A DNA stretch of 64,000 nt from Cetobacterium sp. 8H (lineage in GTDB: Bacteria > Fusobacteriota > Fusobacteriia > Fusobacteriales > Fusobacteriaceae): the NCBI RefSeq assembly GCF_014250675.1, contig NZ_JACHTG010000004.1, positions 1,365,501 to 1,429,500 of the forward strand. The letters run 5' to 3'. Position 1 is the first letter of the stretch; each line of letters begins with the position of its first letter. Shown one piece after another: positions 1 to 64,000 of this stretch. The notes beneath the pieces are model-generated. The model was not told the origin of the DNA. It saw only the letters and a program-made list of their open reading frames with translations, and ran no database searches. The position numbers and the translations under genes are program-made.

Positions 1-1
1 G

Positions 2-868
2 GGCTATGGAGCAGAAGTAGTTTTAGAAGGTGAAGTGTATGATGATGCTTATAAAAAAGCTTGCGAAATTCAAAAGGAAACAGGAGCAACGTTCTTACAT
101 CCATTTGATGATAAATTTGTAATGGCAGGACAAGGAACAATAGGACTTGAAATATTAGAAGATATTCCAGATGTAGATGTGGTTTTAGTTCCAATCGGTG
201 GAGGAGGAATTATTGGTGGAATAGCAAAAGCTATAAAATCACTAAGACCAGAGGCCAAAGTTATAGGTATCGAAGCAGCTCATGCAGCTTCAATGGCTGA
301 AGCAGTAGCTGTAAAAAAAGTTTGTGAAATATCAACAAAACCTACAATTGCAGATGGAATAGCAGTAAGAAAAGCTGGATGTGAGCCATTTAAAATTGTT
401 CAAGAGTGTGTTGATGAAATTGTAACAGTAACTGAAGATGAGATTGCAAGAGCTATTTTATTCTTGATGGAAAAAAGTAAAGTTGTAGCTGAAGGAGCTG
501 GAGCTACTACAGTTGCAGCATTATTAGCAGGTAAAATAAATGTTAAAGATAAAAAAGTTTGTGCTGTAATATCTGGTGGAAATATTGATATTAACCTTAT
601 AGAGAGAGTTTTAAATAAAGCTCTAATCTTAGAAGGAAGAAGATTTGCATTCTCTGTAGAACTTTCTGATAAAGTAGGAGAGATGGCTAAAGTTGTAGCT
701 GCTATTTGTGAAGAAAATGCAAATATTTTAAGTATAAACCAAACTATGTACAGTGCTAACTTAGGGATAACATCTCAAGAAGCAAGTTTTGTACTAGAGT
801 GTTTTGATAAAGCTCACCAAGAAAAAGTTAAAGCTAAATTAGCTTCTTTAGGACACAGAATATACTAA
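2..868 (+). CDS. ilvA: Threonine ammonia-lyase (catabolic threonine dehydratase), 5'-truncated by the window edge
   Basis: The reading frame is open from base 2, so the gene starts upstream; 288 residues are visible. The protein deaminates L-threonine to 2-oxobutanoate using PLP. Visible features are the GYGAEVVLEG segment, the glycine-rich PLP-phosphate loop GGGGIIGGIA and the late catalytic-domain segment VVAEGAGATTVAA. A C-terminal ACT-like domain (FAFSVELSDKVGEMAKVVAAI) covers about the last 75 residues. This is the TdcB/IlvA form of about 400 residues with a single ACT domain, usually catabolic in anaerobes. An internal GTG at 35 could be mistaken for a start but lies inside the conserved PLP fold. 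A strong terminator follows, so the gene is not part of the eut operon. Confidence 0.93.
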   Translation, partial: GYGAEVVLEGEVYDDAYKKACEIQKETGATFLHPFDDKFVMAGQGTIGLEILEDIPDVDVVLVPIGGGGIIGGIAKAIKSLRPEAKVIGIEAAHAASMAEAVAVKKVCEISTKPTIADGIAVRKAGCEPFKIVQECVDEIVTVTEDEIARAILFLMEKSKVVAEGAGATTVAALLAGKINVKDKKVCAVISGGNIDINLIERVLNKALILEGRRFAFSVELSDKVGEMAKVVAAICEENANILSINQTMYSANLGITSQEASFVLECFDKAHQEKVKAKLASLGHRIY

Positions 869-888
869 CAAAAATTTAAAAAATAAAG

Positions 889-941
889 AAGTCGACATTC
901 TATGATGATACTTATTATCTTAGAGGGTTGACTTTTTTTTT
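889..941 (+). terminator. Rho-independent terminator after the threonine dehydratase gene
   Basis: AAGTCGAC (889-896) pairs with GTTGACTT (927-934), and an inner imperfect stem (TCTA..GAT with ATC..TAGA) extends it. A run of nine T follows at 933-941. It separates the dehydratase gene from the eut operon. Confidence 0.8.
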
Positions 942-1025
942 AAATGTAGAATTGAAATTATAAAAAATAAAAGGAAAAATAAAGAAATATGCTAATAATA
1001 AACAGATTGCTATATTAAAAAAGTA

Positions 1026-1039
1026 TGTACAAAGAGGTG
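1026..1039 (+). promoter_or_regulatory. Possible single ANTAR-type hexaloop hairpin over the eutS ribosome site
   Basis: GTAC (1027-1030) can pair with GTGC (1037-1040) around the loop AAAGAG, which has A at loop position 1 and G at position 4, as in EutV target loops. The loop and 3' arm contain the Shine-Dalgarno sequence. The stem is only four pairs with one G-U, and no second hexaloop hairpin is evident just upstream. This is a weak candidate. Confidence 0.25.
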
Positions 1040-1045
1040 CTTTTT

Positions 1046-1387
1046 ATGGAAAAAGTTAGAATGATTCAAGAATATGTACCGGGAAAACAAGTTACATTAG
1101 CACATCTTATTGCACATCCCGATAAAGATATCTATAAAAAATTAGGACTCAATATGGAAAAGAAAAATGCTATTGGGATACTGACAATAACCCCGGGAGA
1201 AGCAGCAATAATAGCGGCAGATATTGCAACTAAGGCTGGAGAGGTAGAGATAGGGTTCCTAGATAGATTTAGTGGAACTTTAGTTTTAACTGGAGATGTT
1301 TCAAGCATTGAGGGCTCTTTAGAAGCTGTTATGGAGTTTTTGAGTAACGTATTGAAATTTTCATCGACTCAAGTGACGAGATCATAA
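1046..1387 (+). CDS. eutS: EutS, hexameric BMC shell protein
   Basis: This is a 113-residue bacterial microcompartment (BMC) domain protein of the ethanolamine metabolosome shell; E. coli EutS is 111 residues. The sequence [25 protein letters not shown] followed by [24 protein letters not shown]-type BMC core (here [14 protein letters not shown]) is typical of the circularly permuted EutS/PduU class. I chose ATG 1046 because AGAGGTG (1033-1039) sits 6 bases upstream and the protein then begins like family members. An in-frame ATG at 1025 would add seven residues (MYKEVLF) without a ribosome site. It is the first gene of the eut operon, one base upstream of eutP. Confidence 0.95.
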
Positions 1388-1388
1388 T

Positions 1389-1808
1389 ATGAAAGTGATG
1401 CTAATCGGAAGAACAGGAAGTGGAAAGACGACATTGATTCAAAGATTGAATAATCAAAAATTAGAATATAAAAAAACTCAAATGGTTTCTTATGAGGGGC
1501 AAATTATAGATACACCAGGAGAATATGTAGAAAATAAATCATACTATAGAGCATTGAATGTAATTTCTATAGATGTAGATATAGTAGTTCTTGTACAGGC
1601 GTCAAATGATGATGAGGTAATTTTTCCACCACAATTTTCAACAATGTTTGCAGGGAAAAAAGTATACGGCTTAATTACTAAAAAAGACATTTGTAAAAAC
1701 ACAGAGAAAATAAAAAAATATCTTGAAGATGCAGGTGTTGAAAAAATTTTTGAAACAGGATTAAATGATTCTAAAAGTTTAAAAATTTTACAAGAAAGCT
1801 TGGGGTGA
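1389..1808 (+). CDS. eutP: EutP, ethanolamine-utilisation P-loop protein
   Basis: This 139-residue small G-protein-like protein has the Walker A motif GRTGSGKT (residues 7-14), a G3-like DTPGEY and a G4-like TKKD. EutP is associated with the ethanolamine metabolosome, and acetate-kinase activity has been reported for the Salmonella homologue. It lies between eutS and eutV; the eutV start region overlaps its stop codon. Length matches Gram-positive-type EutP. Confidence 0.93.
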   Translation: MKVMLIGRTGSGKTTLIQRLNNQKLEYKKTQMVSYEGQIIDTPGEYVENKSYYRALNVISIDVDIVVLVQASNDDEVIFPPQFSTMFAGKKVYGLITKKDICKNTEKIKKYLEDAGVEKIFETGLNDSKSLKILQESLG

Positions 1809-1813
1809 TTGCT

Positions 1814-2392
1814 ATGGAAAAAAAAATAATAGTGGCAGAAGATGATTCTTTAATAAGAATGGATATAGTTGAAATGCTAAAGGATAATGGTTATTCTGTT
1901 TTAGCAGAAGCTAGAGATGGATTAGAAGCAGTAGAAAAAACATTAAAATATCAACCAGAAATATTACTTTTAGATTTGAAAATGCCATATTTACTAGGAA
2001 CAAATGTAGCTAAGATGTTAAAGGAAAAAAGTTATCAAGGATGTGTGATAATGTTGACGGCATATAGTTCTGAAGACTATATAAAAGAAGCTACACTAAA
2101 TGATGTATCCGGTTATTTGATAAAGCCTTTAGATGAAAAGATATTGATTTCTCAAATAGAATTGCTTTATAAAAGCCATAGTGAAAAACAAAAGTTGAAA
2201 AAAGAATTAGAAAAAAGTAATCAGAAATTAAAAGAAAGAAAAAATATAGAAAAAGCTAAAGGAATATTGATGAAAAAGTATTCTTTAGATGAAAATGAGG
2301 CATACTCTAGATTGAGAAAAGTAAGTATGGAAAAAAGAATGGAGATATCAGTATTGGCAGAGATAGTAAATGCTACAGGAGATCTTATATGA
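1814..2392 (+). CDS. eutV: EutV, ANTAR-domain response regulator (RNA-binding antiterminator)
   Basis: This 192-residue protein has an N-terminal receiver domain with the acidic pocket VAEDDS, phospho-acceptor Asp54 in LLLDLKMP and the conserved TAY and KP positions. A coiled linker rich in K/E follows, then a C-terminal ANTAR domain (about residues 135-187, EKAKGILMKKYSLDENEAY). When phosphorylated by EutW, EutV binds paired hexaloop RNA hairpins and prevents termination. A fitting target is present in the eutA leader at 3781-3868. ATG 1814 is preferred because GGGGTG lies 6 bases upstream; a GTG at 1805 is the alternative. Confidence 0.96.
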   Translation: MEKKIIVAEDDSLIRMDIVEMLKDNGYSVLAEARDGLEAVEKTLKYQPEILLLDLKMPYLLGTNVAKMLKEKSYQGCVIMLTAYSSEDYIKEATLNDVSGYLIKPLDEKILISQIELLYKSHSEKQKLKKELEKSNQKLKERKNIEKAKGILMKKYSLDENEAYSRLRKVSMEKRMEISVLAEIVNATGDLI

Positions 2393-3783
2393 TAAGACAA
2401 TTTTGTCGTATATGCTCCACTTTGACTTCAGTTGATATAGATAAAATTGAAAAGTTACAAGAAACAGCAATCATATTAAGTAATGTACTAAATGTAGATA
2501 CTTTTATAGATTGCCCCACGAAAGACTCAGAAAAGGCTTTAGTGGTACATCATTCTAGACCAGTTGGGAAAAGCCTATACTCTAAAAATATAGCTGGAGA
2601 AATTGCAGAATATATAAATGAACCAGCAGTTTTTAGAACTCTTACAACTGGAATGCCCTCTAAAAACTATAAAGCCATAACACAAGAAGGAGAAAGTGTT
2701 TTCCAAAATGTAATAGCTATAAAAAATGATCGCAATGAGATTATTGGGGTTTTAATATTAGAACATCCCACTCAGAAAAAAGAGTTGATAGATTTTCAGG
2801 ATGCGGATACAGAGCCTAAGGTAATAAAGAGACTGAGTGAAGAAAGACATACTATTCCAGAATTAGTGAAAGATGGTGTTGTAATATTTAATAGTTCAGA
2901 AAAAATAACTTATGCAAATGGAATAGCTAAAAAAATTTATGAAAAATTGGGTTTTTCAGATGATATAATTGGAGAAAACTTTCAAAATGTAATAATAAAT
3001 AAAATTGAATTTAAAAATATTTTAAAAAATAGGAAAATAGATGTTGTAGAAGTAAATGTTTTAGGAATGGTTTTGACAATAAGTTACTTCGCAACAATTG
3101 CAGATAAAAATAAGCAAAATGTAATAATGATTATTCGTGATATAACTCAGGAAAAAAATAAGGAACAAGAGTTAATATTAAAATCGGTTGCAATAAAAGA
3201 GATACATCACAGAGTAAAAAATAATCTTCAAACAATAGCGAGCTTATTGAGAATTCAAAGTAGAAGAACCGATAACTCTGAGGTGAAAAAGATTTTAGAA
3301 GAAACAATTAGCAGGATTTTAAGTATAGCAACTACTCATGAAGTTTTATCTAAAAATGGTTTAGATAATTTAAATATAAAAGAAATTGTTGATTTAATAT
3401 ACAAAAATTATTCTACAAAAACTATTGACAAACAAGAAAAAATAGAGTTTACTGTACTAGGTGATAACTTTAATATCTCTTCTGAAAAAGCTACCGCATT
3501 GGCGTTAGTAATAAATGAAATAATTCAAAATATAGTAGATTATGCCTTCCCAGAAGAAGGGAGTGGAGTAGTAAAAATTTTGATTCGAAGAGGAAAGTTT
3601 TTTTCTCAGATAATAATATCTGACAATGGAGTCGGGGTTTCTGAGGAAAAATTGGAAAATACAGGTTTGGGCTTAATGATTGTAGAAAAGATAGTCAAAG
3701 AGCAATTGAAGGGAAACTTTAGTATAAAGAGCAAACTAGGTGTTGGAACAGTTATAAAGTTAGAAATAAAAAATGAATATTGA
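2389..3783 (+). CDS. eutW: EutW, ethanolamine-sensing histidine kinase
   Basis: This 464-residue soluble kinase has no membrane segments. The N-terminal third resembles the sensor domain found in EutW-type kinases, followed by a PAS-like region (about residues 160-255). Then comes a HisKA_2 box IKEIHHRVKNNLQTIASLL with His273/His274, and an HATPase domain with NEIIQNIVDYAF (N box), DNGVG (G1) and TGLGLMIV (G2). It starts in a 4-base ATGA overlap with eutV, so the two are translationally coupled. Its stop codon lies at the 5' edge of the first hairpin of the EutV target. Confidence 0.95.
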   Translation: MIRQFCRICSTLTSVDIDKIEKLQETAIILSNVLNVDTFIDCPTKDSEKALVVHHSRPVGKSLYSKNIAGEIAEYINEPAVFRTLTTGMPSKNYKAITQEGESVFQNVIAIKNDRNEIIGVLILEHPTQKKELIDFQDADTEPKVIKRLSEERHTIPELVKDGVVIFNSSEKITYANGIAKKIYEKLGFSDDIIGENFQNVIINKIEFKNILKNRKIDVVEVNVLGMVLTISYFATIADKNKQNVIMIIRDITQEKNKEQELILKSVAIKEIHHRVKNNLQTIASLLRIQSRRTDNSEVKKILEETISRILSIATTHEVLSKNGLDNLNIKEIVDLIYKNYSTKTIDKQEKIEFTVLGDNFNISSEKATALALVINEIIQNIVDYAFPEEGSGVVKILIRRGKFFSQIIISDNGVGVSEEKLENTGLGLMIVEKIVKEQLKGNFSIKSKLGVGTVIKLEIKNEY

Positions 3784-3868
3784 TATACAAGGGTGTATAT
3801 TAAAAATAGCAAAGAAGCTAAGGAAATATAGTTTAAAAACTATATTCTTTAGCTTTTTTTTGTTTTTT
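3781..3868 (+). promoter_or_regulatory. EutV (ANTAR) dual-hexaloop antitermination site with overlapping terminator, eutA leader
   Basis: Hairpin P1 has the perfect stem ATATAC (3783-3788)/GTATAT (3795-3800) and loop AAGGGT. Hairpin P2 has stem TAGC (3807-3810)/GCTA (3817-3820) and loop AAAGAA. Both hexaloops have A at position 1 and G at position 4, the known ANTAR recognition pattern, with a 6-base linker. The 3' arm of P2 is also the start of the terminator 5' arm (3817-3834), which pairs with 3837-3853 and is followed by T runs at 3854-3861 and 3863-3868. P2 and the terminator are therefore mutually exclusive. P1 begins on the eutW stop codon. Confidence 0.88.
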
Positions 3869-3884
3869 AACTGGAGGTAAAAAA

Positions 3885-5309
3885 TTGAAGGAAGAGATTA
3901 TAAGTGTTGGGATAGACATAGGAACTTCCACAACAGAGATTGTATTTTCAAAAATTATACTTGAAAATCTATCTTCTGGAGCTAGAGTTCCACAAATAAA
4001 AATAGTTGGAAAAGAAGTTTTTTATAGAAGTGAAATATATACAACACCTTTAATTAATCAATATGAAATAGATATAGATGCTTTGAAAAAGATATTGAAA
4101 GATGAATATGAAAAATCAAAAGTGCCAATAGAGAAAATAGCTACAGGAGCAGTTATAATTACTGGAGAAACAGCAAGAAAAAGCAATGCTAAAGAGGTGT
4201 TAAATGCTGTAAGTGGAATGGCAGGAGATTTTGTAGTTGCAACAGCGGGTCCAGATTTGGAGAGCATAATATCTGGAAAAGGTTCTGGTGCAATGCAATT
4301 TTCAGAAGAAAAAAATACGAGTATTTATAACTTAGATATAGGTGGTGGAACAACGAATATCTCTTTATTTAATAAAGGGGAAGTAATAGATACTACCTGT
4401 TTGGATATAGGTGGGAGGCTTATAAAATTTAGAAATAAGAATTTGGAAATTGAATATATCTATAAAAAGTATGAACAGATAATATCGCAGTTAAATTTAA
4501 AGAGTTTAAAAGTTGGGCAAATAGCTGATGAAAAAGAGATAAAGATGCTATGTAATAAAATAGCGGAACTTCTATTAGAATCTGTTTTAGATAGAGAAAA
4601 AAGTGAGCTATATAAGATTTTAATTACAGATAAAGATTATAAAACAAAAGAGAGTGGAAAATTCGTTAGCTTTTCAGGAGGTGTTGCAGACTGCATATAT
4701 AATCATTATAAAGATGACAAATATAGATATTTTGATATAGGAATAATTTTGGGTGATTCTATAAGAGAGCTATTTGAAAAAAATAATATAGAAGTAGTGA
4801 AACTTGGAGAGACAATAGGAGCAACAGTAGTTGGTGCTGGATCACATACAACGGAAATTAGTGGTAGTACTATAACATATACGGATAATTTGTTTCCCTT
4901 AAAAAATATTCCAGTAATAAAAATAAATGATTTGGAATTGGAAGATGGATATGTTGGATTTAAAGATATTTTATTAAAAAAGTTTGAATGGTTTAAAACC
5001 GATGAAGGTTACCAAGAAGTAGCAATTGGATTGGTAGGAAAAAAGAATTTAAAATATAAAGATATTTTAGAAATAGCAGATCAAATATATTCAGCTTTAA
5101 GTAATTTAAAAAGAGTTATTGTTATTGTTGAAAATGATATAGGTAAAGTATTAGGGCAGAGTTTAATTTTGAAGTATGGATCAAAGGTACCAATAGTATG
5201 TATAGATAGCATAAAAGTAAATGATGGAGACTTCATAGATATAGGGGTTCCATTAGGAAATGGTAGTGTACTACCAGTAATTGTTAAGACATTAGTTTTA
5301 AATTATTAA
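3885..5309 (+). CDS. eutA: EutA, ethanolamine ammonia-lyase reactivase
   Basis: This 474-residue ASKHA-fold ATPase exchanges damaged cobalamin on EutBC. Phosphate-binding segments are visible as [17 protein letters not shown] at the N terminus and [14 protein letters not shown] near residue 150. A TTG at 3885 is the start: GGAGG (3873-3877) is 7 bases upstream and residues 1-10 ([10 protein letters not shown]) match the family start. It is the first gene after the EutV-controlled terminator, so expression of eutA and everything downstream should depend on ethanolamine sensing. Confidence 0.95.
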
Positions 5310-5338
5310 AATAAAATAAATAGAATGGGGTGACGCAA

Positions 5339-6703
5339 ATGAGATTAAATACAAGACTTTTTGGTCAGAACTATGTTTTTAAAAATTTATATGATGTAAT
5401 GGCTAAAGCGAATGAAGAAAAATCTGGTGATGAGTTAGCTGGAATAGCGGCAACAAGCACAAAAGAAAGAGTTGCAGCAAAAGAGGTTTTAGCAAATATA
5501 AAATTAAAAGAGTTTAAAGAAAATCCAGCAGTTCCATATGAAGAGGACGAAGTTACCAGAGTGATAATAGATTCTTTGAATTTGAAGGTATATGAAGAGA
5601 TAAAAGAGTGGACAGTAGGAGAGTTAAGAGAATGGCTTTTATCTACAGAAAATCAAGATAGAGAGATACAGTGGATAAGAAGAGGATTAACTTCAGAAAT
5701 GATATCGGCAGTAACTAAATTGATGTCAAGTTTGGATTTGATTCATGCTGCAAAGAAAATTATTGTTAGAAAACATTGTAATACAACAATTGGAGGAGAT
5801 GGAATTTTAGCTGCAAGATTACAACCAAATCATACAACAGATGATCCCGATGGAATAATGATATCAATATTAGAGGGATTGAGTTATGGAGTTGGAGACG
5901 CTGTAATTGGATTGAATCCAGTTGATGATACAGTAGATAGTGTTGTTAGAGTATTACAAAGATTTGATGAAATAAAGAAAAAATGGCAAATCCCAACTCA
6001 GATATGTGTATTAGCCCATGTAACAACTCAGATGGAAGCTATAAGAAGAGGTGCACCAACAGATTTAATTTTCCAAAGTATTGCTGGATCTCAAAAATCA
6101 AATGAGGCATTTGGAATAACAGGTGCCATGATAGAAGAAGCTAGAGAACTAGCATTAACTCATGGAACAGCAGCCGGGCCAAATGTAATGTATTTTGAAA
6201 CAGGACAAGGATCGGAACTTTCATCAAATGGACACAACGGGGTGGATCAGTTAACGATGGAAGCTAGATGTTATGGTTTTGCTAAAAAATATGATCCATT
6301 TATAGTAAATACAGTTGTTGGATTTATTGGACCAGAGTATTTATATGATAGTAAGCAAGTAATGAGAGCTGGACTAGAAGATCATTTTATGGGAAAACTA
6401 CATGGTTTATCTATGGGTGTTGATGTTTGTTACACAAATCATATGAAAGCGGATCAAAATGATATTGAAAACCTAGCTGTATTACTGACAGCAGCAGGAT
6501 GTAACTATTTTATGGGTGTTCCTGCTGGAGATGACATCATGTTGAATTATCAAACTACAGGTTACCATGATATTCAAACTTTAAGAGAAACATTGAATGT
6601 AAAACCTATAAAAGAGTTTGGTGATTGGTTAGAGAAACATGGAATTAGAGATGAAAAAGGAAAATTAAAAGATATAGCAGGAGACGCATCACTATTTTTA
6701 TAG
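5339..6703 (+). CDS. eutB: EutB, ethanolamine ammonia-lyase large subunit
   Basis: This 454-residue TIM-barrel subunit carries the adenosylcobalamin enzyme's active site and converts ethanolamine to acetaldehyde and ammonia. E. coli EutB is 453 residues. Strongly conserved stretches include LQPNHTTDDPDGI, GDAVIGLNPVDD and FETGQGSELSSNGHNGVDQ. ATG 5339 is chosen because GGGGTG (5327-5332) is 6 bases upstream; an in-frame GTG at 5330 lies inside that site. Confidence 0.98.
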   Translation: MRLNTRLFGQNYVFKNLYDVMAKANEEKSGDELAGIAATSTKERVAAKEVLANIKLKEFKENPAVPYEEDEVTRVIIDSLNLKVYEEIKEWTVGELREWLLSTENQDREIQWIRRGLTSEMISAVTKLMSSLDLIHAAKKIIVRKHCNTTIGGDGILAARLQPNHTTDDPDGIMISILEGLSYGVGDAVIGLNPVDDTVDSVVRVLQRFDEIKKKWQIPTQICVLAHVTTQMEAIRRGAPTDLIFQSIAGSQKSNEAFGITGAMIEEARELALTHGTAAGPNVMYFETGQGSELSSNGHNGVDQLTMEARCYGFAKKYDPFIVNTVVGFIGPEYLYDSKQVMRAGLEDHFMGKLHGLSMGVDVCYTNHMKADQNDIENLAVLLTAAGCNYFMGVPAGDDIMLNYQTTGYHDIQTLRETLNVKPIKEFGDWLEKHGIRDEKGKLKDIAGDASLFL

Positions 6704-6714
6704 GAGGAGATAAA

Positions 6715-7593
6715 ATGATTTCTGAAAAAGAGTTGAAGAATATAATTTCGCAAGTTCTAAAAGAGATGGACGGGGAAGTAAAAAATATAGATAGAGTTAA
6801 AGAAAAAGTTGTAGGAAGTATGGAGGGGCTAGAGGATGTTGAAGATATAACAAAGGTTGATTTGAGAGAAATTATTGAATTGAAAAATCCAATAAATAGA
6901 GAGGAACTATTAAAGTATAAAAGAAAAACACCAGCAAGAGTAGGTATATCAAGAGCAGGAACAAGATATACTACTGAGACAATGTTAAGATTTAGAGCGG
7001 ACCATGCATCGGCACAAGATGCTGTATTCACAGATGTATCAAATGAAGTGTTGGAGAAAAATAATTTATTTACAGTTCAAACAAAATGTAATTCAAAAGA
7101 TGAGTATATAACAAGACCAGATTTAGGAAGAAGATTATCTGATGAATCTGTAAAAATTTTAAAAGAAAAATGTAAAAAAAATCCAGTTGTAGAAGTATAT
7201 ATATCAGATGGATTAAGTTCTACTGCAGTTGAAGCAAATGTTGCTGAAATTTTACCATCATTACTAAATGGATTAAAATCATATGGAATTGATACTGGAA
7301 CACCATTTTTCTTAAAATATGGAAGAGTTGGGGCTTCGGATGATGTTGCTGAAACTTTAGGTGCAACAGTAACTTGTGTTTTAATAGGAGAGAGACCAGG
7401 ACTTGCAACAGCTGAAAGTATGAGTGCTTATATAACTTATAAAGGATATGTTGGAATCCCAGAGGCTAAGAGAACCGTTGTTTCAAATATTCATGAAAGA
7501 GGAACACCCGCAGCAGAGGCAGGGGCGCACATAGCTCATATAATTAAGAAGATTTTAGATGCTAAAGCTAGTGGACAAGATTTAAAACTATAA
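6715..7593 (+). CDS. eutC: EutC, ethanolamine ammonia-lyase small subunit
   Basis: This 292-residue cobalamin-binding partner of EutB (E. coli 295) lies 11 bases downstream of it. Conserved parts include PARVGISRAGTRYTTETML, FRADHASAQDAV, ISDGLSSTAVEAN and IGERPGLATAESMSAY. The N terminus (MISEKELKNIISQVLKEMDG) is a short amphipathic helix followed by a charged linker. In Salmonella the equivalent EutC segment targets the lyase into the microcompartment. Confidence 0.98.
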   Translation: MISEKELKNIISQVLKEMDGEVKNIDRVKEKVVGSMEGLEDVEDITKVDLREIIELKNPINREELLKYKRKTPARVGISRAGTRYTTETMLRFRADHASAQDAVFTDVSNEVLEKNNLFTVQTKCNSKDEYITRPDLGRRLSDESVKILKEKCKKNPVVEVYISDGLSSTAVEANVAEILPSLLNGLKSYGIDTGTPFFLKYGRVGASDDVAETLGATVTCVLIGERPGLATAESMSAYITYKGYVGIPEAKRTVVSNIHERGTPAAEAGAHIAHIIKKILDAKASGQDLKL

Positions 7594-7607
7594 GGAGGAG
7601 AATAGAG

Positions 7608-8261
7608 ATGATAAATGATCCTATAAAACCAAATGTATTGGCAGTTAAACTGATTCCAAATGTAGATGAAAAAATGGTGGAGGAGTTTAAACTTCCAAAA
7701 GGATATAAAAGTATTGGAATAGTAACCGCAGATTGTGATGATGTTACGTATACGGCTTTAGATCATGCAACAAAGATGTCAGAAGTAGAGGTTGTCTATG
7801 GAAGATCATTTTATGGTGGTGCGGCAAATGCAAATACAAAATTAGCAGGAGAGGTAATTGGAATTATAGCTGGGCCAACACCAGCTGAAGTAAAAAGTGG
7901 GTTAAATGCAATAGTTGATTTTATAGAGAATGAAGCATGTTTTTATAGTGCTAACGAAGACGATACAATAGCTTATTATGCTCACTGTGTATCAAGAACA
8001 GGAAGCTATCTATCAAAAACAGCTGGAGTTTCTGAAGGAGAAGCATTAGCTTATTTAATAGCACCACCGTTAGAGGCGATGTATGCCTTAGATGTGGCTT
8101 TAAAAGCTGCAGATGTAAAACTAGCAGCATTTTTTGGTCCTCCATCTGAAACAAACTTTGGAGGAGGGTTATTAACAGGAAGTCAATCTGCTTGTAAAGC
8201 AGCGTGTGATGCTTTTGCGGATGCTGTTAAGTATGTTGCTCAAAATCCATTAAAGTTTTAA
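7608..8261 (+). CDS. eutL: EutL, tandem-BMC trimeric shell protein
   Basis: This 217-residue protein (E. coli 219) has two fused permuted BMC domains and forms a pseudohexameric trimer with a gated pore. Recognisable segments are IGIVTADCDDVTYTALDHAT, GRSFYGGAANANTKLAGE and FFGPPSETNFGGGLLTG. A GGAGGAG ribosome site lies 7-14 bases upstream of ATG 7608. It follows eutC directly. Confidence 0.96.
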   Translation: MINDPIKPNVLAVKLIPNVDEKMVEEFKLPKGYKSIGIVTADCDDVTYTALDHATKMSEVEVVYGRSFYGGAANANTKLAGEVIGIIAGPTPAEVKSGLNAIVDFIENEACFYSANEDDTIAYYAHCVSRTGSYLSKTAGVSEGEALAYLIAPPLEAMYALDVALKAADVKLAAFFGPPSETNFGGGLLTGSQSACKAACDAFADAVKYVAQNPLKF

Positions 8262-8275
8262 AGGGGTTGTAGATA

Positions 8276-8653
8276 ATGAGAAAAGCATTAGGATTAGTTG
8301 AGACAAGAGGGATGATAGGAGCTATTGAAGCGGTGGATGTAGCATGTAAAACTGCTGATGTTGAAGTTTTAAATAAACATTTAGTAAAAGGAGGAATAGT
8401 AACAGTTGAATTAGTTGGAGATGTTGGAGCGATAAAAGCTGCAGTAGATGCAGCAGTAGAAATGACTAAAAAATTGGGTGTATATGTAAGTAGTCATGTA
8501 ATTCCAAGACCAGATGAATCAATCTATACAATGATAGAAAAGAAAAATATAAAAAAAGCGAATGAAATTGTAGAAGTTATAGAGGAGATTGAAAAAGTTT
8601 TAGAAGAAAAGATTACAGAAGAAAAAACAAAAGATAAAAAAATAAAAAAATAA
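8276..8653 (+). CDS. BMC hexamer shell protein with a long charged C-terminal tail (EutM/EutK paralogue)
   Basis: Residues 1-85 are one complete BMC domain of the EutM/PduA type (MRKALGLVETRGMIGAIEAV to SSHVIPRPDE). It is clearly a paralogue of the next gene, eutM. The last 35-40 residues form a Lys/Glu-rich, probably helical or coiled-coil tail ending KDKKIKK, which ordinary EutM lacks. E. coli EutK also has a C-terminal extension, but that one is a winged-helix domain; this tail has no such fold that I can see. It may decorate one face of the shell or contact cargo or RNA (inference). Ribosome site AAGGGG, ATG 8276. Confidence 0.9.
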   Translation: MRKALGLVETRGMIGAIEAVDVACKTADVEVLNKHLVKGGIVTVELVGDVGAIKAAVDAAVEMTKKLGVYVSSHVIPRPDESIYTMIEKKNIKKANEIVEVIEEIEKVLEEKITEEKTKDKKIKK

Positions 8654-8668
8654 GAGGAGTTGATAATT

Positions 8669-8956
8669 ATGGCAACATTAAACGCATTAGGAATGATAGA
8701 AACAAAAGGATTGGTAGCAGCAATAGAAGCGGCGGATGCGATGGTAAAAGCAGCAAATGTAACACTTGTTGGAAAAGAATTAGTTGGTGGAGGATTAGTA
8801 ACTGTTCTTGTAAGAGGAGACGTTGGAGCAGTAAAGGCAGCAACTGATGCAGGTGCAGCAGCAGCAGACAGAATAGGAGAATTAGTTTCTGTTCATGTAA
8901 TTCCAAGACCTCATTCTGACGTAGAAATGATATTACCTTCATTAGAAAAAAAATAA
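8669..8956 (+). CDS. eutM: EutM, major hexameric BMC shell protein
   Basis: This 95-residue single BMC domain protein is close in length and sequence to E. coli EutM (97). Motifs are [40 protein letters not shown] and [12 protein letters not shown]. The start is ATG 8669 with GAGGAG 8654-8659; a TTG at 8660 in frame would add three residues and is less likely. It is probably the most abundant facet protein of the compartment. Confidence 0.97.
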
Positions 8957-8966
8957 ATTAAATAAA

Positions 8967-9003
8967 TTTAAAAGAGTGGTGGGGATACTACCACTCTTTT
9001 AAA
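8967..9003 (+). terminator. Long perfect hairpin between eutM and the PduT-like gene (attenuator or mRNA-stability element)
   Basis: TTTAAAAGAGTGGT (8967-8980) and ACCACTCTTTTAAA (8990-9003) form a perfect 14-base-pair stem with a 9-base loop. Only four T follow the GC-rich part before AAAA, so termination is probably partial. Position just after eutM suggests it protects the shell-gene mRNA or lowers downstream expression (inference). Confidence 0.6.
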
Positions 9004-9015
9004 AGGAGTAGAAAT

Positions 9016-9531
9016 ATGAAATCTATTGGTATAGCAGAATTTAACAATATTCCCACTGGAATAGAACAATTGGATAAAGTTTTAAAAAATGTGGATGTGC
9101 AAGTTTATAGAGGAGGAACAACATGTCCTGGAAAATATTATTTTATAGTTTATGGTGAGGTAGAAGCTATTAATCAAGGGATGACATTGGTAGAAAACAG
9201 CAATAAAATTGAAGTTATATCTGGAGTTGCACCAGAAGTTATTGAAGCTTTAAAGAAAAAAAGTGTTGAGAGCGAATTTTCGACAATAGGGATATTTGAG
9301 TTTTATGGAATACCTGAAGGTGTAAAAGCTTTGGATCTTGTAATTAAAAGTGTTGATGTATGTGTATTAAAACTTATTTTAGGATGGACTTTGGCAGGAA
9401 AAAGTTATTTTGTTATAGGTGGGGACACTAGTTCAGTAGAAGAAGCGGTAGTTTTAGTTACAGGATCTTTTAAGATAAGAGATGTGAAAGTGATTAATAA
9501 TCCATCAAAAGATTTATTAGTATTTATCTAA
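9016..9531 (+). CDS. Tandem-BMC (BMC-T) shell protein, PduT-like, with a likely Fe-S cysteine
   Basis: This 171-residue protein contains two BMC domains (about 1-85 and 92-165; the second opens STIGIFEFYGIPEGVKALD). Loop GGTTCPGKYYF places Cys37 in the same TCPGK/ICPGK context as Cys38 of PduT. In PduT, three copies of that cysteine at the trimer pore hold a [4Fe-4S] cluster. It therefore probably carries electrons across the shell, which is unusual for the classic enteric eut set. No PduS-like partner is encoded in this operon. AAGGAG precedes ATG 9016. Confidence 0.88.
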   Translation: MKSIGIAEFNNIPTGIEQLDKVLKNVDVQVYRGGTTCPGKYYFIVYGEVEAINQGMTLVENSNKIEVISGVAPEVIEALKKKSVESEFSTIGIFEFYGIPEGVKALDLVIKSVDVCVLKLILGWTLAGKSYFVIGGDTSSVEEAVVLVTGSFKIRDVKVINNPSKDLLVFI

Positions 9532-9547
9532 AAAAAGGAGGAATATT

Positions 9548-10987
9548 ATGGATAGAGATTTATTGTCTATACAAGAAGTGAGAGATTTATTAAGGGAGTG
9601 TAAAGTAGCTCAAAGTAAGTATGCGACATTTTCACAAGAGGAAGTAGATCGTATAATCTATGAGATGGTAGAAGAGATAAAATTACATAATGAAAAGTTA
9701 GCTAAAATGGCAGCGGAAGAGACTGGTTTTGGAAACTGGGAAGATAAGGTTTTGAAAAATAAATTTGCATCAGAATATCTTTATGAATACATAAAAGATA
9801 TGAAAACAATTGGGAAGTTAAAAGAAGAGAATAAAGTTATAGAAATAGGTGTTCCTATGGGAATAATTGCAGCATTAATCCCATCAACAAATCCAACTTC
9901 AACGGCAATTTATAAAGTTTTAATATCTTTAAAAGCTGGAAATGGAGTAGTTGTAAGTCCCCATCCAAATGCAAAGCAATCTATTATAGAAACCGTTAAA
10001 ATATTAAAAGAAGCTGCTAAAAAAGCGGGTGCACCAGAAGGTTTAATAGGTGTTATTCAAAATACAACAATGGAAGCGACGACAGAGTTAATGAAAAATA
10101 GAAATACATCATTGATTTTAGCAACTGGTGGAGAAGCTATGGTAAGAGCTGCATATAGTTCTGGAACTCCGGCAATAGGAGTTGGACCTGGGAATGGACC
10201 TGCATTTATTGAAAAAACAGCGAATAAAGCTTTAGCAGTGAAAAGAATATTAGATAGCAAGACATTTGATAATGGGGTAATCTGTGCATCAGAGCAATCA
10301 ATAATAGTAGAGGAAGAAAGCAAGAGAGAAGTTATAGAAGAGTTGAAAAAACAAGGAGCTTATTTTTTAGATAGAGATGAATCTAAAAAATTAGGAGAAT
10401 TTATTCTGAGAAGTAATGGAACAATGAATCCACAAATAGTTGGGAAAACAGCCTTAAAACTTGCTCAATTATCGGGAATAAATGTTCCTTGTAATACGAG
10501 AGTTTTAGTATCTGAAGAGACTGAGGTATCTAAAAATAATCCATATTCAAGAGAAAAATTAGCTCCAATACTAGCTTTTTATACAGAAGAGAATTGGGAG
10601 AAAGCTTGTGAAAGATCAATAGAGATATTAAATGTAGAAGGAAAAGGACACACAATGGTTATACATTCTGAAAATAAAGATGTGATAATGGCATTTGCAT
10701 TGAAAAAACCTGTATCAAGATTGCTTGTAAATACTCCTGGAGCTCTTGGTGGTGTTGGAGGTACAACAAATTTAGCACCAGCTATGACTTTGGGTTGTGG
10801 TGCAGTTGGAGGAAGTTCAACATCTGATAATATAACACCATTGAACTTAATGAATATAAGAAGAGTTGCCTGGGGCGTTTCTGAGTTAGAAGATTTGAAA
10901 GGGGTTTCAAATTCACAATATACTTGCGAAGATGGAAAATTAGAGGAGTTAGTAAAGAAAGTTATAGCTGATATATTGAATAGATAG
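9548..10987 (+). CDS. eutE: EutE, CoA-acylating acetaldehyde dehydrogenase
   Basis: This 479-residue protein oxidises acetaldehyde with CoA and NAD+ to acetyl-CoA inside the compartment. It has an aldehyde dehydrogenase fold: N-terminal cofactor segments MGIIAALIPSTNPTSTAIYK and GVGPGNGPAFIE, and catalytic Cys246 in NGVICASEQS. The first 20 residues (SIQEVRDLLRECKVAQ) form a probable encapsulation helix. It follows the BMC-T gene by 16 bases with AAAGGAGG in between. Confidence 0.96.
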   Translation: MDRDLLSIQEVRDLLRECKVAQSKYATFSQEEVDRIIYEMVEEIKLHNEKLAKMAAEETGFGNWEDKVLKNKFASEYLYEYIKDMKTIGKLKEENKVIEIGVPMGIIAALIPSTNPTSTAIYKVLISLKAGNGVVVSPHPNAKQSIIETVKILKEAAKKAGAPEGLIGVIQNTTMEATTELMKNRNTSLILATGGEAMVRAAYSSGTPAIGVGPGNGPAFIEKTANKALAVKRILDSKTFDNGVICASEQSIIVEEESKREVIEELKKQGAYFLDRDESKKLGEFILRSNGTMNPQIVGKTALKLAQLSGINVPCNTRVLVSEETEVSKNNPYSREKLAPILAFYTEENWEKACERSIEILNVEGKGHTMVIHSENKDVIMAFALKKPVSRLLVNTPGALGGVGGTTNLAPAMTLGCGAVGGSSTSDNITPLNLMNIRRVAWGVSELEDLKGVSNSQYTCEDGKLEELVKKVIADILNR

Positions 10988-10997
10988 GAGTGAGAAA

Positions 10998-11759
10998 ATG
11001 GTCCTAACTGAAGAAAAATTAAAAATGATGTATAAACAAAAAAAGATAGATAGATTGGTTATTGATGAAGGGACTATCTTAACACCTTCAGCGAGGCAAT
11101 TTTTAAATGAGAGAGGAATAGAGCTAGTGAGTGAAATAGGAAAATCTAGTTCTGAAATAAAAGAAAAGGAAAGTGAAAAAGATAATACCCAAGATATAAA
11201 GATTAAATATAAAGGTGTAAATGGAGAGGTGTATGTGGATAAGCCAGAATATATGACACAAATTTATGGGAATGTTTTGGTAAAAAAAGATAATAAAAGA
11301 ATTGTATTTAGAGGGAAAATAGATTCTCTACAAGCTAAATGGTTGGTATTATCAAAGGAGTTTGAAAATTCAAAGAATATAAATTTAGTTAAAGATTTAG
11401 AGAGTGTAGAAAAGTTTATTAAAAAGATATTGGTATCAGAAGTACTTGGAGAAGCTTTAGGAGACGTAGAAGTTCTTAGTTATAACTTAGATCAAATAAA
11501 AGAAGTATCTCATAATCCAAATAAATATTTTAAGAGAGGACATCTCTTTGATATATCTAAAAAAGAGGATGTAATTGTTTTGAAACTAAATGAACTAAGA
11601 ACTTATTCTAGAGAGACAGAGATATCAGCTATTGAAGCGTTTGTAAAAGAAAATGGAGTAATAGAAAGAAAAGATTTATTAACAGCCTTAAATAGAATGA
11701 GCAGTGTGATATATATAATGATGCTAAAAGGAGCTGTGGGTGAATATGGAAATAGATGA
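10998..11759 (+). CDS. eutT: EutT, corrinoid adenosyltransferase, without the enteric Cys metal motif
   Basis: This 253-residue protein makes adenosylcobalamin for EutBC. Matches to the family are LTPSARQFLNERGI at residues 28-41, EVLGEALGD, the EVSHNPNKYFKRGHLF segment and LNRMSSVIYIMML near the C terminus. Enteric EutT has an HX11CCX2C motif that binds Fe or Zn between the N-terminal and catalytic parts. The corresponding region here (about residues 55-95) has no cysteine at all, so this is the metal-independent kind of EutT, similar to Gram-positive homologues. Its end overlaps the next gene by 20 bases. Confidence 0.9.
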   Translation: MVLTEEKLKMMYKQKKIDRLVIDEGTILTPSARQFLNERGIELVSEIGKSSSEIKEKESEKDNTQDIKIKYKGVNGEVYVDKPEYMTQIYGNVLVKKDNKRIVFRGKIDSLQAKWLVLSKEFENSKNINLVKDLESVEKFIKKILVSEVLGEALGDVEVLSYNLDQIKEVSHNPNKYFKRGHLFDISKKEDVIVLKLNELRTYSRETEISAIEAFVKENGVIERKDLLTALNRMSSVIYIMMLKGAVGEYGNR

Positions 11760-12378
11760 AATTGTTAAAATAATAAAAAAACAAATTTTAGAAGAGTGTA
11801 GTAAAAAGCAGAAGATAAGAGTAGAGGCATCTGGAAGACATATTCATCTATCAAAAGAGGATGCCGAAAAGCTTTTTGGTGTAGGGTATGAGTTTCAAGT
11901 CTTGAAAGAGTTATCACAACCAGGACAATATGCTTATAAAGAAAGAGTTAGATTGATAGGGCCAAAAGGAATTATAGATGGTGTTGTAATATTGGGGCCG
12001 TGTAGAAATAAAACTCAAGTAGAGCTTTCAGTAACAGATACAAGAGCTCTGGGAATAGAACCGGTTTTAAGAGAATCCGGAGATGCAGATAAAACACCCG
12101 GAATATATATAAGTAATTTGGATAAGATGATAAAAATAGATTCTGGAGTGATTGTTGCCAAAAATCATATTCATATGACTGAAAAGGATGCTGAAAAATT
12201 AAACTTAAAAGATAGACAACTTGTAAAAGTAAAGATTTTAAACACTTTAAGACCTGTAATTTTTGAAGATGTTATTGTAAGAGTGAACAATAACTTTGAT
12301 TTAAGTGTGCATTTGGATTATGATGAGGCAAATGCTTGTCTTTTAAATAAAGATTCATATGGTGAAATTTATGAGTGA
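11740..12378 (+). CDS. pduL: PduL-type phosphotransacylase (EutD function)
   Basis: This 212-residue metal-dependent phosphotransacetylase converts acetyl-CoA and phosphate to acetyl-phosphate, recycling CoA in the compartment. Two PTAC repeats show the zinc-binding histidine motifs SGRHIHLSKEDAEKLFG and KNHIHMTEKDAEKL. The N terminus (EIDEIVKIIKKQILEE) looks like an encapsulation helix, as known for PduL. Start is GTG 11740 (AGGAG 6 bases upstream) or ATG 11746; both lie inside the end of eutT. It replaces the unrelated Pta-type EutD of enteric bacteria. Confidence 0.94.
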   Translation: MNMEIDEIVKIIKKQILEECSKKQKIRVEASGRHIHLSKEDAEKLFGVGYEFQVLKELSQPGQYAYKERVRLIGPKGIIDGVVILGPCRNKTQVELSVTDTRALGIEPVLRESGDADKTPGIYISNLDKMIKIDSGVIVAKNHIHMTEKDAEKLNLKDRQLVKVKILNTLRPVIFEDVIVRVNNNFDLSVHLDYDEANACLLNKDSYGEIYE

Positions 12379-12949
12379 GTTAGATCTTTTAGAAATTATA
12401 AAAAAAGAGATAGAAAAGTATGAGATAAATAAAAAAAAACAAAATAAAATAGCTATTTTAGGAGAGGATGAGCTATTAAAAAATGAAATAAAAAAATGTT
12501 TTGAAATCGATGAAAGTTCATCCAAATTATTAGTTGTGAATCTTGAAATCGATGAATTACTTGCCTTATCTCAAGGTTCATACATAAATGTAAAAACTCA
12601 AAAGATAATAGAAAGCATACTTCAAGGAGATGAAGTCTATTTAGTAGAAGAGGGCATAAGGTGGAGGGAATATAGATTAGCACCATCTAAATTGATTGAA
12701 AAATATCTTTCTTACGAAGAGGAATTAAAGAAATATAATGTAAAAATTTTAAAAAAAATAAGTTGTTTAGAAGAATTAAAAGGAGAAGATAAAAAAGAAT
12801 TTTTTTCAAAAAAACTATTCACTCTCAGAGATGCAAAAGAGATACATCAAAAAAATAAAAATATATTAATAGTCGATGAAAAAGTATTTGTTACAGAATC
12901 AGCTTTGGATTATATAAAAGAAAATAATATAAATTTGATAAAAAGGTGA
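12371..12949 (+). CDS. Conserved ethanolamine-utilisation protein of unknown function
   Basis: This 192-residue protein matches in context and general sequence the uncharacterised family found in eut operons of Firmicutes and Fusobacteria (the kind described as TIGR02536). It begins with an amphipathic helix (MSELDLLEIIKKEIEKYE) like those of other cargo proteins, followed by a mixed alpha/beta region (KIAILGEDELL) and ends IVDEKVFVTESALDYIKENN. No catalytic motif is recognisable. I prefer ATG 12371 (GGTG 6 bases upstream) over ATG 12359; both overlap pduL. A cargo or assembly role is inferred only from context. Confidence 0.85.
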   Translation: MSELDLLEIIKKEIEKYEINKKKQNKIAILGEDELLKNEIKKCFEIDESSSKLLVVNLEIDELLALSQGSYINVKTQKIIESILQGDEVYLVEEGIRWREYRLAPSKLIEKYLSYEEELKKYNVKILKKISCLEELKGEDKKEFFSKKLFTLRDAKEIHQKNKNILIVDEKVFVTESALDYIKENNINLIKR

Positions 12950-12954
12950 GTGCT

Positions 12955-13206
12955 ATGGTTATTGGGAAAATAATAGGAAATGTTTGGGCTACAAGAAAAG
13001 ATGAAAATTTAAATGGCTTAAAGTTTATGATAGCGCAGTTAGATAGTGGAGAAAAAATAGTTGTATGTGATTATATAGGAGCTGGTATAGGAGATTTAGT
13101 TTTAATAACAAGAGGGAGTGGGGCAAGGCAAGTTCTACAAGATTCTAATATTCCTATAGATGCTGTTACAATAGGAATTGTTGATGGTTTTGAGGAAGGT
13201 GAATAA
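12955..13206 (+). CDS. eutN: EutN, pentameric BMC vertex protein
   Basis: This 83-residue EutN/CcmL-family protein has the typical start MVIGKIIGNVWATRKDENL, VVCDYIGAGIGDLVLITRGSGAR and IDAVTIGIVDG. These proteins cap the icosahedral vertices of the shell. Start ATG 12955 has AGGTGA 5 bases upstream; an in-frame GTG at 12946 lies within it. It overlaps the next gene by one base. Confidence 0.96.
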   Translation: MVIGKIIGNVWATRKDENLNGLKFMIAQLDSGEKIVVCDYIGAGIGDLVLITRGSGARQVLQDSNIPIDAVTIGIVDGFEEGE

Positions 13207-13463
13207 TGAAAAAAAAGTTGATAACACTCGATAATATTCAAAATTATGTATGTGAAAAAGAGATTCTAGTAACTAAAGATATGATTATACCACCTAAGGT
13301 AAATGATTATTTAAAAGTTAATGGAATAAGAATAATTTTTGCTGAAGAACAAATAGAAGAAAGAATAAAAAAAATATTAAAAAATGATTTTAAAATTTTA
13401 GACGATGAGAAAATAAATGAAGTTATAAGAAAGATAAAAGGAGGTCTTAATAATGGGGATTAA
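13206..13463 (+). CDS. Stand-alone EutQ N-terminal domain
   Basis: This 85-residue protein reads like residues 1 to about 100 of enteric EutQ. It begins MKKKLITLDNIQNYVCEKE (E. coli EutQ starts MKKLITANDIR), has a PP(K)VNDYL segment at the TPEAREV position, and ends in a helix DDEKINEVIRKIKGG. The cupin domain is missing here and is encoded separately at 14541, after eutH; together the two pieces total 231 residues, close to E. coli EutQ (233). Function is unknown. It overlaps eutN by one base and eutH by 11. Confidence 0.75.
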   Translation: MKKKLITLDNIQNYVCEKEILVTKDMIIPPKVNDYLKVNGIRIIFAEEQIEERIKKILKNDFKILDDEKINEVIRKIKGGLNNGD

Positions 13464-14541
13464 TGAGATTATTATCTATATAATGGTATTATTTATGGTC
13501 ATAGGTGCAATTGATAAGTGTTTAGGAAATAAATTTGGTTATGGAGAAAAATTTGAAGAGGGAATAATGGCTATGGGAGCACTAGCTTTGGCTATGGTTG
13601 GAGTAATATCACTAGCACCAGTTCTAGCTAAGATACTAAGACCAATAATATCTCCAGCATATACAATGTTAGGTGCAGACCCTGCAATGTTTGCAACAAC
13701 ATTGCTAGCCAATGATATGGGTGGATACCCACTTGCTATGGAACTTGCTCTTTCACCTGAGGCTGGAAAGTTCGCAGGGTTGATACTAGGAGCTATGATG
13801 GGACCAACTTTAGTATTTACTATACCGGTTGCTTTAGGGATAATAGAAAAAGAGGATAGACCATTTTTAGCAAAAGGGATTCTAGCCGGTATGATAACAA
13901 TTCCATTAGGATGTTTAGCAGGTGGAATAACAGCAGGATTCCCACTTGAATTAGTATTATCAAATATTCTACCAATAATCATATTTTCGTTATTAATATC
14001 TTTAGGATTATGGAAAATACCAGAAAAAATGACTAGTGGATTCACTATATTTGGAAAAGGAGTTGTAATTGTTATTACTCTAGGATTAGCAGCAGGAATA
14101 ATAGAATTTTTAACTGGATTTGTAGTGATACCAGGTATGGCGCCTATAACTGACGGAATTGAAATTGTAGGAAGTATTGCTGTAACTTTAGCGGGAGCAT
14201 TCCCACTAGTATATTTCTTAACTAAAGTTTTAAATAAACCACTTACTAAAATGGGAGAATCTTTAGGAATGAATGAGAAAGCAGCAGCAGGAATGGTAGC
14301 TACATTAGCTAACAACATTCCTATGTTTGGGCTTATGAAAGAGATGGATAATAAGGGTAAAATTTTAAACGTTGCATTTGCAGTTAGTGGTGCATTCGTA
14401 TTTGGTGATCACTTAGGGTTTACTGCTGGTGTAGATTCGCAGATGATTTTTCCGATGGTGGTAGGAAAGTTAGTTGGAGGTATAACTGCAGTTTTGTTAG
14501 CTAAATTTATGTTTAGAAATATAGAAGGTGGAGCTAAGTGA
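13453..14541 (+). CDS. eutH: EutH, ethanolamine permease
   Basis: This 362-residue integral membrane protein has about 10-11 hydrophobic segments. Conserved parts include DKCLGNKFGYGEKFEEGIMA, FATTLLANDMGGYPLAMEL, NNIPMFGLMKEMD and FVFGDHLGFTAGVD. Members facilitate ethanolamine uptake at low pH or low concentration. GGAGGT precedes ATG 13453, which lies inside the end of the previous gene. Confidence 0.96.
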   Translation: MGINEIIIYIMVLFMVIGAIDKCLGNKFGYGEKFEEGIMAMGALALAMVGVISLAPVLAKILRPIISPAYTMLGADPAMFATTLLANDMGGYPLAMELALSPEAGKFAGLILGAMMGPTLVFTIPVALGIIEKEDRPFLAKGILAGMITIPLGCLAGGITAGFPLELVLSNILPIIIFSLLISLGLWKIPEKMTSGFTIFGKGVVIVITLGLAAGIIEFLTGFVVIPGMAPITDGIEIVGSIAVTLAGAFPLVYFLTKVLNKPLTKMGESLGMNEKAAAGMVATLANNIPMFGLMKEMDNKGKILNVAFAVSGAFVFGDHLGFTAGVDSQMIFPMVVGKLVGGITAVLLAKFMFRNIEGGAK

Positions 14542-14981
14542 TGAATATAGATGAAAAAGAACTAGAAAGAATAATAAAAAAAGTTATTGAAAGGGAGTTG
14601 TGCGGAAAAGAGAGTATTAAACATATCGATCCTAGTGGAATAGGGGTCATTAAAGCTGAAAAAATTGATAGAGTAAGATTTGATACAGGGAATCCTAAAG
14701 ATCAAGTCTATGTTACAGATCTATATACTCTTGAAGAAAGTCCTAGAATCGGGGCAGGAATGATGGAGATGATAGAGAGTACGTTTGATTGGACTTTAAA
14801 CTATGATGAGATTGATTACATCATAGATGGAAGGTTAGAGATAATAGTAGATGGCAGAAAAGTGGTGGGAGAAAAAGGGGATGTAATGTTAATCCCTAAA
14901 AATTCTAAAATAAAATTTAGTGCTCCTGTATATGCAAAGTTTGTATATGTAGTTTATCCAGCAAATTGGAACGAAAAGTAG
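14541..14981 (+). CDS. eutQ: EutQ, cupin-domain part only
   Basis: This 146-residue protein begins with a helix (DEKELERIIKKVIEREL) and is otherwise the EutQ cupin domain: WTLNYDEIDYIIDGRLEIIVDG, GDVMLIPKNSKIKF and VYPANWNEK at the end. EutQ is needed for compartment assembly in Salmonella, and acetate-kinase activity has been reported. The N-terminal EutQ domain is missing and appears as the separate protein at 13206. ATG 14541 overlaps the eutH stop (TGATG) with GGTGGAG 7 bases upstream. Confidence 0.92.
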   Translation: MNIDEKELERIIKKVIERELCGKESIKHIDPSGIGVIKAEKIDRVRFDTGNPKDQVYVTDLYTLEESPRIGAGMMEMIESTFDWTLNYDEIDYIIDGRLEIIVDGRKVVGEKGDVMLIPKNSKIKFSAPVYAKFVYVVYPANWNEK

Positions 14982-14988
14982 GTGTGGT

Positions 14989-16119
14989 ATGGATGAATTT
15001 TTTATAAAACCCAAAATAAAATTTGGTGTAGATTCTTTGGATTATTTAAAGAATTTAGTTGCGAAAAGATATTTTATAGTTACTGATAGTTCAATGGTGC
15101 AATTGAAATTAATTGATAAAGTTTTGGAAAAACTACCAAAAGATTCAAAAGTAGAGATTTTTTCAGAAGTTACTCCAAATCCAACTGTTGAAATTGTAGA
15201 AAGTGGATTGAAAAGATTGATTCAATTTGATCCGGAGTGTGTTATAGCATTAGGAGGAGGATCTCCTATAGATGCTTGTAAAGGGATGTTATATTTTGAA
15301 AAAAAAGTAGTTAAAGAATGCTCTGGGGGCACAGAGTTGAATAGACATTTCATAGCTATCCCAACAACAAGTGGTACTGGTTCGGAAGTTACATCGTATA
15401 GTGTTATAAGTAGTGGAGAAAATAAAATTGCATTGGCAAATGAGGAGATGCTTCCAAATATAGCTATTTTAAATCCTGAATTTATGAAAAGTTTACCTCC
15501 AAAAATAATAGCTGATACAGGGATGGATGTTTTAACTCACTCTTTAGAAGCTTATATCTCTTTAAAAGGAAATCCTTTCACTAGTGCTTTAGCAATTGAA
15601 GCAATAAAACTGGTCAAAGAAAATTTATTAGATCATTATAAAAATCCACTTGAGTTATCCCAAAGAGAAAAAATTCAATATGCTTCTTGCTTAGCAGGAA
15701 TAGCATTCAACAATTCATCTTTAGGAATAAATCATAGTGTAGCCCACACGATAGGAGCAAAATTTCATATTAGTCATGGAAGAGCAAACGCAATAGTAAT
15801 GCCATATATAATTCAAGTTAATAAAAATGCTTGGCAAGATTATGCGAACATATCAAAAGAATTGGGTTATAAATTTTCTAATGTTTCAGAAGGAAAAGAT
15901 TGTTTTTTAAGATTTGTAGAAGAATTAAAAAAAGAGATGAAAATAGAACAAAGTTTAAATCAGTTAGAAATTGATTTTAGTGATTTTAAATTAAGAATTC
16001 CAAGTCTTATAAAAGATATAAAAAAAGATATTTGTACGGAATATAATCCTAACGATTTAAGCGATGAGGATTATGTAAAGTTACTATTAAAAATATATTT
16101 TGGAACAGATGAAATTTAA
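14989..16119 (+). CDS. eutG: EutG, iron-containing alcohol dehydrogenase
   Basis: This 376-residue group III alcohol dehydrogenase reduces acetaldehyde to ethanol and regenerates NAD+ inside the compartment. It has the NAD-binding segment ALGGGSPIDACKG, TTSGTGSEVTSYSVI, and the metal ligands in ADTGMDVLTHSLEAY and NHSVAHTIGAKFHISHG. It is the last gene of the eut operon and is followed by a strong terminator. Confidence 0.94.
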   Translation: MDEFFIKPKIKFGVDSLDYLKNLVAKRYFIVTDSSMVQLKLIDKVLEKLPKDSKVEIFSEVTPNPTVEIVESGLKRLIQFDPECVIALGGGSPIDACKGMLYFEKKVVKECSGGTELNRHFIAIPTTSGTGSEVTSYSVISSGENKIALANEEMLPNIAILNPEFMKSLPPKIIADTGMDVLTHSLEAYISLKGNPFTSALAIEAIKLVKENLLDHYKNPLELSQREKIQYASCLAGIAFNNSSLGINHSVAHTIGAKFHISHGRANAIVMPYIIQVNKNAWQDYANISKELGYKFSNVSEGKDCFLRFVEELKKEMKIEQSLNQLEIDFSDFKLRIPSLIKDIKKDICTEYNPNDLSDEDYVKLLLKIYFGTDEI

Positions 16120-16127
16120 GGAAATAG

Positions 16128-16162
16128 AAATGGGATGGTCTGAAAATGACCATCCCATTTTT
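16128..16162 (+). terminator. Rho-independent terminator at the end of the eut operon (bidirectional)
   Basis: AAATGGGATGGTC (16128-16140) pairs perfectly with GACCATCCCATTT (16148-16160), loop of 7, followed by T. The A run on the other side lets it serve the convergent M20 gene too. Confidence 0.9.
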
Positions 16163-16184
16163 AATATAAATAGATCAACTTAGA

Positions 16185-17279
16185 TTATAAGAATTTTTTT
16201 AGGGCCTTAATGACCATTTCAATTCTTTCTTCTATAGACGAAAGAACTAAATATTCCGAAGCTTCATGTGAGTTTCCACCAATAGGGCCAACACCATCTA
16301 AAACTCCAACACCAAGTATTCCTAAGAAGTTAGCATCAGAACCTCCACCAGTTTTTTCCCATTCAGCTTTAATTCCCATTTCATCTTTAACTTCATCGAA
16401 TTTAGATAGAAGTTCTCTAGAAAGGTCATTTAAAACTAAAGGTGGTCTATATCCAATCTCTTTTATATCAACTTCAATTCCATGAATATAAGGGCTATTT
16501 TTAAGTTCTTCTAGAGTTTTCATAATCTTTTCAAAATGAGCAATATCATGAGATCTTCCTTCAAATTTAATAACAGCTTTATCAGGAACAGTATTAACAC
16601 CAAATCCACCATTTATAACTCCAACGTTTATAGAGTTTCCTTTTTCAAGATTTTGAAGTTTAGATATTTCTAAAACCCATCTAGAGGCTTCAATAATAGC
16701 GTTGATACCATTTTGTGGAGCAATTCCAGCATGTGCTGCTTTTCCTTTGAAAGTAATTTCAAATTTAATTAATCCTTTTCTTTCAGATACCATATTACCA
16801 GTTTTTCTAGCAGGTTCAAAAACTAAAGCATATTTAGTTCTTTTTCCCATCTCTGTGATTAAATCTCTTGAAATAAGAGAACTGATCTCTTCATCTGTAT
16901 TTATAATGATGCAGATATTGAATTTGCTATCTTTAAACTCTTTTGCAACTTCATACATTGAAAGAAGCCCAGATTTCATATCATATACACCAGGTCCTGT
17001 AGCGATATCACCTTCAATTTTAAATTGTCTTTCAGCGACAGTTCCCTCAGGAAAAACAGTGTCATTATGTCCTATAAAAAGAAAATCGAATTTCTCCACA
17101 TCTCTATTTTTTATAACTAGAACTGGATTTTTTCCATTTAATTCATGATATTCTACAATCCAATCACTATATAAATCTTTAAAAAAATTAGTTACAAATT
17201 GAAGTCCTTCAGGTGTATTACTTCCACAATCAACATTGACAAGTGTTTTTAAATTTTCTAGATATTTATTGAAATCCAT
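16185..17279 (-). CDS. M20-family metallopeptidase (glutamate carboxypeptidase/ArgE-like)
   Basis: This 364-residue two-zinc exopeptidase has metal-site motifs FIGHNDTVFPEG, GPGVYDMKSGLLSM, INTDEEISS and, near the C terminus, GGGSDANFLG and GGNSHEASEY. It has no signal peptide, so it is cytoplasmic. The CPG2-like group cleaves C-terminal Glu or N-acyl amino acids. It is encoded 16 bases after a DcuC-family transporter, so it may process what that transporter brings in (inference). AGGAGG lies upstream of its ATG. Confidence 0.88.
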   Translation of the reverse strand: MDFNKYLENLKTLVNVDCGSNTPEGLQFVTNFFKDLYSDWIVEYHELNGKNPVLVIKNRDVEKFDFLFIGHNDTVFPEGTVAERQFKIEGDIATGPGVYDMKSGLLSMYEVAKEFKDSKFNICIIINTDEEISSLISRDLITEMGKRTKYALVFEPARKTGNMVSERKGLIKFEITFKGKAAHAGIAPQNGINAIIEASRWVLEISKLQNLEKGNSINVGVINGGFGVNTVPDKAVIKFEGRSHDIAHFEKIMKTLEELKNSPYIHGIEVDIKEIGYRPPLVLNDLSRELLSKFDEVKDEMGIKAEWEKTGGGSDANFLGILGVGVLDGVGPIGGNSHEASEYLVLSSIEERIEMVIKALKKFL

Positions 17280-17295
17280 ATAATTTACCTCCTAA

Positions 17296-18657
17296 TTAAC
17301 CAAATAAAACCATGTTAGAAATAAGTAATACTACTAAACCAACAAACATAGGTAAAAATGTTCTTCTTACAACTAAGAATGGAGATACTCCAGAGATACC
17401 ACAAACCGCAACAATAACAGCAGTAATAGGAGATACACTTCTAGCAATTCCAGAAGCTAATTGCATAGGCATAGCTATAACGATAGGATCAATATTAACT
17501 GAAGCTGCAACAGTTGGAGCAAGAGCTGCAAAAGCGAAGAACGGAGCATTACCAGAACCCATAATAACAGATGAGGCTGCGATAACTCCAGTCATAACTA
17601 AAATCATTGGTTGAACACCAAGTCCTGCAGTTTTTGTCCAATCGATAATACTATTGATAACACCTACTTTAGTTAAACCATAAGCAAAGAATTGACCAGC
17701 AACAATAAGTGTTATAACAGCAGCAAATTGAGACCCCATTGAGTTGAATATTATTTTCAAATCAGAGATAGTTTTTTTAAATGCTTTTTTTCTAATCCCT
17801 TCAATAACCATACTTAGAGTAATGCTTAATAGCATAGCAACTTCAACATTCATTTTTATAGAGCTTTTAAATAAAGAACTAAACCCTAAAATTATGATAA
17901 GTGGAACTATAGGCAGTATTGCATAAAAACTTGGAACAGTTACTTCATCATCATATGTTTGTTGTGCAAAATCAGCTTTTTCTTCTGCTGTAAGATGTCT
18001 ATCACCAATTTTTTGTACAAAATAGTGAGTTATAGCGATAGCTGCAATTACAAAAATAGCAACAGGTAGTTGATACTTAACAAAATATAAGGCTGCATCA
18101 ATGTTAGCAGTTTTAGCAGCAAGTACAGAATTCCCAGAGGCAGGTCCTAAATCTAAGCATGCCGTAGTACCAATAACAGCTGTAGCAGATAATGGGCTAG
18201 CACCAAGAGAGATAAGAATAGGATAAACTGTAACCATAAGTAAAACTCCAAGTCCAGAAGCACTAGGTATAAAGATGTTAAGTATTTGCCCAATAACATA
18301 CGTTAAAGCCAAAACAATATATGGCGAATTTAGTTTTTTCATAGGTGCAGTTGTTATTTTAACAAGAGCTTTACTGGCACCAATGTGATCCATGTATTTA
18401 GCAAAACCACCAACTACCATAATAGTTAAACCAAGACCTGCTGTTGTCTTAGAAAAAGTTACTTTTAAATATTCAAAAATATCTAAAAAAGTAGATCCGA
18501 TAGATGCTTTTTCAGCAAGAACAGGTGTGTTGTTTAAAAGGATTGCAGTGCATAATAAAAGGAATCCGCCAACAAAAAGAACTCCTTGTGGATAGTATTT
18601 CTTTACAATAAAAAATCCAACAAAAAAGATAATAAAAAGTGTGATGAAAAAAATCAT
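17296..18657 (-). CDS. DcuC-family transporter (C4-dicarboxylate or acyl/peptide-type substrate)
   Basis: This 453-residue membrane protein has about 12 hydrophobic segments. DcuC-type sequences include GLGLTIMVVGGFAKYMDHIGA, FIPSASGLGVLLM, TTACLDLGPASGNS and SVSPITAVIVAVCGISG. DcuC proteins export succinate or exchange it for fumarate anaerobically. The family also contains transporters that pair with M20 peptidases. Two contexts support different substrates: the M20 gene downstream, and the divergent operon encoding a fumarate-reductase-like protein. AAGGAGG precedes its ATG. Confidence 0.85.
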   Translation of the reverse strand: MIFFITLFIIFFVGFFIVKKYYPQGVLFVGGFLLLCTAILLNNTPVLAEKASIGSTFLDIFEYLKVTFSKTTAGLGLTIMVVGGFAKYMDHIGASKALVKITTAPMKKLNSPYIVLALTYVIGQILNIFIPSASGLGVLLMVTVYPILISLGASPLSATAVIGTTACLDLGPASGNSVLAAKTANIDAALYFVKYQLPVAIFVIAAIAITHYFVQKIGDRHLTAEEKADFAQQTYDDEVTVPSFYAILPIVPLIIILGFSSLFKSSIKMNVEVAMLLSITLSMVIEGIRKKAFKKTISDLKIIFNSMGSQFAAVITLIVAGQFFAYGLTKVGVINSIIDWTKTAGLGVQPMILVMTGVIAASSVIMGSGNAPFFAFAALAPTVAASVNIDPIVIAMPMQLASGIARSVSPITAVIVAVCGISGVSPFLVVRRTFLPMFVGLVVLLISNMVLFG

Positions 18658-18749
18658 TGAGTAAATCCTCCTTAAAAATATTAAAATCTATCCCTAATTA
18701 AATGTATAAAATTTGAAATTTAAAAATTAATTAAGAACAATTTTCACTA

Positions 18750-18778
18750 ATTATACACATTTTAATCACAAGTGTCAA
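18750..18778 (-). promoter_or_regulatory. Sigma-70-type promoter of the DcuC-M20 operon
   Basis: On the minus strand TTGACA (18778-18773) is separated by 17 bases from TATAAT (18755-18750). Both hexamers are perfect. Transcription would start about 85 bases before the dcuC-like ATG. Confidence 0.85.
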
Positions 18779-18887
18779 CAAAGAACAAGTAGAAAAAAAT
18801 TAAATCTAAAAAAATAGCACAAGAAGAATAAAAGTAATCATAGAATGATCAAATTTTCATAATAAATTTTAAATCAAATAAAAAAAG

Positions 18888-18917
18888 TTGACAGAATACT
18901 AGTATTAAATATATAAT
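18888..18917 (+). promoter_or_regulatory. Sigma-70-type promoter of the hdr-flx operon, with a palindrome in its spacer
   Basis: TTGACA (18888-18893) and TATAAT (18912-18917) are separated by 18 bases. The spacer contains the perfect 12-base palindrome AATACTAGTATT (18895-18906), a likely operator. The rest of the 351-base divergent gap (18658-19008) is AT-rich and holds this promoter, the divergent dcuC promoter and a ribosome site (GGAGG) for hdrB; I see no gene in it. Confidence 0.8.
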
Positions 18918-19008
18918 TGAACATAAAAGTGTTCTTTAAATAACTAAAATAATAATTTTCAGAACAAAAATATTTGGAAAAATACTTTCAAAAAATGGAG
19001 GACCTGAT

Positions 19009-19800
19009 ATGAAATATAGTTACTACCCAGGGTGTACTTTAAAAACTAAGGCAAAAGACTTAGAAGAGCACGCTTTGGCTGCAGCAGAATCGCTAGGTAT
19101 TTCTCTAGAAGAGATTGAGAATTGGCAGTGTTGTGGTGGAGTTTACCCTCAAAGTGATGGAGAAGTGGCACAAAAATTATCTTCTGTAAGAAGTTTAGTA
19201 TCAGCAAGAGATAAGGGGGAAAAATTGTTGACTCTTTGTTCAGCTTGTCACAATGTTATTAAAAGAGTCAATAACGATATTAAAACAAAAGGTAATGTAA
19301 AGAAAAAAGCAAATTTATATTTAGAACTTGAAAAAGAGTATTCGGGTGAAACTGAAGTTGTTCATTATTTAGAAATGCTAAAAAATGATGTGACTTTTGA
19401 AGTTTTAAAAGAAAAAGTATCAAATCCATTAAAAGGAAGGAAAATAGGAGCTTATTATGGATGTTTGCTTCTTAGACCTCAAAAAGAGATGGCTTTTGAT
19501 AATCCTGAGAATCCTAGTGTTATGGAAGACTTTATTTCTGCTCTTGGAGCGGATGCTATAAAATATCCATACAGAACAGAGTGTTGTGGTGGATATTTAT
19601 CAGTAAACAATAAAGCTTTAGCAGAAAATATGAGTGATAAAATCATGAGATCAGCTGAATTAGCAGGAATTGAAGAGATAATTACAGCGTGTCCTCTATG
19701 TAAATATAATTTAGAAAATAAGAGTTCAAAAGTAAAAGTAACTTATTTTACAGAATTATTAGCGGAGTCTCTTGGAATTATAAGTGGGGAGGGGAAATAG
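19009..19800 (+). CDS. hdrB: HdrB, heterodisulfide-reductase subunit B (CCG-domain protein)
   Basis: This 263-residue protein has two cysteine-rich CCG domains. Domain 1 shows SYYPGCTLKTK, WQCCGGVYP and LCSACHNV; domain 2 shows GAYYGCLLLRP, TECCGGYLSV and ACPLCKYN. In HdrABC these cysteines hold noncubane [4Fe-4S] clusters that cleave disulfides. Methanogen heterodisulfide is not expected here, so the subunit probably passes electrons to another acceptor. It is the first gene of the operon. Confidence 0.93.
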   Translation: MKYSYYPGCTLKTKAKDLEEHALAAAESLGISLEEIENWQCCGGVYPQSDGEVAQKLSSVRSLVSARDKGEKLLTLCSACHNVIKRVNNDIKTKGNVKKKANLYLELEKEYSGETEVVHYLEMLKNDVTFEVLKEKVSNPLKGRKIGAYYGCLLLRPQKEMAFDNPENPSVMEDFISALGADAIKYPYRTECCGGYLSVNNKALAENMSDKIMRSAELAGIEEIITACPLCKYNLENKSSKVKVTYFTELLAESLGIISGEGK

Positions 19801-20210
19801 TGATAAATATAAAAATAAATCCTAAAAAAAACTCACGTGTACAAAAGATACTAGATTTAAGTAAAGAAAGAATAGATGACTGTATGCAGTGTGGAAAATG
19901 TTCTGCAGGATGTCCAGCGAATGCAGGAATGGATGTATTACCTCATCAAGTAATAAGATTTTTACAAATTGGAGATGTAGATAGTATTAAAAATTCAAAA
20001 TCTATTTGGAACTGTGCAGCTTGTTTTACATGTGAATCTCGTTGTCCTAGAAACGTAAGTGTTTCAAAATTGATGGAAGCGGTAAGACAAACAATTGTCA
20101 GAAAACAAGGTGGAGATATGTTAAATCCAAATTTCGTTTCAAAATTGATGGAAGACAAAAAAATGCCACAGCAAGCTGTAGTAAGTGGATTCCGTAAATA
20201 CAGTAAGTAA
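19800..20210 (+). CDS. hdrC: HdrC, heterodisulfide-reductase subunit C (ferredoxin-like)
   Basis: This 136-residue protein has two [4Fe-4S] motifs, DDCMQCGKCSAGCPANAG and NCAACFTCESRCPRNVS. It wires HdrA to HdrB. GTG 19800 overlaps the hdrB stop by one base, with GGGGAGGGG just upstream. Confidence 0.93.
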   Translation: MINIKINPKKNSRVQKILDLSKERIDDCMQCGKCSAGCPANAGMDVLPHQVIRFLQIGDVDSIKNSKSIWNCAACFTCESRCPRNVSVSKLMEAVRQTIVRKQGGDMLNPNFVSKLMEDKKMPQQAVVSGFRKYSK

Positions 20211-20237
20211 TTTTTAGAAGTTTGAGGAGGAAATTCA

Positions 20238-22220
20238 GTGCGTAGAATAGGGGTATTTGTTTGTTGGTGTGGAAGTAACATTGCCGGAACTGTGGATGTT
20301 GAAAAAGTTAGAGAAGCAGTAAAAGATATGCCAGGCGTTGTTCATTCGGTAGATTACCAATATATGTGCTCAGAGGTAGGGCAAAATTATTTAAAAGATG
20401 CAATAAAAGAGAAAAATTTAGATAGAATAGTTGTGGCATCATGTTCACCAAGAATGCATGAGGCTACATTTAGAAAAGCTGCTGAATCAGCAGGATTAAA
20501 TCCATATTTAGTGGAAATAGCAAATATAAGAGAACATTGTTCATGGGTTCATAAAGATAAAGAGGTAGGAACAGAAAAAGCAATATCTTTAACAAAGGCA
20601 GCTATAGCTAAAGCGACTTTAAATGAAGAGCTGGTATCTGGGACAACTCAAGTAGAAAAAAGAGCTCTTGTAATTGGTGGTGGAATAGCAGGAATTCAAA
20701 CTGCTTTGGATATAGCAGATGCGGGGTATTTAGTAGATATCGTTGAGCAAACACCAAGTATTGGAGGGAAAATGGCTCAAATAGATAAAACTTTCCCAAC
20801 TCTAGATTGTTCTGCATGTATATTAACACCAAAAATGGTTGATGCGGCTGCCCATCCAAATATAACTCTTTACACTTATAGTGAAATTGAAAGTGTAAAT
20901 GGATTTGTAGGAAACTTTAATGTTGCAATTAAAAAGAAACCTCGTTATGTGGATATGGATAAGTGTACAGGATGTGGAGTATGCATTGAAAAATGTCCGT
21001 CAAAAAAAGGGAAAAGTGAATTTGAAGAGGGGTTAGCTACTAGAACAGCAATCTATACACCGTTTGCTCAATCAGTACCTAAAGTTCCTGTAATAGACAA
21101 AGAGCAGTGCTTAAAGTTTAAAACAGGTAAGTGTGGAATATGTTCTGCTGTGTGTGGAACAAAAGCTGTAAAGTTTGACCAAGAAGAAGAAATTGTTAAT
21201 CAAACTTATGGAGCAATTGTTTTAGCTACAGGTTTTGATTTGATAAAGTTAGATAACTTTGGTGAATTCCATAATGAGCACCCTGATGTTATAACAGGAT
21301 TAGAGTTTGAAAGATTAACTAATGCGGCGGGGCCTACAAAAGGTAAATTTGTAAAACCTTCAAATGGAGAAAGACCTAAAAAAGTTGTTTTTGTTCAATG
21401 TGTAGGATCGAGAGATAAAAGTGAAAGAGGAAAATCATATTGTTCAAAAATTTGTTGTATGTATACAGCAAAACATGCGATGTTAATAAAAGATAAATAT
21501 CCAGATACAGAGGTTTATGTATTTTATATAGATGTACGTACTCCAGGTAAAAACTTTGATGAGTTTCATAGAAGAGCGGTAGAAGAGTATGGAGTTCACT
21601 ATATAAAAGGTATGGTTGGAAAGGTAATGCCAGAAGGAGAGAAGTTAATGGTTCAAGCTATAGATTCTCTATCAGGAACACCTTTAGAAATAGATGCAGA
21701 TATGGTTGTTTTAGCATCTGCAACACAGGCAAAACCAGATGCTGTAGCATTAAAAAGAAAGCTTAACATAAGTAGTGACTTAAATAATTTCTTTACAGAA
21801 GCACATCCTAAATTAAAACCAGTAGAGACAGCATCCGCTGGAATATATTTAGCAGGAGCATGTCAAGGGCCAAAAGATATTCCTGAGACTGTAGCCCAAG
21901 CTAGTGCAGCGGCAGCAAAAGCTATAATATTGCTAAGCAAAAAAGAACTTACAAATAATGCATGTGTGTCAAATGTAAATAAAAATATCTGTAGCGGATG
22001 TAAAGCGTGTTCAAAGATGTGTCCATATGATGCTATTAGCATAAAGATGATGGATATATATGAGCATGGTAAAGTAATAAGAAAAGAGGTTGCTGAAGTA
22101 AACGAAGCACTTTGTCAAGGATGTGGAGGATGTACTGTATCTTGTCGTCCTGGAGCTATTGATTTAAGAGGATTTACTAACAAACAGATAATGGCGGAGG
22201 TAGACGCAATATGTCTTTAG
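20238..22220 (+). CDS. hdrA: HdrA, FAD-containing electron-bifurcating subunit
   Basis: This 660-residue full-length HdrA begins RIGVFVCWCGSNIAGTVDVE. It has the FAD-binding fold ALVIGGGIAGIQTALDIADAG (about residue 141 on) and the following SIGGKMAQIDKTFPTLDCSACI segment. An inserted ferredoxin (CTGCGVCIEKCP, later CGICSAVCG) follows. Two C-terminal [4Fe-4S] motifs are CSGCKACSKMCPYDAI and CQGCGGCTVSCRPGAI. HdrA is the flavin where electrons are bifurcated between ferredoxin and a high-potential acceptor. GTG 20238 has GAGGAGG upstream; the end overlaps mvhD by 10 bases. Confidence 0.95.
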   Translation: MRRIGVFVCWCGSNIAGTVDVEKVREAVKDMPGVVHSVDYQYMCSEVGQNYLKDAIKEKNLDRIVVASCSPRMHEATFRKAAESAGLNPYLVEIANIREHCSWVHKDKEVGTEKAISLTKAAIAKATLNEELVSGTTQVEKRALVIGGGIAGIQTALDIADAGYLVDIVEQTPSIGGKMAQIDKTFPTLDCSACILTPKMVDAAAHPNITLYTYSEIESVNGFVGNFNVAIKKKPRYVDMDKCTGCGVCIEKCPSKKGKSEFEEGLATRTAIYTPFAQSVPKVPVIDKEQCLKFKTGKCGICSAVCGTKAVKFDQEEEIVNQTYGAIVLATGFDLIKLDNFGEFHNEHPDVITGLEFERLTNAAGPTKGKFVKPSNGERPKKVVFVQCVGSRDKSERGKSYCSKICCMYTAKHAMLIKDKYPDTEVYVFYIDVRTPGKNFDEFHRRAVEEYGVHYIKGMVGKVMPEGEKLMVQAIDSLSGTPLEIDADMVVLASATQAKPDAVALKRKLNISSDLNNFFTEAHPKLKPVETASAGIYLAGACQGPKDIPETVAQASAAAAKAIILLSKKELTNNACVSNVNKNICSGCKACSKMCPYDAISIKMMDIYEHGKVIRKEVAEVNEALCQGCGGCTVSCRPGAIDLRGFTNKQIMAEVDAICL

Positions 22221-22660
22221 AAATAAATAAAAAAGAAGAATTTAAACCTTTAATAGTTGCATTTTGCTGTAACTGGTGTAGCTATGCAGGAGCGGATTTG
22301 GCTGGAACAAGTAGATTAAATTATCCAGCAAACGTAAAGATAATTCGTGTTCCTTGTTCATGTAGAGTAAATCCTAACTTTGTTTTACGTGCTTTCCAAA
22401 AAGGGGCAGACGGTGTTGTAATGGCAGGATGCCATCCAGGGGACTGTCATTATTCAACAGGGAACTATTATACAAGAAGACGTTTTTCTATATTCACAAA
22501 CCTGCTTGAATTTATGGGAATTGAAAAAGATCGTTTCAAAGTGGATTGGATATCTGCAGCAGAGGCTAATAAATTCTCTACAGTAATGAATGATATTTTA
22601 GATAAAGTTCATAAATTAGGACCAAATAGGAAGTTGAGGGATACGAGATGGGAAAGATAG
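22211..22660 (+). CDS. flxD: MvhD/FlxD-type [2Fe-2S] subunit
   Basis: This 149-residue protein connects an electron donor to HdrA. It shows AFCCNWCSYAGADLAGTSR, VPCSCRVNPNFVL and AGCHPGDCHYSTGNYYTRRR, all typical of MvhD. No hydrogenase large or small [NiFe] subunit is nearby; instead the flx genes follow. The gene overlaps both neighbours, so translation is coupled. Confidence 0.92.
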   Translation: MSLEINKKEEFKPLIVAFCCNWCSYAGADLAGTSRLNYPANVKIIRVPCSCRVNPNFVLRAFQKGADGVVMAGCHPGDCHYSTGNYYTRRRFSIFTNLLEFMGIEKDRFKVDWISAAEANKFSTVMNDILDKVHKLGPNRKLRDTRWER

Positions 22661-23445
22661 AGATGATATTAAATGCTAAAGAGGATTTTAAATTAGGAAA
22701 AATTCAGATGATTTTAGGGTGGAAAAAAGAGGATGAGTCTATAGAATCAATACCAGCTTTTATAGAGAGTGTTGAAGAGTTAGAAGAATTGATCTATGAC
22801 GAGTACTGTGTAAATAACCTTTCAAAATATTTAATAGAAGAAGCTAAAAATGGGAAAAAAGTAGGGATTTTTCTAAAAAAATGTGATGCTTTAGGAATGG
22901 AACAAATGATAAAAGATAATAGAATTTTATCTGAAAATATAGTACCTTATCAAGTTGAGTGTTCAGGGATGAAAGATTTTCAAACAGGAGAAATCTTTAA
23001 GAAATGTCAAAAATGTTTAGATGAATCTCAAGATAAATATGCAGAAGTTAAAGAAATAGAAAATATGACTCATGATGAAAGATATGATTATTGGATGGGA
23101 GAGCTTTCTAAATGTATCAGATGTAATGCATGCAGAAATATATGTCCTGCTTGTAACTGTGAAACATGTGTTTTTGAGAAAAAAGATGAGGATATATTGG
23201 GAAAAGCTAATAATGAAAGTGAAACAGGATTCTATCAAATAATAAGAGCATATCATGTAGCGGGACGTTGTTCTGACTGTGGAGAGTGCGAAAGAATATG
23301 TCCTGTTGGAATCCCACTTGGAAAAATTAATAAAAAAATAATAAAAGATATAGAAGAGCTTTATGGAAAAGAGGATGACGATACATTATCAAGCTTTAAT
23401 TTAGAAGATGACGACACATTTACAGAGAAAAAAGGAGGGAAGTAA
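22648..23445 (+). CDS. flxC: FlxC-like 4Fe-4S dicluster protein
   Basis: This 265-residue protein has cysteine motifs KCIRCNACRNICPACNCETC and GRCSDCGECERICPVGIP, enough for two [4Fe-4S] clusters. The N-terminal half resembles the FrhB/HdrA-linked type (FLKKCDALGMEQMIKDN, VECSGM). Position between mvhD and FlxB fits the FlxABCD set known from Desulfovibrio. The C-terminal tail is acidic (DDDT repeats). Confidence 0.8.
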   Translation: MGKIEMILNAKEDFKLGKIQMILGWKKEDESIESIPAFIESVEELEELIYDEYCVNNLSKYLIEEAKNGKKVGIFLKKCDALGMEQMIKDNRILSENIVPYQVECSGMKDFQTGEIFKKCQKCLDESQDKYAEVKEIENMTHDERYDYWMGELSKCIRCNACRNICPACNCETCVFEKKDEDILGKANNESETGFYQIIRAYHVAGRCSDCGECERICPVGIPLGKINKKIIKDIEELYGKEDDDTLSSFNLEDDDTFTEKKGGK

Positions 23446-24482
23446 TGAAAAAAATATCTAAAAATAATCTTTTATTAGCGTGGCAAAAAATAGATGAAAA
23501 ATTTGATTTATTCCTTCCAAAATCAGAAAATGGAAATGTAAAGTTTAAAAACTTTGAAGAAAGTGGAGAAGTTGATTTAACTACTCTTAAAACTAGTATA
23601 CCTTTAAAAAACTTTGTGTTTCCTCAAACAGAAACTTTTTTAAAGTTTAAAACAAAAGATAAGAAGATAAAATTTGATATTACAAGTGTTTCGGAAGATG
23701 AATATGTAATATTTGGTTCAAGACCTTGTGATATAAAATCTTTGGAGATCTTAGACAACATCTTTTTAAGAGAGCCAGTGGATACATATTATAAAGCTCA
23801 TAGGGATAGAGCTATTATAATATCTTTAGCTTGTAAAAATCCGGAGAGTAGCTGTTTTTGTGGAGCTTTTGAAATAGAGCCAACATCAGTAAATAAAGCT
23901 ACAGATATCTCTTTAATTGAAGCTGGAGATTTCTATTATTGGAATACTATTAGTGAAAAAGGTCAAAAAATAACTGAGCTTTTAAAAGATGTTTTAGAAG
24001 AGGTCTCATCAGAAGATTTAGTAGTTTTAAATATTGAAAAAGATAGAATTAAATTGGAATTGGAGAAGTTGCCTTTAAATTCTTTAGATTTAGAAAAAAT
24101 AGATGGTGATCTTCAAGAGATTTTTGATAAAGAGAAGGTGTGGAAAGAGCTTTCAAGAAGATGTTTAGCTTGTGGTTCTTGTACATATGTATGTCCAACT
24201 TGTCACTGTTATGATGTTAAAGATTATGCAGGGAATAATGCTGGAGAAAGATTCCGTTGCTGGGATTCATGTATGTTCTCAGATTTTACTTTGATGGCTC
24301 ATGGGAATCCAAGAACTGATCAAATGCAAAGAGTTAGACAAAGATTTATGCATAAACTTGTTTACTATCCAAATAATCACGAGGGAACATATTCTTGTGT
24401 TGGATGTGGAAGATGTATAGAAAAATGCCCTGTTCATATAGATATAGTTAAAGTAATAAAAAAATTGGTGGTGAATAAATAA
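23445..24482 (+). CDS. flxB: FlxB-like 4Fe-4S protein (AsrA/HydB-type)
   Basis: This 345-residue protein has a beta-rich N-terminal two thirds with FGSRPCDIKSLEILD, typical of the AsrA/HydB family that docks on an NAD(P)-binding flavoprotein. Two C-terminal cluster motifs follow, CLACGSCTYVCPTCHCYD and CVGCGRCIEKCPVHI. It transfers electrons from FlxA towards FlxC/D and HdrA. It overlaps both adjacent genes by one base. Confidence 0.88.
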   Translation: MKKISKNNLLLAWQKIDEKFDLFLPKSENGNVKFKNFEESGEVDLTTLKTSIPLKNFVFPQTETFLKFKTKDKKIKFDITSVSEDEYVIFGSRPCDIKSLEILDNIFLREPVDTYYKAHRDRAIIISLACKNPESSCFCGAFEIEPTSVNKATDISLIEAGDFYYWNTISEKGQKITELLKDVLEEVSSEDLVVLNIEKDRIKLELEKLPLNSLDLEKIDGDLQEIFDKEKVWKELSRRCLACGSCTYVCPTCHCYDVKDYAGNNAGERFRCWDSCMFSDFTLMAHGNPRTDQMQRVRQRFMHKLVYYPNNHEGTYSCVGCGRCIEKCPVHIDIVKVIKKLVVNK

Positions 24483-25321
24483 TGGCGTGTACTTGTCATG
24501 AAAAGGATCCTTTGGTTCCTAAGATAGCGAAATTAGAATTTGTAAGAAGAGATACTCCGGATGTAACAACATTTAGAATTGTATCACCAGAAGGAGAGGC
24601 TCCTTTTGAATTTAAGCCAGGTCAGTGTGCAATGATTTCTGTACCACCTTTAGGTGAGGCAATATTTTCAATAACATCTTCTCCAACTGAGGAAGGATAT
24701 ATAGAGTGTAGTATAAAAAAGTGTGGTGCTGTAACAGATTATCTTCACACTTTAGAAGCTGGAGATGAAATTGGAATAAGGGGGCCATACGGAAACAACT
24801 TTCCAATTGAAGAGTTGAAAAATAAAGATTTATTATTTATAGGAGGGGGGATAGGACTAGCACCTCTTAGATCGGTAATAAATTATGTTATGGATAGAAG
24901 AGATGAATTTGGAAAGGTAGATATAGTTTATGGAGCTAGAACACCTGAAGATTTAGTTCATCCAAACGATATATATAATGTTTGGCCGGCAGAAAAAAAT
25001 ACAGACGTTTATTTAACTGTTGATAGAGAAGCTAAAAATTGGAATGGAAATGTTGGATTTGTGCCTAACTATGTTAAGGAATTAGGGTTTGATACAAATA
25101 AGGTTGCATTAGTTTGTGGACCACCAATTATGATAAAATATGTTCTTCAAGGATTAGAAGAGATAGGATTTAAAAAAGAACAGGTTTATACAACTTTAGA
25201 ATTAAAAATGAAATGTGGATTTGGAAAGTGTGGACGTTGTAATATCGGAGATAAATATGTTTGTAAAGATGGACCAGTATTTAGATGTGATGAAATAACT
25301 GAGCTTCCAGATGAATATTAA
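24482..25321 (+). CDS. flxA: FlxA-like FAD/NAD(P)H-binding oxidoreductase subunit
   Basis: This 279-residue ferredoxin-NADP reductase-fold protein (AsrB/HydG/PyrK group) has a FAD-binding barrel with FKPGQCAMISVPPLGEAIFS. The nucleotide-binding segment is FIGGGIGLAPLRSVI and CGPPIMI. A C-terminal [2Fe-2S] site is MKCGFGKCGRCNIGDKYVC. It is the likely entry point for NADH electrons. NADH rather than NADPH is assumed from Flx homologues, not read from the sequence. Confidence 0.9.
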   Translation: MACTCHEKDPLVPKIAKLEFVRRDTPDVTTFRIVSPEGEAPFEFKPGQCAMISVPPLGEAIFSITSSPTEEGYIECSIKKCGAVTDYLHTLEAGDEIGIRGPYGNNFPIEELKNKDLLFIGGGIGLAPLRSVINYVMDRRDEFGKVDIVYGARTPEDLVHPNDIYNVWPAEKNTDVYLTVDREAKNWNGNVGFVPNYVKELGFDTNKVALVCGPPIMIKYVLQGLEEIGFKKEQVYTTLELKMKCGFGKCGRCNIGDKYVCKDGPVFRCDEITELPDEY

Positions 25322-25343
25322 TACCCTACAGGAGGAAAAAAAA

Positions 25344-26024
25344 GTGACTGATAAAAAAATGGTTGATGTATATATACTAGGAAAAAAGTATTCTGTTCCG
25401 AATACTCTAACGATAATGGAATCGATGGAGTATGCAGGGTATCAATTAAAAAGAGGATGTGGATGTAGATCAGGTTTCTGTGGAGCATGTGCAACTGTTT
25501 ATAGAGTAAAAGGAAATAAAGAGATGAAGGTTGTTCTTGCTTGTCAAAGTAAGGTAGAAGATAATATGTATTTAACTCAAATCCCTTTCTTCCCAGGGGA
25601 TAAAGGAGTTTATGATTTAAATAATTTGGAAGCAACTGCAGATACAATAGCGAAATATTATCCTGAAGTTTATAAATGTATTGGATGTAACTCTTGTACA
25701 AAAGGATGTTCTCAAAGTCTAGATGTAATGCAATATATCGGGTATGCTCAAAGAGGAGAATTAGAAAAGTGTGCTCATGCATCTTTTGACTGCGTATCTT
25801 GTGGAATATGTGCAACGAGATGTCCAGCAGGAATAACGCACTACAATGTAGGACTTTTAGCTCGTAGACTTACAGGTAAGTATATAGCAGCTCAAACTGC
25901 TCATTTAAATGAGAGAGTAGAAGAGATCTATGAAGGGGTTCATGATAGTGCTCTAGAAGAGTTAATGGGTAAGACTACAGACGAATTAAAGTCATTATAT
26001 AATAATAGAGACATCACAAAATAG
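25344..26024 (+). CDS. FrdB/TfrB-like iron-sulfur subunit ([2Fe-2S] plus two [4Fe-4S])
   Basis: This 226-residue protein has a plant-type ferredoxin domain with RGCGCRSGFCGACATVY and LACQ. Two [4Fe-4S] motifs are CIGCNSCTKGCSQ and CVSCGICATRCPAGI. The order matches fumarate-reductase FrdB-like proteins, but the cysteine spacing is CX4CX2C plus full 4Fe motifs, and no membrane anchor or CCG domain is present. GTG 25344 is the start because AGGAGG lies 8 bases upstream; an ATG at 25311 lies inside flxA. It probably links Hdr/Flx to the FrdA-like protein that follows. Confidence 0.88.
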   Translation: MTDKKMVDVYILGKKYSVPNTLTIMESMEYAGYQLKRGCGCRSGFCGACATVYRVKGNKEMKVVLACQSKVEDNMYLTQIPFFPGDKGVYDLNNLEATADTIAKYYPEVYKCIGCNSCTKGCSQSLDVMQYIGYAQRGELEKCAHASFDCVSCGICATRCPAGITHYNVGLLARRLTGKYIAAQTAHLNERVEEIYEGVHDSALEELMGKTTDELKSLYNNRDITK

Positions 26025-26043
26025 GAAAATTGGAGGAGATTTA

Positions 26044-27648
26044 ATGTATACACCAGAAATGAGAGAACTTATAAAAAAAGTTGAAGAAACTCGTTCTCAA
26101 AGAATCGCTAAAGGAGATTTTCCAAGAATGACTGCTGAAGAGAAAACAGAAGTTTTAGAAGAAAATCATCCTGATTACATAGAAAGTGGATTTGTTGAAC
26201 TAAAAGTTGGTCCAAATAAAGGTGAAAAAGTACCTAATGAACTAGGTGAACTTTTACAAGGTAAAAGTAGAATTGAAGAATTGAAAATAGATTTAAACAA
26301 AGTGGATTATGAAGCAGATGTCTTAATTATTGGAGGTGGAGGATCAGGTGCAGCAGCAGCACTTGAAGCTCATAAAGCTGGTTCAAAAGTAATTATAGCC
26401 ACAAAATTACGTTTTGGAGATGCAAATACAATGATGGCAGAAGGTGGAATTCAGGCAGCTGATAAACCGGATGATTCACCAGCTTTACACTATTTGGATG
26501 TTATGGGTGGAGGTCATTATTCAAATGTTCCTGAATTGGCAGCAGCTCTAGTAAAAGACGCACCAGTTGCAATAAAATGGTTAGATGACTTAGGTGTTAT
26601 GTTTGACAAAGAAAAAGATGGAACTATGGTCACAACTCATGGTGGAGGAACTTCAAGAAGAAGAATGCATGCGGCAGCAGATTATTCTGGAGCTGAAATA
26701 ATGCGTGTTTTAAGAGATGAAGTTCAAAATAAAGAGATTGAAGTTTTAGAATTTTCTCCAGCAGTAGAATTAATAATGGATACTGAAGGAAAAGTTGCAG
26801 GAGCAGTTCTTTTCAATATTGAAACAGAAGAGTATCATGTAGCTAGAGCTAAAACCGTTATAATTGCTACTGGTGGAGCAGGAAGACTTCATTATCAAGG
26901 GTTTCCAACTTCGAATCACTACGGGGCAACGGCTGACGGACTTGTGTTAGGATACAGAGTTGGAGCAAAATTAGCTTTTGCTGATACAATTCAATACCAT
27001 CCTACAGGAGTAGCATATCCAGCTCAAATTTTTGGAGCTCTTGTGACAGAAAAAGTACGTAGCTTAGGGGCGACACCTTTAAATATTCATGGTGAGCAGT
27101 TTGTTTATCATTTAGAGACGAGAGATGTAGAAGCATCAGCAATAATAAGAGAGTGTAATATAAAAGGAAAAGGAATTCCAACTCCAAACGGAGGGCAAGG
27201 TGTTTGGTTAGATACTCCATTAATTGAGATACTAAATGGACCTGGAACTATTGAAAAAAGAGTTCCAGCAATGATGAGAATGTATCAAAAGTTTGGAATA
27301 GATATGAGAAAAGAACCAATACTAATCTATCCAACTCTTCATTATCAAAATGGTGGACTTTTAATAGATGAAAATGGTGCAACAAGTATAGAAAATCTTT
27401 ATGTTGCAGGAGAAGCAGCAGGGGGAATCCATGGAAGAAATAGACTTATGGGTAACTCACTTCTAGATATTATTGTATTTGGAAGAAGAGCTGGAAAGTC
27501 AGCTGGAAATCTATCGAAAAAAGTGGAGTTAAAAGATTTAACTTTAAATCATGTAGAGGAATTTCATAGCATGTTGGCGGAGGCTGATTTAGTTACTAAC
27601 TCGGTATCTCCTATGTTATTACCAAATTATACAAATAAAGGGAAGTAA
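26044..27648 (+). CDS. FrdA-like flavoprotein (fumarate reductase/TfrA type)
   Basis: This 534-residue FAD protein starts its dinucleotide fold (VLIIGGGGSGAAAALEA) only at about residue 95, after an unusual N-terminal extension. Substrate-site residues of the fumarate reductase family are present: QYHPTG with His319, EKVR with Arg339, LHYQNGG with His433 and GRNRLMGNSL. The histidine that binds FAD covalently in membrane Frd/Sdh is Asn128 here (DANTMMAEGG), so FAD should be non-covalent. It lacks the long C-terminal helical domain of FrdA. Fumarate is the likeliest substrate; another enoate is possible. Confidence 0.87.
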   Translation: MYTPEMRELIKKVEETRSQRIAKGDFPRMTAEEKTEVLEENHPDYIESGFVELKVGPNKGEKVPNELGELLQGKSRIEELKIDLNKVDYEADVLIIGGGGSGAAAALEAHKAGSKVIIATKLRFGDANTMMAEGGIQAADKPDDSPALHYLDVMGGGHYSNVPELAAALVKDAPVAIKWLDDLGVMFDKEKDGTMVTTHGGGTSRRRMHAAADYSGAEIMRVLRDEVQNKEIEVLEFSPAVELIMDTEGKVAGAVLFNIETEEYHVARAKTVIIATGGAGRLHYQGFPTSNHYGATADGLVLGYRVGAKLAFADTIQYHPTGVAYPAQIFGALVTEKVRSLGATPLNIHGEQFVYHLETRDVEASAIIRECNIKGKGIPTPNGGQGVWLDTPLIEILNGPGTIEKRVPAMMRMYQKFGIDMRKEPILIYPTLHYQNGGLLIDENGATSIENLYVAGEAAGGIHGRNRLMGNSLLDIIVFGRRAGKSAGNLSKKVELKDLTLNHVEEFHSMLAEADLVTNSVSPMLLPNYTNKGK

Positions 27649-27650
27649 AT

Positions 27651-28181
27651 ATGAGGAAAGAATACGATGAAACCTTAAATAAGAGTCTTAGAATATCTAT
27701 TTCAGTTTTCTTATGTGTTTTTTTACTCAAAGTTATATTTGGTGTCAATCCTTTCTACGCTGCTATAGCAGCTGTATCTTGTTTGCAAGGTACTATAAAG
27801 GATTCTTTCAAAGTGGGGACTGAAAGAATAATAGGAACAATTTTTGGTGGGGGAATAGGTTTAATAGCCATATATTTTATATCGACAGAAGCAAGTGATT
27901 TTAAAGGGAGTTTGATCATAGGACTGTCTATGATGGTTATAATCTTTGGATCTACATATCTGTTAAAAAAACCAGCTTCAAATACAATAGCATGTATAGT
28001 CTTTTTAGGAATTGCTACAAATATGGAGGGAAGAGATCCTTATTATTGGGCTTTAAAAAGGATAATTACAACTATTATCGGAGTGATTATAGCACTCATT
28101 TGTAACTGGATTATAAGTGGCGAGTATAAAAAAAGTAAATTTTTTAAGAAAAAACATTTGACAGGAAATGAGGATATGTAG
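27651..28181 (+). CDS. FUSC/aromatic-acid-exporter-type small membrane protein
   Basis: This 176-residue protein has about five hydrophobic segments and resembles the N-terminal membrane domain of the FUSC/ArAE family (LRISISVFLCVFLL, NPFYAAIAAVSCLQ, GTERIIGTIFGGGIGL). It lacks the cytoplasmic half of larger family members. It begins two bases after the FrdA-like gene, so it is probably co-transcribed with the redox operon. Its role there is unclear. A promoter for the downstream RNA overlaps its 3' end. Confidence 0.8.
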   Translation: MRKEYDETLNKSLRISISVFLCVFLLKVIFGVNPFYAAIAAVSCLQGTIKDSFKVGTERIIGTIFGGGIGLIAIYFISTEASDFKGSLIIGLSMMVIIFGSTYLLKKPASNTIACIVFLGIATNMEGRDPYYWALKRIITTIIGVIIALICNWIISGEYKKSKFFKKKHLTGNEDM

Positions 28182-28187
28182 TATACT
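28158..28187 (+). promoter_or_regulatory. Strong promoter for the structured RNA, inside the end of the FUSC gene
   Basis: TTGACA (28158-28163) and TATACT (28182-28187) with an 18-base spacer. Transcription should begin near 28193-28195. Confidence 0.8.
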
Positions 28188-28190
28188 CAC

Positions 28191-28332
28191 CCTAACATAA
28201 AACAGAAGAGAGGTTAGTTCACTTCCATATACGGAGCCTAAGGCCGACGGCGATGATGTTATGACCCTGTGAATTAAGTATTGTGAAGCTGCCATAACAA
28301 TACGCTTATTAATTTTTATTAAGTTCTCTAAG
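28191..28332 (+). ncRNA. Unidentified structured RNA, riboswitch-like leader or sRNA
   Basis: This non-coding stretch is far richer in GC and in paired segments than its surroundings. AGTTCAC (28216-28222) pairs with GTGAATT (28269-28275), enclosing TTCC/GGAG and the compact GC-rich block AGCCTAAGGCCGACGGC (28235-28251). GTATTGT (28278-28284) pairs with ACAATAC (28297-28303). TGTTATG (28257-28263) can instead pair with CATAACA (28293-28299). GAGAG near 28208 can close with CTCT near 28327. It has its own promoter and is followed by a terminator, the layout of a transcriptional riboswitch in front of the M14-type gene. I could not match it to the consensus of any riboswitch class I know. Confidence 0.65.
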
Positions 28333-28359
28333 GCATACCCTTTTTTGGGTATGCTTTTT
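28333..28359 (+). terminator. Rho-independent terminator after the structured RNA
   Basis: GCATACCC (28333-28340), loop of six T, GGGTATGC (28347-28354), then five T. It stands between the RNA and the ribosome site of the M14-type gene, so it could be the expression platform or simply the end of an sRNA. Confidence 0.88.
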
Positions 28360-28396
28360 CTTTTGGGTAGAATACTAAATCTTAAGGGGAGACAAT

Positions 28397-29491
28397 ATGA
28401 AAATATCTAAAACTTTATTAACAGGACTTTTAGCACTTTCAACAATAACTTTAGCAAAGATGGAGTATACTGGGGACAAATATCTAGGAAAAGATATTAT
28501 AACAAACCTAGATGTTTCTGATTTAGATTCGGGAAAAGTATATGAGTTTTATTTTCAAGGTGTTGAAAATAGTTTAGGAAGACCTTGGTATGTGCCAGTA
28601 ACGGTAATCAAAGGAGAGAAGGGTGGAAAGAGATTTCTTGTTAATTCTGGTGTTCATGGAAATGAGTTAAATCCTATACTTACTTCGTATAAGGTAAAGG
28701 AAAATTTAAACCCTAAAAATGTCAATGGAACGGTTACAATAGTCCATGGAATGAATGTTTCTGGACTTTTAAACAATACTAGAGGGTATAAGTTTGGAGC
28801 AAATTCAGAATCTACATCAGATTTGAATAGACAGATGGATGCAGGAAAAACAACTGCAGCAGATCAAAAATATTCAACACTAATTTGGCAGAATTTATTA
28901 TCTAAAAATGCAGATAAGGTAATAGATTTACATACTAGTGGAAAGGGAAGTGAATTTCCATTATTTGTATATGCAGATTTTAGAAATCCAGATATTCAAA
29001 AGATGGCAGAGTTGACTGGTGCTGATGTTGTCAAGTTAGATAGTGGAGAAAAAGGTTCTGTAGAAACATCTTTTGTTGATGTTGGAATCCCAAGTATAAC
29101 ATTTGAGTTGGGCTCTTCTGAAACACAACAAGCAGAAATTGTAGCTAGAGCTGTAGATGGGGTTTTAAATAATATGATATATTTTGAAAATTTAACTGGA
29201 AAAGATATTAAGCCATATGAAGATACTTTTTATGGGAATAGTTGGAGTCGTATTCGTGCTGAAAAGGGTGGTTATGTAGAGAATAAAGTAAAAATAATGG
29301 ATAAAGTAAAAAAAGGCGACCTTATGTTTGTTCAATATGATTCTTTTGGAAAGATTGTTAAGGAATATAAGTCTCCAAATAGTGGGATTGTTGTAAGTAT
29401 TAAAGATTATCCATATAGTGAACCAGGGGATTCTCTAGGAAGAGTTATAGAGTATGATGCAAAAGATAAAGAACAATTTATAAAAAAATAA
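28397..29491 (+). CDS. Exported M14-type deacylase (succinylglutamate desuccinylase/aspartoacylase family)
   Basis: This 364-residue protein has an N-terminal signal peptide (MKISKTLLTGLLALSTITLA). Zinc ligands are visible in NSGVHGNELNP (His, Glu) and VIDLHTSGKG (His); the general base region is FELGSSE. The C-terminal 90 residues form the beta-rich domain of this family (GGYVENKVKIMDKVKKGD). Exported members are poorly characterised; an amidase acting on N-acyl or glutamyl conjugates in the periplasm is plausible. AAGGGGAG precedes ATG 28397. Its mRNA leader holds the structured RNA and terminator. Confidence 0.83.
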   Translation: MKISKTLLTGLLALSTITLAKMEYTGDKYLGKDIITNLDVSDLDSGKVYEFYFQGVENSLGRPWYVPVTVIKGEKGGKRFLVNSGVHGNELNPILTSYKVKENLNPKNVNGTVTIVHGMNVSGLLNNTRGYKFGANSESTSDLNRQMDAGKTTAADQKYSTLIWQNLLSKNADKVIDLHTSGKGSEFPLFVYADFRNPDIQKMAELTGADVVKLDSGEKGSVETSFVDVGIPSITFELGSSETQQAEIVARAVDGVLNNMIYFENLTGKDIKPYEDTFYGNSWSRIRAEKGGYVENKVKIMDKVKKGDLMFVQYDSFGKIVKEYKSPNSGIVVSIKDYPYSEPGDSLGRVIEYDAKDKEQFIKK

Positions 29492-29533
29492 AAAAATGGG
29501 TCTAATTACTTTTTAGTAATTAGACCCATTTTT
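29491..29533 (+). terminator. Bidirectional rho-independent terminator
   Basis: AAATGGGTCTAATTACT (to 29510) and AGTAATTAGACCCATTT (29515-29531) form a perfect long stem flanked by A and T runs. It ends both the M14-type gene and the convergent transporter operon. Confidence 0.92.
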
Positions 29534-29539
29534 ACTTAA

Positions 29540-30913
29540 CTATTCCCAATCACCTTTTGATTTCCAGTATGTTGCAATCTCTTCTAGAGTTTTCCCCTTA
29601 GTTTCAGGAAGGAATAAAATTACTATAAAAAATATAAACATTGAAATTGAAAATATTCCAAAAGAAAATGATCCATGAAACTTTTCAGTCAGATATATAT
29701 TGGCGTTTAATAATGGAAATGAGTATATAACAAGCCCATCTGTGAGCCAGTTGATCATACCAGCTAAGGAGTTTCCTTTAGAACGAATAACAGTTGGAAC
29801 CACTTCAGAGATATATACAGTCAGCATAGCTCCGGCAGAAATTGTAAAAAAGAAGTTGTATATATATATTAGATATGAAACATCCATATCAATTTTTTGA
29901 ATATATAAAAAGTATGTAACAAGACCCTCTGAAAAAAACATTCCTAAAACACCAATCATTAAAAGAAGTTTACGTCCCATTTTATCAGCGAAAGTAACAA
30001 CAAAAATAGCACCAGCTAGCTCAGAAACACCAATAAAAATACTTTGGAAATAGGCTAAATTTGAGCCACCTTTTGATATAGTAGCAAAAATACGTTGAGC
30101 ATAGTAAGTGATAGCATTAACTCCAGAAAGTTGTCTAAAAATTGGAAATATAGCACAAATTAATAAGGCATAGATTAATCCTCCGCGGATTTTAATTTTA
30201 GTATTTTCAGACTGTTTAGGACGATTAGCAAGCATTTCAGAATATACGAGCTCTACACGCTCAGGGCTATCAAGAAACTCGGCTAAAGAAGTTTTGGCAT
30301 CTTGATCTTTTCTTTTCATAATAAGCCAACGTGGACTTTCTGAAAGCGTTAAAAATGCAAGAAGCATAAAACATAAAAATAAAATTTCAAACCCAATTAA
30401 AACTCTCCACCCTTTAATGATATTCCATTCTAATGAAAAAATACTTTCAAAAATATATGTGATGGTGTAGCCTAAAATTAATCCAAAAGCTAAAAGTATT
30501 TGGCGGATAGCGCCAGTTCTTCCACGTTTAGAAGCAGGTGAAACTTCAACGATATACATGGGTGCTGCAACAAATAAACTTCCAAGAGATACACCAAAAA
30601 TAATTCTTCCAATATAAAACAAGGTTAAGGATTTTGATATAACAGTGATACTTAAACCAATAATCCCAAGTATAACAGCATATATTAAGGTTTTTTTTCT
30701 TCCTATCAAGTCTGAAAAATAGCCTGCAAAGAGGCTCCCTGTAAAGTTACCAATAAGTGAAGCAATAACTAATATTCCAACTTTATCAGCGGGAATATTA
30801 AAGTATTCCCTTAAATATTTAACGGAACCACCTAAATTAGCTGAATCATAACTAAAAATAAATCCAGCTAGGGCAATTATTGTAGCTACAAGATAGATAT
30901 TTTTTCTTTTCAC
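29540..30913 (-). CDS. MFS transporter, sugar-porter family
   Basis: This 457-residue protein has about 12 membrane segments. Sugar-porter signatures include GYFSDLIGRKKTL, SPASKRGRTGAIRQ, SESPRWLIMKRK, GVNAITYYA and LPETKGKTLEEI at the C terminus. The substrate cannot be read from sequence; some family members carry non-sugar substrates. The start is GTG 30913, which overlaps the stop of the amino-acid permease gene, with GAGGAG 8 bases upstream. The two transporters form one minus-strand operon. Confidence 0.87.
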   Translation of the reverse strand: MKRKNIYLVATIIALAGFIFSYDSANLGGSVKYLREYFNIPADKVGILVIASLIGNFTGSLFAGYFSDLIGRKKTLIYAVILGIIGLSITVISKSLTLFYIGRIIFGVSLGSLFVAAPMYIVEVSPASKRGRTGAIRQILLAFGLILGYTITYIFESIFSLEWNIIKGWRVLIGFEILFLCFMLLAFLTLSESPRWLIMKRKDQDAKTSLAEFLDSPERVELVYSEMLANRPKQSENTKIKIRGGLIYALLICAIFPIFRQLSGVNAITYYAQRIFATISKGGSNLAYFQSIFIGVSELAGAIFVVTFADKMGRKLLLMIGVLGMFFSEGLVTYFLYIQKIDMDVSYLIYIYNFFFTISAGAMLTVYISEVVPTVIRSKGNSLAGMINWLTDGLVIYSFPLLNANIYLTEKFHGSFSFGIFSISMFIFFIVILFLPETKGKTLEEIATYWKSKGDWE

Positions 30914-32301
30914 TTTATTTTCTCCTCTCTAATATTAAAAAAATATTGAAATAAAAATGGTGTAACTATAGTCACTATAAAACACGATATAAGGATAGCA
31001 AGATATAGAAAATGCTCATCTAAGGGAATGCTAACAGGAGGAAAAAATGAAACCACAAGGACAATTAAAATTGAAATCAGTCCAAATGTTCCTGTTAAAA
31101 ACTTTAAATGTTTAGGTATTTCGAAGATTCTCTTAGTATTTTTATCTGTAGTTATAAGTTTTAAATAGGAAGAAAATATTAATATATAAACACATGAATA
31201 AATTGCTACATTTAGATATACAGCAATTAAGAAAGCGGTATTTCCAGATTTAGTTAAAGATAGTAAAAGTGCAGTGAATATAAAAAGTACAGATTGAAAT
31301 ATTAAAATATACGTAGGGGTATTTACTGAATTTTTATAGGAAAAAACTTTAGGTAAAAGACCTGATTCAGAGCTTTTTTGTAATGCTAATGCAGGGCTGA
31401 TAATCCAGTTACTAACTTTAGGTAAAAGACCTAAAACCATAAGAAGTCCCATAAATTTAACTAAAAATAGAGGAATATTGAAATATATAAATAAAAAATC
31501 TAAGCTTTCTATAAGGCCTCTACTTAAATTTATTTTATTTGCAGGGAAAATCATAGCAATAGCTCCACTTCCAATCAGATTGGTAAAAACGATTGTTATA
31601 ATTACAACTAAAATAGCTTTAGGAAAATCTTTTTTAATATCTTTTAATCCATCGATAAAGGGACCTGATGCCTCGATGCCTGTAAGACTTAAAACAAATG
31701 GAACTAAAAGTAAAAGAGATTTTAAATTTATAGGAATACTAAAAGAATCCCTATCTAGAGGAAAAGGGAGTTGATTTCCTTTTAAAATATATATGGTTGC
31801 TAGTAAAAAAGTTGTAGATATTGGTAGCATAACACAAAACCAAAATCCAAAAGCCTGAACTTTGATCAAAAGTTCGGGCTTTATTAACTGGAGAAAAACA
31901 AGAAGAAGATAAAATCCTATACAAGCTAATGCTCGATAGAGAGGATTAGAATCTAATTCTTGAAAAGATATAGTGTAAGAAAGATTTCCTACGACAAAGT
32001 AAAGCATAGGAATGCTCATGATAATAGCTTGAAACCACTCCCAAAATACAGCAGAAATTCCAATTTTATCTCCAAATGCATTTTCTATCCAAGAGAAAAC
32101 ATTAGTTCCCCATTTTTCACTAGTTGAAAGTTCTCCTACGACTCCTGCTAGTGGAATAAAAAATAAAAATGTAGTTATAAAAAGAAGTAGAATAAGTTGT
32201 CCACCATTTGTAGCTAAAGTAGAAAGATTTGAAGTAGTAAAGATTGATGAGATAGCCAAAGCAGTAAAAGCTACAGGGGTAATGTAAGTTTTTTTATCCA
32301 T
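30910..32301 (-). CDS. APC-superfamily amino-acid permease
   Basis: This 463-residue protein has about 12 hydrophobic segments and resembles the glutamate/GABA-antiporter-like branch of the APC family (TSNLSTLATNGGQ in helix 1, SLTGIEASGPFIDGLKD in the middle). ATG 32301 is chosen because GGAGG lies 6 bases upstream; the longer TTG start at 32313 falls on the ribosome site. The glutamate-centred neighbourhood suggests Glu or gamma-glutamyl compounds as substrate, but this is only context. Confidence 0.82.
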   Translation of the reverse strand: MDKKTYITPVAFTALAISSIFTTSNLSTLATNGGQLILLLFITTFLFFIPLAGVVGELSTSEKWGTNVFSWIENAFGDKIGISAVFWEWFQAIIMSIPMLYFVVGNLSYTISFQELDSNPLYRALACIGFYLLLVFLQLIKPELLIKVQAFGFWFCVMLPISTTFLLATIYILKGNQLPFPLDRDSFSIPINLKSLLLLVPFVLSLTGIEASGPFIDGLKDIKKDFPKAILVVIITIVFTNLIGSGAIAMIFPANKINLSRGLIESLDFLFIYFNIPLFLVKFMGLLMVLGLLPKVSNWIISPALALQKSSESGLLPKVFSYKNSVNTPTYILIFQSVLFIFTALLLSLTKSGNTAFLIAVYLNVAIYSCVYILIFSSYLKLITTDKNTKRIFEIPKHLKFLTGTFGLISILIVLVVSFFPPVSIPLDEHFLYLAILISCFIVTIVTPFLFQYFFNIREEKIK

Positions 32302-32450
32302 AGAATCCTCCAACAGAATTTAATATTTCATAATTATTTTACAATTAAAAAATATAAATCCTTTGAAAATATAAAATTCACAAAAAAATATTAAATTTAT
32401 TAGATTGTATGTGCTATAATAAATCATTAATTTTGAAAAAGGAGATAAAT

Positions 32451-33773
32451 GTGCAACTTAAAATTAGGACTAACGAATTTAAAATGATGATAGTAGTTTT
32501 TTTTATAGGATTGATATTACCTTTTTTTTTAACACATCAAAATTTCAAAATATATGACTCTATAAACAGAGGATTAGAACTTTGGGATAAAGAACATATA
32601 CTAATAGCTATGTTTAAGTTAGTTTTTTTAAATACACTTAGAGCAATTCCAATCTATATCTCAATGTTTTTAATGTTTGATTCAATAGAATTAATAAAAA
32701 AAGAAAAAGAAAAAACAATAGAAAAGATATTATTTATTTTACCTGTGATACCTATTATGTATAAATTGATTGATTTTTTTTATGAAATACATTTGCCAAT
32801 TGGAAAGACATCAATATTAGGAATTTTATGGTTTTGCTATTATATACGTTTTAATTTTAAAACAATAAATTTTTTTCAAAAAAATTTAGTTTTTTTGTCT
32901 TTTATAGTTGGATTGCAATGGTTAGATATAAGTGGATATTTTAATTTTTTAGGGGTTGGAGAAATAACTTCTGATTTAAATAAAGTGATAGATTTTATGG
33001 ATGGACAATTAATTTCAACATTGTTATGTATAAGTTTTTTCTTTTTTTTTACTTCTAATTCAATATTGTTATTATATTTTTTTAAAGGGCAAGAAAATAT
33101 AATAGCTAGATATGAGTCAGAACTTGAAAATAGACACTTAAAAGAGGTTCAGCAAGTTGTGCATGATTTAAAAACACCTATATTTTCAATAGGAACATTA
33201 CTAGAAGTATTAATGTTACAAGAAGAAGACGAAAGAAAAAAGAACTATCTCAATAGAATAGGAGATTCTATTGAAAAAACAAATTTGATGATCAGTGAAA
33301 TATTGAAATTCAAATCTAAAAAACCAATTTTAATAGACGATATGATGAATTTTGTATTCTCATTTTTATCAGTTCATAAAAATTTAAAAAAAATAATTTA
33401 TAATAACTATACAGATAAAAATCATAGAATTTATGGAAATAGAGTTCTTTTATCTAGAATTATTATAAATATAATTGTAAATGCTTGGGAAGCAAATTCA
33501 GAAAAGGTAGTAGTTAGTATAAAAGGTTATAAAAAGTTTACTGTAATAAAAATTGAAGATTATGGGGATGGAATAGAGGATGGAAATCTAGAGAAGCTAT
33601 TACAAGAAGGATTCTCAACAAAAGATTCATCAGGAAAAGGTTTATCTTTTGTAAATAAGGCAATAAAAGAGTTTGGTGGAAAAATATTTATTTTAAAAAA
33701 AATAGAGAAAGGACTAAATATTTTTTTAGTTTTAAAGGGAGGGTCAAAAAATGAAAAAAGTATTAATTGTTGA
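32451..33773 (+). CDS. Membrane sensor histidine kinase
   Basis: This 440-residue kinase has an N-terminal half with about six hydrophobic segments and no large periplasmic domain. The kinase half has H-box QQVVHDLKTPIFSIGTLLE, N-box IINIIVNAWEAN, and ATP-lid EDYGDGIEDG / SSGKGLSFVNKAI. The GTG at 32451 is the start (GGAG 32441-32444); an in-frame ATG at 32409 overlaps the TATAAT promoter element at 32415-32420. It overlaps its response regulator gene. The signal is unknown. Confidence 0.88.
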   Translation: MQLKIRTNEFKMMIVVFFIGLILPFFLTHQNFKIYDSINRGLELWDKEHILIAMFKLVFLNTLRAIPIYISMFLMFDSIELIKKEKEKTIEKILFILPVIPIMYKLIDFFYEIHLPIGKTSILGILWFCYYIRFNFKTINFFQKNLVFLSFIVGLQWLDISGYFNFLGVGEITSDLNKVIDFMDGQLISTLLCISFFFFFTSNSILLLYFFKGQENIIARYESELENRHLKEVQQVVHDLKTPIFSIGTLLEVLMLQEEDERKKNYLNRIGDSIEKTNLMISEILKFKSKKPILIDDMMNFVFSFLSVHKNLKKIIYNNYTDKNHRIYGNRVLLSRIIINIIVNAWEANSEKVVVSIKGYKKFTVIKIEDYGDGIEDGNLEKLLQEGFSTKDSSGKGLSFVNKAIKEFGGKIFILKKIEKGLNIFLVLKGGSKNEKSINC

Positions 33774-34353
33774 TGATTCTGAAGATATTTGTTTTGCAGT
33801 GTCTGAATTTTTTAAGTATAAAGGTTGGGAAGTTGAAAGTGTTGGTGATGTAGAAAAATCTTTGGATATTATAAGAAGTAAAAAGTTTGATGTAATATTA
33901 ATAGATTATAATATGCCATACATAAATGGAGTAATAGGGGTAAAATTAATAAGACAGTTGGATAAAGAAGTTCCAATTATAGCTTTAACTGTAGAGTGTG
34001 AAGAAAGTGTAGCTGAAGATTTTTTTAAATCTGGAGCTAATGATTTCGCGATAAAACCTATAAAAATGTTGGATTTATATTCTAGAATAAATGTTCATAT
34101 GAATACAAGTTATAAATTGAAAGAAGAGGTAGAGTATCCAAAAGGAATTGATAAAAATACCTTAGCATTAATATTAGATTGTTTAAAGAAAGAGAAGAAC
34201 TATTTAAGTGTTGAAAGAATATCTGATATAACTGGTGTTGCTTCTAAAACTGTAAATAGATATCTAAATTATATGTGTAGTCAAAATAAAGTTATATTAA
34301 ATACAATATATGGGAAAATAGGAAGACCTAAAAAAGAGTATAAATTGAAATGA
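33751..34353 (+). CDS. Response regulator, CitB/DcuR-like
   Basis: This 200-residue protein has a receiver domain (LIVDDSE, phospho-Asp in ILIDYNMPY, and KPIK). A C-terminal winged-helix of the DcuR/CitB kind follows (LSVERISDITGVASKTVNRYLNYM, ending GRPKKEYKL). Family members often control uptake and use of di- and tricarboxylates. The next gene downstream is the first ggt, behind its own promoter, so the gamma-glutamyl cluster is a likely target (inference). Confidence 0.88.
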   Translation: MKKVLIVDDSEDICFAVSEFFKYKGWEVESVGDVEKSLDIIRSKKFDVILIDYNMPYINGVIGVKLIRQLDKEVPIIALTVECEESVAEDFFKSGANDFAIKPIKMLDLYSRINVHMNTSYKLKEEVEYPKGIDKNTLALILDCLKKEKNYLSVERISDITGVASKTVNRYLNYMCSQNKVILNTIYGKIGRPKKEYKLK

Positions 34354-34378
34354 AGTCATAAAAAGACTTCATTTTTTT
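34351..34378 (+). terminator. Rho-independent terminator after the two-component genes
   Basis: TGAAGTC (34351-34357) and GACTTCA (34365-34371), loop of 7, then seven T. The stem begins on the regulator's stop codon. Confidence 0.88.
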
Positions 34379-34419
34379 GTGTGAGAATAAAGAGAAAAAA
34401 GCGAAATAAGAACGTTATA

Positions 34420-34448
34420 TTTACAATTTGTTCGTAAAGTTGTATAAA
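34420..34448 (+). promoter_or_regulatory. Promoter of the ggt-pgs operon
   Basis: TTTACA (34420-34425) and TATAAA (34443-34448) with a 17-base spacer. GAAC (34410-34413) and GTTC (34430-34433) flank the -35 element as a short inverted repeat, a possible regulator site. Confidence 0.6.
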
Positions 34449-34479
34449 AATAGTAAGAGAAGAATAGAGGGAGGGAAAA

Positions 34480-36177
34480 GTGAAAAGTTTTAAAAGACTA
34501 AAGATAGGTTCTGTATTGATGTTTACTTTATTTTCTACAGCAAAAGAGATATTAGGTAACCCTTTGAATTTATATGGAAGAAATTCAATAGCTAAAAATG
34601 GAGTAGTGGCAGCAGCTAAACCAGAAGCCTCGGAAGTAGGAGTTAAAATTTTAGAAAAAGGTGGAAATGCAGTTGATGCTGCAATAGCAACAGCATTTGC
34701 AATTGGGGTTTTAGAACCTAATGCTTCTGGAATAGGTGGTGGAGGATTCATGTTGATTAGAATGGCTAAAACAGGTGAAACAGTAGTTATAGATTATAGA
34801 GAAGAGGCACCTGGAAAAGCTACACCAACAATGTTTAAAGTTGATGAAAAAGGAAAAGTAATAGATGATGAGATAAAAGTTGGTGGAAAGGCTTCGGGAG
34901 TTCCTGGAACAGTTGCGGGACTTTTAACAGCATTAGAGAAATATGGAACATTAGACAGAAAAGAGGTAATGGCTCCAGCTATAGAGTATGCAAGAAGTGG
35001 TATTCTAGTAACTGAAAATTTAGCCTCAATAATAACAGATAATTATGAGAAACTTTCAGAATTTGCAGAAGCTTCAAAAATCTATTTGAAGGATGGCTTA
35101 CCTTATGAAGCAGGAGATACTATAAAAAATCCTGATTTAGCAAGAAGTTTAGAAAAAATAGCTACTGAAGGAAAAGATGGTTTTTATAAGGGGGAAATAG
35201 CTAAAAAAATAGAAGAAGAGATGAAAAAACAGGGCGGATTAATAACTCAGAAAGACCTTAAAAATTATAAGGTCAAAGAGAGACAACCAGTTACTGGTGA
35301 GTATAGAGGATATACAATAATATCAACACCACCTGCAAGTTCTGGTGGAACCCATATAGTACAGCTTTTAAATATGATGGAAAATTATGATTTGAAAAGT
35401 TTAGGTGGAAATACAGCAAAAACATGGCATATTTGGTCTGAAGGTATGAGACAAATGTTTGCTGATAGATCTGAATATATGGGGGATACTGATTTTGTTG
35501 AAGTTCCATTAAAAGGGTTAGTATCAAAAGATTATGCTAAAGATTTGACAACAAAGTTTAATTTAGAAAAGCCAAGTGAAGATGTAACTCCAGGAAATCC
35601 ATCAAAATATGAAAGTGAAAGTACTACGCATTTTTCTGTGATGGATAAAGAGGGAAATATGGTTGCAGTGACACAGACAATAAACTATTTCTTTGGTTCA
35701 GGAGTTGTTATTTCAGGAACAGGAATTATGATGAATAATGAGATGGATGATTTTGTGGCAGTACCAGGACAAAAAAATTCGATAGAACCTGGGAAAAGAC
35801 CATTAAGTTCAATGAGTCCAACATTAGTTTTAGATCCACAAAAGAGACCTTTTATGACAATAGGCTCTCCAGGTGCAACAAGAATAATTCCAGCAGTAGC
35901 TTTAACGATAAGCAATGTAATAGATCATGGAATGACAATTCAAGAAGCTATAAGTGCACCAAGAATAACACAATTTCAGTTTGGACCTCTGAGAGCTGAG
36001 GGAAGAATCTCGGTTAATGCATATAACAAACTAAAAGAGATGGGGCATGAGATAGACCTAAAAGAAGATTATGATTCATATTTTGGTGGGGTACAAGCTG
36101 TTGTTATGAATTATGAAACAAAAACATTAGAAGGTGGAGCAGATCCTAGAAGAGATGGGCAAGCAGTAGGTTATTAA
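34480..36177 (+). CDS. ggt: Gamma-glutamyltransferase 1 (GGT), exported
   Basis: This 565-residue precursor has a signal peptide-like start (LKIGSVLMFTLFSTAKEIL). The N-terminal domain has GGNAVDAAIATAFAIGV and GIGGGGFML. Self-cleavage should occur before catalytic Thr382 in STTHFSVMDKEGN, giving the two usual subunits; RPLSSMSPTLV is the oxyanion/serine motif. GGT hydrolyses or transfers gamma-glutamyl groups of glutathione or polyglutamate. Start GTG 34480 with GGGAGGG upstream. It is followed by a paralogue. Confidence 0.94.
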   Translation: MKSFKRLKIGSVLMFTLFSTAKEILGNPLNLYGRNSIAKNGVVAAAKPEASEVGVKILEKGGNAVDAAIATAFAIGVLEPNASGIGGGGFMLIRMAKTGETVVIDYREEAPGKATPTMFKVDEKGKVIDDEIKVGGKASGVPGTVAGLLTALEKYGTLDRKEVMAPAIEYARSGILVTENLASIITDNYEKLSEFAEASKIYLKDGLPYEAGDTIKNPDLARSLEKIATEGKDGFYKGEIAKKIEEEMKKQGGLITQKDLKNYKVKERQPVTGEYRGYTIISTPPASSGGTHIVQLLNMMENYDLKSLGGNTAKTWHIWSEGMRQMFADRSEYMGDTDFVEVPLKGLVSKDYAKDLTTKFNLEKPSEDVTPGNPSKYESESTTHFSVMDKEGNMVAVTQTINYFFGSGVVISGTGIMMNNEMDDFVAVPGQKNSIEPGKRPLSSMSPTLVLDPQKRPFMTIGSPGATRIIPAVALTISNVIDHGMTIQEAISAPRITQFQFGPLRAEGRISVNAYNKLKEMGHEIDLKEDYDSYFGGVQAVVMNYETKTLEGGADPRRDGQAVGY

Positions 36178-36208
36178 TTCATTTATTAATAAATATAAAG
36201 GAGGAGTT

Positions 36209-37951
36209 ATGAAAAAAAGATATCTATTAGGGGCATTTTTATTAACTTTTTTTACATTTAATGTAGTACAGGGAAATGAAGTAGGAGCAAAACAAACTTC
36301 AATAACTAAAAATATTAAAGAATTTAAACCTTATGATGAAAATGGGAAAATATTAAGAACAGGAAGAGATGCTACAGGAAAAGAGGGGGTTGTTTCAACA
36401 GGGAAATACGAAGCAAGTAAAATAGGAGTAGAGATAATTGAAAAAGGAGGAAATGCAATAGATGCAGCAGTAGCTGTAGGATTTGCACTAGGTGTTTGTG
36501 AGCCTCAATCTTCAGGAATCGGTGGAGGAGGTTTCATGCTGATTCGTTTAGCTAAAACAGGAGAAACTAAATTTATAGATTTTAGAGAAATTTCTCCTAA
36601 AAATGCAACTCCTTCAATGTGGAAATTAGATAAAGATGGAAAAGTTATAAATGATGAGAAAGAATACGGTGGAAAAGCTATAGGTGTTCCAGGAGAGGTT
36701 AAGGGATTATTATATGCATTGGAGAAGTATGGAAATCTAGATAGAAAAACCGTAATGCAACCATCAATAGATATGGCTAAAAACGGGTATGAGGTGTCAG
36801 CTGTTTTAAATAAAGATATAATGAATAAATTTGATATTATTGAAAAATATCCATCTACTTCTCAAATATACTTAAAAGATGGATTACCTTATGAGGTTGG
36901 AGATATAATAAAGAATCCTGATTTAGCAAAGATATTGGAAAGAATAGCTAACGAAGGAGAGAGTGCTTTTTATAAAGGAGATGTGGCAAAAGCTATTGTT
37001 GAGTCGGCACAAAAAGCTGGAGGAGTATTAACAGTAGAGGATTTAGAGAATTATAAAATTCAAGTTAGAGAACCAGCTAAAGGAACTTATAGAGGTTATG
37101 AAATTGTAACTTCAGCACCACCAAGTTCAGGAGGAGCTCATGTTATACAAATTTTAAATATTTTAGAAAGTTATGATATTTCAAAAATGGATATAAACTC
37201 ACCAGAATACTACCACTTGTTTTCAGAAGCTATAAAAATGGCTTTTGCTGATAGAGCTAAATATATGGGAGATACTGACTTTGTAAAGGTTCCAATGAAA
37301 GGTGTAGCTTCAAAAGAGTACGCAAAGGAGTTAATGAATAAAATAGATTTAACTAAATCTAAACAGTATAAAGAAGGAAATCCTTGGGATTTCAATGAGT
37401 CAAAAGACACAACACACTATTCAATAGTTGATAAAGAGGGGAATATAGTTTCTGTTACAAAAACAGTTAATGGAGTTTTTGCCTCAGGTGTAGTAGCAGA
37501 CGGAACTGGAATTATATTAAATAATGAGATGGATGATTTTGATACTGGAGAAGGAAAAGCTAATTCGGTAGAGCCAGGTAAGAAACCACTAAGTTCAATG
37601 TCTCCTACAATAGTACTAAAAGATGGGAAACCAGTTATGAGTTTAGGTGCTCCAGGAGCAACAAGAATCATAACAGGAGTAGCTCAAGTAATAAGTAAGG
37701 TTATAGATCATAAGATGGATATTCAAGATGCAATAGATGCACCTAGAATACATGATGACTATGATGAGTTAGTTTATGAAACTAGAATTCCGAAAGAAAC
37801 AATAGAAGCATTGGAGAAGATGGGACATAATTTAAAACCAGAAGGGGATTGGTTAGAGTATCCTTGTGTACAAGGAGTAACTATGTCAAGTGATGGAACT
37901 CTTAGAGGTGGAGCAGATCCTAGAAGAGATGGAAAAGCATTAGGTATTTAA
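36209..37951 (+). CDS. ggt: Gamma-glutamyltransferase 2 (GGT), exported
   Basis: This 580-residue paralogue of the preceding gene has a clear signal peptide (LLGAFLLTFFTFNVVQGNE) and about 35 extra residues before the conserved domain. Catalytic Thr401 lies in DTTHYSIVDKEGN; GGNAIDAAVAVGFALGV, GIGGGGFML and KPLSSMSPTIV are all present. Both copies end in a GGADPRRDGKA-type sequence. Tandem copies suggest division of labour between transfer and hydrolysis, which the sequence cannot resolve. Confidence 0.94.
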   Translation: MKKRYLLGAFLLTFFTFNVVQGNEVGAKQTSITKNIKEFKPYDENGKILRTGRDATGKEGVVSTGKYEASKIGVEIIEKGGNAIDAAVAVGFALGVCEPQSSGIGGGGFMLIRLAKTGETKFIDFREISPKNATPSMWKLDKDGKVINDEKEYGGKAIGVPGEVKGLLYALEKYGNLDRKTVMQPSIDMAKNGYEVSAVLNKDIMNKFDIIEKYPSTSQIYLKDGLPYEVGDIIKNPDLAKILERIANEGESAFYKGDVAKAIVESAQKAGGVLTVEDLENYKIQVREPAKGTYRGYEIVTSAPPSSGGAHVIQILNILESYDISKMDINSPEYYHLFSEAIKMAFADRAKYMGDTDFVKVPMKGVASKEYAKELMNKIDLTKSKQYKEGNPWDFNESKDTTHYSIVDKEGNIVSVTKTVNGVFASGVVADGTGIILNNEMDDFDTGEGKANSVEPGKKPLSSMSPTIVLKDGKPVMSLGAPGATRIITGVAQVISKVIDHKMDIQDAIDAPRIHDDYDELVYETRIPKETIEALEKMGHNLKPEGDWLEYPCVQGVTMSSDGTLRGGADPRRDGKALGI

Positions 37952-37975
37952 TAAAAAAATCAGGAGGATATAAAA

Positions 37976-38506
37976 ATGAAAAAATTATTAACAACATTGT
38001 TATTTCTAGTACTAGGGGTATTTGGTTTTGCAGAGAAATTTGAGAAGCCAATTATGTTAACATCAATAGGTCAAAGTGCAGATGTACAGATGATAAAAGT
38101 TTTACTAAAAAAAGCTGATTTGGAGGCAGATTTTGATAAACTAGTTACTGAAAAAACTTTAGGGAATCATAAAACTCTAATACTTGCTATAGGTGGAAGT
38201 TCAAAAGGGTTAGGAGCAGCAGGAATTAAAGTTGAAGATGAGTTAGATAGATCTGAAAAATTAATAAAAGCGGCTAGAGAAAAGGGGGTTAAAATAGTTG
38301 GAATGCATGTTGGGGGACAAGCAAGAAGAGGAGAGTTATCGGATAAATTTGTAAATGTATCTATCTCTGGATGTGACTATTTAATTGTTGTAGAAGATGG
38401 AAATAAAGATGGGATATTTACAAAAGTAGCGGAAGAAAAGAAAATACCGTTAGTATTAGTTCCCAAAATAAGTGAAGCAGTAAAACCTCTAAAAGATATT
38501 TTCTAA
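37976..38506 (+). CDS. Exported DUF6305-like protein
   Basis: This 176-residue protein has a cleavable signal peptide (LLTTLLFLVLGVFGFAEK). The mature part is an alpha/beta protein beginning KPIMLTSIGQSADVQMIKVLL, with LAIGGSSKGLGAAG and GMHVGGQARRGELSD. I recognise it as the DUF6305 type that accompanies GGT, a DctM-like permease and pgs genes in Fusobacteria. No enzymatic motif is evident; a solute-binding role for the neighbouring permease is possible. Confidence 0.75.
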   Translation: MKKLLTTLLFLVLGVFGFAEKFEKPIMLTSIGQSADVQMIKVLLKKADLEADFDKLVTEKTLGNHKTLILAIGGSSKGLGAAGIKVEDELDRSEKLIKAAREKGVKIVGMHVGGQARRGELSDKFVNVSISGCDYLIVVEDGNKDGIFTKVAEEKKIPLVLVPKISEAVKPLKDIF

Positions 38507-38519
38507 TAAAAATTTTATG

Positions 38520-38543
38520 AGGGACAACTTAAAGTTGTCCCTT
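38520..38543 (+). terminator. Intra-operon hairpin before the DctM-like gene
   Basis: GGGACAAC (38521-38528) pairs with GTTGTCCC (38534-38541), loop TTAAA, but only three T follow. It is probably a partial terminator or stability hairpin. Confidence 0.5.
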
Positions 38544-38562
38544 TCCATTAAAGGAGGAGACC

Positions 38563-39834
38563 GTGTCAATAGAATTAATAGTATTTTTAGGAATGATAGC
38601 AGTTTTTACATTGTCATGTTTTAAATTGAAATTACCAGTAAGTATTGCAATGGTACTTTCAGCGATAACAGGAACATTAATAAGTGGAAATGGGATTCCT
38701 GTAAGACATTTAGTTGAGGGAACATTTGGATATTTAGATACAATATTAGTAATCGCAACAGCGATGATATTTATGAAGACCATTCAAGAAATAGGAACTT
38801 TAAATGCTTTAAGTGTTTCAATATTAAGAAAGTTTCATTCAAGCCCATCAGTATTATTGATATTTTTAATGATTGTTAGTATGTTCCCAGGAATGATAAC
38901 AGGATCGTCAACTGCAGCAGTATTAACAGCAGGAAGTATAGTAGCTCCAATTTTAATGCTAATAGGTATACCGATGGTTGAAACAGCAACGATAATAGCA
39001 ATAGGTGGAATTCTAGGAATGATTGCACCTCCTGTAAATGTACCAGCAATGATAATTGGTGGAGGAATAGATATGCCTTATGTAGGATTCACAATACCAT
39101 TATTATTGTTAACTATACCAGTAGCCATATTTACAGTTATTTATTTAGGAAGAAAGTATGTAAAAGAAATAAATTATTCAACTATAGAGTCTAAAATAAA
39201 TGTAGATGAGTTAAATAAATATGGAGTTAAGTTATATATACCAATTGTTTTAGGTGTAATTTTAATGTTACTAGGAAAAGTAATGCCAAGTGTATTTAAT
39301 TTAGGAATGCCTCTAATATTCTTAATCAGTGCTATTTCAGCATTATTCTGCGGAAAAAAAGTAAATTTTTTGAAAGTGTCTAAAGAAGCGATTAAAGAAA
39401 CTTTACCTGTTTTGGGAATTCTAATGGGTGTTGGGATGTTTATTCAAGTTATGACATTAACAGGAGTAAGGGGATTCATTGTTGTTAACAGTTTAAGTCT
39501 ACCACCAGCAATGATATATTTAGCAATGGCTATTACTATACCACTATTTGGAGCAGTATCATCATTTGGAGCAGCATCAGTATTAGGGGTTCCGTTCTTA
39601 ATGGTGTTTTTAGCTCAAAACCAAATAGTAACAGCATCAGCAATCTCATTTATAGCAGGATTAGGAGATCTAATGCCGCCAACAGCACTAGCTGGAATTT
39701 TTGCTGCACAGGTTGTAGGATTAAAAGATTATAGCTTAGTGTTGAAGAAATCTGTGGTACCAGCTATAGTGATAATAATATATTCAATTATATTTATAAT
39801 ATTCTCAAAAGAGATAGCATCAATTATATATTAA
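38563..39834 (+). CDS. DctM-like (TRAP large-subunit type) permease
   Basis: This 423-residue membrane protein has about 11-12 hydrophobic segments. DctM-like features are the repeats GMITGSSTAAVLTAGSIVAPILM, GGILGMIAPPVNVPAM and, in the second half, IAGLGDLMPPTALAGIFA. No DctP or full DctQ partner is encoded beside it; instead there is a DUF6305 exported protein before it and a 50-residue membrane protein after it. GTG 38563 has AAGGAGGAG upstream. It might import or export glutamyl compounds (inference). Confidence 0.82.
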   Translation: MSIELIVFLGMIAVFTLSCFKLKLPVSIAMVLSAITGTLISGNGIPVRHLVEGTFGYLDTILVIATAMIFMKTIQEIGTLNALSVSILRKFHSSPSVLLIFLMIVSMFPGMITGSSTAAVLTAGSIVAPILMLIGIPMVETATIIAIGGILGMIAPPVNVPAMIIGGGIDMPYVGFTIPLLLLTIPVAIFTVIYLGRKYVKEINYSTIESKINVDELNKYGVKLYIPIVLGVILMLLGKVMPSVFNLGMPLIFLISAISALFCGKKVNFLKVSKEAIKETLPVLGILMGVGMFIQVMTLTGVRGFIVVNSLSLPPAMIYLAMAITIPLFGAVSSFGAASVLGVPFLMVFLAQNQIVTASAISFIAGLGDLMPPTALAGIFAAQVVGLKDYSLVLKKSVVPAIVIIIYSIIFIIFSKEIASIIY

Positions 39835-39840
39835 GGAGTG

Positions 39841-39993
39841 ATGAATAAAATGATGATGATATATTTGGGGATAACGTTATATATTTTTATTTTGGTTATT
39901 CTAAATTTATTTGAAGAGGAAAAATTATTTAACCAGTTAAATGCAGCGTTAGTTATAATTCCTTTAATATTAAGATTATTAATGATAAAATAA
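39841..39993 (+). CDS. Small membrane protein (50 residues)
   Basis: An open frame starts at ATG 39841 (or ATG 39850) after AAGGAG. It encodes a short hydrophobic protein with two probable membrane helices (MIYLGITLYIFILVILNLF and LVIIPLILRLLMI) separated by a charged loop EEEKLFNQLN. It sits tightly between the permease and the M14-type gene, so it is probably translated. It could be a minimal stand-in for a TRAP small subunit, although DctQ normally has four helices. Confidence 0.7.
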   Translation: MNKMMMIYLGITLYIFILVILNLFEEEKLFNQLNAALVIIPLILRLLMIK

Positions 39994-40007
39994 AGAGGGA
40001 GATTGTG

Positions 40008-41138
40008 ATGAGAGGAAATAAAACTACTGGAACAATTTTATTGGTATGCTCTTTGGCTATTGCATTTATAGCAGGGAAAGAGTTTAAAAAAATGAGAGAG
40101 CCAGAACCAATTATAAAAGGAAGCGGAGTAACAGAAGTGAAAATGTTAAGTGATTATTTTTCTGAATTAAAGGGAACTAATGCTGATACAGAAATATATG
40201 TAATGAAAGGGAAAGAAGAAGGAGGATCGGCTTTAGTCCTTGGAGGAACTCACGGAAATGAACCTTCTGGAATAATGAGTGCGGTAGTGCTGATTGAAAA
40301 TGCACAACTAGAAAAAGGAACTCTATATGTAATCCCAAGAACTAATAACAGTGGTCTAACTCATAATGACCCACAAGAAGGATCACCACAAAGATTTACA
40401 ATTAAAACAAAAAATGGAGAAAGATGGTTTAGATATGGATCTCGTGCAACAAATCCTCTAGATCAATGGCCAGACCCAGATGTATACATTCATGCTAGTT
40501 CGGGGCAGCAATTATCTGGTAATGAAACTAGAAACATAAATAGAGCATATCCAGGAAGACCTGATGGAACAACAACAGAGAAAGCGGCGTATGGTATAGC
40601 TGAACTGATTAGAAAAGATAATATTGATATGACTGTGGATCTACATGAAGCATCACCGGAGTATCCAGTTATAAATGCGATAGTAGCACATGATAAAGCT
40701 ATGGGAATAGCATCAACAGCAGTAATGAATTTAGAGTTTGAGAATATTGCAATAGGATTAGAACCGTCTCCTGTAACTTTAAGGGGATTAACTCATAGAG
40801 AGTTAGGTGATTTTACGAACACATATGCTATTTTAATGGAAACTGCAAATCCAGCACAAGGAAGATTAAGAGGGAAAACTGATGAGGCATTAGTTTTAAC
40901 TGGAATTGATCCAACTTATGTAAAGGCACAAAAACTTGGAAGATTATTTGTACCATATGATGAAAATGGACATCCACTAGAAGAAAGGGTTGGAAGACAT
41001 ATAACAAGTTTCTTAGAGTTAGTAAAATCAATGGGAGAGTTAGAACCTGAAAAAGAGATTGTAATAGAGAATGTACCTGTGATTGGAGACCTGATGGAAA
41101 ACGGTTTGGGGCATTATTTAAATGAAGCACAAAAATAG
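40008..41138 (+). CDS. Membrane-anchored M14-type deacylase (succinylglutamate desuccinylase family)
   Basis: This 376-residue protein has an uncleaved N-terminal anchor (TGTILLVCSLAIAFIAGKE) and a zinc peptidase domain with LGGTHGNEPSG and MTVDLHEASPEYP; RNINRAYPG is the substrate-binding segment. I start at ATG 40008 (AGAGGGAG 6 bases upstream); a GTG three bases earlier is possible. Position directly before pgsB suggests it cuts an amide bond in the polymer or its precursor (inference). Confidence 0.83.
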   Translation: MRGNKTTGTILLVCSLAIAFIAGKEFKKMREPEPIIKGSGVTEVKMLSDYFSELKGTNADTEIYVMKGKEEGGSALVLGGTHGNEPSGIMSAVVLIENAQLEKGTLYVIPRTNNSGLTHNDPQEGSPQRFTIKTKNGERWFRYGSRATNPLDQWPDPDVYIHASSGQQLSGNETRNINRAYPGRPDGTTTEKAAYGIAELIRKDNIDMTVDLHEASPEYPVINAIVAHDKAMGIASTAVMNLEFENIAIGLEPSPVTLRGLTHRELGDFTNTYAILMETANPAQGRLRGKTDEALVLTGIDPTYVKAQKLGRLFVPYDENGHPLEERVGRHITSFLELVKSMGELEPEKEIVIENVPVIGDLMENGLGHYLNEAQK

Positions 41139-41153
41139 TTAAAGAGGTGAGCA

Positions 41154-42287
41154 ATGGAAACTGTTGTATTTGGTTTGATTTTGATATATATATTTTTTAT
41201 ACTTTACGAAAAGAAAGAACTTGAAAAAAATAGAAAAAAAATTAAATTTATTATTCATATAAATGGAATAAGAGGAAAATCAACAGTTTCTAGACTCATA
41301 GATGCAGGATTGAGAGATGGGAATAGAAAAGTATTTACAAAAGTAACAGGGACATCTCCAAAATATATAGATATAGATGGAATAGAAAAAGATATAAAAA
41401 GAAGAGGAAAAGCAAATATAAGAGAACAAATAAAAATAATAAAACATGCTGCGAAAAGGAATGTGGAAATTTTAATATTAGAATGTATGGCTGTAAAGCC
41501 AGAACTTCAAAAGATATGTGAAGAGAAGATTATTAAAGCAAATATAGCTGTAATTACGAATGTAAGAGAAGACCATTTGGACGAAATGGGGGCAACTTTA
41601 GATGAGATTGCGAAGTCATTAGGAGAAATGGTTCCTAAAAATGGTAAATTGTTTTTAGGAGAGGGTCATTATTTTGATTTTTATAAAGAAATGGGGAATA
41701 TAAGAAAAACTAAAGTTTTTGTTAGTAAAAGATTAAAGCAAGAATATGAAGAAATCGACTTTATAGAAAATGTAGCTTTGGCTATAGAGGTTTGTTATTC
41801 TTTAGGTGTAGATAGAGATGTGGCATTTGAAAGAATGAAAAATTATAAAAGGGATTTAGGAGTATTGAGAGAATTAGAGTTTAAAAATAAATTTGGAAAA
41901 AATATATCTTTTATAAATGCTCTAGCAGCAAACGATCCAGATTCAACACAAAAAATTATAGAGATGTATAATAGAACTAGTGGTGGAGAAAGAAAAAGAT
42001 ATTTAATGATAAATAATAGAAGAGATAGGATTAGTAGAATGCAACAATTTGTGGAGTTTACTAAAAGATATGAAAAAAATTTCGAAAAGATATTTATATC
42101 TGGAGAAAATAAAAATATCTTTTATAGAGAATTGAAAAATCAAAGCTCTAAACTAGAGATAATCGATGGGATTGAAAGATTTGAAACTTTAAAAGAAGAC
42201 TCAATAATTTTTGCGGTGGGGAATATTTGTGGAAAGGGAAAAGAAATAGTTAGTTTGATTGAAAATAGGGGGATACATAATGAATGA
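41154..42287 (+). CDS. pgsB: PgsB/CapB, poly-gamma-glutamate synthase ATPase
   Basis: This 377-residue Mur-ligase-like amide ligase has an N-terminal membrane helix (FGLILIYIFFILYEK), the P-loop HINGIRGKSTVSRLIDAG, the ECMAVKPELQ segment and NVREDHLDEMG. PgsB with PgsC polymerises glutamate through its gamma-carboxyl. It overlaps pgsC by 8 bases. Fusobacterium is reported to make polyglutamate despite being Gram-negative. Confidence 0.93.
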   Translation: METVVFGLILIYIFFILYEKKELEKNRKKIKFIIHINGIRGKSTVSRLIDAGLRDGNRKVFTKVTGTSPKYIDIDGIEKDIKRRGKANIREQIKIIKHAAKRNVEILILECMAVKPELQKICEEKIIKANIAVITNVREDHLDEMGATLDEIAKSLGEMVPKNGKLFLGEGHYFDFYKEMGNIRKTKVFVSKRLKQEYEEIDFIENVALAIEVCYSLGVDRDVAFERMKNYKRDLGVLRELEFKNKFGKNISFINALAANDPDSTQKIIEMYNRTSGGERKRYLMINNRRDRISRMQQFVEFTKRYEKNFEKIFISGENKNIFYRELKNQSSKLEIIDGIERFETLKEDSIIFAVGNICGKGKEIVSLIENRGIHNE

Positions 42288-42708
42288 AACAGTTGTAGTT
42301 TTAGGAGTTATTTTAAGTATTATATTTTATGAAGTGAGCGAAATGTCACCGGGAGGAATGATTGTACCTGGTTATTTTGCTCTTTTTTCTAATGATCCTA
42401 AAAGAATACTTATGACGATAGCTATTTCAATAGGAGTGTTGTTCTTGGTAAAAATATTGGAAAATTATGTTGTTTTATTTGGAAGAAGAAAGTTTGCAAT
42501 ATATATCGTGTTAGTTTTTATTTTGAAAAAAATATTTGGAAATATGAATTTGGAGATACTGATTGGAGCAGAGATAATAGGGATATTAATTCCGGCCATT
42601 TTGGCTCAAGATTTTGAAAAAAATGGTTTAAAAAAAACAATCCCAGCATTATTAATGTTAACAATTGTAATTAAAAGTATATGTGTTTTAGCTGAGGGAA
42701 TATTATGA
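42280..42708 (+). CDS. pgsC: PgsC/CapC, poly-gamma-glutamate synthase membrane subunit
   Basis: This 142-residue protein has four to five hydrophobic helices and the family hallmark YEVSEMSPGGMIVPGYFAL near the N terminus. ATG 42280 follows AGGGGG and overlaps the end of pgsB; an earlier in-frame ATG at 42259 lacks a ribosome site. Its stop overlaps the next gene (ATGA). Confidence 0.93.
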   Translation: MNETVVVLGVILSIIFYEVSEMSPGGMIVPGYFALFSNDPKRILMTIAISIGVLFLVKILENYVVLFGRRKFAIYIVLVFILKKIFGNMNLEILIGAEIIGILIPAILAQDFEKNGLKKTIPALLMLTIVIKSICVLAEGIL

Positions 42709-43661
42709 AAAAGAATAAATTGTATTTATCTAGTCTGGTTATATTAATTTTATTTTTTACAGCTGAAAATCTAAAAAGAGATAAACATAGCTATTATGGT
42801 GAGATGAAAAAAGCGCAAAATAAAATGATTATACTTTCGAAAGAAATTTTAAAAGAGAAAAAGAATAGAGGGATTGAGATCAATGAGAGAATAGATTTTA
42901 ATAAGAGTGGATTACTAGGAGAAGAGTTTACAGGAATAACAACAACACTAGGGGATTTAGACAGTAAAAGAGCATCAACTAATCCAGATTTTGCTGCTTA
43001 TTTTGTAAAAAAATTTATGGATAAAAAATTGGAAAAAGGGGATTTAGTTTTTGTAAATATGTCTAGTTCTTTTCCTGGTCTAAACCTTTCAATAATTTCA
43101 GCGTTAGATACACTGGAACTTCGTGGTGTCATAGTGAATTCTATAGGTGCATCTATGTATGGAGCCAACAATGAAAAATTTATATTTTTAGAAATGATTC
43201 AACATTTGAAAGAAAAGGAAATGATACAGAATGAGATTAAAGCATATTCCCTCGGCGGTGATGGAGATATGGGTAAAAATTTTGATGAGGATATCAAAAT
43301 TGAGATAGAAAAAAGAATTGAAAATTTAAAAATAGAAAAGATAAAAATAGAAGATTTTAAGTTAAATTTAGAAAACAGAATAAAATTTTATAATAGTTTT
43401 GGAACAGCAAAATATTTTGTGAATATTGGTGGAAATCTTTATCACAATCACTTAGAAAAACACTATAAAAATAAAAAAATTCCGGTATTATCAATGTTAA
43501 ATATAAAACAAATAGCTAGTGATAATGGGATATTAATAGATGGAAAATTATTAGAAAAAGATTCTAGTTTATATTATAAAAAAGAGAGTAAAGCAATTTA
43601 CTGGACTATAATTTTAATATTTTTTGGATATCTCTATTTTAGGGGGAGAAAAAAATATTGA
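42705..43661 (+). CDS. pgsW: PgsW-type poly-gamma-glutamate system protein
   Basis: This 318-residue protein has one N-terminal and one C-terminal membrane helix (YLSSLVILILFFTA and AIYWTIILIFFGYLYF). The large domain between has GEEFTGITTTLGDLDSKRAS, FVNMSSSFPGLNLSII, YSLGGDGDMGKNFD and a VNIGGNLYHNH motif. It corresponds to the family that replaces PgsA/CapA next to PgsB and PgsC in Fusobacteria and Leptospira. Catalytic activity is unknown. It begins in a 4-base overlap with pgsC. Confidence 0.86.
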   Translation: MKKNKLYLSSLVILILFFTAENLKRDKHSYYGEMKKAQNKMIILSKEILKEKKNRGIEINERIDFNKSGLLGEEFTGITTTLGDLDSKRASTNPDFAAYFVKKFMDKKLEKGDLVFVNMSSSFPGLNLSIISALDTLELRGVIVNSIGASMYGANNEKFIFLEMIQHLKEKEMIQNEIKAYSLGGDGDMGKNFDEDIKIEIEKRIENLKIEKIKIEDFKLNLENRIKFYNSFGTAKYFVNIGGNLYHNHLEKHYKNKKIPVLSMLNIKQIASDNGILIDGKLLEKDSSLYYKKESKAIYWTIILIFFGYLYFRGRKKY

Positions 43662-43686
43662 CAAATGTCCGTCTGGAAGGTAATAT
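43658..43686 (+). promoter_or_regulatory. Promoter for the peptide-binding lipoprotein gene, overlapping the pgsW stop
   Basis: TTGACA (43658-43663) and TAATAT (43681-43686) with a 17-base spacer. The TGA stop of pgsW lies inside the -35 hexamer. Confidence 0.78.
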
Positions 43687-43717
43687 AGTCAGCAATACAT
43701 AAAAAGGGGGCGTTACT

Positions 43718-45229
43718 GTGAATAAAAAATATTTATTAGGTTTTGCATTGTTATGTTTAGGTCTTAGTAGTTGTTCAAAAGAGAAGAGTGAAACTTCTAA
43801 TGAAAAAACAAAGGTAATTACAATTTCTCAAGGATCCAAGCCAAAAAGTTTAGATCCAGCTATGTATAATGAAATACCATCACTTTTTATAGTTGAACAA
43901 ATTTTTAATACTCTTTTTAGAATTGATTCTAACGGGAAAATAGTACCTGAATTAGCGGAATCTTATGAATATGTGACGCCATTAGAACTTGTGATAAAAT
44001 TGAAAAAAGGTATAAAATTTCATAATGATGAAGAGATGAAAGCTAATGATGTCGCTTTTAGTATAAATAGGATGCTAGAAAAACCAGCTACGAAAGTTAT
44101 GCTCGATGCGATAGATTTGGTTTCGATTGTAGATGATTATACTGTTAAAATTAGATTAAAAGAAAGTTCAGCACCACTACTATATACACTTTCTTATCCT
44201 TTAACATCGATTTTAAATGAAAAAGATACTTTAGCTAAAAATGGAAATATAGCGGTATCACCATTAGGAACAGGTCCATTTAAATTCGATAAGTGGGGGG
44301 AAGGAGAAAGAATTGAATTAGATTCAAATGCAGATTATTTTGAAGGAAAACCTTTGGTGGATGAGCTTATATTTAGAGCAATAACAGAAAATACAAGTAG
44401 ATTAGCAGCATTAGAAACAGGAGAAGTTGATATAGCGACAATAGCTCCAATTGATATTCAAATTGTTGAGTCTAATAAAGAGTTGTTTGCAGTTTCATAT
44501 CCAACAACTTCAACAGAATATTTAACATTAAATACCCAAAAGACACCTTTAGATAATGCTGATTTTAGAAAAGCTTTACATTATGCTATAGATAAACAAA
44601 GTATTGTGGATACAGTTTATATGGGAAAAGCTAGTGTTGCAAAAACTATTGTAAATCCTAATGTATTTGGAAGCAATCAAAATGTTGAAGGGTATCCATA
44701 TAATCCTGAAAAAGCAAAGGAGTATTTAGAGAAATCTGGGGTATCAGGAGAAACAATAAAAATAATGTCAAATGATAATCCGGTAAGACTTCAAGCTGCT
44801 CAAATAATTCAAGCTAACTTAAAAGAAATTGGAATTAATTCAGAGATAGAGACTGTAGAGTGGGGAACATATTTACAGCTAACAGCTCAAGGGCAATATG
44901 ATATATTTATAGGTGGATGGGTTTCAGGAACTTCAGATTCGGATATAGTTCTTTTCCCACTTCTTCATAGTAGTTATAAAGGTGGTGCTGGAAATAGAGC
45001 GCTATATGATAATCCAGAATATGATGGATTGGTAGAACTTGGTAGAACTTCTATAGAACCTGAAAAGAGAATAGATGCATACACAAAAGCTCAAGAAATT
45101 TTACAAGAGGAAACTCCGTTAATTCCACTATATTATAAAAATGACAATATGGGATTAAGTAAAAAAATTAAAAACTTTGTACCAGAACCAAATACAATTC
45201 ATAATTTTTCAAAAGTAGATAAGGAGTAG
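43718..45229 (+). CDS. Peptide/nickel-type ABC substrate-binding lipoprotein (SBP family 5)
   Basis: This 503-residue exported lipoprotein has lipobox GLSSC at residues 16-20. Family 5 features include GSKPKSLDPAMYNEIPSLFI, LAESYEYVTPLELVIKLKKG, SPLGTGPFKFDKW and FRKALHYAIDKQSIV. No ABC permease or ATPase gene is near, so it must share components encoded elsewhere. The GTG 43718 start has AAGGGGGCG upstream. It is followed immediately by an M42 peptidase gene, suggesting peptide uptake and breakdown. Confidence 0.9.
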   Translation: MNKKYLLGFALLCLGLSSCSKEKSETSNEKTKVITISQGSKPKSLDPAMYNEIPSLFIVEQIFNTLFRIDSNGKIVPELAESYEYVTPLELVIKLKKGIKFHNDEEMKANDVAFSINRMLEKPATKVMLDAIDLVSIVDDYTVKIRLKESSAPLLYTLSYPLTSILNEKDTLAKNGNIAVSPLGTGPFKFDKWGEGERIELDSNADYFEGKPLVDELIFRAITENTSRLAALETGEVDIATIAPIDIQIVESNKELFAVSYPTTSTEYLTLNTQKTPLDNADFRKALHYAIDKQSIVDTVYMGKASVAKTIVNPNVFGSNQNVEGYPYNPEKAKEYLEKSGVSGETIKIMSNDNPVRLQAAQIIQANLKEIGINSEIETVEWGTYLQLTAQGQYDIFIGGWVSGTSDSDIVLFPLLHSSYKGGAGNRALYDNPEYDGLVELGRTSIEPEKRIDAYTKAQEILQEETPLIPLYYKNDNMGLSKKIKNFVPEPNTIHNFSKVDKE

Positions 45230-45237
45230 TGAGGGGA

Positions 45238-46266
45238 ATGAAGGTAGATTTAAGTTATGCAGTTGAATTTTGTAAGGAAATTTTAGAAATTCCAAGTCCA
45301 GCAGGATACACAGAGTTAGTTATGGAAAGGGTAGCAAAAGAATTAGATACCTTAGGAATTGAGTATTTTTATAGTAAAAAAGGATGCGTTATAGTTAGAT
45401 TAGAAGGAGAAAATACAACTTATACAAGACTTTTATCGGCACACGTAGACACTTTAGGTGCTGTGGTGAAAAAAGTTAAATCCAATGGAAGATTAGAACT
45501 TATGAATATTGGTGGTTACGCATGGGGATCGGTAGAAGGAGAAAATGTAATTATTCATACTTTAGATGGTAGAGAGTATGAGGGAACAGTTTTGCCAAAT
45601 AAAGCATCTGTTCATGTATATGGAGATATACCGAGAGAGATGGCAAGAACTGCTGAAAATATGGAAGTTAGACTTGATGAAGAGGTGTATTCTGAACAAG
45701 ATACAAGAGCCTTAGGAATATGTCAAGGAGACTTTGTAAGTTATTATACAAAAACAAAGGTAACGGAATCTGGATACATAAAGTCGAGATATTTAGATGA
45801 TAAATTATGCGTAGCACAGGTGTTTGCATACTTAAAATATTTAAAAGATAATAATAAAAAACCAAATAATAATTTATATATTTATTTTTCAAATTTTGAA
45901 GAGGTAGGGCATGGAGTTTCAGAAATACCTAATGATGTTGATGAATTTGTAGCTTTAGATATTGGACTTGTGGCTGAAGATGCACACGGAGATGAGAAGA
46001 AAGTGAGTATTGCTGCAAGAGATAACAAGACAGTATATGATCTTAAAATTAGAAAAAAGTTACAAGAAACAGCCGAAGCTAATGGAATAAATTACACAGT
46101 GGGAGTTTACAATAGATATGGATCAGACGCAACAGCATCGATTTTACAAGGAGCAGATTTAAGATATGCATGTATTGGGCCAAATGTAGATGCAACGCAT
46201 CACTATGAAAGAACACATTTAGATGGAGTAATTGAAACAATAAAACTTTTAATAGCATATTTATAA
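45238..46266 (+). CDS. M42-family aminopeptidase
   Basis: This 342-residue cytoplasmic dinuclear metallo-aminopeptidase (glutamyl aminopeptidase/FrvX/deblocking type) has metal ligands in LLSAHVDTLGAVV, YLDDKLCVAQVF, FSNFEEVGHG and ATHHYERTHLDG. M42 enzymes form tetrahedral dodecamers that process peptides. ATG 45238 is preferred; the in-frame GTG at 45229 overlaps the upstream stop. Confidence 0.9.
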   Translation: MKVDLSYAVEFCKEILEIPSPAGYTELVMERVAKELDTLGIEYFYSKKGCVIVRLEGENTTYTRLLSAHVDTLGAVVKKVKSNGRLELMNIGGYAWGSVEGENVIIHTLDGREYEGTVLPNKASVHVYGDIPREMARTAENMEVRLDEEVYSEQDTRALGICQGDFVSYYTKTKVTESGYIKSRYLDDKLCVAQVFAYLKYLKDNNKKPNNNLYIYFSNFEEVGHGVSEIPNDVDEFVALDIGLVAEDAHGDEKKVSIAARDNKTVYDLKIRKKLQETAEANGINYTVGVYNRYGSDATASILQGADLRYACIGPNVDATHHYERTHLDGVIETIKLLIAYL

Positions 46267-46270
46267 AATA

Positions 46271-46300
46271 AAACCTGAGATTTTAAAGTCTCAGGTTTTT
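46271..46300 (+). terminator. Bidirectional rho-independent terminator
   Basis: AAACCTGAGA (46271-46280) pairs with TCTCAGGTTT (46289-46298), followed by T. It serves the M42 gene and the convergent catB-like gene. Confidence 0.88.
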
Positions 46301-46311
46301 ATTTTGTAATT

Positions 46312-46971
46312 TTATTCATATTCTTTAGAAAATTTTACTAAAGAATTCACATCAAAATTATTTATTAGAGGGAGAGCTTCATTTATTTTCTCAATACTCC
46401 ACTCCCACCACTTGATATCTAGTAGATGTGATATTTCACTTTCAGAAAATCTTTTCCTTATTATGGTAGCTGGATTTCCTCCTACAACTGTATAAGCGGG
46501 AACATCTTTTGTAACAACAGCTCTAGCTGCGACAATAGCACCATCACCTATAGAAATTCCAGGCATAATAAGGGCTTCAGTCCCTATCCAGACGTCATTT
46601 CCAATTATGGTATCACCTTTTCTTTGGAATCCATTTTTGGCATTAGAAAAAATTCTAGAATCAAAAGGATATGCTGAAATCCAAGAGTGATTGTGACCCT
46701 GATTACCAGCTAGCATGAATATTACACCCGAAGCAATAGAACAAAATTTTCCAATTCTAAGTTTATCAAATTCAAAATTTTTACCAAAAATATCTTTATA
46801 ATTTTTAGTACTTCCATCTCCTAAAAGATATCTTACACATTGATCTTCAAAAGATTTATCATGATAATAACCAGAATAGTATGAAAATTCACCGACTATA
46901 ATATTAGGATTTTTAACATGATCTTTTAATGGGACAGATTGTAACCAACTTTCAAATATTTTTTCTTTCAA
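46312..46971 (-). CDS. catB: CatB/Vat-type xenobiotic O-acetyltransferase
   Basis: This 219-residue left-handed beta-helix enzyme acetylates chloramphenicol or streptogramin-like drugs using acetyl-CoA. Typical sequences are VKNPNIIVGEFSYYSGYYH, FCSIASGVIFMLAGNQGHNH (with the catalytic His) and GDTIIGNDVWIGTEALIMPG, and VGGNPATIIRKRF. The start is TTG 46971: AAAGGAG lies upstream, and the N terminus then matches family length. The natural substrate is unknown; resistance is predicted, not shown. Confidence 0.9.
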   Translation of the reverse strand: MKEKIFESWLQSVPLKDHVKNPNIIVGEFSYYSGYYHDKSFEDQCVRYLLGDGSTKNYKDIFGKNFEFDKLRIGKFCSIASGVIFMLAGNQGHNHSWISAYPFDSRIFSNAKNGFQRKGDTIIGNDVWIGTEALIMPGISIGDGAIVAARAVVTKDVPAYTVVGGNPATIIRKRFSESEISHLLDIKWWEWSIEKINEALPLINNFDVNSLVKFSKEYE

Positions 46972-47004
46972 TTCAAATAGCTCCTTTAATAGTTTTTTAT
47001 TTAA

Positions 47005-47032
47005 ATTATATAATAAAATATGTATTTTGCAA
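47005..47032 (-). promoter_or_regulatory. Promoter of the catB-like gene
   Basis: On the minus strand TTGCAA (47032-47027) and TATAAT (47010-47005) with a 16-base spacer. Confidence 0.65.
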
Positions 47033-47097
47033 GGAAACGTTAATAAGTATTGAATAACAGATAAAGCTATATATCAAAAGTTAAAAAGGAGGCTTTT

Positions 47098-47685
47098 ATG
47101 AAAAAAATAAGTTTATTTTTGATTCTAAGTTCTTTGATTTTATCTTTAACAGCTTGCTCTAATGCTGATTTAGAAAATATCTCAAAAGCTCTTGCAGAAA
47201 CTAATAGTACCTCTATGGGAAATAAACCATCAGAAACTATGAGAAATACGGCTGTTGAAAATGCAATTTTAGAAGCTTACAATCTTCAAAGAGGAACAGA
47301 TATAGTTTACTATCATTACACTAAAGTAGATTTAAATGATGACTATGTTCCAGAGTACTTTGTTTATGCCTATGGACCTATGTTAAGTGGATCTGGCGGA
47401 GGGTCAGCTTTGATTTTAAGCAATAATTTCAAAGAGATATCTAGATTTAGCTTAGTTAGAACACCTATTACAATAAGTAGAAATAAAACAAGAGGTTGGA
47501 AGGATATAATAATGCAAGTATCTGGTGGAGGTGCAAATCCATCAACCGTTGCAATGAGATTTAATGGTGAGAGTTATCCATCTAATCCATCAACACAACC
47601 ATCACTATCTCCTAATGACTATGTAGATGGCATAAGAATATTCACAGAGGATATGTCGGTGAATCGAGGACTAAAAATAGAATAG
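47098..47685 (+). CDS. Lipoprotein of unknown function
   Basis: This 195-residue protein has a lipoprotein signal (ILSSLILSLTAC, Cys at residue 20), a low-complexity Ser/Thr/Asn stretch, then a domain with VDLNDDYVPEYFVYAYGPM and a glycine-rich loop GSGGGSALIL. The acidic LNDDYVPEYF stretch resembles the calcium-loop-like repeats in VCBS/FG-GAP-type proteins, but this is weak. AAAAGGAGG precedes ATG 47098. It is a single gene between two terminators. Confidence 0.75.
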   Translation: MKKISLFLILSSLILSLTACSNADLENISKALAETNSTSMGNKPSETMRNTAVENAILEAYNLQRGTDIVYYHYTKVDLNDDYVPEYFVYAYGPMLSGSGGGSALILSNNFKEISRFSLVRTPITISRNKTRGWKDIIMQVSGGGANPSTVAMRFNGESYPSNPSTQPSLSPNDYVDGIRIFTEDMSVNRGLKIE

Positions 47686-47698
47686 CAACTTAAATAAA

Positions 47699-47730
47699 AA
47701 AGGTGCATTATATAAATATGCACCTTTTTT
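47699..47730 (+). terminator. Rho-independent terminator after the lipoprotein gene
   Basis: AAAGGTGCAT (from 47699) pairs with ATGCACCTTT, with T run to 47730. It isolates the lipoprotein gene from the LacI operon. Confidence 0.88.
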
Positions 47731-47794
47731 ATGTTTTATAATTGAAAATATACAACATATATAATACTTAAAAATCTATATTAATATAAAAAAT

Positions 47795-47823
47795 TTGACA
47801 ATAGCTAAAAAAAACTATACAAT
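47795..47823 (+). promoter_or_regulatory. Promoter of the LacI-TRAP operon
   Basis: TTGACA (47795-47800) and TACAAT (47818-47823) with a 17-base spacer. The operator lies just downstream. Confidence 0.72.
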
Positions 47824-47836
47824 AATATTGTCGCAG

Positions 47837-47858
47837 TTTACGAACGCGTGTTAGTAAA
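47837..47858 (+). promoter_or_regulatory. LacI-family operator (22-bp imperfect palindrome, centre CG)
   Basis: The site TTTAC-g-AAC-g-CG-t-GTT-a-GTAAA is symmetric at 16 of 22 positions, with the central CG step typical of LacI/GalR operators. It lies about 14-35 bases after the -10 element and before the lacI-type start, so bound repressor would block early transcription. Confidence 0.78.
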
Positions 47859-47890
47859 TTTAAAATTTAAATAGGAAAGGGTGATTAGAA

Positions 47891-48916
47891 ATGAACAGTA
47901 GTGTTATCGCAAAATTAGCTGGTGTTTCTCGTAGCACCGTTTCAAGAGTTATAAATAACTATCCAGATATATCTAAAGAAACAAGAGAAAAAGTTTTAAA
48001 AATTATAAAAGAGAATAACTACTATCCAAATCTTCCAGCTCAAAAATTGGCAGGTAAAAAAACAGGTGTGATAGGACTTCTTATATATACTGGTGAAATT
48101 AAAAAAGGTGGGAACTATAAAAAAGTTTCGGATTCACTTTACTATTCAGAACTTGTAACTAAAATTATAGATGCTTCAGAAAATATAGGATATTCAGTTT
48201 TAGTTTCATACATCAATAAAAAAAGTTCTAATTGGAAAAAAATATTTGCGAATGGAATAATTGATGGAGCTATTATAATATCTGGTGGAAAAAAATATAA
48301 AGAGATAAACAATTTAACTAAATTAGAAAATAAAATAGTTCTTTTAGATTATGAAGACTATATTTCAAATGAAAATACATCCACAGTTAATCCAAATAAT
48401 TTTGAAGGTGGTTATAAAGCTACAGAATACTTAATTCAAAATAATCATAAAAAGATTTTGCATATTATGGGAGATCTTAAAAGAAAAATGTCACTAAACA
48501 GAGCTAGAGGATATAAAACTTGCTTAAAAAATAATGGAATTCAAGAATATAAGATAATAGCTGGAGAATTTAGCGAACAAAGTGGCTATAAAATAGTTAC
48601 AGATTATTTAAGATATAATAAAACTTTTAATTTTACAGCGATATTTGCTGGGAACGATTATATAGCTTTAGGTGCTATAAAGGCTTTGCAAGAAAATGGT
48701 ATTAAAGTTCCAGAAGATGTTTCTGTCATAGGTTTTGATAACATGTTATTAGGAGAGTATACGAGTCCGACAATAACAAGTGTTAATCACCTTGATAAAC
48801 AGATAGCTGAAAAATCTTTAAATAAGTTAATAAGTTTAATAGATGGAGAAACTGGTACAAAAGAAATAACATGCATTGAAATTGTTGAAAAAAATAGTGT
48901 TTCTAGAAATAGTTAA
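47891..48916 (+). CDS. LacI/GalR-family transcriptional regulator
   Basis: This 341-residue repressor has an N-terminal HTH and hinge (SSVIAKLAGVSRSTVSRVIN, then PNLPAQKLAGKKTGVIGLL). A periplasmic-binding-protein-like sensor domain follows, with FAGNDYIALGAIKALQENG and VIGFDNMLLGEYTSP. It heads the TRAP operon without a terminator before dctP, and a matching operator lies in its own promoter. Its ligand is probably the sugar-acid-like substrate of the transporter. Confidence 0.92.
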   Translation: MNSSVIAKLAGVSRSTVSRVINNYPDISKETREKVLKIIKENNYYPNLPAQKLAGKKTGVIGLLIYTGEIKKGGNYKKVSDSLYYSELVTKIIDASENIGYSVLVSYINKKSSNWKKIFANGIIDGAIIISGGKKYKEINNLTKLENKIVLLDYEDYISNENTSTVNPNNFEGGYKATEYLIQNNHKKILHIMGDLKRKMSLNRARGYKTCLKNNGIQEYKIIAGEFSEQSGYKIVTDYLRYNKTFNFTAIFAGNDYIALGAIKALQENGIKVPEDVSVIGFDNMLLGEYTSPTITSVNHLDKQIAEKSLNKLISLIDGETGTKEITCIEIVEKNSVSRNS

Positions 48917-48975
48917 ATTTTAAATAAGTTGTGGTATTAAAATTTTGTTTATTATATAAAATCTTAGGAGGAGTT

Positions 48976-50001
48976 ATGAATTTCAAAAGATCAGTTTTTA
49001 AATTTACAAACTTTAGTGTACTTGCAGGAAGTTTATTTTTTATGGGATGTGGAGAGAAAGATAAAACAACAGACACACAAAAAACTCGTGTTATAAAAGT
49101 GAGTCATGTTTTCCAAACATCTGAACCAACTCATATCTATATTTCTGAAGCAGCAGATAAAATTAATGAGAAGTTAAAAGGAGAGATTGAATTTCAAGTT
49201 TACCCAAATGGAGAACTTCCATCGTACAAGGATGCTATTGAACTAGTACTAAGAGGATCAGATTTTATATCAGTTGTTGATCCTAGCTATATAGGGGATT
49301 ATGTTCCTGATTTCACTGCTCTTGTAGGACCAATGCTTTATAACTCATACGATGAATATACAGCAGTAACAAGTAGTGATTTTGTTAAAGATCTTGAAAA
49401 ACAAGCAGAAGCAAAAGGGATTAAGGTTCTATCACTTGATTATATGTTTGGATTTAGACATATTGTAACTGGTAAAGAGATTGTAGAGGTTGAAGATTTA
49501 AAAGGAATGAAACTTAGAGTTCCATCAAGTAAGTTATGGATAGATACATTTAATGCATTAGGTGCAAACCCTGTAGCTATGCCGTGGAGTGAAACTGTGA
49601 GTGCTCTTCAACAAAAAGTTATTGATGGAACTGAAACAACATATTCATTTATGTCAAATAGTAAACTTTATGAGTTAAGAAAAAATGTATCTTTAAGTGG
49701 ACATTTCTTAGGAACTGGTGGAGTATATATATCTACGAAAGTTTGGGATTCTTTTACGGATGAACAAAGAGAAGTTATTCAAGAAGAAATTTCGGCAGCA
49801 GCTATAAGAAATAATAAGAAAATAGTAGAGTTAGATGAGTCTTTTAAAAGTGATATTGTGAAAAATGGAATGAAATTTAATGAAGTTAACAAGGTTGCTT
49901 TCCAAGAGAAAACAAAAAAAGTATTTGATGAGTTTCCAGGATTTACACCTAATGTATATGAAAAGCTTCAAAATGAGATTTTAAAAGTAAGAAATAAGTA
50001 A
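48976..50001 (+). CDS. dctP: TRAP transporter substrate-binding protein DctP
   Basis: This 341-residue exported binding protein has a lipoprotein-like N terminus (FSVLAGSLFFMGCGEKD). Family motifs are VYPNGELPSYKDAIELVLRG and the carboxylate-binding region LKGMKLRVPSSKLWIDTFNALGANP, with PWSETVSALQQKVIDGTE. ATG 48976 follows AGGAGGAG; the longer in-frame start at 48931 lacks a ribosome site. It starts the transporter set dctP-dctQ-dctM. Confidence 0.93.
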   Translation: MNFKRSVFKFTNFSVLAGSLFFMGCGEKDKTTDTQKTRVIKVSHVFQTSEPTHIYISEAADKINEKLKGEIEFQVYPNGELPSYKDAIELVLRGSDFISVVDPSYIGDYVPDFTALVGPMLYNSYDEYTAVTSSDFVKDLEKQAEAKGIKVLSLDYMFGFRHIVTGKEIVEVEDLKGMKLRVPSSKLWIDTFNALGANPVAMPWSETVSALQQKVIDGTETTYSFMSNSKLYELRKNVSLSGHFLGTGGVYISTKVWDSFTDEQREVIQEEISAAAIRNNKKIVELDESFKSDIVKNGMKFNEVNKVAFQEKTKKVFDEFPGFTPNVYEKLQNEILKVRNK

Positions 50002-50031
50002 AAAAATTATTAATATATAGGAGATAAAAAA

Positions 50032-50547
50032 ATGAAAAAATGGAATATCGATGAGATAATTTCGTGTTTCTTTCTTACCTTAACGATAATGACAGTGATT
50101 ATTAATATAACAATGCGTTACTTTTTTAACTCTCCGTTAAGAAGTGCTGAAGAATTTGCAACAATATGTTTTATTTGGTCCGTATTTGTGGGAGGAGCCG
50201 CTTCCTATAGAAAAAAAATGCATATGGGAATAGATATTCTAACTCAACTGCTTCCAAATAAATTTCAGAATTATATAACTTTAATAGTTAATATAATTAT
50301 GGTAGTTTTAAATGGTGCTTTTTGTTATTTAAGTATAAAGTTTTCTATAGCTTCAAGAATGAAACCAACAGCAGTTTTAGGAATTTCATCATCTTATGTC
50401 AATTTATCGCTAGTTTTTGGATTTGGATTTATTTTTATATACTCATCTATTGAGACTATAAAAAGTTTTAATGAAATTTTTTATAAACAAAATAAAGATG
50501 AGAGTAATTATATTGATACTAAAGTTGAGGTGAAAATAAATGGTTAG
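50032..50547 (+). CDS. dctQ: TRAP transporter small permease DctQ
   Basis: This 171-residue protein has four hydrophobic helices. DctQ hallmarks are NITMRYFFNSPLRSAEEFATICFIWSV split over helix 2 and RKKMHMGIDIL. It overlaps dctM by 8 bases. Confidence 0.92.
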   Translation: MKKWNIDEIISCFFLTLTIMTVIINITMRYFFNSPLRSAEEFATICFIWSVFVGGAASYRKKMHMGIDILTQLLPNKFQNYITLIVNIIMVVLNGAFCYLSIKFSIASRMKPTAVLGISSSYVNLSLVFGFGFIFIYSSIETIKSFNEIFYKQNKDESNYIDTKVEVKING

Positions 50548-51826
50548 TTTCATCCCCATATTTATTCTTTTTGGATTGTTTTTTCTAAGTGTCCCAATAG
50601 CATTTTCTTTGATGGGATCAGCTTTATTTTTCTATGCATTCCAAAATATGAGCATGGATCTTGATCTTATAATGCAGCATTTCATAAGAAGTGCTGAATC
50701 GTTTCCGCTTTTAGCTATTCCATTTTTTATAATGGCTGGTTCTATAATGAATTATTCAGGAATAAGTAAACGTCTTATGGGAATGGCAGAAGTTTTAACA
50801 GGTCACCTAAGTGGAGGGCTTGCACAAGTTAATATACTTCTAAGTGTATTGATGGGTGGAATTTCAGGATCTGCGAATGCTGATGCTGCTATGCAGTGTA
50901 AAGTACTTGTCCCTGAAATGGTAAAAAGAGGTTATTCAAAAGGCTTTTCGGCAGCTATCACTGCAGCGTCATCTACGATAAGCCCAATTATCCCGCCAGG
51001 AATTGTCTTAATTATATATGCTCTACTAGCTAATGTTTCTGTTACTAAGATGTTTATCGCAGGTTATGTTCCAGGCTTTTTAATGGCGATTGCTCTTATG
51101 ATAACAGTGGGAATCATTTCAAAAAAAAGAGGTTATAAACCCGACAGAGAAAAAAAGGCTACTTCAAAAGAAATATTTATTCAATTTAAGGATTCTTTAT
51201 GGGCTCTTATTCTTCCTTTTGTAATTATATTTGGAATGAGAGTAGGGGTTTTTACTCCTACAGAAGCAGGAGCGGTAGCAGTAGTTATAACAACTTTGAT
51301 TGGAATTTTTATCTACAAAGAGCTTCAAGTATCTATGTTTGGAGATATTTTGAAAGAGACAATTTATGGAACAAGCACAGTTATGTTTATCATAATTGCT
51401 GCTAATGTTTTTGGTTCATATTTGAGTTGGGAGAGAATTCCGCACAAATTAACTGAAATGTTGCTTCAATTTACAACAAGTCCTTGGAGAATGCTTCTAA
51501 TTGTAAACTTAATCCTTCTATTTGTGGGAATGTTTATAGATGGAGGAGCTGCAATGATTATACTTGCACCGCTTCTTATTCCGGCAGCAGTAAAATTAGG
51601 AATAGATCCTCTCCATTTTGGAATAGTTATGGTTGTTAATATTATGATCGGAGGAATTACCCCCCCTTTCGGATCAATGATGTTTTTAACTTGTTCACTA
51701 TTAAAAATTAAATTAGAAGAATTTATAAAAGAAATTTTTCCTTTTGTAGTTGCATTACTAATTGTTTTAGGATTATTGACATATGTTCCTAGTATAGTAT
51801 TATTTTTACCAAATTTATTAAATTAA
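50540..51826 (+). CDS. dctM: TRAP transporter large permease DctM
   Basis: This 428-residue membrane protein has about 12 helices. Signature stretches include FPLLAIPFFIMAGSIMNYSG, GGISGSANADAAM, STISPIIPPGIVLIIYALLA and GMFIDGGAAMIILAPLL. With DctP and DctQ it forms a sodium-driven high-affinity uptake system, probably for a sugar acid or related carboxylate. Confidence 0.94.
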   Translation: MVSFIPIFILFGLFFLSVPIAFSLMGSALFFYAFQNMSMDLDLIMQHFIRSAESFPLLAIPFFIMAGSIMNYSGISKRLMGMAEVLTGHLSGGLAQVNILLSVLMGGISGSANADAAMQCKVLVPEMVKRGYSKGFSAAITAASSTISPIIPPGIVLIIYALLANVSVTKMFIAGYVPGFLMAIALMITVGIISKKRGYKPDREKKATSKEIFIQFKDSLWALILPFVIIFGMRVGVFTPTEAGAVAVVITTLIGIFIYKELQVSMFGDILKETIYGTSTVMFIIIAANVFGSYLSWERIPHKLTEMLLQFTTSPWRMLLIVNLILLFVGMFIDGGAAMIILAPLLIPAAVKLGIDPLHFGIVMVVNIMIGGITPPFGSMMFLTCSLLKIKLEEFIKEIFPFVVALLIVLGLLTYVPSIVLFLPNLLN

Positions 51827-51843
51827 AATTCAAGGAGAACAAA

Positions 51844-52605
51844 ATGTTTAAAAACCTATATGTTAGTGACCTCATTTTTTATAATGAGAATGTAAAAAGT
51901 ATAATAAAATTTCTTAAGGACAATAATGTTGAAAAAGTGGAATTTTTCATCGAACCTTTGGACGAAAAATATACAAAAAAAATGTGTGAAGTATTAAATA
52001 ATTATAAATTTAAATCTATATCTTTTCATGGTCCGTTTAGAAGATGTAGACTAACCGATATGACAGAAGAGGGTTGGAATGACGTAATTTATAGTTATAC
52101 AGAAAGTTTTAAAATGGCAAAAAAATTTAATGCCTCACTTATGGTTCTTCACAGTAATGAAAGATTATCAGGGCCAATAGATAAAGTAATGCTTAAAAAT
52201 AGGATTAAAGAGATTGTGAATTTAGGAAAAGAGTACAATATTGAAGTGCTTGTTGAAAATGTTGGGATTAAGGAAAATATGGTATTTAATCAATATTCAT
52301 ATGAAAAACTGATACTTGATAATAATTATGGTTCTTTAATTGATATAGGACATGCATTTCTTAATAATTGGGATATTGAAGGTTTGATTAGTAGACTCAA
52401 AAATAATATTAAAGCTTTTCATTTTCACAATAATGATGGAAATTTTGACCAGCATAAAGCTATTTCAAATGGAAAAATTAATTATGATCATATAATTGAA
52501 ATATATAGAAAGTATACCCCAAATGCTAATATTGTTTTAGAGTATGATTTTACTGAAAGCCAAGAAATACTTTTAAAAGATTTAGAAAAATTTAAAAATT
52601 TGTAA
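51844..52605 (+). CDS. Sugar phosphate isomerase/epimerase-like TIM-barrel protein
   Basis: This 253-residue protein of the AP-endonuclease-2/xylose-isomerase-like family has SISFHGPFRRCRLTDM, LMVLHSNERL, VLVENVGIKENM, LIDIGHAFLNNWD and AFHFHNNDGNFDQHKAI, which supply the usual metal ligands. It closes the TRAP operon, so it probably isomerises or epimerises the imported substrate. The precise reaction cannot be read. Confidence 0.85.
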   Translation: MFKNLYVSDLIFYNENVKSIIKFLKDNNVEKVEFFIEPLDEKYTKKMCEVLNNYKFKSISFHGPFRRCRLTDMTEEGWNDVIYSYTESFKMAKKFNASLMVLHSNERLSGPIDKVMLKNRIKEIVNLGKEYNIEVLVENVGIKENMVFNQYSYEKLILDNNYGSLIDIGHAFLNNWDIEGLISRLKNNIKAFHFHNNDGNFDQHKAISNGKINYDHIIEIYRKYTPNANIVLEYDFTESQEILLKDLEKFKNL

Positions 52606-52692
52606 AACTTTTTCACAAAATCTTTCGTCAAAATATTATATTAAAAATGCTAGAATAAGTAATGCTGGTAATAAATAATTTAATCCCCCCCT

Positions 52693-52726
52693 AAAAAGGT
52701 CCTCATCCCCCCCGAGGGCCTTTTTT
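52693..52726 (+). terminator. Bidirectional terminator with C7 loop
   Basis: AAAAAGG-t-CCTC (52693-52704) pairs with GAGG-g-CCTTTTT (52714-52726). The loop contains CCCCCCC (52707-52713) and a second CCCCCCC lies just before the stem (52685-52691), which is odd in this AT-rich genome. Confidence 0.88.
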
Positions 52727-52729
52727 CTA

Positions 52730-54238
52730 TTACTCTAATTTTAAATATTTATAAAAAATTAGTTTGTTGATTAAAGAACTCACCTCAAAATAATCTAAGT
52801 AATCTAAAATCAATATTTTTTCTTCATCTATGTTACAAAACCTGATGAGGGTATTTAAATCATCTGAGTATGATGATGAGATTATAAACTCATACTCTGA
52901 AAAAATTTTACAATCAAAAAAATTAACCATATGACTGGATAAAACATCTACATTTTTAAAGTTAAAAAAATTAGTTAGTTTATTTTTAATATTGTTTCCA
53001 ACCCAATTATTATTACTATAATCAAAGATCAGTATCTTCTTATTTTTTAAGTTATTTATATGTGCTATAAAAATTATGTCATATAAAAAGTGGGCTAGGA
53101 CATAAAAATCTTGTTTCAAAATTTTATAATTATACTTTTGAGTTAATTCTTTTAAAATTTCAATTAGAAAGTCTGGAAATTTCAATCTATTTTTAGGAGT
53201 TTTATGATAGTTATGTATTTCATAATGGAAGTTAAAATTCAAAACATTTAAAATATTTATAAATTCTATTTTTTCTTTAAGTTTGAATTTTATATTGAAG
53301 ATTTTTTCAATATCCCTAAGTATTATTGGCGTATTCTCTTGAATTTCTAAAGCAAGATATTTTTTTTGTAAAGTAATAATAGAAAGTATTAAAAATTCAA
53401 TATTTTCTAGAATAAAAACTTTATTTACTAAAAGTTCAGAAGATATTAAGCTGTTATATACATCGAAGTATAATTCTTTAGCTTTTTTATAGGTTTCAAA
53501 AAAAATTTCCGAATTTTTAAAATCCATATTGTTGTTATTTTGGTAGAGATATATAAAAATAGCTTTCAATGTATTTACCCCATATAAATCCATTTCGAGA
53601 TTAAAATGTTTTAAAATATCAATTGATAACTTTGAAAACTCTTCGTCTAAATCCTTTGAAATAAATCGTCTATAGTATTCTTTTAAAGCTGGATTAATAA
53701 TATTGTCATATAGCTTATATATAAATTTATTAGATTCTTTATCTACCAAAAATTTGATCATATTTTTTATAGAGAAAATATAGATATCTTTATAATTTCC
53801 ATCTAGATAAATACCTTTCCATGGAACTGATTTTAAGGTTAAATTTTCCACACTGATTTTATTTTTTAAAATTTTTATATCTGAAGCTAAAGTATTTCTA
53901 GTTATATTAAGATATTTGGCTATCTCAATAGTGTTTATTTTTTTTTCAAAAGATAGTAAAAATAAAAGATAGTTAATTCTTTCTTCAGGAGAAATAAAGA
54001 AGGGAAGTGCGGTAGCTTTATTTAATTTAATGTTATCTTGTAAGTGGAAAAAATACATATCATTTTCTTTCATAATTTTTCCGTAATTAAATTTATCAAG
54101 AAAACTATTAAGTCTATTTAAACTTGATTTAATATTTTTGTCTGTTTCGTCATATATATTTTTAATTTCATCTAGAGTAATTTGGTTATTACTCAATAGA
54201 ATTTTTAATATATGAATGTCTGTACTTTTTAACTTCAT
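52730..54238 (-). CDS. BglG/MtlR-type PTS-domain transcriptional regulator, degenerate
   Basis: This 502-residue protein has two N-terminal HTH segments (DIHILKILLSNNQITLDEIK, and NTIEIAKYLNITRNTLASDIKILK), a helical middle in the place of PRD domains, and a C-terminal EIIB-like alpha/beta domain (KKILIFDYSNNNWVGNNIKNKL). The EIIB cysteine and well-conserved PRD histidines are not evident, so control by PTS phosphorylation is doubtful. Its target is unknown; it is convergent with the TRAP operon. It is unusually rich in Asn, Lys, Ile. Confidence 0.75.
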   Translation of the reverse strand: MKLKSTDIHILKILLSNNQITLDEIKNIYDETDKNIKSSLNRLNSFLDKFNYGKIMKENDMYFFHLQDNIKLNKATALPFFISPEERINYLLFLLSFEKKINTIEIAKYLNITRNTLASDIKILKNKISVENLTLKSVPWKGIYLDGNYKDIYIFSIKNMIKFLVDKESNKFIYKLYDNIINPALKEYYRRFISKDLDEEFSKLSIDILKHFNLEMDLYGVNTLKAIFIYLYQNNNNMDFKNSEIFFETYKKAKELYFDVYNSLISSELLVNKVFILENIEFLILSIITLQKKYLALEIQENTPIILRDIEKIFNIKFKLKEKIEFINILNVLNFNFHYEIHNYHKTPKNRLKFPDFLIEILKELTQKYNYKILKQDFYVLAHFLYDIIFIAHINNLKNKKILIFDYSNNNWVGNNIKNKLTNFFNFKNVDVLSSHMVNFFDCKIFSEYEFIISSSYSDDLNTLIRFCNIDEEKILILDYLDYFEVSSLINKLIFYKYLKLE

Positions 54239-54390
54239 TATTCTAATTTCTCCTCATATTTATAAAAAAATTTATATGCACAATTCTAAATAAAAATAAA
54301 AATAAAATTTGGTTATTACATAGCAAATATAATTAATGTTAAAATAAAAAAATCACAAAAAATAATAATCAAAGGGGAATTTAAATAGTA

Positions 54391-54573
54391 ATGACACGAT
54401 CAAGTTTAGCACAAATAGAAAAAAATATAAAGTCAAATTTAAAAAATAAACTTTTTATAATGATAGGGATTAATTATGAAAAAGAGTGTATAAATGTATT
54501 TGGAGGATTATACATAAAAACAGATTCTTTGGGCTACGATGAGGTTGGAATAGATTTGAAAATAACACTATAA
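54391..54573 (+). CDS. Small protein, possibly Veg-like
   Basis: This 60-residue protein starts at the only possible ATG (an in-frame stop lies 9 bases upstream), with AAAGGGG 14 bases before, an unusually long spacing. The N terminus SSLAQIEKNIKSNLKNKLFI resembles the start of Veg proteins (L-x-x-I-K-x-x-hydrophobic, then a beta-barrel), but the RRKTIER-like core is absent. I give this as a guess. The gap before it (54239-54390) holds TATAAT at 54328 and nothing else I can name. Confidence 0.5.
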   Translation: MTRSSLAQIEKNIKSNLKNKLFIMIGINYEKECINVFGGLYIKTDSLGYDEVGIDLKITL

Positions 54574-54593
54574 ATATAAGGGGTATACTAAGA

Positions 54594-55178
54594 ATGGTGA
54601 TAAGAGTAGATGAGTTTATTAATATTATAGAAAAGTATGATTTAGAAATGGATTTAAAAATTCATATGAAAAAAGCGAGTGTTTATGCCGAATTATTAGC
54701 TAAATTAATGGATATTGGGACTGAACAAGTAATGGTAATAAAAAAAGCAGCTTTACTTCATGATATTGGTAAAAAATTAATAGATGATAATATTTTATAT
54801 AAGCCTGGAAAATTAACTACTGAAGAGTTTGAGCAAATGAAGAAGCATTCTGAACTAGGTTTAAAATTGTTAAAAAAAGAGGATAAAAATAAAGTTGTCA
54901 TAAATTCGATGTTATATCACCATGAAAAATGGAATGGAAAAGGATACCCTCTAGGACTTTATAAAGAGAATATTCCCTTAGAAGCCAGAATAATATCCAT
55001 TGTTGATTGTTATGAGGCTTTGACTAGCAAAAGAGTTTATAAAAATAAAATTTCTCATGAGGAAGCTTTAGATATTATAAAGTCTGAAAGTGGTACTAGC
55101 TTTGATCCAAACATAGTTAGCATATTTAAAAAATTTGAAAAGGAATTTAAAATTCTTTTAGAAAATCCCCTTATTTAA
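54594..55178 (+). CDS. HD-GYP-domain protein (possible cyclic dinucleotide phosphodiesterase)
   Basis: This 194-residue stand-alone HD-GYP protein has ALLHDIGKKLID, KKHSELGLKLL, YHHEKWNGKGYPLGL and SIVDCYEALTSKRVYK. The HD and GYP motifs are intact, with Asn in place of the usual Asp of HHExxDGxGYP. HD-GYP domains hydrolyse c-di-GMP. No sensor domain is present. It follows the small protein gene by 20 bases. Confidence 0.88.
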   Translation: MVIRVDEFINIIEKYDLEMDLKIHMKKASVYAELLAKLMDIGTEQVMVIKKAALLHDIGKKLIDDNILYKPGKLTTEEFEQMKKHSELGLKLLKKEDKNKVVINSMLYHHEKWNGKGYPLGLYKENIPLEARIISIVDCYEALTSKRVYKNKISHEEALDIIKSESGTSFDPNIVSIFKKFEKEFKILLENPLI

Positions 55179-55192
55179 AAATAAGGGGATTT
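55163..55192 (+). terminator. Bidirectional terminator overlapping the HD-GYP stop
   Basis: AAATCCCCTTAT and ATAAGGGGATTT form a perfect stem around TTAAAA. It lies partly within the coding end of the HD-GYP gene and serves the convergent hxlR gene. Confidence 0.8.
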
Positions 55193-55532
55193 ATTCATTT
55201 TCTATCTTTTGATATTCACATCCCAATAGCTTGATATTTTTTAATACAGGAATTAGTTTTTTTCCATAATGAGACAGATAATAATAGGATTCTACAGTAT
55301 TATTTTTAAAGATTTTTTTATTTTGAACTATGTGGGCATCCATTAGTGTTGTAAGTTGTTGAATCAACATTTTTTTGCTACATCCATCTAACTTTTTTAA
55401 CATTTCACCTAACCTTAACTCTCCATGTTCATAGAGACTAAAAATTATTGTTGGAATCCATTTTTTTCCTAAAATTATAGCAATTACTTCTACAGGACAA
55501 CTTCTACTATCATGAATATTTTTTTCTTCCAT
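55191..55532 (-). CDS. HxlR-family regulator
   Basis: This 113-residue winged-helix protein has the family pattern RSCPVEVIAIILGKKWIPTI with the N-terminal cysteine used as a thiol sensor in several members, and LRLGEMLKKLDGCSKKMLIQQL. It is divergent from the RclA-like oxidoreductase gene and probably controls it in response to electrophiles or oxidants. Confidence 0.9.
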   Translation of the reverse strand: MEEKNIHDSRSCPVEVIAIILGKKWIPTIIFSLYEHGELRLGEMLKKLDGCSKKMLIQQLTTLMDAHIVQNKKIFKNNTVESYYYLSHYGKKLIPVLKNIKLLGCEYQKIENE

Positions 55533-55574
55533 AATGAAACCTCTTTTTCTATTAATTTTACTTTAGTATATCAT

Positions 55575-55603
55575 ATTGGTAACTAAAAAGTGACTAATTG
55601 CAT
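55575..55603 (+). promoter_or_regulatory. Inverted-repeat operator overlapping the -35 of the RclA-like gene
   Basis: ATTGGTAAC (55575-55583) and GTGACTAAT (55590-55598) are inverted repeats matching at 7 of 9 positions around TAAAAA. TTGCAT (55598-55603) and TATTAT (55621-55626), 17 bases apart, form the rightward promoter. The repeat is well placed as the HxlR site. Confidence 0.68.
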
Positions 55604-55664
55604 TTTATTTTTTTGGGTGTTATTATAAGCTATAAAATTTATATGTAGTTATAGGAGGTATAAA

Positions 55665-57032
55665 ATGAAAAAATATGATGCTATTATTATCGGATTTGGA
55701 AAAGGAGGAAAAACTCTGGCGGGGTTTTTAGGAAATAAAGGATACAAAGTTGCTTTGATAGAAAAGTCAAAAGAGATGTATGGAGGAACTTGCATAAATG
55801 TGGGATGTATTCCTACAAAAATTTTAGTAGAGGAATCGCAAAAATTTAAATATAAAAATTTATTGAATTTTGAAAGCAAAGAGGTAGAATTTAAAAAAGT
55901 TATTGAAACAAAGGATGAAATCATATCTAAATTAAGAGAGGCTAATTATAATAAATTAAACTCTATTCAAAATGTAGATATATTTAATGGTGAAGGATCT
56001 TTTGAAACAGAAAATGAAATAAAGATTAATTATGGAGAATCAAGTGAAGTTATTTTTGGAGATAAGATTTTTATAAATACAGGAGCAAAAACTGTTGTTC
56101 CAGATATTCTAGGATTAAAAGATACAAGAAATATTTATGATAGTACATCTATTATGAATTTGAAAACTCTTCCTAAAAAATTAGCAATTATAGGTGGAGG
56201 ATATATCGGACTTGAATTTGCCTCAATTTTTAACAATTTTGGAAGTGAAGTTTCAGTCATTGAAGGAAATAAGGATATCCTTTTAAGAGAAGAGCCAGAG
56301 GTTAGAGAGGAAATAAAAGGTGATTTTTCTAAAAGAGGGATTAATATATTTTCAGGAACTAAGGTTATCAGCATAAAAAATAATGATTTAGATCAAGTAG
56401 AGATATCTATAGAAGTAGATGGGGAATTAGAAGTAGTTATTTTTGATTCAGTTTTAGTAGCGGTTGGAAGAAAGCCAAATATTGAAAATTTATCTCTTGA
56501 AAATGCTGGAATAAATTATTCAGATAAAGGGATAGAGGTTAATGAATTTTTAGAAACTAATGTTAAAAATATATATGCTTTAGGAGATGTTAAAGGTGGC
56601 TTACAGTTCACTTATATATCTCTTGATGATTTTAGAATTGTTACAAATCAATTATTTGGAGATAAAACACTATCTACAAAAACTAGAAAAGTGATACCAT
56701 ACTCTGTATTTATATCACCAACTCTTTCAAAAGTTGGATTAAGTGAAAAAGAAGCAATTGAAAATGGATATGATGTAAAAACTAATATTTTAAAGGCTAC
56801 GCAAATTCCAAGAGCTAAGATTCTACAAGAGGAAAGAGGGATTTTAAAAGTTATTATTGAAAAGGAAAGTGACAAAATATTAGGTGCAACTCTTTATTCG
56901 GTTGAATCTAGTGAAGTTATAAATATAATTGCATTGGCAATAAAAGAAGGGAAGAAATCTTCATATTTAAAAGATTTTATATTTACACACCCAACTATGA
57001 GTGAAGCCTTAAACGATTTGTTTTTACTTTAA
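55665..57032 (+). CDS. Pyridine nucleotide-disulfide oxidoreductase, RclA/MerA-like
   Basis: This 455-residue FAD enzyme has IIIGFGKGGKTLAGFL, the redox cysteines in GGTCINVGCIPTKILV, the NAD-binding segment AIIGGGYIGLEFASIFN and ALGDVKGG, and the dimerisation domain with FTHPTMSEALNDL. It resembles RclA, which is linked to reactive chlorine stress, more than lipoamide dehydrogenase since no E2/E1 genes are nearby. AGGAGGT precedes ATG 55665. Confidence 0.88.
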   Translation: MKKYDAIIIGFGKGGKTLAGFLGNKGYKVALIEKSKEMYGGTCINVGCIPTKILVEESQKFKYKNLLNFESKEVEFKKVIETKDEIISKLREANYNKLNSIQNVDIFNGEGSFETENEIKINYGESSEVIFGDKIFINTGAKTVVPDILGLKDTRNIYDSTSIMNLKTLPKKLAIIGGGYIGLEFASIFNNFGSEVSVIEGNKDILLREEPEVREEIKGDFSKRGINIFSGTKVISIKNNDLDQVEISIEVDGELEVVIFDSVLVAVGRKPNIENLSLENAGINYSDKGIEVNEFLETNVKNIYALGDVKGGLQFTYISLDDFRIVTNQLFGDKTLSTKTRKVIPYSVFISPTLSKVGLSEKEAIENGYDVKTNILKATQIPRAKILQEERGILKVIIEKESDKILGATLYSVESSEVINIIALAIKEGKKSSYLKDFIFTHPTMSEALNDLFLL

Positions 57033-57072
57033 ATAAAAAATATGATAAAATACTTCAAAAAAAGGAGTTTTT

Positions 57073-57966
57073 ATGAACGCATTTATACTAGGGATTACAT
57101 CAGCTTTATTTTTTTCAATAACATTTATCCTAAACGAACACATTAGTTCAACTCAAGGGAATTTTTTATGGACAGCATCGCTTAGATACCTATTTATGCT
57201 ACCAATTCTATTTTTGATTCTTTTAAGTAAAAAACAGATATCAGAGGTTTTTGAATGTATAAAGGAATACCCCATAAAATGGTTAACTTGGAGTACGGTT
57301 GGATTTGGATTGTTCTATGTTCCGCTGTGTTTTGCAGCTAATTATGGTGAAGGCTGGCTGGTTGCATCGACTTGGCAGATAACTATAATAACAGGTGCTT
57401 TAATGACACCTTTTATTTCAAAAGAGAAGATGCCAATGACTTTTTTGAAGCTTTCAACAATAATTTTGTTAGGAATAGCAATAGTACAGTTTGAAAATTT
57501 TAAAGCAATCTCTTTGAAAGATGGGTTGTATGGAATTATTCCTGTTATAGTTGGAGCGTTCGCATATCCTCTTGGAAATAGAAAGATGATGATGGTTGTA
57601 AAAAATAGATTGAATTCAACTCAAAGAGTATTTGGAATGACGCTATGTAGTTTGCCTTTTTGGGTGATTATATCTTTTTTAGGTTTTCATACAAGTGGAA
57701 TCCCTTCAACAAATCAAATTGTAAGTTCTTTATTTGTAGCTGTATTTTCCGGGGTTATAGCAACAACTATATTTTTTAAAGCTACGGATTCAGTTAAGCA
57801 TAATCCACATAAATTAGCTATAGTTGAAGCAACACAAGCCACTGAAATTGTTTTTACAATATTGGGAGGAGTTGTTTTAGGAACTAATATGCCAACTAGT
57901 TTTTCTATACTGGGTATAGGAATTATCATGATAGGAATTGTTATAAGTAATTTAAAAAGTGCATAA
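57073..57966 (+). CDS. Multidrug-resistance efflux transporter family (EmrE-like, DMT superfamily)
   Basis: This 297-residue protein has about ten hydrophobic helices in two halves (FILGITSALFFSITFILNEH; GIIPVIVGAFAYPLGNRKMM; IVEATQATEIVFTILGGVV). It matches the ten-helix putative multidrug efflux group. It lies 40 bases after the RclA-like gene with AAAAGGAG, so it may be co-regulated by HxlR. Substrate unknown. Confidence 0.83.
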   Translation: MNAFILGITSALFFSITFILNEHISSTQGNFLWTASLRYLFMLPILFLILLSKKQISEVFECIKEYPIKWLTWSTVGFGLFYVPLCFAANYGEGWLVASTWQITIITGALMTPFISKEKMPMTFLKLSTIILLGIAIVQFENFKAISLKDGLYGIIPVIVGAFAYPLGNRKMMMVVKNRLNSTQRVFGMTLCSLPFWVIISFLGFHTSGIPSTNQIVSSLFVAVFSGVIATTIFFKATDSVKHNPHKLAIVEATQATEIVFTILGGVVLGTNMPTSFSILGIGIIMIGIVISNLKSA

Positions 57967-57974
57967 AAATATAG

Positions 57975-58006
57975 ATCCTAAGGTATTAAACACCTTAGGA
58001 TTTTTT
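57975..58006 (+). terminator. Rho-independent terminator after the exporter gene
   Basis: ATCCTAAGGT (57975-57984) and ACCTTAGGAT (57992-58001) form a perfect stem followed by six T. Confidence 0.9.
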
Positions 58007-58078
58007 AATTTATTGAACTTAAAGGAAAAAGTTAAAAAATATATAAGTATATATAAAAGCTTTTATTGGAGGAAAAAT

Positions 58079-58573
58079 ATGGAGGAAAAAAATTCTATCA
58101 GAGAAAAGTATTTAGAATTTGAAAAATTTTTAAATCTAGTAGGGACAGATAAAGAACAATTGATTATCACCTTAAGAAAAGCTCAAAATTTATTCGGATA
58201 TATACCAAGAGATATTCAGAGTTTAATATCTAAAAAATTAAGAATTCCAATTGTTGAAATTTATGGAGTGATAACATTTTATAGTTATTTCATAACAGAA
58301 CCGGAAGGGAAGTATCCAATTCATCTTTGTATGGGTACAGCTTGCTATATAAATAAATCTGAAAGTTTATTAAAAGAGATAAAGAGCTATTTAAATATAG
58401 ACATTGGACAAGTGAGTGAGGATGGAATTTTTTCTTTAAGTATAGTTAGATGCTTTGGTGCTTGTGCTCTAGCACCAGTAGTTAATATAAATGGTAAAAT
58501 CTATAGTAAATTGACTCCAGAATCTTTAATAGAGATATTGAAAAAATATAGGGAAGGGAGAGCTGAAGTATGA
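58079..58573 (+). CDS. hydC: [FeFe]-hydrogenase NuoE-like subunit (HydC/HndA)
   Basis: This 164-residue thioredoxin-like [2Fe-2S] protein has LRKAQNLFGYIPRDI, YGVITFYSYF, CMGTACYINKS and SIVRCFGACALAPVV, which supply the four cluster cysteines. ATG 58079 with TTGGAGG upstream is the start; the frame is open back to 57959 but that stretch contains the terminator. It starts the hydrogenase operon and overlaps hydB. Confidence 0.93.
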   Translation: MEEKNSIREKYLEFEKFLNLVGTDKEQLIITLRKAQNLFGYIPRDIQSLISKKLRIPIVEIYGVITFYSYFITEPEGKYPIHLCMGTACYINKSESLLKEIKSYLNIDIGQVSEDGIFSLSIVRCFGACALAPVVNINGKIYSKLTPESLIEILKKYREGRAEV

Positions 58574-60165
58574 TAAAAAAAAGAGAAGATCTAGAATTAG
58601 TAAAAAAAGAATTTATAGATAAAAAGAAACATAGAATTCAAATAAAAGTAGCAATGTCTGTTTGTGCTAAATCTTCGGGTGCAGAAAAAATTTTTAATTA
58701 TTTTGTAGAGGAGATAAAAAATAGAAAAATTGATATAGATATTATACCAACTGGATGCATGGGATTTTGCTACTGTGAACCTACTTTAAAAATAGTAGAT
58801 CCAAAATTAGAAGGAATAGAAATTATAGGTGATGTAACTGTTGAAAAAGCTAAGCTCATTTTAGATAAGATACAAAAAGGTGAAAAGATAGGAGAGAGAA
58901 TTGAAGCTAGAATAAAAGAGAAAAGAGTATCACTTTTGAATTGTGGAGATATAAATCCAGAAAGTTTTGAAAACTCAATAGCTAGTGGAGCATATTTTTC
59001 ACTAGAGAATATAATTAATAATTTTTCAAAAGAGAGAGTCATTGGGGATGTAGAAAGATCAGGTTTAAGAGGGCGTGGTGGTGCAGGGTATTCAACAGGG
59101 AAAAAATGGAGAGCTCTGTATGAAAATAAGAGTGATGAAAAGTATATTGTTTGTAATGCGGATGAAGGAGATCCAGGAGCTTTCATGGATAGATCAATTC
59201 TAGCTGGAGACCCACACTTAGTATTAGAGGGAATGATAATTGGTGGGTATGCTGTAGGAGCAAAAAATGGAATTATATATATACGGGCAGAATATCCTCA
59301 AGCTATAGAGATACTATTAAAAGCAATAGAAGATTTGAAAGAAAATGGAATATTAGGAGAGAAAATTTTCGGAACAGAATTTAGTTTTAATATTGAACTA
59401 AAATATGGAGCAGGAGCTTTTATTTGTGGAGAAGAAACAGCTCTTATTCAGTCAATGGAAGGGAAAAGAGGAGAACCAAAAGCTAAACCACCATATCCAG
59501 TTGAGGTTGGATATAGAGGCAAACCAACGGTTGTAAATAATGTTGAGACATTTGCAAATATAACTAGAATATTTCAAAATGGCGTTGATTGGTATAGAGC
59601 AATTGGAACGGAGCGATCTCCAGGTACTAAAGTCTTTGCTCTTGTAGGGAAAGTAAAAAAAGTAGGACTAGTTGAAGTACCGTTAGGAACAAAATTAAAG
59701 GATATAATATATGAAATAGGTGGTGGAATCAAAGAGAATAAGGAATTTAAAGCTGTCCAAACAGGAGGACCATCTGGAGGTTGCTTGAGTAAAGAGGACT
59801 TAGAAACATCAGTTGAATATGATGAACTTGTAAAAAAGGGTGCTATGATGGGATCAGGAGGACTTATAGTTCTAGATGAAGACGACTGTATGGTTGAGAT
59901 GTCAAGATTTTATATTGGATTTTCAGTGGGAGAATCATGTGGGAAATGTACACCTTGTAGAATAGGAACAAAGAGACTGTATGAAATTCTAGATAAAATA
60001 TTAAAAGGAAAAGGGGAACTAAAAGATTTAGAAATATTAGAAGAGTTGAGCATTACAGTTAGAAGAGCTGCTCTTTGTGGTTTAGGGAAAACTGCTCCTA
60101 ATCCAGTATTGTCAACTCTGAAAAAGTTTAGGAATGAGTATTTAGATAAGATAGAAAGGAGATGA
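58570..60165 (+). CDS. hydB: [FeFe]-hydrogenase NuoF-like subunit (HydB/HndC)
   Basis: This 531-residue subunit has an N-terminal [2Fe-2S] domain (SVCAKSSGAEKIF, GCMGFCYCEP), the NADH/FMN-binding segments LRGRGGAGYSTGKKW and CNADEGDPGAFMDR, GAGAYICGEETAL-type sequence (here GAGAFICGEETALIQS) and the [4Fe-4S] motif ESCGKCTPCR. It ends soon after, without the C-terminal two-cluster ferredoxin domain found in longer HydB proteins. It oxidises or reduces NAD(H). Confidence 0.93.
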   Translation: MIKKREDLELVKKEFIDKKKHRIQIKVAMSVCAKSSGAEKIFNYFVEEIKNRKIDIDIIPTGCMGFCYCEPTLKIVDPKLEGIEIIGDVTVEKAKLILDKIQKGEKIGERIEARIKEKRVSLLNCGDINPESFENSIASGAYFSLENIINNFSKERVIGDVERSGLRGRGGAGYSTGKKWRALYENKSDEKYIVCNADEGDPGAFMDRSILAGDPHLVLEGMIIGGYAVGAKNGIIYIRAEYPQAIEILLKAIEDLKENGILGEKIFGTEFSFNIELKYGAGAFICGEETALIQSMEGKRGEPKAKPPYPVEVGYRGKPTVVNNVETFANITRIFQNGVDWYRAIGTERSPGTKVFALVGKVKKVGLVEVPLGTKLKDIIYEIGGGIKENKEFKAVQTGGPSGGCLSKEDLETSVEYDELVKKGAMMGSGGLIVLDEDDCMVEMSRFYIGFSVGESCGKCTPCRIGTKRLYEILDKILKGKGELKDLEILEELSITVRRAALCGLGKTAPNPVLSTLKKFRNEYLDKIERR

Positions 60166-60171
60166 GTTTTC

Positions 60172-61911
60172 TTGTTAGAGATAACTATTGATGGGATTAA
60201 AACTAAGGTTTCAGAAAATACGACTATTTTAATAGCGGCAAAAAATATAGGGATAAAAATACCAACACTTTGTAATTTAAAGTTGGAGGAGTATTTTTTA
60301 AATAATCATGCAACCTGTAGAATGTGCGTTGTAGAAGTTGATAAAAGAGATGGACTATATCCAGCTTGCTCAACTGTTTGTTGGGAAGGGATGAATGTTG
60401 TAACGAACTCTTCGGAGATTATACAAATTAGGAAAAACATACTTGAACTATTGATTTCAAATCATCCTAAAGATTGTTTAACTTGTTCAAAATCTGGTGA
60501 GTGTGAATTACAAAAGTTAACTCAAGAATTTAGACTTAAAGAAGTTAGATTTGATGGAGAAAGAAATCATTTTAAAAGTGAGTATTCAGAATCTATTATA
60601 AGAGATCCAGAAAAATGTATTATGTGTAGAAGATGCGAAACTATGTGTAATAAGGTTCAAACTTGTGGAGTATTATCAGCAGTAAATAGAGGGTTTCGTT
60701 CAGTAGTTTCTACCGTATATGGAAATGATTTAGATAAAACGGTATGTACATTCTGTGGTCAGTGTGTAAGTGTTTGTCCTGTTGGAGCTTTGCATGAAAG
60801 AGATTACACTTGGGAAGTTATGCAGGCTCTTGCAAATCCTAGTAAAAAAGTTATAGTTCAAGTAGCGCCAGCTGTTAGAGTTGCATTGGGAGAAGAGTTT
60901 GGAATGGAAGTGGGACTGAATGTTGAGAAAAAAATAGTTGCAGCTCTAAAAAAAATGGGATTTGATGGAGTATTTGATACAACTTGGGCTGCAGATTTGA
61001 CGATTATGGAAGAAGCTACAGAGTTAAAAGAAAGACTTGAAGGGTATCTTTTGGGGAATAAAAAAATTAAACTTCCTATACTAACTTCTTGTTGTCCGGC
61101 ATGGGTAAATTTTATAGAACATAATTTTCCGAATTTATTAGATATTCCATCAACCAGCAAATCTCCTCAACAGATGTTTTCGGCAGTAGCTAAAAATATA
61201 TGGGCTTCTAATATAGGTATAGAAAGAGAAAATTTAATAGTAATTTCGGTAATGCCATGTTTAGCTAAAAAATATGAAGCTTCAAGAATTGAATTTGTAA
61301 AGAATGGAAATAGGGATACAGACATATCTATTTCTACCAGAGAGCTTGCAAATATGATAAGGTATTTCAATATTGATTTTAATGCAATAGAGGGGCAAAA
61401 ATTTGATTCTCCAATGGGGGAGTATACAGGTGCAGGAATAATATTTGGAAGAACTGGAGGCGTATTAGAAGCTGCTTTAAGGACGGCTTATGAAGGGATA
61501 ACAGGTGAAGAGTTAAAAGATATAAGTGTTTTAAAAATAGATAAATCTAAAGGCTTGATAATTAAAAAAATAAATATAGGATCAAAAGAGTTGAAAATAG
61601 GTGTGGCACATGGATTGGGAAATGCTAGAAAACTTTTAGAAGAGGTCGAATCTGGAAAAGAACAATATCATGCAATAGAGATAATGGCGTGTCATGATGG
61701 ATGTGTAGGAGGAGGGGGACAACCTTTTATACATGGAAAAACGGAAATATTAGATAAAAGACTTGAAGCTCTAAATAGAATAGATGAAGGTTGTAAACTT
61801 AGAAAATCTCATGAAAATCCATATATAAAAAAGCTATATGAAGAATATTTTGACTACCCATGTTCAGCAAAAGCAAAGGTTTTGCTTCATACAAAATTTA
61901 TAAAAAAATAA
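60172..61911 (+). CDS. hydA: [FeFe]-hydrogenase catalytic subunit (HydA/HndD)
   Basis: This 579-residue subunit has an N-terminal [2Fe-2S] domain (NNHATCRMCVVEV), a His/Cys cluster (HPKDCLTCSKSGECELQ), two [4Fe-4S] motifs (CIMCRRCETMCNKV; CTFCGQCVSVCPVGA) and the H-cluster. All three H-cluster motifs are intact: TSCCPAWVNFIEHNF, MPCLAKKYEA and MACHDGCVGGGGQPF. The start is TTG 60172 with AAAGGAGATG upstream. It makes or consumes H2 with NADH and perhaps ferredoxin. The maturases HydEFG are not in this window. Confidence 0.96.
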   Translation: MLEITIDGIKTKVSENTTILIAAKNIGIKIPTLCNLKLEEYFLNNHATCRMCVVEVDKRDGLYPACSTVCWEGMNVVTNSSEIIQIRKNILELLISNHPKDCLTCSKSGECELQKLTQEFRLKEVRFDGERNHFKSEYSESIIRDPEKCIMCRRCETMCNKVQTCGVLSAVNRGFRSVVSTVYGNDLDKTVCTFCGQCVSVCPVGALHERDYTWEVMQALANPSKKVIVQVAPAVRVALGEEFGMEVGLNVEKKIVAALKKMGFDGVFDTTWAADLTIMEEATELKERLEGYLLGNKKIKLPILTSCCPAWVNFIEHNFPNLLDIPSTSKSPQQMFSAVAKNIWASNIGIERENLIVISVMPCLAKKYEASRIEFVKNGNRDTDISISTRELANMIRYFNIDFNAIEGQKFDSPMGEYTGAGIIFGRTGGVLEAALRTAYEGITGEELKDISVLKIDKSKGLIIKKINIGSKELKIGVAHGLGNARKLLEEVESGKEQYHAIEIMACHDGCVGGGGQPFIHGKTEILDKRLEALNRIDEGCKLRKSHENPYIKKLYEEYFDYPCSAKAKVLLHTKFIKK

Positions 61912-61913
61912 AT

Positions 61914-61959
61914 AAAAAAATCTCGGAATATATACGAAAGTAATGTACCGAGATTTTTT
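61914..61959 (+). terminator. Rho-independent terminator after hydA
   Basis: AAAAATCTCGG (to 61926) pairs with CCGAGATTTTTT (61948-61959); a short inner hairpin TAC-gaaa-GTA tops the loop. Confidence 0.85.
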
Positions 61960-62029
61960 AATTAGTATGATTTTATATCAAAATATGATAAAATTTTATA
62001 GAAATAAAAATTAAAATTAGGAGGGAAAA

Positions 62030-63094
62030 GTGTTAAAAAAAATATTGATGCTTTCAATGACAATACTACTGTTTTCTTGTGGAACTAGTAAAGAAAAATC
62101 AGAAGGGAAAATAATTCTGGGAAAAAATATAAAAGTTATAGATATTTTACCTGAAAATATTACTAAATTAAATGTTTCAAGTGGAATAATAGAGCCACTT
62201 AATGAGGTTATAGAAATAACTAAAACTGGGGGAACAGTAACAAAAGTAAACTTTAAAAATGGGGATAGAGTAAAAAAAGGGGATACAATAGTAGTTTTAA
62301 CAGATCAAGATGTCCATTCAGCTTATTTAAAATCTCAAGCCACATATAACTTAAATAAATCGGATTATTCAATTAGAAAAAATAACTATAATAAATTCAA
62401 GCAACTGTATGATAAACAATTGATATCTGAAGATGAGTATTTAGTAAAAAAAACAAACTTTGTTCAAGGGGAAAGTAATCTAAAAAACTCTGAAGCTGCT
62501 TATCTTTCAGCTAAGAAAGATTATGAAGATCTTGTGATAAAGGCTAAAATAGATGGGGTTATTACAGACTTAGATATAAAAAAGTATGAAAAAATTAGTG
62601 CTAATACAGAAATAGTAACAGTAGTAAATGATAGTAAAATGCTTGTTAGAACAGGAGTTTCTGTTCATGAGATAGAGGAACTTTCTATTGGGAATAAGGC
62701 TAAAGTGGAGATAGAAGGGTTAAGAAATAATTATCTGGGTAGTGTCTACGAAATAAACCCAGTAGCAAATAAAGAAAGTAAAAAATATCAAGTTAAAATA
62801 GAGTTAGATAATGATGAAGGTAAAATAAAAAAAGGGATGTATTCAAAAGTATTAGTAGAGACCGGAGTAAAAAATGGGTACTTAGTTCCTAAAAATGCGA
62901 TAGTAATAAAAGAGTTATATTCTTATATATTTGTAGTAGAGGATGGGGTAGCTAGAAGAATAAAAGTAGAGAGAGGATATTCTAATAATGAAAAACAAGA
63001 AATTTTGAGCGATGAACTATACTCAGCTATGAAGTTAGTTATAGATGGGCAGTTCATGTTAGAAGATAGAGATAAAGTAAATATTCTAAATTAG
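62030..63094 (+). CDS. RND efflux periplasmic adaptor (membrane fusion lipoprotein)
   Basis: This 354-residue protein has a lipoprotein signal (MTILLFSCGTSKEKS). Order of parts: lipoyl-like half (TKVNFKNGDRVKKGDTIVVL), coiled-coil hairpin with NKFKQLYDKQLISEDEYLVKK, second lipoyl half (IKAKIDGVITDLDIKKYEKI-type) and beta-barrel (NPVANKESKKYQVKIELDN). GTG 62030 has AGGAGGG upstream. It couples an inner-membrane RND pump, encoded next, to an outer-membrane channel, which implies a two-membrane cell. Confidence 0.92.
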   Translation: MLKKILMLSMTILLFSCGTSKEKSEGKIILGKNIKVIDILPENITKLNVSSGIIEPLNEVIEITKTGGTVTKVNFKNGDRVKKGDTIVVLTDQDVHSAYLKSQATYNLNKSDYSIRKNNYNKFKQLYDKQLISEDEYLVKKTNFVQGESNLKNSEAAYLSAKKDYEDLVIKAKIDGVITDLDIKKYEKISANTEIVTVVNDSKMLVRTGVSVHEIEELSIGNKAKVEIEGLRNNYLGSVYEINPVANKESKKYQVKIELDNDEGKIKKGMYSKVLVETGVKNGYLVPKNAIVIKELYSYIFVVEDGVARRIKVERGYSNNEKQEILSDELYSAMKLVIDGQFMLEDRDKVNILN

Positions 63095-63104
63095 GGGGAC
63101 ATAA

Positions 63105-64000
63105 ATGAACATAGCACAATTTTCTATAAAACGTCCTGTTGTTACTATGATGATTATTATCTCAATGGTAATACTGGGAATACTTACTCTTGTAAACTTA
63201 AAAACACAGTTAATGCCAAACTATAACATGCCAATGGCAGCGATTAGAGTTAGTTGGAAAGGAGCATCTCCAGATGATATGGAAAAGCTTGTAACCAAAG
63301 AGATTGAAAAAGGATTGACTAGCGTAGAAGGGATAAAAAGAATAACAACTAAATCAACGATGGGAAAAACAGCGATAACTGTTGAGTTTGAGTATGGTGT
63401 AATTATAGACAATAAAGTAAATGATTTAGTAACTGCAGTTAGTAGAATAAGAAATGATTTACCAGAAGATATAGACGAGCCAGTTATAAGAAAAACATCA
63501 TCTTTTGGTGATAGAGTTATGCTTTTAGGGATAAGAGGGAATGATCTTATAAATTTAAAAAGCTTTGCAGACAATGTTGTTATTCCAAGATTTGAAAGAA
63601 TTGATGGTGTTGGAACAGTTAGTATATTTGGTGGATTAGAAAAAGAGATCAGTATAAATATAGATCCAGAAAAACTTGAAGCATACGGTATGACAGTAAT
63701 TGATCTGTATAGTACTTTGAAAAGTTCAAGTTTAAATTTTCCATCAGGATATATAAGAGAAGGGGATAAGGAATATCTTGTAAAAGTATCAGGAGAAATA
63801 AAAACGTTAGAGGAAATTCAAGAGATTGTTATAAAAAATGAAGATGGACAAACACTTTATTTAACTGATGTAGCTAATGTAAAAATGGGAATAAAAGATA
63901 GAAATAGCTATGGAAGAACAGACGGTCTTGAAAATATAATTATCAATATAGAAAAGAGTGATGTTGGAAATACTGTTGAAATATCAAAAGTAGTTCAAGA
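63105..64000 (+). CDS. RND efflux pump, inner-membrane transporter (AcrB/MexB-like), 3'-truncated by the window edge
   Basis: An uninterrupted frame runs from ATG 63105 (AGGGGGAC upstream) to the end of the window, 298 residues. It begins with the family signature FSIKRPVVTMMIIISMVILG, helix 1, then SWKGASPDDMEKLVTKEIE, EFEYG and RFERIDGVGTVSIFGG of the pore and docking domains. A complete protein would be about 1000 residues. It lies 10 bases after the adaptor gene. Confidence 0.93.
   Translation, partial: MNIAQFSIKRPVVTMMIIISMVILGILTLVNLKTQLMPNYNMPMAAIRVSWKGASPDDMEKLVTKEIEKGLTSVEGIKRITTKSTMGKTAITVEFEYGVIIDNKVNDLVTAVSRIRNDLPEDIDEPVIRKTSSFGDRVMLLGIRGNDLINLKSFADNVVIPRFERIDGVGTVSIFGGLEKEISINIDPEKLEAYGMTVIDLYSTLKSSSLNFPSGYIREGDKEYLVKVSGEIKTLEEIQEIVIKNEDGQTLYLTDVANVKMGIKDRNSYGRTDGLENIIINIEKSDVGNTVEISKVVQ

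Follow-up and report, generated by a model that had tools for sequence, protein, structure and literature searches.

A structured RNA leader of Cetobacterium and near relatives as a candidate riboswitch class, with arginine or a close relative as its possible ligand

The amino-acid ligands given in the riboswitch reviews consulted are glycine, lysine and glutamine only, and no natural bacterial arginine riboswitch was found in the literature searched. The lysine riboswitch (L-box, RF00168) acts as an OFF switch elsewhere and has a five-helix junction. In Clostridioides difficile it controls NhaC as well as YfcC with an M20 amidohydrolase (PMC11477304), which ties these carriers to basic amino acids. 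The nearest description in the phylum is the trpB motif (SRC-39-1), an orphan candidate described as having over 900 representatives in Firmicutes and Fusobacteria, consisting of at least two hairpins with an antiterminator in P1 and lying before trpB and ABC transporters (PMC11109978).

Here we describe a leader RNA of Cetobacterium sp. 8H, located at 28191–28359 of a 64,000-nt stretch of contig NZ_JACHTG010000004.1 (termed "the window"), which has a conserved aptamer-like fold, a terminator and an association with particular genes. It occurs in the same Cetobacterium genomes as the L-box and before the same carrier families, but it carries three arms on P1 and its genes include ArgH, AstE and YjiH. 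As with the trpB motif, a leader with terminator and, here, a proposed antiterminator stands ahead of amino-acid transport genes; going by the published description, however, the two are set apart by fold, genes and range, the RNA described here being multi-arm and held by few genera (PMC11109978). The glutamine and glycine riboswitches are likewise amino-acid-related cis-regulators, and neither gave an Rfam match here. That the RNA represents a real candidate riboswitch class absent from Rfam is well supported, and its ligand and polarity are put forward as hypotheses.

The leader and its fold

The promoter proposed in a first-pass annotation of this DNA (Table 1) matches the sigma-70 consensus better than any other site in the region (11/12), and it overlaps the final codons of an upstream FUSC-like ORF (27651–28181); a TATACT-like −10 element is also seen 5′ of most other copies of the RNA. 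The strong terminator placed before the gene by the same annotation likewise held up, being the sole terminator-like site in the searched region (28330–28357 followed by a T run, one found against 0.2 expected). The leader had further been called GC-rich, which is true relative to the window (39% for the leader and 43% for its core, against 31%), but the leader value is reached by 8% of the window's 125-nt stretches. Directly upstream, at 20238–27648, lies a long Fe-S/flavoprotein operon with an HdrA/TfrA-type (heterodisulfide-reductase/fumarate-reductase) look by eye. Pfam matches at 32409–36177 show a pair of histidine kinase and response regulator genes and, behind them, a gamma-glutamyltranspeptidase whose N-terminus resembles a signal peptide.

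Table 1. Features of the leader RNA locus, in window coordinates.
Feature	Position	Strand	Details or evidence
Promoter	28158–28187	+	TTGACA −35 at 28158–28163, 18-nt spacer, TATACT −10 at 28182–28187
Aptamer domain	28210–28328	+	P1 (28210–28213/28325–28328) closes a junction of three arms (P2/P3/P3a, P4, P5); RNAalifold, 15 sequences
P2, base of first arm	28214–28222 with 28269–28277	+	Covarying pairs, e.g., C-G to U-A, A-U to G-C
P3	28226–28232 with 28258–28263, one bulge	+	Compensatory changes in 5/6 pairs
P3a hairpin GCC-[UAAGGCCGAC]-GGC, near-invariant 10-nt loop	28236–28251	+	Columns invariant in 22 sequences
P4 hairpin, 7 pairs	28278–28303	+	Near-invariant 12-nt loop GANGCUGCCAUA at 28285–28296; 100% of cells paired
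P5 hairpin, variable loop	28305–28308 with 28320–28323	+	93% of cells paired; both-sided changes in one pair
Intrinsic terminator	28330–28359	+	11-pair stem 28330–28340/28347–28357 and T run; GGCA in 5′ arm, complementary to P4-loop UGCC
Ribosome-binding site AAGGGGAG	28384–28391	+	Sequence; precedes ATG at 28397
Exported AstE/AspA-family zinc deacylase, 364 aa	28397–29491	+	PF24827, E 2.8e-26

The segment 28191–28359 folds at −42.7 kcal/mol (z = −2.75 against shuffles), to which the terminator contributes most, and the aptamer part alone (28205–28330) reaches only z = −0.55, so that folding energy by itself is no evidence; what lifts the leader above chance is conservation together with covariation. 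When the named pairs were counted on an alignment of 22 distinct sequences, 95.3% of pair cells formed, compared with 28–47% in slid controls, and compensatory changes were present in 14 of the 25 core pairs, in 57 cells. Unstructured alignments simulated along the maximum-likelihood tree (n = 300) reached at most 57.9% paired cells, with compensatory changes in at most 10 pairs and 28 cells, which bears out the earlier view of a structured non-coding leader. RNAalifold recovered the same helices unprompted and, on 15 longer sequences, the entire fold including P1 and P5. A G-C to A-U compensatory change was also observed in P3a of one locus (L016), and pairs of P4 with both-sided changes number three in alignment A1 and four in A3. 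The RNA is thus a conserved, covarying structure in a 5′ mRNA leader.

The loops UAAGGCCGAY of P3a and GANGCUGCCAUA of P4 hardly vary, and judging from their letters the GGC of one could contact the GCC of the other. The most divergent copies, those preceding YfcC, are without P1 and P2 and keep only P3/P3a, P4 and the terminator, so that these two hairpins look like the core; from the promoter position, placed by eye, these copies appear to start inside P3. Between terminator and start codon (28360–28396 in the window) many copies have in common a UUUUGGG-type stretch or, in the YjiH-440 class, a short AU hairpin ahead of the ribosome-binding site, and either may be a second regulatory feature.

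Rfam 15, including the M-box model, gave no match at gathering score anywhere in the window, in agreement with the first-pass statement that the RNA does not match the M-box, lysine and other listed riboswitches. A permissive scan returned weak matches only (best E 0.018), all below gathering scores, and the top ones have the terminator at their centre; VrrA, RsaA, Ref84, SR1 and the other families in that scan were set aside, the best of them being terminator look-alikes. At the element itself RF00168 stayed below its gathering cutoff, and the same model does detect true L-boxes in these genomes. The absence of an Rfam match and the presence of covarying stems, the two things named in that annotation as support, are both observed, and the suggested new riboswitch class is plausible.

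A leader of this kind might also bind a protein or an uncharged tRNA and cause antitermination without a metabolite. In favour of this, the conserved loops may serve to contact a protein or tRNA, one class of copies has a gene for a YheO-like PAS/HTH regulator behind it, and the metabolite ligand is hypothetical. However, the element has no Rfam T-box match, the tRNA-type UGGN is not conserved (CGGC in class 1, UGGC in the other classes), and an RNA of this size, with several arms and two near-invariant loops, has the typical look of an aptamer; we regard a protein or tRNA leader as improbable.

Copies and the genes behind them

Using a covariance model built from the 22 distinct sequences, 45 credible copies were identified in 17 of 98 Fusobacteriota genomes, covering all 12 genomes of the genus Cetobacterium as well as the genera coded g2, g7 and g10. 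The genome of the window holds two copies, the second (found by DNA search) being 78% identical and located ahead of a YjiH-like transporter, and in relatives the number per genome rises to as many as five. Searching 40 genomes of the bacterial family with higher sensitivity gave no further convincing copy. A 46th covariance-model match (G054, E 0.0019) was rejected as lying antisense inside a long ORF, and matches at E 0.25–1 in three genomes (G036, G030, G003) were treated as noise. In the plasmid collection, copies are present on two C. somerae replicons only, with no annotated feature beneath the match; a phage origin was dismissed, the five pattern matches on viral contigs having no second motif and the look of coding sequence. 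As far as seen, the RNA is restricted to Cetobacterium and near relatives.

Wherever the contig extends far enough, the terminator is followed after 17–53 nt by the start of a same-strand ORF. The next genes behind the 45 copies are YjiH-440 (15, one inferred across a contig break), AstE/AspA (9), YjiH-446 (8), NhaC followed by ArgH (8), YfcC (4, two of them inferred at contig ends) and ArgH directly (1); one locus can hold YfcC, then NhaC, then ArgH, with two RNAs. The exported M14-type deacylase noted earlier is indeed encoded behind the window copy, at 28397, but the RNA is not specific to M14-type genes, since AstE/AspA follows 9 of the 45 copies and the others stand before genes for transporters or argininosuccinate lyase. 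In genus g7, two genomes carry the RNA-terminator cassette between an rRNA-methyltransferase-like gene and yjiH, and the four sister genomes examined have a gap of 20–40 nt at that position, a pattern of presence and absence expected of a discrete cis module.

This arrangement bears on the other suggestion of the first-pass annotation, namely an sRNA, taken here as an independent, trans-acting one that stands before a gene by chance. The RNA has its own promoter and terminator, as an sRNA would; however, wherever the contig is long enough the gene follows at 17–53 nt, in all six contexts, and such a gap leaves little room for another promoter, which makes an sRNA very unlikely.

The window deacylase keeps the HGNE, DLH and ELG motifs of its family when aligned to PDB 3na6; its PDB relatives, 3na6 and 6twl (DoeB), match at these positions, and it is related to the DoeB deacetylases. 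Its N-terminus is hydrophobic and signal-peptide-like as judged by eye, and an 88% identical deacylase was found on a Cetobacterium sp. contig. In genome G031 a group II intron (Rfam RF00029, RF02004) splits an AstE/AspA orthologue (L186, 4055–4708 with ORF 4713–5567), and there is no leader match of the RNA there.

Arginine as the candidate ligand

The six gene contexts share an arginine or basic amino-acid theme, so the RNA stands before functionally related genes. In the Cetobacterium genomes that have the downstream ArgH (TIGR00838, 601 bits), no other argininosuccinate lyase passes the cutoff; YfcC matches the NCBI "putative basic amino acid antiporter" at 741 bits, NhaC weakly resembles arginine/ornithine exchangers of the ArcD type, and one Cetobacterium YjiH operon includes a Lys/Arg/Orn-like solute-binding protein (SBP), a permease and an ATPase. 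Above-cutoff ArgG is present in seven Cetobacterium genomes, of which six also have above-cutoff ArgH; in the seventh (G011, 67% complete) the RNA and NhaC lie at a contig end. One genome of the genus has ArgH without above-cutoff ArgG and four are without both. ArgB has no above-cutoff match in the genus. Arginine deiminase has none either, and consequently no link to its pathway is drawn.

In genomes of other genera that are without the RNA, YjiH homologues of 44–48% identity adjoin ABC components, with an SBP best matching the lysine/arginine/ornithine family, and are clustered with an octopine-dehydrogenase-family protein, M20 hydrolases, and ArgH or ArgG-ArgH. Known RNA families ahead of RNA-less orthologues included nothing relevant, just tRNAs, cobalamin aptamers (for other genes) and group II introns. 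Three loci (L183, L184, L185) combine amino-acid ABC genes, a YjiH-like carrier, an M20 hydrolase, an octopine/nopaline-dehydrogenase-family protein and ArgH (ArgG-ArgH in G014), a cluster with which these Fusobacteriota look equipped to take up and use octopine or other conjugates of arginine.

The SBP-argG operons themselves carry an Arg-codon leader ORF in six genomes of four genera (Cetobacterium and three related ones). These ORFs (MTMRRVLRTHN.., MTMRRILRTQ..) are seen at L241 (minus strand, upstream of ORF 6397–7110), at L242 (about 3507–3610) and at L243–L246, each set with a terminator-like hairpin by eye, and resemble an arginine leader-peptide attenuator; this pathway is thus probably under arginine-responsive attenuation there, by another mechanism. 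Both systems would attenuate transcription and presumably respond to the same signal, arginine supply, but the argG leaders would sense the translation of Arg codons and the RNA described here has no conserved leader ORF. That ribosome-mediated attenuation might nonetheless operate here too, as it apparently does for argG in the same genomes, is extremely unlikely: across the copies there is no start codon with a consistent ORF, nor a conserved short ORF rich in Arg or other regulatory codons, L070 is without any ORF of three or more codons, and conservation falls on the loops and paired stems.

Taken together, ArgH, the carriers, the YjiH neighbours, the argG leaders and the separate lysine switches make arginine or a near relative the best ligand guess. 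The first-pass annotation had thought of an amino acid, an acyl-amino acid or a dipeptide; the amino acid stands, narrowed by gene context to arginine or a close relative, and the other two are less parsimonious. Against arginine, the SBP-argG operon itself is without the RNA, the YjiH link leans on homologues from other genera of 44–48% identity, and in g7 the yjiH neighbours are glutamine-related.

The same riboswitch could bind a different ligand, whether lysine (as a second class), glutamine, histidine or some further amino acid or ion that these carriers handle. Three of the gene families encode carriers of uncertain substrate, the YfcC and NhaC homologues of C. difficile are under a lysine riboswitch (PMC11477304), and in g7 yjiH adjoins either a glutaminase and an amino-acid (AGCS) carrier or a glutamine synthetase. 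Yet ArgH does not belong to lysine, glutamine or histidine metabolism, elsewhere ArgG/ArgH and octopine dehydrogenase are among the neighbours of YjiH homologues, and lysine in particular is disfavoured because canonical lysine riboswitches (RF00168) are present in all 12 genomes of the genus. We consider a different ligand unlikely, if still the foremost competitor to arginine.

Our preferred reading, which we hold to be somewhat more probable than not, is a cis-acting, transcription-terminating riboswitch class outside Rfam that turns its genes OFF on sensing arginine or, as close relatives of it, citrulline, ornithine or an arginine conjugate.

Switching model and its meaning

A terminator stands behind the aptamer in the copies examined. 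Its 5′ arm is complementary to the P4 loop, as UGCC/GGCA in most copies and as ACGCU/AGCGU in the YjiH-446 class, for which the predicted nascent fold has a longer antiterminator. The duplex energy with the P4 loop averages −6.75 kcal/mol for 29 distinct switch terminators, whereas the 394 remaining terminators of the loci studied average −4.41 kcal/mol (nominal p = 1e-9, with relatedness ignored and the pairing just 4–5 bp in most copies). On base complementarity, this suggests that the P4 loop may be part of an antiterminator. P1 and the terminator lie next to each other and can form together, as would suit a ligand-stabilised aptamer coupled to termination and hence to OFF; ligand binding, switching and this polarity are inferred.

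In the proposed mechanism, the aptamer would bind arginine or one of the close relatives named above. Under ligand shortage, the 5′ strand of P4 together with the loop (GANGCUGCC) would pair with the terminator 5′ arm (GGCA, or AGCGU in one subclass) and termination would not occur; when it is bound, P4 would be held in the aptamer, the 5′ arm would be freed, the terminator would form and transcription would stop. Plentiful arginine would then lower the expression of ArgH and of genes for the transport and scavenging of basic amino acids or arginine conjugates, including the exported deacylase.

Tentatively, and with less assurance than for the reading above, this may be the first natural bacterial arginine riboswitch class, with its own fold, an OFF-type terminator platform and an antiterminator using the P4 loop. 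If so, arginine would join glycine, lysine and glutamine as the fourth standard amino acid to be sensed directly. Given a covariation-supported leader on arginine-linked genes, an arginine riboswitch becomes directly testable with a transcript of about 125 nt, and the RNA offers a handle on the poorly characterised carriers YjiH, NhaC and YfcC and on the exported deacylase in these fish-gut bacteria.
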